This document shows positions 1 through 64,000 of a stretch of 64,000 bases of DNA, piece after piece; positions within the stretch are counted from its first letter, which is position 1, and the number at the start of each line of letters is the position of its first letter. Source of the DNA: Batillaria attramentaria (Eukaryota; Mollusca; Gastropoda; Batillariidae); NCBI GenBank assembly GCA_018292915.2, contig JACVVK020000018.1, positions 1,652,001-1,716,000 of the forward strand, given 5' to 3'. Both the position numbers and the translations under genes were made by a program. Below the pieces are notes generated by a model. It ran no database searches and was not told where the DNA came from. It saw only the letters and a list, made by a program, of their open reading frames with translations.

Positions 1-109
1 AGTAAACACACGCGGCTGACGCAGATACAGCGTAATTTTTTTTCCCCTGACAACTTTACAAATCACGGTGACTTAAATTGTGCTAGCGTCTACCTGCATC
101 TAAATTCAG

Positions 110-165
<56 letters not shown>

Positions 166-427
166 TGTCACTCATACGGCGGCAGGTACGTTCATCGGCA
201 CTTGTTCCAGTTCACATACTGTTGGGGGGAAATCTGTAGGTATGTACAGAACTCTTTTCTTAAAAATCAAGAGGTTTGCATGCAGTGTAAACAAACAGCA
301 GTAAACACACGTGGCAGGCGCAGACATCAGGTTTTGGTGTTGTTTTTGTTGTTTTGTTGGCGGTGGTGTTTTTTTTTAAACTTTACAAATAACGTTGACT
401 TGAACTGTGCTAGCGGCACGTTGCACT

Positions 428-480
<53 letters not shown>
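1..480. repeat. Direct duplication ending in (CA)n
   Basis: AGTAAACACACG...CTTTACAAAT...GTGCTAGCG...(CA)n occurs at 1-161 and again at 299-477. Confidence 0.65.
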
Positions 481-2029
481 AGAGAACAAAATCATCCGGC
501 TGAACTTCATTCTAACCATTGTAAAACCATATCACAACATAGAATCTGCTGGATCGTCGGTCGCAGATATGATTAATGCTGAGTTAGCAGGAAGTATTCA
601 GCGGATGCGTCCATCTTTGGATCTCTCGCACATTCGATCTTTCTGTGTTCCGTACTAGTTTTACTTGAACACATCGAACGAAATGCACTGCGTAGCCTAC
701 GTACAGCAGTGAAAGCCAAACTAGATCTTTCGTTCGTCCTCCGGAACTTTGAGAGTACTGTCTTATGTTTTCCATAGGCCTTAAACACATGCGAAATATA
801 TGGGGGGAGACCACCTGTCAGTCGCTGACATCTTCGTTTTTGTTTATTTTGTTAAAATGTTTTACGGCGGCTAGTGTAGGGTTGGGTCAAACAAACAGAC
901 TTTTTACAAGCATGCGGATTCTATACTAAATTTACGCCAGTCACACGTCGTGGATGCGGCGATTTTGGTTTTCACGTGTGATGCTATGTGTTATGTTTGG
1001 GAGAAAACATAATCTTGGCTCCAACTTCGATACCGATCTTGGCTCCAACTTCGATATCGTAGGCATACCTACCTCTATTTTTCAAGGGGGAAATCTACAG
1101 AAAGGTTTTCCCGTTCCTGGTGTTCGCTTCGCTTCGAATTTTTGCGTGGTTTCTGGCTTTCTGCCATACTGCCATTACTGCGTAGATCTGCGGGATGCGC
1201 GCTAATGCGCGCAGACAACTCTTACGCGTTGTCCCTCAAAGGGAGGTAAGTGAACTATCTTTATGTTTCCAAGATCTTTGCATTATGCTTCTGAGTGTGA
1301 GTCAGTGGCAAAAACGAAACCCACTGAAATTCCCGCTTTCCACATGTCAAGTTGTAGAGATCGCGAAAAGATACTGCATTTCGATGCAAAATAATTTCTA
1401 GACCATCCCAGAACATGCTGGTGCAGTAACGTCAGTAGATTACGTCACCTTGGAAAGATATCGAACCTTCCAGTAAGTTGAGAAATGTTCTAGATCTGAC
1501 CTGTTCAGTACGTAAGTAGCCCTGCACAGCGTTCTGGGTTCTTCTTCTTTCATGAATTTGTTCTCCGTGCATATTCTGTTTATAAAGTATTGGAGTTGTA
1601 TTCTGTTGTATCCCGTGTCTTCTCTGCGATTGCACGAAGATGGCGACATAGTAGAAGTAAAATACACCACGTCTCCAAACAGGAATTCGGAAAGAAAGTG
1701 GCGAGACACCCCCAAGAAAAAACAGCATCACGTCAATCAAACATGACGCACTTACTTTACGTCAGTGCGCGTGCGTCTCTTCTTCGATGTTTGTGAGGCG
1801 TGTGGCTTGTAGAGGAAATGTGCTGTGAGTACAAATTTTCGGGTCAACTGACGATAACGGCTGCAGTGAATTTTTCTAATTTTTTTGTATATTTTTTTAT
1901 GGCACCCCAGGCTCATTATCTATGTATAGTAGGAGCGATTTTGAGATCTAAAGTGTGTTCACCAGCACTTTCATCAGGTACGGCTTACGCAAAAAATATA
2001 AAAGCGACAACCTCCAAAATTCACTTAGT
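481..2029. other. No gene recognised
   Basis: Only short open frames without family features. Presumed intron or flank of K3. Confidence 0.4.
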
Positions 2030-2555
2030 TGAGAGTCCGTATTCATGCTATGTATGTCCAAAATATGGAGTGGTTTAGGTAAATATTACGCCTTTAAACG
2101 CCAGAAAGCCACTTTTTCTGAAAAGGGCGATAACTCGCAAATCATGTGTGCAATCGTACCTGGATCGGGCCTTCTATTCAACAATCTTGATTCATTTAGA
2201 AACCCCAAATTTGAAATCGATCGGTTCAGTATTTTCGGAGAAATAGGCATCTGAACTGGGTTCACATGCAATGTCAACTCAGGCTCGGTTTACATGAAAA
2301 CTATAAGAGCGACCATTTTCTAGTAGTGACTCTGTTCAGAGTCCGTATTCAAGCTATCTACTGCCAAAAAATTGAGTGATTTAAATAAATATTACGCCTG
2401 TACACGAAAGACAACCAACTTGTCTCAAAAGGGCGATAACTCCCAAATCACTTAAGCAATCATCACACGCTTGAATCGTCTAATGTAACATTTTGATATA
2501 TTTGGATACCCCAAATTTGAAGCCATTCGGTTAAGTATTTTCGAAGAAACGGGCC
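2030..2555. repeat. Direct duplication of about 300 bp downstream of K3 exon 2
   Basis: AGAGTCCGTATTCA, AAATATTACGCCT, AAAAGGGCGATAACTC and ACCCCAAATTTGAA recur in the same order about 307 bp apart. No coding potential recognised. Confidence 0.7.
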
Positions 2556-2563
2556 CGGACACA

Positions 2564-2599
<36 letters not shown>

Positions 2600-2873
2600 C
2601 CACACAGACGGCACTCAGTGAGGAGGAGAAGTGCGTTCGGCGCCCTATACATGCCAGCATCGATGACGTACGTTTTCTTACGTCATTGTCAGAGTTACAC
2701 TTGCATAATCGTCTCTGCGGGAGATCGGCAGTGACGTGCGTTTGTACCACAGATGCTTGCCCATGAACGTGGAAAATTTAGCCCGTCCTATGATGTTGTT
2801 TCCATTACTATGGAAACAACATAAAAATGGCAGTATTTGCCCATTTAAGATCTTAAAGACAGCACATTTCCAA

Positions 2874-2928
<55 letters not shown>

Positions 2929-3006
2929 GGGGAGGGGAGATGTAGCATAATACTTTGCTATTAACTAAAATGACTATACATGAAATACACAGTACTTCTG
3001 TCAGAC

Positions 3007-3196
3007 CTATAGTGGTAACGACAGTGAAAGAATAGAGAAGTGCTCCCGTGAATGTCCACAAGGAGCGTCCGTTGTGGTCAAACCCTCTTCTTGCTTCAGT
3101 GGACAGCTCGTCAGTCATGCTCTTGAGAATCGAAAGAGCCTTTCCTTCGAACGTGGTCGAGTCTGAACCCATGGACGTGCAAGAATTTGTCAGTTG
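3007..3196 (-). CDS. K3 exon 2: cap and pore loop 1
   Basis: Acceptor CTTTTTTGACAG|CAA CTG, donor ATAG|GTCTGA. 63 codons plus one base, the same phases as all other P1 exons in the array. Confidence 0.9.
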
Positions 3197-6150
3197 CTGT
3201 CAAAAAAGGAGGAAAGTAAAATTGGATCGAAAGGCAAAACATACGAAGTCATGTCCGGTGAGAAGAAAATGCCACCAAACTGTCAAAAGGGTCGAATCCG
3301 GAGGGTGGTGTGGGTGTTTGGGGGTTTTAACGTCCTTTTCCACCATGGGTGGGTGATATCAAAGACGGGGCAACGAGAAAAAGGCCAGCATAAATATTCG
3401 GCCCCAGTCAGGATTCGAACTCACGACCCGAGCATTGAGAGTCCAACGCTCTACCATTCGGCTATCCCGGCTCCCGATCGAATCCGGAGAGAATGGGTAC
3501 AAAGGGTGCAAGGGTAGGACGCAGCGGCAAGCGGGTTCTTGGGCTTCAAATGGCATCGCGTTTGGTCGCATTCTGGCTGTTTGGTTTCTTTGTGTAATGC
3601 TTTGTTTGTTTGTTTTTCTCCCTCATATGTTTGTTCTGCGACCAGATTCTGATATACAGCATCGTCTCCGTTGGCTGCCGAGCTACCACTGACCGCAGAA
3701 CAGAATCTTAATGCCCGCGGACGGACTAGAAGTAACCATTAACGCTGATCGGTATGTTTCGGTATATCGGCTAAAAGGTCCCCACGCTCAGTTGCATGCA
3801 CTCCTTAGCATCATTGTCCACTGGGCCACCAGGGATACTGTTACAAGTGGTGGCAGTCAGAGTCACTCAACAGGTTTGTTGTCCATTCAGCTCATGCAGT
3901 GTAAAGTGCGTACGTTGGGGGGGGGGGGGGGGGGGGCGTCTCTATAGTCCTGCATGTCGATTGACCTACGGTCCTAAACTGACTCAGTCTCGTCAGTCCT
4001 ACGTATCACTCGTCCTACGTGTCGATAGTCCTACACTTTCGAGACTTCCTTCTGATTTTAACAGGAGCGACTATAGTCCTACTGGTGGCGATGGACACCG
4101 CTTGGCAGTCCTACGTTATTGTTCTGATTCTTTCCTTGTTCTTGGGTTCTTTATCGAATCATTGTATGAGCGCTTTCTGTCTGTCTGTCTGTCTGTTGCC
4201 CACAGGCCCGTAGCCACGCCCTTTGGTAACCCGTGGTAACCCATCTGTTCTTTTTATGTCTTTGTCAAGCATCGACACAGATATACAGAAGAGAGACGTT
4301 CTGGCAGGGAACCCTCGAACAGTGGGACAGACAGTTCCACACGTGTGATACTGATTTGTCTGCTGGAGTATTCGAATCCCGGCTGGGGCCAAATATTTGT
4401 ACTGGCCTCTTTCTCGTTGCCCCGTCTTTGATATCACCCTTGCGTGGTGGAAAAGGGTTTTTAACTCCCAAGCACCCACCCACCCCACCCTGCCGGAGTA
4501 TTGGTGCACTGTGGCTGTCTGCACTGACATGTCAATCAGAATCTTGCCAAATGTCAATCATAAACTACAAAAGGAAAAGGAATCGTGTTACGCGCAGCAT
4601 ACCTTTGCTCTGAGTTGCTGAATCTTTGAAATGGAGTTTATATCGTTCGACCATTCGTATCCTATGAACATAAAGGCTCCAAGAACGCAGTAGAACGCGA
4701 CAAAGACAGTAAGACCAAACGTTGATGCGAGGAAGATCAGGAACTTCTGACAACAAACACGCAATTTCTCATAAGTTGTCTGGGTTTCCGGTTCCATCCA
4801 GACTATAGACTGCGCCCTCTTGAACATATTCTGAGTGGGCGCGTTTGTATTGACGTCACACCTGACATCACCAGCACTCTTCTCTCTGTCTGACGGGAAG
4901 CCATATTTAGCCAGGGTGGTGAGCGGAATGAGCTCACGTGACCACATGGTATCTGATGGTATGACGTCCATGCGTCCGTCCAAGATTTCAGAGACGTCAC
5001 AGTACATGTAGCAATAATGCCCTCTCCGGTCTTTCCTGAAGTCATAGAAATCAGTGCTCCAGTCTCTCCTGTAGTTATACACGTCTCTGTTCCAACACCT
5101 GCGGACGTTTCTTCTCCTTCGGCCGACATCCGCTACACTTCCACAAGTTTGTCTGGTGGTGTCAAACAGCTTACCATTCCTCCACACGTAGATTTCAACA
5201 TCATCATGTGCACCTCTGTTTCCACTGCTGACAGTAATTCTCCTGCCCCTGCCGCCACCATCGTCCACGTTTATGCCTTCGTTGTCATCTCCAGCATACT
5301 TGCGTTTACCACGGCTCTCACTGCTCTTGCCTTTGGTGCAACCACTAGTTCCATCATCTGAATTACCATCTTTAGTACCATCGCCCCTTTCCCTGTCTGT
5401 ATCCATGTCCATGTTATCCGTTCTACTGCCACCGTCAGCATTTCTCGTATCCCTGCATTCTTTGTCATCACACAGGGCTCGCTCTTTCATGTCATACGGT
5501 GCATTTCTGTCCTCACTACGACCATCTGCATACATCTCCTTCGTACTGTTTTGTGTTCCTCTTTCTCTACTGCCGCCAGTCATACTTCCGTCTACACTTT
5601 CACTGGTCGATTCACCATCAGTCTCCCAGTCTTTACTGAGACACATAACAGCTCTGTCTTTACTGCCACCAGTCGCTTCTCTGTCTTCACCACCACCATT
5701 AGCAGCCCTGTCTTTGCTGGCGCCAGTCGCACTTTGGTCCTGACTGCCACCGTTAGCACCCCTGTCTTTACTGCGAGCATTAGCAGCCCTGCCACCGCCC
5801 ACAGCCCTGTCTTTACTGACACAATTAACAGCCCAAACTTTACTGCCACATGTCGAACCCACGTCTCCCCAACGGCCATCCACAGTCCCGTACGTGGAAC
5901 CATCGTCTGTCGCAATCCTCTTATGATGGCCGCCCTCCTCCATTTTCCTGTGAGTGTCGTCCTTCGCATTTCTGACTTTGCTGCAACCATCCTCTTCTCG
6001 GCCTTCAGTACCGTCTCCCGCGCACTTGTCTTGAGTACCTCCATCTTCGTTTTCGCCAGGACTACTGCCATCAGCATCCCCTTCCTTTCCGACGCCTGTA
6101 CTTTCTATTACAGCGAATGCCACATCGGGCGGACTTGACATTGAACTCAT
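3007..6150 (-). CDS. K3: K2P potassium channel, first two exons only (3' end outside window)
   Basis: Exons 6150-4603 (516 codons, donor AAAG|GTATGC, phase 0) and 3196-3007 (190 nt, phase 1 out). The N-terminus is unusually long for a K2P (about 469 residues before TM1). It is Asp/Gly/Ser/Lys-rich with a 9-residue repeat (about 103-180), then an Arg/Tyr/Asp-rich stretch, NTNA (434-437), a short spacer and TM1 (about 470-498, containing STFGLTVFVAFYCVLGAFMF). Exon 2 gives the cap and SLWTFTGALLYSFTVVTTIG. No exon starting with the expected GT TAT/TAC GG (rest of GYG) was found between 3006 and 1, so TM2, TM3, P2 and TM4 are presumed to lie beyond the window. The ATG at 6150 has an AACAATGA context; the frame stays open to an upstream ATG at 6513 through a His/Pro-rich stretch I regard as non-coding. 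Confidence 0.82.
3305..3476 (-). mobile_element. SINE-A, tRNA-headed (K3 intron 1)
   Basis: The minus strand reads GGGAGCCGGGATAGCCGAAT, box A TAGCCGAATGGTAGAGCG, box B GTTCGAATCC, then CTTTTTCTCGTTGCCCCGTC and GGACGTTAAAACCCCCAAAC. Confidence 0.82.
3940..4130. repeat. Related TAGTCCTAC repeat in K3 intron 1
   Basis: Several irregular copies of GTCGATAGTCCTAC including CTCGTCAGTCCTACGTAT, which also occurs at about 28152. Preceded by a G20 run at 3917-3936. Confidence 0.65.
4360..4495 (+). mobile_element. SINE-A, 5'-degenerate copy
   Basis: TTCGAATCCCGGCTGGGGCC, CTTTCTCGTTGCCCCGTCTT and the (CACC)n-type tail are present. Confidence 0.78.
4603..6150 (-). CDS. K3 exon 1: long repetitive N-terminus and TM1
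   Basis: The open frame is conserved in layout with K1 exon 1 and K2 exon 1: low-complexity hydrophilic region, D-V-N-T-N-A, TM1, then a phase-0 donor 16-20 residues after TM1. This shared layout supports coding despite the repetitive composition. Confidence 0.85.
5611..5844 (-). repeat. 9-residue (27-bp) coding repeat in K3 N-terminus
   Basis: Imperfect units of the type S-K-D-R-A-x-N-G-G (residues about 103-180): SKDRGANGG, SQDQSATGA, SKDRAANGG, GEDREATGG and relatives. Charged and disordered by composition. Confidence 0.75.
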
Positions 6151-6962
6151 TGTTCTCAACGCTGACCGGTGAAGCTGGTTCTGGCTCGCTTCACTTTGAA
6201 CAAACGCTGTGGAGGGAAAGACCAGACAAAGAAATGAAAACGGATTGCTAGAGACGGTAGAAGCTACAAACACAGTTACAAACACACAGAACAGTAAGGC
6301 TTTGGCGTTCCCTTTCTTGTGCACTGATATGGTTTCAAGATTACGCAATACTTCTAACACGCCAGGGGAGGTTGGAGGAGGGTGGGAGTAGTGACGGGGT
6401 GGATGGTGGTTGTGATGGTGGTGGTGGTGGTGGTGTGTGTGTGTGCGTGTGGATGGGGGAGGTTTTGAGGATGAAAAAACAAACAAACAAACAAACAACA
6501 ACAGCAGCTGCATTTACGGCTGGAACACCAAAAGATCAACATTGTTTTGGAAGAACAAACAGACCAAAATCATTGAATTTCTACAGATATAACCATTAAT
6601 AACGACTCAACAGACTTCTGCTTTATTTGGCCGTGTTCTTACAGCTGAAAATCGTGTTGAGCTGTTTTATTACCTATTACAGTTTGACAGTTAACTAACC
6701 TTTGCAACGATGATGCAAGTAGCACCCAAACAGGCTGACTTGCACATGCAGCAAAACGATTTCACAAGACAAAGAGACGAAGGCCAGCCTAGATTACTCC
6801 ATTTGGCGTAGAAGCTACGACACAATACTAACGCCAAAAGCATCATAGTTGTGATGTAATCGCGGCGTAGTTTCGTGAGGGGCGTCACAAATATGACGCA
6901 AAAAGGCTTGCCATGAAAATGACGTCAAAATCTCTTTGGCGATCTTTGGTCCTGTCAAGTTT

Positions 6963-7010
<48 letters not shown>

Positions 7011-7375
7011 CCAAACCACAGCTCCTGCTGAGTTTTCTTCCTCCGACGCAGACAGATGACTGATCGAGCCACTCTCCGTCGCAAAACATACTATACACAG
7101 GGTTACCACAAATTATCCATTTATAGCCGGCTATGCCCGGGAGTAAGTCTTTGCACACATTTGAGGCAATAAAGAAGTCGCCGAACAGAACAAAGGAGTT
7201 ATATCCCGTTGATCATATCCCTCGACGATAAGGTGATTAGTGTGAGTGCTTTTAAACACGATTTTCCGAGATTTGTTTGTTTTCTCCAGATCGTTGCCAG
7301 TAAGTAGAGCCACCAACTCTGATCGCAATGTGAGAACTTTAAATTAGGCCTGTCTGTTTGTTTTATTCATTTTTG

Positions 7376-7415
<40 letters not shown>

Positions 7416-7435
7416 TGTGTGTGTGTGTGTGTGTA
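6963..7435. repeat. Two (GT)n microsatellites between K2 and K3
   Basis: GT tracts at 6965-7008 and 7377-7434; a CAGA tract follows at 7546-7581. The rest of 6151-8736 holds no recognisable gene. Confidence 0.95.
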
Positions 7436-8020
7436 GTATTTTTTTCATGAAAATATTTATTGTACGCGGGACAGAAAGGCAATTTTTCTTTTAAGGGATC
7501 AATAAAGTATTCTGTATTCTGTAATGGCGACCAACGACACAGACAGACAGGCAAACAGACAGACAGACAGACAGACAGACACTGTTCATTTCTATATTTA
7601 GACGAGAGACCGTCTACACCTTTCTCATTTTCCAAATCTGAAAGGAAACGCTGTGGGCAAAAGAAACGTTTCGCCTGCTGCTGAAGGTTATGTGCTTGAT
7701 TACAAGCGAGCACAACATCAGCAACAACATCAACAACATTCACAGTATCCACGACATCCACAACATCCACGACAACAACCACGCCAGTGGTCTCAGCACA
7801 CACAAGATCACATGACGATATCACATCATATGATGATATGCTTTTCATGTTATACAAAAGTAGAAATATGCACAAGATATTCGTACAAGATTAACCGTAC
7901 AATGCTAAATATCGATATGAAAATGAAACTGGAGTGGTCGTTTGGTTAAAACAAAAAGAAGTTCGTTCTCTTAAGGACGACTAGGAGCATAGAAGTTACC
8001 TTTAGAAGCGTAGAAGTTAC

Positions 8021-8440
<420 letters not shown>

Positions 8441-8736
8441 TTAATGAACGGTTGCCGACAATAATGGTGTCTAAATACAGCAGTTCAATGATCTCCAGCC
8501 TCACACTTAATTTTACGTACCTCAAACGGTTTGTTTTCAAGGAATCGAATTATCAAGGAATCAATGTTTTTTGTTTTTCTTTTCACTCAGAACACAACTT
8601 TCACCCGTAGATGACACACAGTACATGGTGTTGCCAGATGCCTATACTACTTTCAAAACTACTCTTGTCAAAATCTGCTTATGGGCTGTCAAAGGGACGA
8701 ACAACCTAAAGTGTTAACAGGCTTGGCTTTGGGTTT

Positions 8737-15351
<6,615 letters not shown>

Positions 15352-16495
15352 CACCAAGAGTGTCCTGTCTTGTCAGGGTAGACCTACAGCTGCATACACA
15401 TTTGAACAGTTACATATGTCATGTAACTGGCGAGTAAATGTTACTGTCCCCCACCTCCCTCCCCCCCCCCCCCAAACACACACACAGAGTCATCACCAAG
15501 GATCTGGACATATTGGTCACAATGCCTCCAGACTCCGGCGAGTGATATCTTACAGCTAACCGCGTGGCCACACTATTTCTGTGCTTTTCACGTGACCAGC
15601 TGCCTTTTGCCTCCACCTCATCCACTTTTTTTTTTAATCTTCAGAAAATCGTCAGATGTCAAATAAATGCATAAAATGCTAAGTCATACAAAGTCAAAGA
15701 AACCCTTTTTTTAATCTTGTGCTAAGAAAATAGAAAATCGATAGCCTCAGGATTTTCAGACCGTGGGAAATCTTGAGTGGTCGTCTCCCTTGCTACACGT
15801 AATCGAGACCGCAGACGCGTTTATTTGTGATTGGCTGAGGAGAAGCAGCCGATTCACAGCCGGACATATACACATGAAGTATGAAAAAAAACCCCAAAAA
15901 AACACGAAAAATTATAAGTATGCGCAAATGTTCTTCTTGGTGCCTTTTAGAGTCTCTGACTGTAATACCAGACAGCAACATGTGTAATTTTTCACCATTT
16001 TTAACAATAGAGGGATTTTCTCAGGAAAGGTATATTAAGGTTGCTCGCCTCTTTGACAATCTATGAGTCCATTTTAACAATAGTAGGTTCGGAGGTAGTC
16101 CAGGCATCTGGCAACACTATGTGCTACGTCTCTGTATCATCTACTGGTAAAACTGTGTTCTGAGTAAAAATAAAAAGAAATAATTTTCGATTCCTTGAAA
16201 ATGCACAAATTGTTAATATTGTAAGCAAACTGTTTCATCTACTCTCTGAAGATATGGACACCATAGTAGCTGGTTTTCTTTACCATAAAAATGAGGCTGG
16301 AGATTATTTTTCTGATTTGAACTGCTGTATTTAGACACTCTAATTGTCAGTAAGCGTACCTAAAAGTCTGGGTAAAGTCATCTATTATTTCTTTTCGCAA
16401 GAAAAAGGCCTAATTCATGTTTTTTCAATAACTTTTTTTTAACGTAATTTGGCATGTCGTCATCCCTTGTCATTGTTGTATTTTGTTCTACTATT

Positions 16496-16590
16496 CTCTA
16501 CTGTCAATGGCCTCTACTGTCAATGGCCTCTACTGTCAATGGCCTCTACTGTCAATGGCCTCTACTGTCAATGGCCTCTACTGTCATTGG
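16496..16590. repeat. 16-bp minisatellite, six copies
   Basis: Unit TACTGTCAATGGCCTC, nearly perfect. Confidence 0.95.
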
Positions 16591-17879
16591 TTCCTCTCAA
16601 TGCCAGTCCGCTGTGCGGCTTGTCGTGAAATGCGAACGCACGGTCGGAAAATTGGCCTTAGATAGATTGACAACTACAATCTTTCAGTTTATGATTGTTA
16701 TCCTAAGTAAAATCGTCTTGCAACATGTAAATGTAATTTATTTTGATTGCTGCATTTAGTCAGGTTAGAGTCAGGGTGTTCACGGAGGCGCAGATTGTAA
16801 TACAAAGGGACATACAACCTGAAACTCTATCAACTTACCGTTTACAACGACGAGATGAGTAAGCCTGCCTTCGATATTCCAGCGAGCGATCCGACTGTGC
16901 TTGCAAACAGCTGTCTTTAAAAAAACCGAGGTAGCAACAACACACAAACGGCCCAAGTCGGTTGAGCTGGCACTTCGCCGAAAAATCCTTATCTTTCAGC
17001 TGTAGCAATTGATGTTGCAACTGTCTTGCAACCTCTAGATATACCAGGTCGTCGCAAGAGAAACGACGAATCTCAGCGACCTGTAGAACACTGGATATAA
17101 TGCAATATCGAAAGCACAAAAATCACACCAGAAAGTCGCACAACAGGCCCATAGGTGTAGCTCAAATATGGAGCCTAACGCATGCGATAGGAAAAAAAAT
17201 GCGTGTCAAGCTAAGTGACATACGAATCTTCAGTGTCTCTGAAAAGCGTCATATTACTTGCAACAAATGTTGTGACGTGGAGATACTGATATCCGGGAGA
17301 CGATGAAGGCGAGGGGGGCGGGGTGGGGGGGGTTGGGTTGGGTGGAGGTATTTATCGTGAAGTCAGGAATGAAACGTACAGCTTAAAAACTAATGATCAT
17401 GAGCGCATGGGTGGGTGGTTGTTTGAGGGTTTAACCCATTGCCGACCTTGACCGCGCGCCGTGGAATTCCCCAGTGACCCAGGCGCTGTGTCCGTGCATA
17501 ATCCTTGCCAACCGGGCGATCTTAGCAATTTTTCGATTTTTTTTTTTTGAAAGAGGTCTTCCTCATATGTCTCCTAATCGTGTTTAGTATGGTTTGAAAG
17601 ATAATTTCAAGCAAGTTTATGGAAAAATAATTTTGTTTGAAACAATTGGGCATAGCGGCCACAGTGAGAGCGGAGATAATACGGGCTGTGGTACCTCGGG
17701 AACCAAGCCAAATACAGCTCTTGGCTAAAGGTACGACCTCGACCTCTTAGCCACGTGACTGAGGGTAGGGTTGTGGGTGCTTGGTAACAGCGTCCTGACG
17801 CGTCAGCGCCTGGGGTCTATGTGTGTGGTTGGCAACGGTATGCAAGGGTTCTACACAAACGCTGTGTGAATAAAAAATA

Positions 17880-18275
17880 ATAATAATTATTATTATTGTA
17901 TAGGCGCTTTACCCAATTTCACGAATCCGCTCAAAGCGACGCGAACTGAACCCAACACGCAAGCTCACGTGAATCGCACGCATTCTCTCACACACTGGAC
18001 ATAAACACATTACAATCACGTGGTGCGAAGGGTCAGCTCTGCTGTTTAAATTTCGGAATTTAGAATTGCATTTATTTTTCAAATTTGGCGGGCTGAACAT
18101 TTCCAAAGCAGAGGGGGAGGAAGCCGGAGTACCCGGAGAGAACCCCCGACGATCGGCTCGAATGAACGGTGCCACATACGAAAAGTAAAAATTCTTTGCC
18201 CAGAGTGTGGCTCGAACCCCTGACCTCTCGCATTGGTGACAAGTCTCTTGACAACTAGACCACCGACCACCGTTG
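17880..18275 (-). mobile_element. SINE-V, near full length
   Basis: Minus strand: tRNA-like GGTGGTCTAGTTGTCAAGAG and GGGGTTCGAGCCACA, middle GTTCTCTCCGGGTACTCCGG, 3' end AAAGCGCCTATACAATAATA. About 395 bp. Confidence 0.82.
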
Positions 18276-18279
18276 CATG

Positions 18280-18455
18280 GTCGTGAAAAGGTTAACGGCC
18301 TTTTCCCCCCACATACGGGTGATATCAAAGACGCGGCAACGAGAAAAAGACCGGCACACACATTAGGACCCGTCCCGGATTCGGATTCGAACGCACTACC
18401 CGAGCAGTGAAAGTTGAACGCTTTGCCGCTCTACTATTCCGACTCCCAGAATCAG
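18280..18455 (-). mobile_element. SINE-A copy
   Basis: Same tail and tRNA-like head as 3305-3476, adjacent to a SINE-V copy. Confidence 0.75.
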
Positions 18456-19385
18456 GAGCGCAAGAGAACGCGTAGATCCTGATAGGTAAATGTAACAACA
18501 ACAACTGCAACAATACTAGCGACGACAACTAAAACCACAACACCAGAAAAACAACTTACAGCGGTGCTCTATACTTTTATTCCTTAAAAGGCAAAAAACG
18601 TTTTAAGTTATGCGTGCACAGAGTGTCGCTGGTGTAAATGTTGAAGCTAAAAGTACGCCATCAATATTATCAAAATTAGGTAACTAGTGTGAGACAGAAG
18701 CATGAATTTGTAGCAATAAAAAAAAAAAAGGAATAATAATAATAATAATGTGCTATTCGTGGTCTGTTTTACGCCGGCTGTTCATGCATACAAATCGTTT
18801 CTAGCAGTGAACACCACCAGCAGTATATGCGTGCTGTGTTGTTTACCGTCGTTGGACGGGTATTTTACGCAGCGGGCAAAGTACCGTTGATTTGCTCGCC
18901 TAACCATCATCCAAGAATTGGCGTTGATAATAATGCGAACTCAGCGTCTTGTGCTGGTTGCTTTGGTGCACTACTGACGTTAGTTCAGTCTGCGTCAGTT
19001 ATGCCAAGCCTGAATCTATTTCCTGTTTTGGTCACATGGGGAGCGTTTCCCTAACGATGCTTTGTTGTGGCTGTTCACTCACGCAGTCATGCAGCGTGCA
19101 CCGTCGCGAAACCCCTAATTCGCGGCCCCTTCCCTCCACCTACAGCTTTTAAGCAGAGTTTCTTAATGACTCTGTCAGCGGAGTCCATGCCATGTCCAGA
19201 ATCAGAGCTGGGTAACTCACTAACTGTAAGAGATTGTCTGCCGTCAGAGTGCCTGAAAACGCCGGGAGCTTACTATATCACAAACATGCAGGTTAAAAGT
19301 CTGCACCACGCCGTCCTTATTACTCAGGCACTTTAGCTGCCTTCTAACACCCCTTACTCATGTTTTTCTCTCCTCGTGTTCAAGA

Positions 19386-20464
19386 CTAAACCCTTGATCC
19401 TTGATACCCAACCTTAGGGTGGTATTTCCAGCCATACAGCATTGGGGCTGCATCGTAGTAAAACTCTTCAAACCACGTGGGTACATCAGGATCCGACAGA
19501 TTCGAGGGTAAGGATGTGGTGCTAGGAGCTGCTTTTGGTTGGGGGATTTGCGGAACGGATGTGCTTGCAGATGGTTGCTGTTGTACCACCAAGACCGGCT
19601 CAGGGGGAGGGGGAGGTGGAGGAGGGGGAGGGGGCGCAGCAGCGACGACAACTTGGGGAGGAGGTTCTTCCGGGGGCGGAGCAGCGACGACAACCTGGGG
19701 TTGATGTACTACTGGCTGAGGCGGCGGTGGCGGAGGCAGCTGCTGCTGCTGCGGTGGAGGCGGCGGCGGCGCCTGAGTGATGACAACTGGAGGAGGAGGC
19801 GCACGCTGCACAGGCGCCGCTTGCTGAACGACTACAGGCTCGGCCCTATGAGTTCCGCCCTGGCCGTAGTCCCCTCTGGTGTCGCCATCGCGAGAGTATC
19901 CATCATAATACTCGTCGCCTTCTCCTGCCCAATCAGCTTGCTGTGCACCTTTCTGTTTGGTTCCTCCGCCCATGCCACAGCACTCTTTCAAGCAGCCGAA
20001 AATATCCTGGCAGGACTCTTGCATGAGGTCAAACATCGTGGCTAGTAAAGCCAGGCCAAAGAATATGTAGGCCGCACACAGCACTTCTCTCTCGGCGGCA
20101 TCAGGCTGAAAACCTATTTCGCCGAAGCCAGGCACCAAGTCACCGAAGCCCACGGTGGAAAGAGTAATGAAGCAGTAGTAGAATGCCGCATTGTACGACC
20201 AGTTCTCAAGTTCCATAAACAAAACTGCGCCTAGGTTAAGGTAGATTGCCATCAGAACTAGACATAACCAGACTGGCACGCGGGCTTTTTCCTCTTTTGG
20301 GAAACAAGCACCGAAGATAACTCTGGCGTACACGAACCGGATCAGGCGCGCCACGTAGAATCCGATGTTCGCCAGACATAGGAGACAGAGCGGAATTCCG
20401 ATGACCCCGTAGATTATGCATGCCACTCGCCCGCCTGTTGCACTCGGTACCAAATTCCCGTAAC
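19386..20464 (-). CDS. K1 exon 5: TM2 to C-terminus of module B
   Basis: The exon begins GTGTGCAG|GT TAC GGG AAT and runs to a TAG at 19386-19388 (359 codons including stop). It encodes TM2, TM3, LSTVGFGDLVPGF, TM4, then a 210-residue cytoplasmic tail. The tail is acidic and Gly/Tyr-rich at 860-893, then holds several polyproline blocks (about 907-974). Such blocks are typical ligands for SH3, WW or EVH1 domains. The chain ends in GSRV, which fits a class I PDZ ligand (S/T-x-hydrophobic). The polyproline blocks are encoded by GGC/GGA-type triplet runs on the plus strand. Confidence 0.92.
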
Positions 20465-22193
20465 CTGCACACCAGAAGGGGGGGAGGAGGGGGGGGGGGG
20501 GGTCACAGTCTTGTATAGTACATCTTGTTATCCAGTCGCCAGAGCTTTTAGGGAATATGTTTTTTGACGACCTGTGATTTCGGTACACAATTATTGGAAA
20601 TGGAAACAGATGTTTGAAAACCTGTTACCTAACTTTTTATCAACCATGGATATTAACCTGAAACAGCTGACGACCTCGGCACAAGTGAAAATTTGTGCGA
20701 AAATGCGAGCTGGAAAAAAGTATCGAAATGAGCCTAAGATACACCTGCCGAGAACCTTAAAGTGACAGTGAGGTGAAATGTAGTCATGTTCAGTAATTGA
20801 CGTGTACTGCCAAAAACTTCATCAGACAGTGGGGAAAAGAGTGACGGCAGTGAAGGACGCCAGAGTGTTCTTTTGGAATTCTTACATACCTTGAAAACGG
20901 ATTGTCGGGTTAAAAAAAAAAGCAGTGAAAATATCGATTTCACTTACGCCGATAAGAAACATAAGACAGAGAACACTGACTGTTATAAAATGTATTAGGT
21001 CACAACTTCCTGAATAACCTTTTCTCTGCATTAGGTCTACAAAAAGTTATAGTCAAAAATCGTTGGCGACTGAGTTACCAAACGCGCCATAAATGTGCCC
21101 GTAGGTAATAGTCGAGGTTAGGACTTTTTAGCCCTGGGTTAGAGTCTAACCTCGAACTGAACTAGCTCTAGGGTTAAATTTTCTGTTGTTTTTTGTTTTA
21201 AATGAAAAAGCGGGTCCATTCCAGCAAGGTGCCTAAGCCGTTATAGAAGGATTTTTGCCTTTCTTTCTTCATTTCCTTTTTTTAAATTTAATTTTGTTAT
21301 TGGATTCTTTTGTCCTAGTCTGGGTTCGGCCCGTAGCTGTGGGTTAAATTAACCTCGACTTTTACATACGGCCCTGGCTTTTACATTTTCACTGAATATC
21401 AAGGCACGTTTGGAAAAAAAAAAGTAAGTGGCAGGGTGCAACAGTTAACACAATTCTTCTATATTCTATAGGAAGCTGGTGTTTCAAAGAATTCATGGGT
21501 GGGGGTCCTTTTAAAGATACATCGTGTAGGATGGACAACTCTTACTGTGGCAAACAAGTGTTTCGCACACACGCCGCCAGTGCTCGGTCAGTGGTCTGCC
21601 CGGTCTATTTTAGAGCTCTGAGCTCTGTACACCTGTCATGTTGCCATCCACCCCATGTGAACTGTACGCCCTGCCCAAATTTAGTACGCATCGAGTACGG
21701 CGGCAGCCATTAGGATTCGTCTGCTCCACACAAAACTGGTGACGACACTTCAGACGGTCACCCGGATGTGCCTGTCGACACTGGATTTCACGATGTTGTC
21801 AGTACGTATTGCCTCTTAGTTGTGCCAGTACTTCAGACACGTGCTAGGCAAGAAAATCGCCAGGACCTATAACTCTTTTTGACACCTTCCTGTGCTCTCC
21901 CTCCGTAAGAAAAAAAAATCATTTTCATCCATAGATCTCCCACGGCCCATGACAGAGGATCAGTGGCAGCAGTAGTAGTTGTAGTAGTAGTAATAAAAAA
22001 TAATGATAATAATAATGGATACTTATAAAGCGCTTATTCTCAGTCAGCTCTAAACGCGTACAAGACTAAAAAGACTAAAAAAAACTTTAAAAAACCCTAA
22101 AAACTAAAAGAAATAAAAGAACTAAAACCAGGAACTAAAGAAAGCCAGTTCAGGAACGTAACAATGGCAAAGCAATGCATGAAAATTCTGCAC

Positions 22194-22261
<68 letters not shown>

Positions 22262-25200
22262 GGTCTGTCATTCTCTCGTGCCTGTTGCTGAGCTGACCGA
22301 ACAGGTACATTAACATGTTTTAACGAAAGTTTTGAAGCTGGGGGCTGAGTCGGTATGCCTAATGTTTTCGGAAGCGTGTTCCAGAGGGTGGGTCCTTGAT
22401 ACGAAAACGACCGCTGCCCGTATGTCTTTGTTCTGACTCTTGGACACAAAGGTCACGTGAGTCAGCTGAGGACCGGAGCTGTCTGGCTGGTGTGTACAGG
22501 GTTAGTAAAATGACCAGCTATGCAGGGCCAGTACCAGCAAAGGAGTTGTGGCACAGAGGCATCACTTTGAATGCGGGACTGCACAGGCAGCCAGTGGAGA
22601 GGATGGGAGAGATGTGATAAGATTTCCTGGTTTTCATCACGACATTGGCAGCATCAGTTGTTTTGAATTTTCTGAAGCTTGCGAAGGAGATATTTCGGAG
22701 GATGGGAGAGATGTGATGAGATTTCCTGGTTTTCACATCACAGGATGGGCAGCATTGTTTTCAACTTTCCGAAGCTTGCAAAGGAGATATTTCGGACAGC
22801 CAGTAGTCCGATTCAGCCGACTCAGGATCGCTGAGTCAGATTCCTACATTCACGAAGGCTGTTTGGAGCATTGTGACGCGGCGGGGATTCTGACTGTGTG
22901 TCGGTTGGACGGCAACTTGGGTTGGAATCAAAGGGGGTGACAACTATAACATCCTACCGCGACAGTGTAAGTCGCTGTTCGTTTTCTGTGTCGCCCGACA
23001 TGTCCGCAAAGACTGACATAATAGGTGTGGGAAATCCGAGACAACGAAAGAGGACTGTACTGTTTACTGAATGGCGGCTGGTACAAATTTTTCACCGCAA
23101 GATCGTAAATCAACGCTTGAAGCACTCATCTACCCGCTCGTAAACAACTTTTCAACATTAAGATGTATTCCTTTTCAGATTCTTCTTCGTTTCAGTTTTG
23201 CTTTGTTGCTCCCTGCTGCACAGACTTGAACGCGCCACGGACAGAAGATTTCCAACCGTGTTTTCCCGATTGTGTGCTGCAAACTCTGGTATATAGAGTT
23301 TGTAGCATACTAACTATAGCAGCAGCAACACCATCAGCAGCCGTTAGCAACAAAACCAACATGAATAGCAACACGGCACAAGTTTCAATAACAGCAACAA
23401 CAATCCAACAGCAGCAAAACGACAACAGCAACACGACAGGATATTTGCTCTCAAAACGTTACCTATTGTTGTGACAATGGTCATGGAAAACATCATCGCG
23501 TTTACGAAAGTCCATGTGCTTTTGCCCTGGTCGTCAAAAGAGGGGTTGTTCCTTAAGCCAAGAATGCCGTCCTTCAACTCTTCATTCAGATACCTACTAA
23601 TGTTTTGTATCTCATCTGCTGTTTGATTTTCACACGCTTTTCCAATATCCTGCACAACAGATAGCCATACATATCGCTGGCTTTCATTCCAAGGAATATT
23701 GCAGTCACAATTTGTATAATCAATTATTCCCTCTTCTAACCCAGTGGGTAAAGTTTGTCTTGACTCGACCTGGTAAAACTACATCACCCGGTTGTGATCA
23801 ACAACCATACTCTCCCCTGCTTGACGAATTTTCTTATCAGTCAAATTTTAACCAGAACCAACAAGATGGGTATAGATCGTCCCCTCTCCAAATCCCTGCA
23901 AACGAATAGCTATAGTACATGAAATACTATAACCGTGGAAATTGTATGCGTGGTGTATTATAGGCTAAGAAAAAAACTGAACAAGGTAGAACAAATTTGA
24001 TCCTAACTTTTTATTACAGATTTCGGTAGAGCATAGGCCCCTAATGCTGTGGTGGTCTCCGTGAATTTTTTCTCCGTCCGCGTCACCGTTAAAAACGACC
24101 GTTTATCTTGCCATTTTCACTATATGAGCCCTATAAATGGGCTTTTGAGGGTGTGCACAAAGTATGCGTGTTTGCGGGGACAGAAATGCGCAGAATTCCG
24201 GTCTAAACACTGTTACTGTTAGAAAAGACATGCGTTGCTGACATACTGAAATTTCACACCAATCAGAATGACGCTTCCTGGATAATTGCGGCTATTAGTT
24301 TGGCCGTTGATTCAAAGGGCCCTGTAAACCGACTGCATTTGATGCTTGTGCACTTGGCAGGTCACTGCAGGTGACATGTATCGCGGAAAACATTTACGAA
24401 CATTGAACAGTTTAGTCAGAAAACGCTTCTTTGATGCTGCGAAGTTCCCATGTCGTCGCATGTGCAGAAGTATGGAATATGATATCCAAGTGAGCACTTT
24501 TTTCGGTAGGGATATTTTGGGGGTGTACTTATTAAAGTAGTTGCTGCGTTGTGAGTGGTGAATGGGTTTTCTCAAAGAATAGTGCAGACGCAAGAATAGC
24601 ATCCAAGTTGCGTCATATCGAAAGATCTTTGAAATCGCTTTGGTACTTTGGTCACAAACAGCCATCGAAAGTGCAATCTGTTTAATAATGACGGAATACT
24701 TGTAATGATGGGAGTAAGAACACTTAATTAACCGTCATCTATAAGCAATGAATCTCTCATACAAGTTCCAGAAGATAATTCTGAAACACCGAGCATGTGC
24801 CCGAATATGTGCATCATATTATATTCCTTTTCGGAAACACATGTTATCACAGTAACCATTCAAGTGTCCTTACTCCCATCATTACGAGTATTCCGTCATT
24901 ATGAAACAGATTTTTAGTATGTCAGCAACGCATGTCTTTTCTAACAGTAAGTTCAGTGTTTAGACCGGAATTCTGCACATTTCTGTCCCAGCAAACACGC
25001 ATACTTTGATGCTTGTGCACTTGGCAGGTCACTGCAGGTGACATGTATCGCGGAAAACATTTACGAACATTGAACACCCTTTACGAACCAGGGAGCTGAA
25101 AAGCGGGGGAGGGGGGGGGGGCGTTCAGATGCTGCACAGACAAAAACCTTTCCGAACCAGTGAGCCAGTAAAACGAAGGACGTTGCCCGAAGAAAGTGAA

Positions 25201-27673
25201 AAGCGGGGGTGGGGGTGGGGTGGGGGGGCTTTCACTAACTCGTGCACCAAGCCAATGATAAACGACCTTGACCGATTAGCCACGTGACTGGGGTTAGGCT
25301 TTCACATGCTGCGCAGACGAAAACCTTTACGAACCAGGGAGCCACTGGCCACTGAAAGGTAGGACGTTGCCCCACAGAAAGTGAAAAGTGTGTGTGTGTG
25401 TGGGGGGGGGGGGGATCAGATGCTGCGCAGACAAAAACCCTTTACGAACCAGGGAGCCACTGAAAGGTAGGACGTTGCCCAAAGAAAGTGAAAAGCGGGG
25501 GGGGGGGGGGGGGGGGGGGGGGGGGTCAGATGCTGCAAGGAAGGACGTTGCCCAAAGAAAGTGAAAAGCGAGGGGGGGGGGGAGTGATAATCAGACGACT
25601 TTCTGCCAGGTTTTTTGGGTTTTTTTTGGACTTTCTGCCAGGTCGTTTTGATATTTCATGCAACGGCTAAACTGAGTTCTCTGTTGGGTGGGATGAGGGA
25701 GAGAGCAGAAAAAGGGGGAGGGGGTAGGGGAAGGGGGGGCAAGACCATGGCTTTGCCCCCCCCCCCCCCTCTTGCCATAGTCACCTGATTTTCCGGGGGG
25801 GGGGGGGGCAAAAAGATACTCTTGCCCCCCCCCCCCCTGCTTGGGTACAGGGGGGGGGGGCAGCTCCCCCCCCCCCGGTTCCGGCGCCCCTGCTCTGACG
25901 TCACGCGTTGGAGTTCACTGTTTCTTGCTGTCTCATGAGAGTTTTACAAACCTACGTCAATGACTGAGCGTGATTACCTTTGCGTCATTGTCACTTGAGG
26001 ATTTCCCCGAGGTATATTTTAGGTTAATTTCGATACTCCACATGTTGAAAGCTCGCTTTTTCACTGAAAAGTCCACTTACGCCGAGAAGAAATAATAATT
26101 TAAAAAATCAACAACTTAGAAACCCGACTGTCATGAAATAGATTAGGTCACTAGGCCAGGATCAACTTGTCTGTAATAGGTATACGAAAATGACCGACCC
26201 CCGTAGTGTAGTGGTTAGCACTTCGGACCATGGACCGGGAGACACGGCTTCGAGTCCCAGCCGAGGTAAGCGGGATTTTGCCTACCTAGGTCGGCTCTCG
26301 TTCGGGTGACCCATGAGTGTTCGGGAAGACAGGATACTCGCGCTTACGTATAATTATTACAAACACGTGTAAGTGGGATTTAGGATACGGCAAAGCGATT
26401 TTGCCCATCCACGTCTGTTCTTTGTTTAACTAATTTGTCCGCATAAGTCAAACAAACACCTCACGGATAAGTCAAACTGCCACATGAAGTTCGACGGAAG
26501 CCTGTTTGACACAAATGTATCCGAATGTAACTAGATATAATACCTGCAACATGCATTGAAATTTTTGGATCATCGGCTCCCCTTCTTTCGTCGGTGTCTC
26601 CAGGCGCTGGAATAGAAAGGCTCCTCCCACACAGTACAAGCCCACCAGCATCGGCAGTCCCAAAGTCGACGCCACGCAGACGCAAAAGTTCTGCGCAAAA
26701 TCATCGTCAGGAGAACTTCGCGCGTTTGTGTTAATATCTGTCGCTGTCGGATCCAGGCGAATTCCGCTGTTGTTAGAGAAGTCTCCGTGCCTTATCTGAC
26801 TGACTGGCCGAACTGACTTGAGCCCTAAATTAAGGGCTAATTCTCTTAAATGGTGTGCACCAGCCTTTGACATAAGCTGAAAAGCCATGACATTTAGAGA
26901 GAGGCCAATGAGTAGATACGCTACGCACAAAACCTGCATGTCTGTACCTGTAAGAGTAAAAGCTACATTGTAAGAGCCTTGCCAGCTTGAATCATTGGCG
27001 AGTGGCGTCGTGATGTTAGGACCAGTGTAAGTTCTGTTGTAAGAGAAACCAGTGGTGCTTGTCGGATCAAATCCAGGCACTAAGTCTCCAAAACCGATGG
27101 TAGACAGAGTTACGAAGCAGAAGTACAAAGCCTCCTCGAAGCTCCATCCCTCCACATGTTTGAACAGAAGTGCGCCCAGATAAATATATAGGCCTAGTAG
27201 GACCACGGTTATGAAGACCGGCACCTCTGCATCGCCTTTTTTGTAACAGCAGTTTTTGGCGAGAAAGTGATACACTGCTCTCACCAGGCTTGCAAAGCAG
27301 CTGCCAATGTTCGTCAGACCGGTTAGTGTGAGGGGGATGCCAAACACCGCGTAGATCAAACACATCACTCTCCCCCAACGTGTGCTCGGCACTATATTAC
27401 CATAACCTGCAAAGAGCAAGGGAAACTCAAAAAATCCTCATTGACACCACCCATCCAGCCCATCAGGGGATTCCAACCCGGTGGTACGGGATCAGCAGGA
27501 GGGAGGGGGTCGGGGTGGGGGTGGAGGTGGGGGGGGGGGGGGTGGGGGGGGGGGGGGGGGCTGAACCAAGAAACCAAACCCACAGGGCAGACATTTTCTT
27601 TCTATATCTTCGACAGACCATTAAAGTTTTAGAGTGCGTGCGTGCGTGTGTGCGTGCGTGCGTGCGTGCGTGC

Positions 27674-27737
<64 letters not shown>

Positions 27738-30700
27738 AAATTTCATGCGCTGCATTGTCATTGTAACGTTTTAACTTTTAATTTCCCCAGGACGGTTGAA
27801 TAAAGTATTCTTATCTTATCTTATCTCATCTAATACGCAGTGCTGTTATGTTCCCAAAGACCTGAAAAACAACTGCAAGGACTCTAGTTCTGCAGCCAGT
27901 GTATACGGACCCGCCTGATATACTTCACTTCACATTAGTAGACACGTTATATCGGCTCAGCCGGGGGCGTCTCTACATGGTCCTGCGTGTCAAAAGTCTT
28001 GTGCGCCAATAATCCCACGGTCGATAGTCCTACGTGTCGATAGTCCGAAATTTGTGTCGATGGTCCGAAGTTTTTTTGGTTTTTTTTATATATACAGTAT
28101 AGTCCTATGCTCAATAGTCTTAAATGTGGATAGTCCTAAACATCGATAGTCTCGTCAGTCCTACGTATTAGTCCTCCGTATCGATTGTCCTACTGGAAAA
28201 AGGAGCACAGGCCCATCGACACGTAGGACTAATGATACGTAGCCGGACTGACGAGACTTCGAGTAAGCGTAGGACAATACTGAATAGACAATCCGCAGGA
28301 CTAACAAGCAATCTAGTCAATCGACAGGTAGGACTATCGACGCAGGACTAGGCGCGTAGGACTATCAACTCGTGGGACTATCAACGCGTAGGACTATCGA
28401 CGCGGAGGACTATCGACGCGTAGGACTATCGACAGGTAGCACTATCGACGCGTAGGTCTATCGACACGTAGGCCTACCGACACGTAGGACTGTCGGCGCG
28501 AAGGGCTCGTAGGACAGAGGTCACGTAGGACTAGCGACACGCACCCGATCAACCGCCAAAGAAGAATGAGAAACTATATCAAGACTATAAAGAGAGTAGA
28601 CGAACCGGTGTACGTAGGACTCAGACAAGACAGTTTGCTTTCAAAGTATCTCGGCAGAGTCCTCAGAAATAAAGCATCCCCTGACATCATTGCTTTTTTG
28701 ATTCCGTTTATATCTTGTCGAATATCTATGTACGCAGATCAGCCAGAGTTAAAAGGTTTGACTTGTTGCACAACAATGCATTTAAACTGTACCTCAGTAT
28801 GTACCTGTCATATTATTTGACTTTAGAAATTTTTTGCCAGAGTCCAAAATGTGCGAATTTCGAAAGGGAGAAACGTGACTCGGACACAAAACGTGGTTCT
28901 TTCAGACAAATCCTGCACCAGATAGGTCATATTTTTTATCATGGTTGATGGCAAATTGTGTCTTGACTTTGTGTGAATAGTTTCGCCTCTCCACGGTTGA
29001 CCGTGTTTTGCAACATTGCCTCCTAATGTTTATCGACCCTTCCCTGTATAGTATTCCAGTTTTCGAGTTTAGCGTCGCCGACCTAGAGTCCTCGATGAGA
29101 GCAGAAGTTTTCTGGTGGTGTTTGAGAACCTCTGTGTAAACCTGACCTATAGTGGTGACCAGGGAAACAGTAAACAGCAGCGCGTTTTGAAAGGTCCATG
29201 TAGAGTTGCCCAATGTGTCGTAGGCGTACGTTGATTCCGTTGTTTTGAGCAAGTATTCCGAGAAAGTGTGAATGGATCTGTTTATTACACCAATCTGTTG
29301 CTTTTCGACTGGCAACCTCTCGCTTTCGTTCTCTGTGACTCCGCATAGCTTTATCGTATGCTGCAAAAAAAAATTGTTTATGTTTTTCAATACATCATAT
29401 GCAACATTTTGCAAGATGTTACGTGTGGAGAAATGTTGAAGAGGGTGTGTGCACGAGAGAAGCTTGTATGTGCGAAGCTTGAGAGTGAAGTGCAACACCA
29501 GAGAAGTGCTGTAATAAACTCCACCCGGTTATAACTTTTCTACGCGCTCACGAGTCTTTTTGTGAGTGAAAGAGACCTTAAGCAGTCTACAAGAACTCGC
29601 TACATGAGGAGTGTTCGCCTGTGTGTCATCGTTAGCTCCGATAAGACGACGGACTCTCCAAACATATCTCCACACGTAACACAAGAACACTCTGTAAACT
29701 AGACTTAATAAACCATCCTAACGGCCTCAGCAAAAACGTGGACGCGGGGTGTGTGCGTAGTTTAGCGTTGGCTCTAAGAGGACAGTTTCGGCACGAAGCG
29801 ACAAGAAAACCAACATTGTATGGCTTCAACGGCATCGAGCATGTGAAATGCACGACGTGAGGTATACATACACGCACCGACATGCTGACATATCAAGTGT
29901 TTACGAACCGTTCCAAAGTGCCCGCCATTTTAAGTGGCTCTCAAATCTTTAAGATGTAGCGATGTTAAAGTCTGTGATTACAGGCCCAGGGCCCGCACGT
30001 AAAAGTCGGGGTTAGGGAGTTTAGCCCCGGGTTAGAGTCTAACCTCGAACTAAACTAGCTCTAGGGTTAACTTTTCTGTTGTTCTCTGAAGCGGGTCCAT
30101 TCCAGCAAGGTGCCTATGCCGTTATAGAAGGATTTTTGTCTTTCTTTCTTCGCTTCCTTGTTTATTTAATTTTGTTTTGTTTGGGTTTCTTTTGTCCTAG
30201 TCTGGGTTAGGCCCGTAGCCGTGGGTTAAATTAACCTCGAGTTTTACATACGGGCCTTGGCTTTTAAACTAATCCTGTGCCTCAAGCCATGAACACTGTA
30301 CACACGTGGTGCTAAAGCATTTGCGGAAGTAAGCTCTATGCTGACATCGTGGTGCATGCCAGGGTGCCGCAACAAGCTGAAGCTGGGTGTTTTTGCGAAG
30401 AAGTGAGGCAAAAGTAACGCGAGCAGATTTGGATGAAGTGGCTTTCTGGCCTAAACAGAAAGTAGACTAGCATTACTCCGGTGAGGCCTTAGCAGAATGG
30501 AGACATTCAAATTTGTTGAACTCCTGTTAGGTGCCTGCCCTTAAATGGTCTCTGCATGAAAATATTTGTTTCTCGATTGAAGCATTTTTAGAGGTGACTA
30601 TGATGCCATTAGCGAGTATATAGGCACTTTGAGACCTCGTGCATTTGTGTTCTTTGTCCTGTCATGAGCCAAAGGCTGTCCGGTGTTCTTGATACGCCGA

Positions 30701-31713
30701 AGAGATGAGGGTGGAATAAAAAAAAATTATAGGGGTTTCCCAAGTTCAGATACAGGTCATTTTGAAGTGAAGCAAACTGACATGAACATTTAGTTTGTAT
30801 GTCTCTCTTGTTTCTAACAAACAAACAAACAAACCCAGGTTTCTAAAGCTACAAACAAACAAACAAACATACAAACAAACAAACAAACAAACAAACATGA
30901 AAAACTTGTGGTTCCACATACCATCAATGATTCATAGCGTATTTGCTCGACCGATTTTGTACGCGCGTTGAGATCATGTCCTTCCAAAGCCTTGAAAATG
31001 AGGGCCCCTATCATACAGTACATAACCACGACGGTTGCCAGCCCCACAGTGGACATGACGGCTAGAAAAGCCCTTCTCAATAAATCGGCGACCCCGGGCT
31101 CGGGCCCAGCTTGTCCTGACGCGTTCGTGTTCACATCGTCTGTGTTTCGATCAGCATTTCTGTTCTCATCATGGCAGACAGCAGTACCGGGGGTGCTGGT
31201 ATCTGCGTCGTGACCGGTCGTACCTGTTGTAATGGCTGTAACATCGCCTGTGGTACGACGCCAGGTTCCAATGTCGCCAGGAAAAGCTGTGCCGTGAATG
31301 ATTCCAGTATCAACTGCGGATGCTATGAGGCCGTCTGTGTTTCCGCTGATTGCATAAGGTAGCTTGTCATCCTTCATGGTGTCACCTGCTCTACCCTCTC
31401 CGAATTTTGTGGAGTATTTTTTATTGCTTCTCCGTTTACAGAAATTGCCGTTACTTCGACCCCCGTCCTTAACTAACTTTAGATCGTCGCATTCTGCCTT
31501 TTCTTGTGAACTCTTGTTCCTTCGTCTGGTAAGACGGCCGACGCCATCTTTGTCGTCAGAGAGGCTGTTCTTGTTACCTTTTGTCGTCTTTGTCCTGGTG
31601 CCAGCAATAGCCAGGTCCTTGATAGTTTCTGCATGTCCAGTAGACTGCGGTGCCGTCTCATCCAGGCCAAACACGCAGCCGACGTCTTCAAACGACGCTA
31701 GCGGCAGGTCCAT
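19386..31713 (-). CDS. K1: fused double K2P potassium channel (8 TM, 4 pore loops)
   Basis: Predicted exons on the minus strand: 31713-30922, 29360-29147, 27406-26544, 23649-23463, 20464-19386. The joined frame is 3135 nt (1044 aa) with phases 0, 1, 0, 1 at the four junctions. Module A: N-terminal region 1-215, TM1 about 216-245, pore 1 with TTIGYGN (GYG 336-338), TM2 about 347-380, TM3 about 397-418, pore 2 with STIGFGD (GFG 440-442), TM4 about 490-514. A linker of about 60 residues leads straight into module B: TM1 about 575-604, GYG 686-688, TM2 697-730, TM3 748-769, GFG 791-793, TM4 813-834. A 210-residue proline-rich tail follows. K2P subunits normally carry 4 TM and 2 pores and dimerise. 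Here one chain would carry both halves of a channel, which should allow an intramolecular pseudo-dimer (inference). I chose the ATG at 31713 because the upstream in-frame codons include a stop. The polyadenylation site is unknown; an AATAAA lies about 0.8 kb downstream near 18574. Confidence 0.86.
21095..21385. mobile_element. MITE family M1, copy 2 (K1 intron 4)
   Basis: Same body and ends as the copy at 29985-30275, in the same orientation, with a longer T/A-rich middle. Confidence 0.75.
22198..22260. repeat. (CA)n microsatellite in K1 intron 4
   Basis: About 31 CA units. Confidence 0.95.
22300..22460 (-). mobile_element. LINE ORF2 C-terminal fragment in K1 intron 4
   Basis: The minus strand reads KTYGQRSFSYQGPTLWNTLP, a common LINE ORF2 C-terminal motif, adjacent to a (CA)n tract. 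Confidence 0.6.
22600..22797. repeat. 98-bp direct duplication in K1 intron 4
   Basis: GGATGGGAGAGATGTGAT...GGAGATATTTCGG occurs twice head to tail. Confidence 0.8.
23463..23649 (-). CDS. K1 exon 4: cap and pore loop 1 of module B
   Basis: The acceptor is TGTTGTGCAG|GAT ATT and the donor ATAG|GTAACG, in the same phases (0 in, 1 out) as the other P1 exons. It encodes N-Q-T and N-I-S sequons in the cap and STWTFVNAMMFSMTIVTTIG. Length 187 nt. Confidence 0.92.
24161..25006. mobile_element. Nested inverted-repeat element in K1 intron 3
   Basis: Outer arms 24161-24247 and 24916-25006 and inner arms 24677-24725 and 24863-24910 are inverted copies. A 70-bp segment at 24337-24410 recurs directly at 25007-25077. 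Confidence 0.75.
25080..25880. repeat. G-run-rich direct repeats in K1 intron 3
   Basis: Four to five copies of a roughly 110-bp unit (TTTACGAACCAGGGAGCCAC, GGACGTTGCCC, AAAGTGAAAAGC, G run), followed by alternating G and C runs at 25735-25876. Confidence 0.8.
26190..26345 (+). mobile_element. SINE-T head (tRNA-like)
   Basis: GTAGTGTAGTGGTTAGCACT (box A) and GGCTTCGAGTCCC (box B). The acceptor-stem ends do not pair, so it is not a functional tRNA. Related body sequence at 13878-13985. Confidence 0.72.
26544..27406 (-). CDS. K1 exon 3: fusion exon, TM2-TM3-P2-TM4 of module A plus TM1 of module B
   Basis: The exon starts at GCAG|GT TAT GGT AAT (completing GYGN) and runs 863 nt without a stop to TTGCAG|GTATTA (phase 0). 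It encodes GRVMCLIYAVFGIPLTLTGL (TM2), TM3, LSTIGFGDLVPGF (pore 2), a long glycosylatable outer loop (sequons at 459, 466, 474), TM4, a linker with DINTNA (561-564), then ASTLGLPMLVGLYCVGGAFL, a second K2P TM1. In the sibling genes these two halves sit in separate terminal and first exons. Here one exon joins them, and this is the direct evidence for the fusion. Confidence 0.93.
27636..27735. repeat. (GCGT)n-(GT)n microsatellite in K1 intron 2
   Basis: GCGTGCGT units followed by about 28 GT units; preceded by a G-rich tract at 27515-27560. Confidence 0.95.
27960..28545. repeat. Inverted satellite of a GTAGGACTATCGACGC unit (K1 intron 2)
   Basis: To about 28200 the unit reads GTCGATAGTCCTAC on the plus strand. 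From about 28205 it flips to GTAGGACTATCGAC, about 20 irregular copies in all, making a large interrupted palindrome. Confidence 0.8.
29147..29360 (-). CDS. K1 exon 2: extracellular cap and pore loop 1 of module A
   Basis: The acceptor is a T9 tract followed by GCAG (exon starts CAT ACG). The donor ATAG|GTCAGG falls after the first base of the selectivity-filter glycine codon (phase 1). It encodes a cap region with N-E-S and N-R-S sequons, then STWTFQNALLFTVSLVTTIG, the K2P pore-1 signature. Length is 214 nt, 71 codons plus one base. Confidence 0.92.
29985..30275. mobile_element. MITE family M1, copy 1 (K1 intron 1)
   Basis: Inverted ends of the type CGTAAAAGTCGGGGTTAG and CTCGAGTTTTACATACGGGC. 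The body (CTAACCTCGAACTAAACTAG, GCGGGTCCATTCCAGCAAGG) matches copy 2. Confidence 0.75.
30345..30600. repeat. Dispersed repeat R1, partial copy
   Basis: Shares GGCCTAAACAGAAAGTAGAC and GGAGACATTCAAAT with 33640-34010, in K1 intron 1. Confidence 0.65.
30922..31713 (-). CDS. K1 exon 1: N-terminus and TM1 of module A
   Basis: 264 codons ending in phase 0 at ATG|GTATGT. A hydrophilic, Thr/Asp/Lys-rich cytoplasmic region holds DVNTNA (NTNA 195-198). It is followed by a hydrophobic helix containing STVGLATVVVMYCMIGALIF, typical of K2P TM1. The frame stays open upstream only to a stop just before 31737, so the first in-frame ATG (31713) is used. Confidence 0.88.
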
Positions 31714-31837
31714 GTCAAACTGCTCTCGTCCGGCCAAGCACTAGGCGCTGCCCAAACATACAGACGAGTCATCACAAGCAATCGACTTTACGGCAAGTGT
31801 AAACAACCACTGTGAACCACGAGTATATACGAATGGA

Positions 31838-31902
<65 letters not shown>

Positions 31903-31911
31903 CGCGCGCAC
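31838..31911. repeat. (GT)n-(GC)n microsatellite upstream of K1
   Basis: About 28 GT then seven GC units, about 130 bp upstream of the K1 ATG. Confidence 0.95.
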
Positions 31912-32699
31912 CATAAAACCTAATTTCGCGATCGAAATTTGTGGGGGGTTTTTAACGCTGTGTTGGTGGTTTTCTGTTGAGGTTACAGACCTTCAAACGT
32001 GACACCGAGCAATTGTACTGTGATATCGACCAACAGTCACATCTGTTTAGCTACCGTTTATCGTTTTGTTGGGATGTATGAGTTTCTGGCCGATTTTATT
32101 TCGTTCTCTGACAAGGAATAGACCTATCTTAGCCATACAACATATAGAAAACTTACCTTTTGCACAGATGGAAGGCTTGCTCTGTCCATTGCCTCCACTA
32201 AGAAAGCAGTTACAGTACAGTACAGTACAGTACAGTACCGTACAGTACAGTGAACTGCCCGACTGTTCCTGGACAAAACACCGCAGATGATTTCGTGGTG
32301 TGAGACTTCAGTTTTTACGCCAGTGGATATGACGTTGTTGGCTCAAGATGACTCATGTATTTATGTGATCACGTCACTACGTTTTTCTTTTGTATTTTGT
32401 CAACATTTTGACGTTATGAAGAAGGAAACACTTTCGCCGAAAGGCATAAACAAAGAACTAATTCACTACTTTTGTATTACTTTCTGGTCAGGAAGGGTAC
32501 GGCGGCTACGTCAGTCAATGATAACCGTGACGTCAATAAGTATGACGTCAGTTTCTTGCGTCGGAAAAAGCCCCGATGGCCCAGAGGAAAGAAACCTCCT
32601 CGTAGAGTCAAAATGACGCATGAATGACTATCAAATAAATTTCTGAGATTGCGCTAGTAGCGATTTTCGTGAGAACTTAGACATCGGCATCAAACGGCA

Positions 32700-33525
32700 C
32701 GCGTCCGGTCAGCTCACGGACCATAGTACCTCTGTGGATGTGTCATCTACTAGCGACCATCAAAGGGACTGAGTGCCTCCTTCACTCTGTTAAAAGGGTT
32801 GTCATACTTTGCGATTCTGCAGGCCTACCAGCGGTAAAATGCCCTCAGGGCCAATTAAATCCGCTTGTAGCGAGCTGTCCACGGACACGCCGTCGCGACG
32901 CCTGTAAATAGAACACTGTCCTATGTTTGCCTCGCCGCGCGAGACAATCGCCGCCCACACGCTGTGTGCATTGTCTAGCGCCAGGCCGGCAGCGCAGTCT
33001 GCTTAAGTGCACGCTGGTATCGTGTGAACAGAAACTGAATCCATTCGGCGAGCTTGGGAGGCCGCTGCAGGCACCCGCCGTGTGAAGCGCCTCTTACAGG
33101 GAATGCGGTGATGACCTGCGATGCTTGTATTGTGCTCGATCAGGACTGTAATTGTATGAATGGATATTTGTAACAGATGTGATGTATTCTTTTAAACTGT
33201 ATGTTATGATTTATCAGGTCTAATTGTAATTGATGGGTGGGGTGGGGAGGAAAGAGAGGAGGAGGGGGGGGGGAGGGTAGAGAGAGGAGGATAAGTGATC
33301 GAATAATCACTGCATGCCAGCATAATTATGAACTGTGATGATTTGTTAAAGTTCTTGCGCATGCCAAACCAAGTTCTATGTTTCTTTTATTGGATTAGAA
33401 TTTTAAGTTTTCATTCGAACTGTGAGTTCAAATCCGGTTTTCCATTTTATACGTTATTCAATGGACAGTAAAGTAGTTTTGATTTGATTTGATTTGATTT
33501 GATTTGATTTGATTTGATTTGAAAG
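32700..33525 (+). mobile_element. Possible retroposon with (GATTT)n tail
   Basis: The stretch ends in eight or so GATTT units after an ATGGACAGTAAAGTAG sequence, a tail style of non-LTR elements. No protein remains were recognised and the 5' limit is a guess. Confidence 0.35.
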
Positions 33526-33639
33526 ACCCTAGATGAGTAGATCCGCTGATTTCAGAGACACATCTGGATATAATTCATGTTTTACTGTATATGTTACAGT
33601 TTCTGCTCTGAACAGGCGTAACGACCGTGAGGTCATATT

Positions 33640-34010
33640 TGGTGTTTATTTGAGGTACCCTGTTTGGCAAGTGTGCTAAGTCTGTAGCGATTTTTTGCTG
33701 TCATGAAAAAGTGTGATTTTCGTGATTTTTGTGTTATGTGGGTCAAAGTGCATGCCAGACGGTCACAAAAAGAGGAAAGCTGCCAGTGAACCTGGGACGT
33801 TTTGCACAGAGGTCGGATACAAATGAGGCAAGCGGATTTATGTGAACAGCCTCTCTGGCCTAAACAGAAAGTAGACGTGCATTACTCCAGTGAAGCCTGA
33901 GCGGAAAGGAGACATTCAAATATTTTTAACCCCCCTGTCAGGTGCGTGAGTTTGAATGGTCTGTTCATGGTAGTAATTGTCTCTAGATTGAAACATTTTT
34001 AGGGGTGACT
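33640..34010. repeat. Dispersed repeat R1, longest copy
   Basis: Contains CTGTTTGGCAAGTGTGCTA and GGCCTAAACAGAAAGTAGAC. Partial copies lie at 9170-9315 and 30345-30600. Unknown class. Confidence 0.7.
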
Positions 34011-34974
34011 GACAGACCTGCCAACCCTGACGGTTTTACCGTAATTACTACGAGTTTTAAAGCCAAATACGATTTTACGATTTTTCTGCGCCGTTTACGA
34101 TTTTTGAAAATTTCAGTTTAAAAAAAAATCGGATTATAGGTCCAAACACACAACCGCGTCCACCTTTTCCGCCGGGGATCTTTCTCAGGCGGCATGCGCA
34201 TGCGCCGGAAACGTTTTTTCCAACAAGATGGCGGAAGATGCATGCGGGAAAAAGAGAAAAGACTCGAAGCAGCCTACGAAATCCGGATCGCAGACGTTTC
34301 TGCAAAAGATATAAGCGTTACTTTCCGTTTATTGACAAATCTGCCTTCAGCGAACGCCACGCATTTTGCCTCGTCTGCCCCCCCCCCCCCCCCCCCCCCC
34401 GGCCCCGTGTTTGGATGCAGGTCAGTGAATCACGGGATTGCCACCGACCGTGCGACACACGCCGTATACACAACAGACCTTTTGCATTGATGGCAGGGAT
34501 GCTGGACATGCACGTGCAACACTCAGATGTCACTATATATATCGGACACGCCGAATACAATGGAAATGATGATGATGATGATGATTTCAGTTGATTGGCC
34601 ATTTGTATAGCGCTACAAGAAAAATTCCATGCAGTAAGCATGTTCACGGCGCCTTTGGGGTGGGGGAGGGGGAGTGAGAGAGAATTAAAACTGAGAGAAA
34701 AGATGCGTCTTGAGGTTCCGCTTGAAGGTCATGACCGACTGACGCAGAACCTGACTTGAAATGTGCCGGGACACGTCATGGAGGCCTCTTTAGGGTTGAA
34801 TTTTTATTCCTCTTGGTCATGGTTCACTAGTAACCCCGAGGGTGGAGGCTTGACGGTGAAAGACAGACGGAAACAAAAATGGAATTTGGTTGCGTCTCTG
34901 AGTCAGGTCAGTACACTTTTTCCTTTTGACAATTTTCAAGGAAAGTGTATCGTATTCTGAAAATCAGCCAGTAC

Positions 34975-35060
34975 AAATATTTGGCCCCCGCCGGGATTCG
35001 ATCCCACGACCAGATCATTGAAAGTCCAACGCTCTACCATTCAGCTATCGCGGCTCCCCA
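34975..35060 (-). mobile_element. SINE-A, head fragment
   Basis: The reverse complement reads AGCCGCGATAGCTGAATGGT and a box B with GGGATCGAATCC orientation. Confidence 0.65.
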
Positions 35061-35458
35061 GAGATCCCGGAGAAATGAAAATGCGACGGATGCCGACATT
35101 TAATTGAGTCAGCATCTTCACTGCCCATTTCGGAATTTCGACAGCTCAATCAATCAATCAATCAATCTGCCTTATTGTAAATACACGGATTTCCTCAAAT
35201 ACTCAAACACAACCAAAATGTCAGGAAAATCATTTATGTACTGGCGTTTTCTACATGCGCGTTTCCCTGTACCATAAAGTCTACTGGGGTCGAAAAAATG
35301 GAGATATTATGTGAATATGATTGAGTGACTAGTAGAAGGGATCCTGTATGCCTAACGTTGCTCATACATACATGTACAAAACTGCAACTCCTGCCTACCA
35401 TTGGCTACCATAGAATCTAGACCTATGCAAATTCAAGGACAAACTCGCTAACATTCTG

Positions 35459-35529
<71 letters not shown>

Positions 35530-35930
35530 TGATAACATGCATGAAATCCTGCATGTGTGCCTGCCGATGAACATCTGAATTGCAGTTCTATCGTGTTCCA
35601 GCACACGGTATGCATGTAAGCAAATACGTTGTCTGTCTGTCTGTATGTAAGTATGTATGTCTGTAGTAAAAAAAAAAGTCTGCAGGGGTCGCATGCATAA
35701 AAAGATACTAGACTACTCTGAGACTTATCACGTCGGGACTACCATAGGCATAATTATTGTCCCTGGAACTTCCACAACGATTGCCCTTCTCTCCGGTTAT
35801 ACATCTAGTATCAGCTTAATGCTAAAAGTGCTGATGCTGCCAGTTTTAGATCACAGATCGTTCTGAGCTATTTTCGTGGCACCAACTCATCTGAGCGGTG
35901 TCACAATTAAGGATGTGTCAAAGTCCTGGA

Positions 35931-36563
35931 TTAATAATTTTCTTTCACTCTTTTCTTTCTCGACTTTTCAGCCATCCCGCCCGTCTTGCAGTCCCTGCAG
36001 CAGATCCAGATGAGATTTGGCAACACGACACTCATCAGTGCCAACACGACGACCAGCGCCACACTGTCCCTGTCGCTGCCTTCGCTGAACTTGGTACGTC
36101 TGTACAGCGACTGGGCCTTGCGGTCCACGAGCAGGTTGTCACGGATGTGCAGAGCACGGCGAAAAGCCGAAGACATGTTCTGGGGCCTGCTGTAGAACCA
36201 CTCGCACGATCGACACGGACAGAGATGTTTACCGGACCAGCGAACAGACGCAGGTGGTTTTCTCGCAATGGACCGGGAGGCCTCTGTGGTGCGGGCCGTT
36301 GCTGCGTCTGCTACTGTGGTGTGGGCCGTTTCTGTGTCTGCTGCTGTGGTTTGGGTCCTCGCTGTGTCTGCTACTGTGGTGCTGGCCGTTGCTGTGTGTC
36401 CTACTGTGGTGTGGGCCGTTGCTGTGCCGGTGTCGGTGTCCGCTTTTGGAGACGCAGTGGGCTGGCTGGTTTCCTTTGTACTCGGAGAGGTTTGGCCGTC
36501 TTCTGTGGTTATGGCAGTCGTTGCCATAGACTCGGTGCTCTGGAAGCACAAGGAGGAAGATGC
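35931..36563 (-). CDS. F1 exon 7: Thr-rich stalk, TM and tail
   Basis: Acceptor GAATTTTTCAG|GCA TCT, TAA at 35931-35933. The 10-residue repeats of type TATAHTTVAD are followed by the conserved CPCRSCEWFYSRPQNM segment, a TM helix and a lysine-rich tail. The 3' half is almost identical to F2 exon 7. Confidence 0.87.
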   Translation of the reverse strand, partial: ASSSLCFQSTESMATTAITTEDGQTSPSTKETSQPTASPKADTDTGTATAHTTVGHTATASTTVADTARTQTTAADTETAHTTVADAATARTTEASRSIARKPPASVRWSGKHLCPCRSCEWFYSRPQNMSSAFRRALHIRDNLLVDRKAQSLYRRTKFSEGSDRDSVALVVVLALMSVVLPNLIWICCRDCKTGGMAEKSRKKRVKENY

Positions 36564-36684
36564 CTGAAAAATTCGAAAATAAAAATGGTCGTGTTATCTG
36601 ATTCGGTGTAGATCCGCTGTTTATACGGGTTTTAGTTTGGTCGTGATGAAATGAGTTTCAAACTTAACTTGTTAAAATGTACGC

Positions 36685-36760
<76 letters not shown>

Positions 36761-36872
36761 ATAACACCAGTTGTTGGCAACCGGCCGGAAATCGACCTCA
36801 CAAACCGAGCATTGATCTAGGAGGACGGTGCTCGTACCAGCTCGGTTATTCAACATAAGAGAGAGAGAGATT

Positions 36873-36931
<59 letters not shown>

Positions 36932-39925
36932 TCGACCTACCTTTGAAAGTCCACCGGTGGGCATGACCCATGCACGGAGATAATCGTATCCACACAAGAA
37001 CCCTGATACCGGACCGCACGTGCTGAACACGCTGCCAGTCTGTCCAGCCACCATCTCCATTCGGACCACAGCCGGCTGTCCCGCGCCAGGACCAGTCAAG
37101 CGTGACGTGTCCAAGACAGACCCATCACCAGCCGTCAGGCAACCGTCCTGCCAAGTTTCGGCGATCAAGACAAGCTCGATCCCGTCCAGATCTCCACATT
37201 CAGGGATTTCAAAATAGTGACTCAAAACTTCACACTTGTTCATTTGCGGGGAACCGGGATAATCTAGCGGTGGAGTATTTGACTTGAAGTGCTTAGGTCG
37301 TGAGATCCAATCCTGGCTGGGGCCAAATACTTGTTCAGACCGTTTCGTTCTCGTTGCCCCGTCTTTGATATGAGCCATTTATGTGGCGGAAAAGGATGTT
37401 AAAACCATCAAACACCCACCCACCTACCAGTGTCCACTGTCCATTTACGCTTACTGTCTGCACCAACGTTTCATTCTGCTCTGGCATTGGCGTGGGTAGA
37501 CGTACCTCAGTGTAGGCAACCCGCGAAGCCGAATGGTAGACCGTTGGACTTTCAATGCTCTGGTCGTGAGTTTGAATCTCAGCTGGGGCCAAATAATTGT
37601 GCTGGCGTTTTTCTCGTTGCCCCGTCGGAATTTAATCAGCATCAGCCGTACGTGGTGAAAAAGGACGATAAACTCTCAAACACCCACCCACCCCTATCGG
37701 CATCCCTACAGACTGTCGTGTCAGCAGCTCACACAATTGTCTAACAGTCGAGCCATTGCTGCAGGCCGTCGCTGTAAGATCGAGGTTCGGTTAAATCCTA
37801 GATCAGCGGCGCAAATTCCCAGTGCCAAATGGACTGAAAAATTGGCATGCCAAAAGTGTCCTCATCATTCCGGAGCACGATTAAAACATGTTTGAGCGAA
37901 AAAAAAAAAAAAAAAAATTCCCCGACATTTTTTTAGATTTTTTCCCCACATCTGCACCCACCTCCATTTGTTGTCAACTTCAAAGAGCGCCGTGTGAAAG
38001 CGACAAAGAATTTCCAAAAACATGCAGTTTCGGCGTTATAGTAGGATCTGAAGCATAAGCAGGAGTGAGTGGCTTTGAATTAGTAATTGATGAACGGAAG
38101 CAGGTTCAGAAACAGATGGAGACGGCTGCACATGTGTGTAAAACAAATGGAGGTGGGTGCAAATGTGGGGAAAAAAATCTAAAAAATGTCGGGGGAAAAA
38201 ATTTATTTTTTCGCTCAAACATGTTTTATTCGTGCTCCGGAATGCATGAGGACACTTTTGGCATGAAAATTTTCAGTCCATTTGGCACTGGGAATTTGCG
38301 CCGCTGATCTACGATTTAACCCGAGGTTCCTTATTGACGCCGAACCCCGCGCAGCATTATATAAGAAACTGAGCGTAGAGGGCATAAGCGCGCCCCTGCG
38401 ACTGGTCATGGGCGACGCGCGATGGGTTATGTACGGCGTGCGACAAGCGACGTTCGCAACAGATCATGAGCGACTGGACATGAGTGACAGATCATGAACG
38501 ACTGGTCATTAACGACTGGTCATGAACTACCGGACGCTGGTCATAGGCCGCAGTAACAGGTCCCTCGTTTTGTTCTGCTAAGAACGCACGGAGACATGCT
38601 GTTCACTGCAGCTTTGAAGGAGTGGGCAAAGGGGGAAGGGGGAAGGGTTCAGATCACACATAAGCAGAAAAACTACTACAAACCAACCTAACAGCTGGGG
38701 CACTGCGAACGTGTAATCCTGTGTCCACTGTGTCACAGGTCTGGGGAACAGAAGGGCGGGGTTGCCGGTGTCGGATGAGGGGATGCGACCATCAGACACC
38801 TGCACGACGACCACCGGACCGTCTGCGATTAATGAGACTGGGCTCTCGCTGGAGAACATGAGTGTCCTCTTCTGTTTTCGACATGCACAGAACAGGCAGT
38901 TAAGCGTATTTTTGAGAGGATGTATATATGTGTATATCCCTTGTGTAGGAAAAGCAGTATCTATAAGTAAGCAGAAAGAGTTGTGAGACCGGTGAGAAGC
39001 TTCTCAAAATTCCTAAGAGAAATTTGAAATCTTTCGGCGAACGCTGTTTCCGGGTTTTCCACCCCAGTAGTCTGGAACTCGCTGCCTACTAGGGGGAGAC
39101 AACAACCTTCTCTGTCATATTTCAAGTCAGAGCGTAAAACCCATCTCTTTCAACTTGCCTTCTGCTGATTCATGTAACCGTGGTGCCTGCTGTTTTAGGA
39201 TGTGTTTGAGTGATGAGCGAATGCACAATGAGCTGATGTGTTTTCAAGAATGCGCTGTATAAATTAAATAATTATTCTTATTATAAACCTATTGCGCCAC
39301 GCAGCCTCTCTAATCTCGCATGGGTCTGGATGGCATTAAAGACAGTGATTTACGTTGAGAAAGCATACACTGCGAAATGCGGCACAGTAGCAATTTTCTG
39401 CAGAAGAAGATGAATAAAATAAGATACGGATACAAATCTGCAGAAAAAGCAATTTTGTTGACCAGAAACAGAAATGACATAACAGCATTTTTGTCCATTT
39501 CGCCAACCACATATCGCTGTCTCACCGTACATCCTCATACTACCATTTTACATCCCATGATTCACAAACATACCTCACGATCAAAAGCCGTCGTGACTGT
39601 TTGTCCATGGAATGTGATGGTTGTTCCCGCCTGTAGGACAACGACCTTGATCATGTCTTCGTAGGTGCCACCTGACGCCCGCAGTTTGGCCAGAAGGTAC
39701 TTTGACTCCCCACAAGGATACGGAGGAAGCATGCCTGCCACAAGGTCGCGCCGTGTGGTGGTCCCCGGCACACTCGTTCTATCCCCTCCCACCACGACCG
39801 TTACTGGGTAGTTGCTGTTGATCAGTGTGCCAGACATATCGCAACGCTCACACTGGATTTGGAGAACCTGGAGTGCGCAAGGCAGAGATTTGCGACATCG
39901 AAACGAAATAGAATGAATGAATACA

Positions 39926-39987
<62 letters not shown>

Positions 39988-40634
39988 GTGTGCTGTTAAA
40001 TCTTAGCCTGAGTTGTACTGTGATTTTTACACTGTGATGCATGAAGGATGTGATATGAGGGATGAGTATAATGATCTATAACACGTGATGTTGTGATATG
40101 CAGTGATATGAGATGATATACATGATAAAACAGATTATTATTATTATTATTATTATTGTTGTTGTTTAATCTTATTTTCAGCCCGTCCAATGACCCATCT
40201 TAATTGTCCTCAAGGGACAAATAAAGTATTACTGAATTGAACTGACTTGAACAAAATTGAATTGAACTGAACTGAATGATGAATGAATGAAATGAACAAC
40301 AAAGGAAACAAGCAAACAACGACGAGACTCTAGAAGTATCAGGGTATCGCCGATATCTGTGCCAAACCTCGTACATGATTATCATTCCGTTTACCCAGCA
40401 TGGACACATACAATGTCATGGAGCTGGCCGCTCACGACGTACTCTAAAGTTTTTAATCAGAAAACACTGGCAAAATAGCATTATTTCTAAACAAAAGTCG
40501 TTTTGTTTTTTCTCCAGCAATTTTTTTTTTTGGCAGAAAAGTTGTTTTCGCTTGTTGAAAAGATTTTTTAAAATATAAAACTATTTCCATTTTTCTTTTT
40601 TAAAAAAATTAATGAAAAGACCCCCCCTTCCCCT

Positions 40635-40665
<31 letters not shown>

Positions 40666-41519
40666 ACAAACAAACAACCCCCCCAAAAAAAACAACAACA
40701 AAAAACACAACAACAACAAACAACAAAAACAACAACAACAAAAACAACAAACAAAAAACCTTAACAGGTTAAAAAAAAAACCTAAGAAACAAAGAACAAA
40801 GGAAAAACAAAAACAAAACGAACATAACAAACACAACAAAATCAGGAAAGAAACAAAAAACACAAAACAAACCCATGGGTGTGTGAGTTTTTCTGAAAAA
40901 AACAACAACAGCTATTTTGTCTTGTTTCGCCAACCATACATGCCTTCTCGTCGGTTCAACCCGGCGAGGTATGACGAAAGATTGCCCTTCAAACTGTACA
41001 GTCTGTAGATACTCACAGACCACGCACATACGTTCGTAAAAGGCTGGTGAGCATCACTCTACATTACCTGAAACTGTTCAAGATGCTCCTGCAGGACGTC
41101 TCCGTTGTAATAATTTTGCCCCGCGTGCGTGATGCGGTTCACGACGGTAAACTGAAGGTCCAGAGATACGGTCGTGGTGACACCTGGTTCTGTGGCAACG
41201 ACGAGGAGGAAACAGGTGTAGTCTGAGCACTGCGTGGCCACAAGATACTCTGTGGACAGGGCAGTGGTGGGCAGCACGAAGAAAGCCCCGACCGAGGAGG
41301 AGCTACCTCGCGTAGAAATGTACTCAAACCAACTCATGGCCTGAAATAGGAAACGCGAGGAACAGTCATACAGACAGAAATAAATAGCAATTTCCTTGTT
41401 GCGTCCTTTCTTGCTTGTCCTTGTCGTTTTTGTGCTTCTTGGGAGACGGGGATGGTTGGGGGAAAGGGAGGGGGGCGAAAGCGGGGTGGAGGGGGGAGGG
41501 GTGACAAAGCTGTGTATTT

Positions 41520-41583
<64 letters not shown>

Positions 41584-43390
41584 CACAACACTTGATCATC
41601 TGAAAAAAAAACCTTACCCCTCTGAAACAATTGAAAACAAGGCAAATCAAAGGAAAACAAAATCCCCCCCCCCCCCCAACACGCACCCCGAAAAAAACTA
41701 AAGGCAACCCAAAACCAAACCAAACAAACAAAAAACAAGAAGAAGAAGAAAAAGAACAACAACAACAACAACGACAAAAACCAATGGCAACAAGGAACCA
41801 TAAAACGAAAACACCACCACACATCACCAACAACAGCAAAACTGCTGCGGTGACGACCGACCTGCACCACAACAGCTTTGTCACAAGAGACCCAAACTCC
41901 CTTGTCCTCCACAATGCCCCCCGTGGCCATTGCCTGTGACGTAACAAGCAGCGCCCGAGACTCCCCTGGCTGAAGCGCTACGGTCTGCTGTGGCTGTACC
42001 GCCATCATGAGAGGCATAGACAGCGTGACGGTGACCTGGTCCTCCTGCGGGTTGGTGACGATGACGTAGTGCTCAAGAGTCCCCCCTGACCTCGGAGAGT
42101 GCTCGGGGAACGGGAAGATGAAATTGTTTGCCTGCGTCTCGGGTATTTCTGAAATAAATTGGTTGCTGACACTGATCACTAGAAGGCTGAATTATTCCGA
42201 TTCCGATTTCGTTGGGTTTTTTTTTTTTTCTTGTTTTTTTTTTTTGTTTTTTTTTGGTTTGTTTGGGTTTGTTTGGTTTTTTTTTGCCCCAACTCTTTGC
42301 CAGCTTCAGTGTTCCTCCCAGGTCCTGGGTGGAATCCACCACGGCTCGAAAGCTGGGGCAAGTTTTATTATGCATGATAATGGCCATGATGATGATGGTA
42401 AGATGATGCAATGGAGGTCCGTGTGGTTTGGGACTGCGGGACACGGCCGCATTCATCGCTTCCTGTTATAAATGTCCCGGCATTAACCAGATCCGGGAAC
42501 TACGGCACCTGCGGTTCCAGCCCTGTAATCATCCACATCATAAGATGTGTCATACCATTAAGGGAAGCACTTACAAAGTCGCACACGTGAAAGGGGTGAA
42601 TCTCGGCTGTGTGGCAACAGCCTCTCCACTGGGCCCATAGCACACCCGCTCTGGGCAGGAGCCGAACAAGGTAGGAAAAATCCCACTTGCCTCGGATCGG
42701 ACTCGAACCTGGGTCTCCGGTCCATGGTCCGAAGTGCTAACCACTACACTACGGGGCCCGGTTATTCCGATTCTTGTTTGTATCTGTATATCCGTATCGC
42801 ATCGTTTCGTATCTTAAGGCAAAATGTCTTTGGAAGCAGCTTTAGAAACATGAGAAAAAATCCATTAATCAACAGTTTTGTTGTTTATTTACTTGTTTTA
42901 TTTACAAACAAGATCACTCAAGTTTTGGTAAGCATTACACCAATACCCTTATTGCCAGTCATCAAATTTCGTGGATGTAGCTTGAAAATTGACGTTCGAA
43001 TGAAAGTGTAGGTGCAATTGCACCCACGACGTACGGCGAAGGTTAAATTAAACTGTAAACAACAACAACAACAAAAAATGACAACTAAACGCACAACCGT
43101 AAAGAACTTGTATTCGAGTCAATCACATTAATACATTACCACATTAATTATCATTATGATATCATCACACAAGGCAAGCTTAAGTTACACATACGATAGG
43201 TTTCAGTGACGGTAAATGTCCCTACCTATCCGGCAATACAATGAGGCAACAATGAATGCGTCGTCAACAAAATTTTATAAGTGACCAACAAGGTCAGGCT
43301 ATACTAACCCCGTTAAGAAAGCTACTCACCAAAAAGGAGGAGGTAAGGACACACGGCAATCAAACAAATGTTTCTCCGAAGTAGATCCAT
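35931..43390 (-). CDS. F1: IgGFc-binding-protein-like type I membrane protein
   Basis: Predicted exons: 43390-43330, 42148-41862, 41340-41068, 39867-39574, 38871-38688, 37191-36941, 36563-35931. They join to 1983 nt (660 aa) with frame closure. Signal peptide about 1-20 (LIAVCPYLLLF core). The ectodomain (about 21-450) resembles the IgGFc-binding protein N-terminal domain, with an HYVIVTNPQ segment, an SRALLVTSQAMA strand, GAFFVLPTTALSTEYLVATQ and GDLDGIELVLIAETWQDGCL. A Thr/Ala stalk of five 10-residue repeats (about 497-546) follows. Then come a juxtamembrane CPCRSC segment, a TM helix about 617-638 and a short basic tail ending KENY. By family analogy it is a mucosal or haemocyte surface recognition molecule; no VWD or TIL domains are seen, unlike mammalian FCGBP. 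Function is inferred only. A CAG acceptor just before the ATG implies a non-coding 5' exon. It is a tandem paralogue of F2. Confidence 0.84.
36270..36440 (-). repeat. 30-bp coding repeat, F1 stalk
   Basis: Five decamers of type T-A-T-A-H-T-T-V-A-D, Thr/Ala-rich and suited to O-glycosylation. Confidence 0.8.
36685..36929. repeat. (GT)n and (CA)n pair in F1 last intron
   Basis: 36685-36759 GT and 36873-36929 CA, inverted relative to each other, directly beside the exon 6 donor. Confidence 0.95.
36941..37191 (-). CDS. F1 exon 6: ectodomain
   Basis: 251 nt, identical in length to F2 exon 6. Acceptor AATGTGGAG|AT CTG (weak pyrimidine tract), donor TCAAAG|GTAGGT. Encodes QDGCLTAGDGSVLDTSRLTG and TCGPVSGFLCGYD. 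Confidence 0.85.
37253..37430 (+). mobile_element. SINE-A copy (F1 intron 5)
   Basis: Head GGATAATCTAGCGGTGGAGT, box-B-like GAGATCCAATCC, then GTTCTCGTTGCCCCGTCTTT and a CACCCACCCACC tail. Confidence 0.75.
37520..37700 (+). mobile_element. SINE-A copy (F1 intron 5)
   Basis: Head AGCCGAATGGTAGACCGTTG, box B GAGTTTGAATCTC, then TTTTTCTCGTTGCCCCGTC and the CACCCACCCACC tail; in the same orientation as its neighbour. Confidence 0.77.
37782..38329. mobile_element. Fold-back MITE with arms of about 188 bp, in F1 intron 5
   Basis: Arms 37782-37970 and 38143-38329 are near-perfect reverse complements (for example GATCAGCGGCGCAAATTCCC and its complement at 38289-38308), around a loop of about 170 bp. 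Confidence 0.85.
38395..38545. repeat. Short minisatellite of GACTGGTCATGA type
   Basis: Irregular copies of GATCATGAACGACTGGTCAT in F1 intron 5 next to the fold-back element. Confidence 0.6.
38688..38871 (-). CDS. F1 exon 5: ectodomain
   Basis: Acceptor GAAAACAG|AAG AGG, donor CTGTTAG|GTTGGT (phase 1). Encodes VSLIADGPVVVVQVSDGRIP and GNPALLFPRP. Confidence 0.82.
39003..39290 (+). mobile_element. LINE 3' fragment in F1 intron 4
   Basis: Degenerate frame reading LKSFGERCFRVF followed by frameshifted remains of the usual WNSLP...FK..LKTHLF tail, then a 3' end of the CGCTGTATAAATTAAATAAT type. Confidence 0.6.
39574..39867 (-). CDS. F1 exon 4: ectodomain
   Basis: Acceptor GCACTCCAG|GTT CTC, donor CGTGAG|GTATGT. 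98 codons uninterrupted. Encodes CERCDMSGTLINSNYPVTVV and GESKYLLAKLRASGGTYED. Its uninterrupted state is the reference for the split F2 counterpart. Confidence 0.88.
41068..41340 (-). CDS. F1 exon 3: ectodomain
   Basis: Acceptor CCTATTTCAG|GCC ATG, donor TTTCAG|GTAATG. 91 codons. Encodes GAFFVLPTTALSTEYLVATQ and an NYYNGDVLQ segment shared with F2. Confidence 0.88.
41521..41590. repeat. (CA)n microsatellite in F1 intron 2
   Basis: About 30 CA units. Confidence 0.95.
41862..42148 (-). CDS. F1 exon 2: ectodomain
   Basis: Acceptor TTTATTTCAG|AA ATA, donor GTGCAG|GTCGGT. 287 nt, the same length as F2 exon 2. Contains NNFIFPFPEHSP and VEDKGVWVSCDKAVVVQ, typical of the IgGFc-binding N-terminal family. 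Confidence 0.88.
42362..42765 (-). mobile_element. SINE-T, full-length copy (F1 intron 1)
   Basis: Minus strand: GTAGTGTAGTGGTTAGCACT, AGGTTCGAGTCCGATC, a 300-bp body and a (CATCAT) tail. A 3' fragment of the same family lies at 62514-62572. Confidence 0.78.
43330..43390 (-). CDS. F1 exon 1: signal peptide
   Basis: TTTTTTTCTCAG|CAGTTACA precedes the ATG. 20 codons, basic n-region MDLLRRN then a hydrophobic core, ending TTTG|GTGAGT in phase 1, matching the phase of F2 exon 1. Confidence 0.78.
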
Positions 43391-44089
43391 TGTAACTGCT
43401 GAGAAAAAAAATGAGACGCCTATGTTTCATTATTTTCAAAACATTCTAACGCGACGACAAGAAAGAGCCGTTTCGTAACCGCCATTTCTTTGGGTACATT
43501 CTGGTGTATTCTGGCGGTCGATCGTCGCAGATGTTTCAGTTCTATGGCTGGAATCGCTTGATACGTTCACAGCCATCTTTCTCACATTGCGGAACGTCGG
43601 CGTGTGTTAGAACTACCTATCTTATATGTAAAGGAGGCCTGACTTTCCGACCTCTCAGCTTTTCTTAAAAGTGCACAGGGCAAGATTTTGTTTACCACAA
43701 ATCGACCTGGGTTGACAAGAACATGATACCATTTAGGTGCAAAAATATGAGCCATTTCTGAGCTTTTATTGCTAGGATATGAACCACTCATGAGGCAAGT
43801 GACACGTTTGTATGAAACAGACTCCAACTACGACTGAAGGCCGTCTGGTGCGTTTCGGTGAACTCAACTCTGAAGCCAGCAGTACAGCTCGTATGGAGTC
43901 GATGGCAACATAACAAATTTACATTAAAATAGACTTTCGGATGACCACTGACGCAATAGTGGCAACGTCTGTATAAAACACATTTTTCACACAGTGGGGG
44001 TTGCTCGTCCAGCAGGATGTAAATTTAAATTCAGCAAGTGTTGAATATAACAGCAACAATATACAACATTATTTGAATTATCCAGGATG

Positions 44090-45060
44090 ATTCACAACAA
44101 ACGTACTGAGACTCTCCCTACACACATACTGAGACGTCTCGCTACGTTCACAGACAGACCAGAAAAAAACACAGACAAAAAGTGAAGCATCCTAACTAGG
44201 TAAGTCTCAATACGTCTGGCAGGAACACGACATCGTGTGGACAACTTGTCATCGACTGCGCTGACTCTGTGCACAAGAATCAGTCGGTGGTCGGTGGTCT
44301 AGTGGTTAAGAGACTTGTCACCAATGCGAGAGGTCGGGGGGTTCGAGTCCCACTCGGGGCAAAGAATTTTTCCTTCTCGTACGTGGCATCGTTCATTCGG
44401 GCCGATCGTCGGGGGTTCTCTCCGGGTACTCCCCTCTGCTTTGGAAATGTTCACCCACCAAATTTGAAAAATAAATGCAATTCTAAATTCCGAAATTTAA
44501 ATAGATGAGCTGACCCGTCGCACCACGTGATTGTAATGTGTTTATGTCTAGTGTTTGAGAGAATGCGTGTGATTCACGTCAACGTGCGTGTTGGGTTCAG
44601 TTCGCGGCGCTTTGAGCCGATTCATGAAACTGGGTAAAGCGCCTATACAATACTCATTATTATTAGTCAGTTGGGTCACGAAATAGCATGTGAGACCATT
44701 GTGGCGATTCTGGCGTGTATGCTGTTCTAGAGGTGTACCAGACGACGACATTATTTGGTTGCGGACTGAGGGCTAGCCGGACGGCGCTGATTGCTGGCTA
44801 TTTTTTAGAAGCTTTGGTTAGTCCTAGTCTATTCAGGAATGGACCTTAATCTCAAAGAAAGTCATATTTCTCTACTATTAGAAGTCAAAAAGTCACAAAC
44901 ACGGTAGCAATTGCCAAATAAAGCATCCTTCAAGCTCTTCTTAGAGCTTCGATCGAAATTGGCAGTTTTTCATCTCAGTGTTACGAACATAGGGCGAGTG
45001 AGTGAGTTTTTAGGGCTTAAAGGCGCGCAAGCCACAAAGACTAATTGTTACGAACATAGA
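44090..45060. repeat. Segmental duplication, copy upstream of F1
   Basis: Shares ordered blocks (AACTTGTCATCG, GCGCTGACTCTG, GCATGTGAGACCATTGTGG, AAAGCATCCTTC, TTAGAGCTTCGA) with 47690-48400 in F2, interrupted here by a SINE-V. Confidence 0.65.
44283..44665 (+). mobile_element. SINE-V, near full length, upstream of F1
   Basis: CGGTGGTCTAGTGGTTAAGA, GGGGTTCGAGTCCCACTCGG, GCGCTTTGAGCCGATTCATG and a (ATT)n tail. It interrupts a segment that is uninterrupted in the duplicate copy near 47800. Confidence 0.82.
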
Positions 45061-45787
45061 GGCTTTAAGATATGATACGTAAGTTATTCGGAATAGAGAC
45101 AGGAAACAACAGGAAATATAATTTTACCTGGAATACCAAAGGGATGTATATGACCAGTCTCACTCAACAAGTACAATCAGACACCACTTGTGCTCCTCTC
45201 CTGTGAGTGGAATTTTGACTATTATGGTGAAAGCGACCTGTACATATATATAGGGCACAACTTTGTGTATCCTTGGTAAATACGTAGAACGGGCTAACAC
45301 GTCTGTACAATAGGCTACGAGCCTATCAATATTTAAACCAAACTCTTGAAAAGGGAAAAATCAAACAGTCGGGCAAACGTCAATTCAATATCAACAAAAA
45401 GATCAGTTATTCAGCATCTCCTCCACACACAATGAGAGCCACACAGCATGTTTACACACGTCCTTCAGAAGAACTTCAGTAAATAAAGGGATCGATTCGT
45501 GAAAGTGACTAGCATTCCTTCCAACTCTATTCAATTTGCTGCCTTTGCATTTCTTTGTGGTGGGTTTTCAAGAAAACCCTCTACGTGAAAGAGTTAATTT
45601 GCTGTTAGGTATTGTTCAAAAATGATCACTTGTTCTGGTTTAATCACATACAAAGGCGCACGCGTAATCTCCCACTTTCACTTGGGTGGCCCATATGGAG
45701 CCTTCGACCACACTGGGCGTCAACTTGCTGTAGTCTGCATGTAATCTAAATGGGCTCAAAAAATTTTACTCTTCAGTCGAACCCCCC

Positions 45788-45810
45788 CCCCCCCACACAC
45801 ACACACACAC

Positions 45811-45861
<51 letters not shown>

Positions 45862-45879
45862 ACACACACACACACACAT
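45788..45879. repeat. (CA)n microsatellite downstream of F2
   Basis: CA tract preceded by a C13 run, next to a candidate AATAAATAAA on the minus strand. Confidence 0.95.
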
Positions 45880-46316
45880 TTATTTATGGAACTGGTGTTT
45901 ATTCCTGTACGAAATACAAAACATACTGGACATCACGGTTAGTGATTTAAAAAAACAAACATACATATAAGTAAACAGTATAAGTATTAACAGTGGTGTC
46001 TTGTCAGCTAAAATGTTCTAAAATGAAGAAACCACCTGAACATTAAACACTCCTTTTGTCTGGAAAACAAAACAAACAAACAAACCATTAGTTTATTATC
46101 CAAAAAGGTGCGTTGTCATGATCAGTCTCGTACAGTTCTGTTGTAAAAAAAAAGAAAACAAACAGGAACGTGTACTTATCTTTGCAGAACATGTATACAA
46201 AAGATTTCCAGACAAACGAAACTAGCGATACTGATGTTCATGTCTTTGGGTGTTTGTGCTCTGACCGGACGCCTCTTCATCAGAGCGGTGTCACAAGGAT
46301 GTGTCAAAGTTTCGTA

Positions 46317-56179
<9,863 letters not shown>

Positions 56180-56231
56180 GACAGCACGACTCACTGAAAG
56201 CATAAAGACGTTTCTGTTTTAGAACAACTCA

Positions 56232-56268
<37 letters not shown>

Positions 56269-56271
<3 letters not shown>

Positions 56272-56478
56272 AAAGGAACAAAGGCGTTACTAAAGCCGAA
56301 AACATGCGCTCAATCAGGTCAATTTGAAAGTAGGGGAAGTAAGTAAAGCTGAGAGCGCTCCCTAGATCTAGGAGGTGTGTGCTTTGTATGCCATTGGACA
56401 AGTCCGCCTTGCCCTATATTGGCTACAAGCCACAATGGGAGGTGGGGGGGGGGGGGGAAGGGGCTAGGATGGTAGGCT

Positions 56479-56558
<80 letters not shown>

Positions 56559-56696
56559 CAAGGCGGACTTGTCCACTGGCATACAAAGCACACATCTCCT
56601 AGATCTAGGGAGCGCTCTCAGCTTTACTTACTTCCCCTACTTTCAAATTGACCTGATTGAGCGCATGTTTTCGGATTTAGCGACGCCTTTGTTCCT

Positions 56697-56701
<5 letters not shown>
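56269..56701. mobile_element. Fold-back element with 150-bp arms and TA arrays, just upstream of F2
   Basis: Arms 56269-56419 and 56551-56701 are about 95% reverse-complementary. (TA)n tracts lie outside both arms and in the loop beside a G13 run. The left end lies about 90 bp upstream of the F2 signal-peptide exon. Confidence 0.85.
56480..56555. repeat. (TA)n array inside the fold-back element
   Basis: About 37 TA units; further TA arrays at 56234-56266, 56701-56760 and 57430-57506. Confidence 0.95.
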
Positions 56702-56763
<62 letters not shown>

Positions 56764-57288
56764 ATACCACTCTACCACTATTACAAGTCATGGTTTAAAA
56801 TCCATAATTTACCACACGTGGTATAACATTGTACCCATGACAACCACACGTGAATTATGGCTGTACCTAAAGAGTGAACATGTACTACCCCTAGCAGTGT
56901 TCCAGCAGTGTGTTCTGGTGAAAGGATTTGCGTCACGATATGACGCGAAAAGCGACTAGACAATAATTTACGTCACGACGTGACGTGGTTCGACTTTGTA
57001 CGGGAATGGGGACGAAGGAGCGTTGCCAGTCGCTTGACGTGGAATTGTTGATCTTTTGCTGCGTTTTATCAACAAGCGGTCGTATTTGTGACAAGCGCAA
57101 GCCTAGTTCCAGTTCTCTACTAAGACGGAGGTTTCGAAACGGACCAGCTGACTTCTCAAAGCCTATGGACAAAGCGAGGTAAAGCACCTCAGTCAGTGAT
57201 GTCGCGTGAAGCATTTTGGATTGCCGATGTCAGTTTTCAAATCAAAGAAATGCAGGTACGGACGTGGTATAAATAATTTTCCCAATTC

Positions 57289-57420
57289 GGTGCCCCCGAT
57301 TACGTAAAATACACCACACTCGTTTGTTGATTTCGACCGTTAAAACTGCGTTCAAAACTCGCAATTTTACGGTCGAAATCAACAAACTCGTGTGGTGTAT
57401 TTTCCGTAATCGGGGGCACC
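57289..57420. repeat. Inverted repeat, 55-bp arms
   Basis: GGTGCCCCCGATTACG at 57289 is mirrored by CGTAATCGGGGGCACC ending 57420, with matching inner sequence and a loop of about 20 bp. Followed by (TA)n. Confidence 0.8.
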
Positions 57421-57429
57421 TCATTGTGA

Positions 57430-57504
<75 letters not shown>

Positions 57505-57507
<3 letters not shown>

Positions 57508-59486
57508 ATAGATTTATTGCTTCTTAGTTACAATTAAGAAGAATTTGCTTTGCTCCTCTTGATAATAAAACACAATTGATATACACAAACATAGAAATAC
57601 ATATACACATTCACACACTCAGTCATTGGCTAAAACACAATTTAAGAGAATAAGCACTGGCATTGCCTCACATTAAACTGTGTTAAACAAGCACTAAGAA
57701 TAACAGTTAAAAAGGAGGGGCAGGCCTAACACAGAATACAGATCACAGATAACAGCTCTCTCTACATATAGATCCTTCATCCACACACATCTTATCTTCT
57801 GAGCTCCCACAAGCACCCGCATCCACCCACACACATCACAGGGTACGATATTAGACCGCTGGGGATGATTCACTAGTGTTCATATATAATGTGATTAATG
57901 TCAATGCATAGGACGGGCATACTATTACCCGGTAAGTAAAGAGTTTAACTGGAGTGCTTCCACACCAGTGTATCATTTTTCATTACACTTTAATCCTGAC
58001 TAAGGCAATCATTTAGGGCAACGACAGAGGATGGAATGAATGATTTCCTAAAACGTACTGTTTTCGTTTTGATACATCTCCACCTTCTCCCCGAAGGTAG
58101 CATCTCAAAAAACCCATTCAGTGGGTGGGTGATGTCTCCCACAATTCTCATTACCTTTTTATATGAGCGGGAAGCAAAGAGATATTCCACGCTGGCTAGT
58201 TCTAAACCAGTTATTTGCTCTGCCTGTATGACTACCTTCTCAACTTTGTGAAGATCATCCACATTGCATGATGGGTACCAAGCACAGAAGCCGAATGTCA
58301 ATGCTTTCTATGCTGGCTCTGTAGAACATGGACAGTATGGTCCGACTAACCTTAAACTGATTCAGTTTTCGCAGGAAAAACAGTCTTGAGTGGCATTTTT
58401 TCACCACTGCTTCTACATGAGCTGACCATGTCAGACTGGCTGAGATTTTGGTTCCCAGATATTTGTACTCTTCCACAACCTCAACATTTTCCCCGTTAAT
58501 CACTACTGGGGTTGTTGGAGGTTTGGTCTTCCTAAAGTCACAGACTATTTCTTTCGTCTTTCCCACATTCAGGTCCAGGTGGTTATTACAGCACCATTCT
58601 TCTAAGGAGGTAATTTCTCTCCTGTAGGATGTCTCATCATCATTGAGGATAAGTCCAATAAGTGCTGAGTCATCAGAGAATTTGATGAGGAGGTTTTGGG
58701 GGCTGGACGTTCTACAATCATTGGTGTACAGGGTGAACAGGGTAGGTGAAAGAACACACCCCTGGGGTGTACCGGTATTAATAACTAGTTTGTCTGAACA
58801 GATCTAGCCATCCCTACCACCACCACCACTACCGCCACATCCGCAGCCGCTTGCACCCCCCAGTCCCCCAGCAGCTGCCGATGCAGCAGCCGCAGCAATG
58901 GACACAAACTGTGATCTGTTCAACAGAAAATCTATGAGCCAGCGCGTCAGCTGAGGTGAAACAGACATCTCACGGAGTTTATCATACATGAGGCTGGGTT
59001 TAACAGTATTAAATGCCGAACTAAAGTCAATGAACAGTACTCTCGCTGACGAGTTAGTCATGTCCAAATGTTGCAGTATCTCATGAACCATCAGAATGGT
59101 TGCATCATCAGTCCGGGGCTGGGCCGCTAGTGCGCGGGTCCGCTATTGCGCGGGGCCGCTATTGCGCGGTGACTAGTTTGAACTCATTGAACTAGTCTCT
59201 CAAGACAGTGTAACAGAAATACCCAAAGCCAAGAGACGCAGCCTACAGAATACTGTGCTGACAATCATTCAAACGTGTTCCAAGTCGGTTTTCATGGGAT
59301 AGGGCAGATTTCCCTGCGCGCAGCAGCGAGTTTCAGTAGTACAAAACAAGGCTATGCCGTTTCTCCAGACAATACATACTTTCGCGCACACTGTGGCGTA
59401 ACGAAATCTGCGTCATAGACACTTGACGTGCACACTATGCTGCTGCGTTCCGTTTGGCGGGAGTTGTGAGACGTGTGTGTGTGAGG

Positions 59487-59527
<41 letters not shown>

Positions 59528-60690
59528 GGATCAATGGGTTGATGGGTGGGGTGGGGGGGGCACAGGAAAGCCCTGTGATCATGCTTTTCTAATGTGGAAG
59601 TTTTAAAGCATTAAATCACTCATATTTGTGTAGGATGGGCTGGGTGATTCACTTGACAAATTCAGACATGCTATATTCTGGCTCGTGATTAGGCACTATA
59701 CACACTGTGTTTGACATGTCACATTTACGGACTCCTGCAGATTTTTCATGTGATATGAACCTGACATTTTCGAAGATCAAAATATTGCTCTTATTTTCAT
59801 CTGTCATAATGTATGTCATATACTTTTGTAGCTCGAGGAAAATATCTCAGATCATGTGCTGTGACTCACGAGCACCAAAGTGATACAAAACAAATTTGAA
59901 ATTTATATACATGTATAAATTGTTACTTTGGCCATTTAATAAAGAGTTTATGATGTATTTTATTATAAAGAAGTACAACCAATGAAAACACTCATTTGTC
60001 AGATTTTTACCAATACCGGCAAGTCGTCCATAATACTACGCGTACATTGACCATCACCGTATATAATAAGCATTTTGATATATACTTCATTTCTGTTTGT
60101 TTAAATGATAATAAACCATTGGCAAGTGGCATAATAATTGATTTAAGTAGTACAAGAATCTGTTTATGATTTAGACCAGCTGTTTGTGAATATCACGTAA
60201 GTCGTCGAAGCGTGAAAGCGCGCCTTTAAGTTAAGGGCTGTAACTCTGGTGCATCCCTATGGATTCTTGGGAACATTTTTTAAATACAATCAGGACATCC
60301 TAGGAAGACATCTGGCACCATCGTAGTACATTCCCGGGGTGGGGGGGGGGTGCACGGTAGGCCCCGTCACCTTGGCAAGTATTGCTTCTTATAGATGATA
60401 TGGCCGCGCAATAGCGGCCCCGCGCAATAGCGGACCCGCGCAATAGCGGACCCGCGCACTAGCGGACCCGGACCCGCGCAATAGCGGCCCCGCGCACTAG
60501 CGGACCCGCGCAATAGCGGGCCGACCCCCATCAGTCCCACGATTGGCTCTATATGCGAACTGGAGTGGGTCCGTCTGGTCCTGAGTTTGCCTAAGCAGTC
60601 TTTTTAGCATCAGTTTCTCAAGACACTTCATTACCACAGAAGTGAGTGCTATGGGTCTGTAGTCATTGAGTACATTATGTCTCAAAATAC
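57505..60690 (-). mobile_element. Broken CR1/L2-type LINE (reverse transcriptase fragments)
   Basis: On the minus strand: an LNDYRPIALTSVVMKCLEKL segment (about 60670), then after a DNA-element insertion ARVLFIDFSSAFNTV (about 59030), a TPQGCVLSP block and the FSDDSA catalytic box (about 58690). It continues with EYKYLGTKIS and WSAHVE to a frame break near 58290 and the C-terminal part to about 57990. The 3' end carries AATAAA and a (TA)n tail. A GCN/GGN low-complexity stretch with a stop interrupts the RT at about 58806-58905, and the 5' end is truncated. Non-functional. Confidence 0.88.
59106..60537. mobile_element. DNA element with 9-bp target duplication inside the LINE
   Basis: CATCAGTCC lies at 59106-59114 and at 60529-60537. 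Between them both ends carry inverted arrays of a 15-bp unit, CCGCTA(T/G)TGCGCGGG. Left is GGGGCTGGGCCGCTAGTGCG; the right end in reverse complement is GGGGGTCGGCCCGCTATTGC. The LINE reading frame resumes across the junction when the insert and one duplicate are ignored. No transposase seen in 1.4 kb, so it is non-autonomous. The 9-bp duplication would suit a Mutator-like family (inference). Confidence 0.8.
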
Positions 60691-61634
60691 ACACCCACGT
60701 GTATGCAAAAGACCTAGCAAACTAAAAACAAAACAAAATACAACAAAAATGACAGAGACAAGAACATAATCGGCTATACTTCTCATAGCAGCCGATTCTT
60801 GGGACTGTACAAAAATGCCTCGATTTGTCTGATTTCCAAGGCTTCTTCAATGTTTTTGTTCATCAGTAAAAGGAATACTGCTATTGGATTGTATCGATTT
60901 GCCATTGGATTGTATCGATTTGCTAGCAATCAACATTTAGCAATCAATCAATCACCTGTCCGCCGCAGACCGCCGCTCGCGGAATACTTCGATCCACTTA
61001 TCCTCAGGTTTCCTTTATTTTCGAAGCCTTTTCAAATGTCACGTTTTGTTCGAACAGTACTGAATTTTTTGTAGAGGCAGTGACGACAGAAAATGAACTT
61101 TGATGTGAGCTACATTACATATATTTACACCGCTCGCCAGTGCAAACTTTCAGTGAGTTAACTATGAGTGCGTTACGTCCGAAAATAGTAATGAAACAGA
61201 GAGCGAAAGTGTGAGTTATGGCTTTCCGTAACCCACTCAGTTGTTTACGAGTTCACAAAAACACACTCCAGTTAGGTCATCAGTCAGAAAGTGCGTCATT
61301 TCAAACATTTAGAACTCAAACGTCACTACCGGTGCACAGTTATTTTGGGGTTGAATTTTTATTTTGCTTGGATCACGCAAAAAATGATCGAACAGAAAAT
61401 TCTTTGCGAAGTATTTGCGAGTGCACTTTTGAATGTCAGTACATGAGCATATGCTTTTAATGATATTCTTCTTAACACCAGGCAATCTCAACTGCCCTAC
61501 GCATCATTTCCTCACAAGTCAGTGCGCAGAATTTTGAGGGGGTACAAACGTCATTAGTCACCCTACCTGAAAAATAAAATGTCGCAGAAAATGTGTGCGA
61601 CAGAGGTAATAGTCTGAATGCTCGTGGTATAAAC

Positions 61635-61769
61635 AGCTTACATGATTAGTTCTCAATGGTTCGATTGTTTGCGTAGCCACCTCGCCGGAGGCTCGGTAGC
61701 TACACAAACATTCGAACCATCTCGGGGTTAGTCTTTCGCCGTAAACCACGAGAACTAATCATGTAAGCT
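61635..61769. repeat. Inverted repeat (short fold-back element)
   Basis: AGCTTACATGATTAGTTCTC at 61635-61654 is reverse-complemented at 61750-61769, and an inner arm (61655-61677 / 61699-61720) also pairs. Confidence 0.75.
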
Positions 61770-62513
61770 CTATTTAGCAGAACAACACTTTGGTCTTCTC
61801 CACCGAAAAGAATACGAAAACAATGCGGAGTATGGAAGCATACCTAAACGTGAACTATGGATAATAATAGCATAATAAACACTCTGGTCTTTTTAGCCGA
61901 AAGCATACGGCGTAGTCGATGGTGTTCAAAAGGAAAGTGCATTTGATGATCAGCAGTCATGCATTACAATGGTTCGCGGGCAATAAGAAACAGCTCTGCC
62001 GGAAACGATTCATGTCGATTGCATCGATCTGCATGTTGATGTCAAGGCAACTGTGATGCGCGGTTTTAAAAAAAAAATGCAGGCACAGGCACCTGCGTTA
62101 AATTTCTGCCTAAAGATTTAAAGTTTAGACAAAATTGAACTAAGTTGAAGACAAAAAAGCAGTTCAGGATTTTTTTTTAAGGCGACAATTCCACGATATC
62201 TGCAGTTCCGCAAAAGAGAGTCTTTACCTTTTACCACCCGTGGCTCCAGGTAAAGTAACTGTTGTACAAACAACCCCAGGCAAACCAGTATGATGATGTT
62301 AAGGGCAATTTACTTCGTAAACTGTCAACAAAATCTGAAAATGTAAACAACAAAAAAATCAAGTGAGCGGTCCTGTCGCTTGTTTTCATTATGTTAAAAC
62401 TGCTGTCTGGAAAGGACCACGTGACATATGTAAGCAACTTGAAAAAAAGGTGTATGATAGCCCATCATTCAATGTATACGCATTTCATAACAATATAACA
62501 ATATCAACTGTCC

Positions 62514-62572
62514 TGCAGTCCCAAACCACAAGGACCTCCATAGCATCATCATACCATCACCTATCATCCTGA
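62514..62572. mobile_element. SINE-T 3' fragment
   Basis: CAGTCCCAAACCACAAGGAC followed by a CATCATACCATCA tail, matching the 3' end of 42362-42765. Confidence 0.65.
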
Positions 62573-63282
62573 CCTGGAAGGAACACTACTACAGCTGCTG
62601 GCGCCATCTTGTTGAAACGAACATCTGAACTTACGAAAAATACGGCTGTAAAACTCGCAAAGCTTTCGAAACCACGCGGTTTTAGCAGATGGGAAACCCA
62701 CACAGGAATGCAATACGTCTCACGAATGACGAGTACACAATGGCTTAATTCCCCGTGATTCCCACGCTGCTGAAAACGGTAACACGTCAGTGTGCCTATA
62801 AGGATAAGCGCGTTTGCAAAGGAAAGGCATAAATGCCATTGCTGTATTAAGAAACCGATTTCGTTTTGGAGCCCGCCTTTTATTTTATGGTAAGTTAAGC
62901 TCTGAATGCTATCCACCGACCTCTGCTGGCCGCGCGTAGGAGAACTTCAGACGCAGGAAAGCTGTTTGCAGTACCGGTGCGGCCGTAGCAGACGTTGTAG
63001 GTGCCTTTCGCTTTGCACTTCGACTTCTGCTGGCTCATTGCCAGCCTGTGTGACGTTGTAACAGAGCAGATTCATCTCTTTAAAAAAAAAATCCATGCCA
63101 AAAAACCGCACTTTTACTTGAAATCTTCTAATCATTAGAAGCCACTCGAAGCTACTATTACGTACTCGCTGCAGCGGTATCGCGCTTAGCGGGAAGGCCC
63201 ACGCCTTACGTCATCATAAGCCTGACGTAAGCCTTACGTATGCCTAAAAATGTTCGATGCTAGACATCACCAAAACAGCTTC

Positions 63283-63370
63283 AAACGAGGGTGGGTGGGT
63301 GGATGTTTTGGGGTTTTAACGTCCTTTTCCACCACATACGGGTGATATCAAAGGACGGGGCAACGATGAA
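63283..63370 (-). mobile_element. SINE-A tail fragment
   Basis: GTTTTAACGTCCTTTTCCAC and GGTGATATCAAAGGACGGGG, joined to the AAATCTGCCCC element at 63390. Confidence 0.65.
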
Positions 63371-64000
63371 ACTTGCTGCTGTTCGCAGAGAAATCTGCCC
63401 CATCCTATAAACAACTTAAAAACAAATCTACGCACTTACTTACCTGTCACGTTGAACTAAATCGTGGTAAGAACTATATGGTGTTTTACTGTTTGGGACA
63501 TCAGCCTGTCTTGGTTACCCTTATATACGTGCGAACAAGGGATACTGCGAGTTCAGTGAAACCAGCGCTGTAAACCAGATCTCGTGTTTCTCTTTCTTGT
63601 GGATAATGTATTCAGACACGTTGCTCTCGAAAGCAGTCGTTTCCCCGTGGGGTTCCGTTTGTATGCGAATTTTCTGCCAAGAGAAGATCAGTTCTCTCAG
63701 CTACCTTTCAGACTGTTCGCGTAGCTTTTATTCACTTATTAACACATTTCGTGCCGCGCACGAATAACCAACGTTTTTGACTCTGGTGTTGGCCTTGTAT
63801 GCGAAACTCAGGCAAGATTAACGGTTCCCTGAAGGCTCTTACTGCAGCAAACACGAGTATACTCAAAGCGCATAGAGTCAAATTTAAATCCTTGCAGACA
63901 TAAATTAATTTTGATTTTTTTAAAGAGTGAGGCCACTGGTGCTCAACCCGAAACTAATTTCGTAGGAATTCAGTTTAAAAAAAGTGATTGTTAGTGGGTT

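Follow-up and report, generated by a model that had tools for sequence, protein, structure and literature searches.

A Batillaria attramentaria gene that joins two K2P modules in one open frame and may encode a one-chain potassium channel

Published work describes K2P channels as subunits with four transmembrane (TM) segments and two pore loops (4TM/2P) that dimerise (PMC8396510). Can an animal gene carry both halves of such a channel in one chain? The question is raised by a locus in the window, the 64,000-nucleotide stretch of DNA analysed here from the mud snail Batillaria attramentaria, a caenogastropod, for which an original prediction from the letters alone proposed a gene with two K2P modules.

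The five exons proposed (31713-30922, 29360-29147, 27406-26544, 23769-23463 and 20464-19386) were reproduced, and their phases match, running 0, 1, 0 and 1 past exons 1, 2, 3 and 4. Spliced in phase on the minus strand, they give a single open frame that encodes two complete K2P modules, M1 and M2. The claim of two complete modules in a single reading frame is thus borne out by the phases, by four filters and by the open frame itself. GT/AG borders are found at the splice sites used, and the start ATG at 31713 has an in-frame stop upstream of it. The gene is composed as follows:

30922 to 31713, minus strand: exon 1, with the ATG, a hydrophilic N-terminal tail of about 205 residues carrying a DVNTNA motif, and TM1 of M1
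29147 to 29360, minus strand: exon 2, with the cap region (cysteine at codon 6) and the pore helix and filter 1 of M1
26544 to 27406, minus strand: exon 3, the fusion exon, with the remainder of filter 1, TM2, TM3, pore 2 and TM4 of M1, the linker, and TM1 of M2
26691 to 26870, minus strand: linker of 60 residues from TM4 of M1 to TM1 of M2, with a DINTNA motif; presumably made of tails
23463 to 23649, minus strand: exon 4, with the cap region and the pore helix and filter 1 of M2; 23649 is preferred to the start first proposed, 23769
19386 to 20464, minus strand: exon 5, with TM2, TM3, pore 2 and TM4 of M2 and a C-terminal tail, the tail being uncertain

Exon 4 more likely begins at 23649, as in the deposited gene model, than at 23769, because its acceptor is better and because codon 6 of the pore-1 exon then encodes cysteine, as in M1 (HTIKLC) and in the neighbouring module K3 (QLTNSC); the neighbouring module K2 has serine there (KLQRVS). 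The two acceptors score 3.4 and 0.5, respectively, on approximate matrices, from which all splice scores given here derive. In several vertebrate K2Ps, the cap cysteine bridges two subunits. The predicted chain has 1084 residues with the borders first proposed, and 1044 if exon 4 begins at 23649.

All four filters are intact and read, in order, TTIGYG, STIGFG, TTIGYG and STVGFG (residues 333, 437, 683 and 788 of the 1044-residue version). The set of TM1-TM4 hydropathy peaks occurs twice along the chain, with no peak in the linker. A K2P-module profile recovers two full domains with 474 and 480 bits, high scores that are expected, since the profile was built from M1, M2 and K2 themselves. Ion_trans_2 (Pfam) matches two stretches in the translation of exon 3 and two in that of exon 5. 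M1 and M2 are 41% identical and have in common an exon structure in which TM2 to TM4 lie within one exon. About 32 extra extracellular residues precede TM4 in M1 (window about 26948-27067, minus strand), and where this stretch ends there is a strong acceptor-like site (26947, score 6.7). Splicing to this acceptor from 27284, the strongest donor-like site upstream of it in the exon, was considered and rejected: it loses TM3 and pore 2, and it removes 337 bases. Exon 3 was kept whole because the cut at 27284 breaks the frame, and the deposited model likewise keeps the exon whole.

The fusion exon was said to carry, uninterrupted, the 3' half of one module and TM1 of another, and the frame is indeed open all the way between TM2 of M1 and TM1 of M2; the first in-frame stop past the exon is at 26472, inside the next intron and beyond TM1 of M2. 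Within the 180-nucleotide linker (26870-26691), stops are present in both other frames. That the linker is open counts for little by itself, because 13% of linker-sized non-coding stretches on the same strand (1006 of 7631, overlapping) are likewise stop-free in the frame read. Codon use in the linker was uninformative, with 62% of 236 open non-coding stretches scoring equal or higher. Better evidence that the linker is probably coding comes from its two in-frame flanks, the motif that it carries ahead of TM1 and the lack of an in-frame stop up to 26472. NTNA precedes TM1 in M1 (exon 1), M2 (linker), K2 and K3, and the pattern [DN][VIA]NTNA, picked after these motifs had been seen, occurs in 2 of 327 collected proteins, both from Batillaria. 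Its presence in the linker suggests that the second half of the linker is the former N-terminal tail of M2, joined to the C-terminal tail of M1. The linker thus looks like two inherited tails.

The best database match to the window is a gene model of B. attramentaria itself, BaRGS_00005046 (P0001), which uses the fusion exon 27406-26544. The annotation behind it used EVidenceModeler to bring together Augustus, Trinity transcripts and protein homology (PMC10382545). In the original prediction, exon 5 ends with a proline-rich tail and a stop codon at 19386; P0001 departs from exon 5 at about 19950. After M2 it adds exons at 19269-19144, 13551-13339 and 12384-12241, the last two being the pore-1 and TM2 exons of K2. 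It bypasses the TM1 exon of K2 (near 14979-14731) and stops mid-module, as a partial record. P0001 looks like an over-merged prediction running into the next gene, and so it counts as weak transcript evidence and is no proof of a spanning cDNA.

The neighbours of the fused gene were traced as follows:

14731 to 14979, minus strand: K2 tail ahead of TM1 (NANTNA) and TM1 exon; 5' limit approximate
13340 to 13548, minus strand: K2 pore-1 exon; 3' limit approximate
12226 to 12384, minus strand: K2 TM2 exon; limits approximate
8660 to 9114, minus strand: K2 TM3, pore 2, TM4 and stop; limits approximate
4603 to 6294, minus strand: K3 long N-terminal tail (DVNTNA) and TM1; 5' limit approximate
2990 to 3196, minus strand: K3 pore-1 exon; 3' limit approximate

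Both neighbours had been called single modules. For K2 this is borne out by its own stop codon; for K3, TM1 and pore 1 were found within the 64-kb window and nothing further. K2 is 44% identical to M2 and, unlike M1 and M2, has its TM2 and TM3 separated by an additional intron. A tree of 58 modules places M1, M2, K2 and a partial Batillaria copy in one clade (97/95), and a tree of 28 rows does the same for M1, M2 and K2 (94/97). Both trees were built without any other caenogastropod, so the duplications may predate Batillaria. The grouping of M1, M2 and K2 as close paralogues supports the proposal of a local fusion between members of a tandem array, and at the gene level a fusion of neighbouring K2P genes is likely. 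In the simplest scenario, which is also the probable one, a deletion between the neighbours took away the M1 stop codon together with the start of the M2 gene, and so brought the last exon of the M1 copy into frame with the first TM exon of M2, the copy next to it. Among the 118 matches listed (candidates of about 600 residues or more, limited to those with the most shared words), none was a fused orthologue from another named caenogastropod, so the fusion may be young. Further Batillaria K2P copies resembling K2 and K3 are seen in P0003 (BaRGS_00005040) and P0176 (BaRGS_016802), deposited models that merge pieces of several modules.

Other minus-strand features of the window were recorded. 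Open frames at 35931-36593 and 46317-47009 are alike by eye, have threonine-rich stretches and are nearly identical at their C-terminal ends, probably a tandem gene duplication. Those at 41334-42191 and 54831-55442 are also similar by eye, and excerpts of them gave no match in Pfam. A retroelement reverse-transcriptase fragment lies at 58255-58803 (RVT_1, 1.5e-10).

What would such a gene make? Its product would be a single chain of about 1044-1084 residues with eight TM segments and four pore loops. Both termini and the linker would be cytosolic if the topology follows the K2P plan. M1 would pack on M2 inside one chain, like the two subunits of an ordinary K2P, and the result would be a K+ leak channel whose M1:M2 composition is fixed and whose filter is asymmetric, conduction and stoichiometry being expectations of this model. 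In two AlphaFold2 models, whose confidence is low to moderate, the modules pack together. When aligned to known structures, the models match K2P subunits over both modules and also the one-chain pores of NaV/CaV/NALCN, the arrangement being taken from VIA-align rows that give the first and last aligned residues only. Foldseek alone returned K2P chains, mostly with poor rmsd. As to the covalent pseudo-heterodimer originally proposed, the two models suggest an intramolecular pseudodimer, whereas its fixed stoichiometry is something we infer. On balance we think it probable that the fused gene gives a one-chain K+ channel in which M1 pairs with M2 intramolecularly, by way of a presumed spanning transcript and a predicted pseudodimer.

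It is unlikely, by comparison, that one locus has two products and that M1 and M2 come mostly from separate transcripts. M1 would then be spliced from the linker, for example at 26817, to a putative 3' exon, or would end in retained intron 3, and an internal promoter would let M2 begin at an in-frame ATG, for instance 26873. In-frame ATGs do lie at 26888 and 26873, and the donor-like site at 26817 in the linker scores 1.4, inside the 0.9-3.8 range of the four donors of the model (donor-like sites at 26645 and 27284 score 2.0 and 4.7). However, M1 meets no in-frame stop until past TM1 of M2, at 26472, the best acceptor-like site in the linker reaches only a weak 1.1, and the depositors' model spans the fusion exon. 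Splicing inside this exon could alter the linker; parting M1 from M2 needs a promoter or a 3' end of its own. It is more doubtful still that the chain is made but that its modules pair between chains (M1-M1, M2-M2, or two chains per channel pair), giving no fixed heteromer. This is the usual mode of K2P subunits (PMC8396510), and the cap cysteines of M1 and M2 would permit M1-M1 or M2-M2 bridges. Yet the linker, at 60 residues, exceeds the 10-residue linker of an engineered concatemer, and the modules lie together in both AlphaFold2 models.

Two further readings seem to us very improbable. An assembly artefact would be a collapsed or deleted stretch uniting genes that are separate in the animal, at a locus that is a tandem array and in an assembly for which haplotig purging and Pilon polishing were needed (PMC10382545); but this was a PacBio long-read assembly (PMC10382545), and the join is in frame, stop-free and retains the pre-TM1 motif of the paralogues. 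Least probable, in our view, is a longer read-through chain in which K2 exons follow M1-M2, as in BaRGS_00005046. That model omits the TM1 exon of K2, ends mid-module and looks over-merged; read straight on, exon 5 reaches an in-frame stop of its own at 19386.

The original prediction also named no natural K2P of this architecture as described before. No description of a natural two-module K2P was found in the literature searched (titles and the starts of abstracts, with subscription journals thinly covered), although predicted four-pore proteins do exist elsewhere. Apart from P0001, four pore motifs occur in 10 proteins of the 327 collected (P0002, P0004, P0008, P0053, P0084, P0119, P0163, P0181, P0217 and P0234), by a pattern that gave one false match (P0119) and misses deviating filters (P0053, P0119). 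Four-pore proteins hence number at least 10, since each of the three protein searches was limited to the candidates with the most words in common; in one alignment search P0004, itself a row, was absent from the best 120. All seven proteins scanned (P0002, P0004, P0053, P0084, P0119, P0163 and P0181) have four Ion_trans_2 stretches. The taxa include Physella (P0004), Allacma (P0002), Cotesia (P0119) and Branchiostoma (P0163). The KCNK16/17-type models (P0008, P0181, P0217 and P0234) could be merged neighbours, and P0217, with 411 residues, is too short for two full modules. P0053 (728 residues on a 2587-base contig, jgi) and P0084 (921 residues on a 3934-base contig, jgi) look protist-like by eye; both have four K+ pore loops, and in P0053, as in P0119, one true pore motif deviates from the pattern.

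Those four-pore proteins that were placed in trees have modules from K2P branches other than that of Batillaria. A common origin with the two-module gene of Physella acuta, taken half for half, was rejected for M2 with the Physella B half (AU p 6.8e-7) and narrowly for M1, a long branch, with the A half (AU p 0.036). The Physella B half groups with the single-module Physella protein P0253 (100/100), and an independent event is the best reading of the Physella gene. P0004 and P0253 are both on contigs of 346,987 bases. Among hexapods, the B halves of Allacma fusca (P0002) and Cotesia typhae (P0119) pair with each other (100/99), and a single-module protein of Nicrophorus joins their A halves (99/91). 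An ancient fusion would fit this, and so would ancient neighbours that gene predictors ran together; a hexapod pair of long standing, whether fused or just side by side, is likely. Whereas these relatives are known as predicted proteins, the Batillaria join was read at the DNA level, within one exon.

If the Batillaria channel is made as predicted, it would be a natural one-piece version of a channel usually built as a pair. More tentatively, animals may have natural one-polypeptide four-pore K+ channels, the K+ equivalent of the one-chain NaV/CaV pore, arising more than once from fused tandem K2Ps and each fixing a non-identical subunit pair, a generalisation that we hold possible but somewhat short of an even chance. 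The Batillaria gene would then be the clearest case, because its join sits inside a single exon. The fusion was perhaps caught soon after the event, and would show how a heteromer can be fixed without assembly signals. A native concatemer would also let one test whether K2P halves diverge after being tied together.

How does the gene compare with known channel systems? As in animal K2Ps (KCNK / TWiK-18-like), every pore loop has a K+ filter, a cap region is present, and both modules follow the order TM1-cap-P1-TM2-TM3-P2-TM4 by hydropathy and alignment, with the helix order seen in the model. Homology agrees, the best PDB match being KCNK2 (8de7_B, 1e-28) on the M2 part, and other K2Ps matching the M1 part. 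However, a K2P subunit has a single 4TM/2P module, and here two lie in one open frame. The gene is composed of K2P modules but is no classical K2P subunit. Engineered K2P concatemers also hold two K2P subunits per chain. They are laboratory-made, with a 10-residue linker in the TRAAK-TREK-1 construct (PMC12152049), whereas the Batillaria arrangement is natural and its 60-residue linker seemingly comes from the subunits' own tails.

Fungal TOK channels share the eight TM segments and show a weak sequence match to TM3 and pore 2 of M1. TOK channels have two pore loops per 8-TM chain; the Batillaria chain has four and does not belong to this class. With NaV/CaV/NALCN channels it shares the placing of all pore loops in one chain, and the AlphaFold2 models align with them over both modules. 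Each domain of those channels has six TM segments with a voltage sensor, whereas each Batillaria module has four TM segments and two pores. The Batillaria chain has no voltage-sensor segments, carries K+ filters and consists of two repeats of two pores. The likeness is one of design, not of family. NaV and CaV channels are the one-chain end point of multi-domain channel evolution. Multi-domain channels are thought to arise through rounds of intragenic duplication (PMC5150636). K2Ps would represent the two-chain stage for K+, and the missing final step would be a natural K2P in a single chain.
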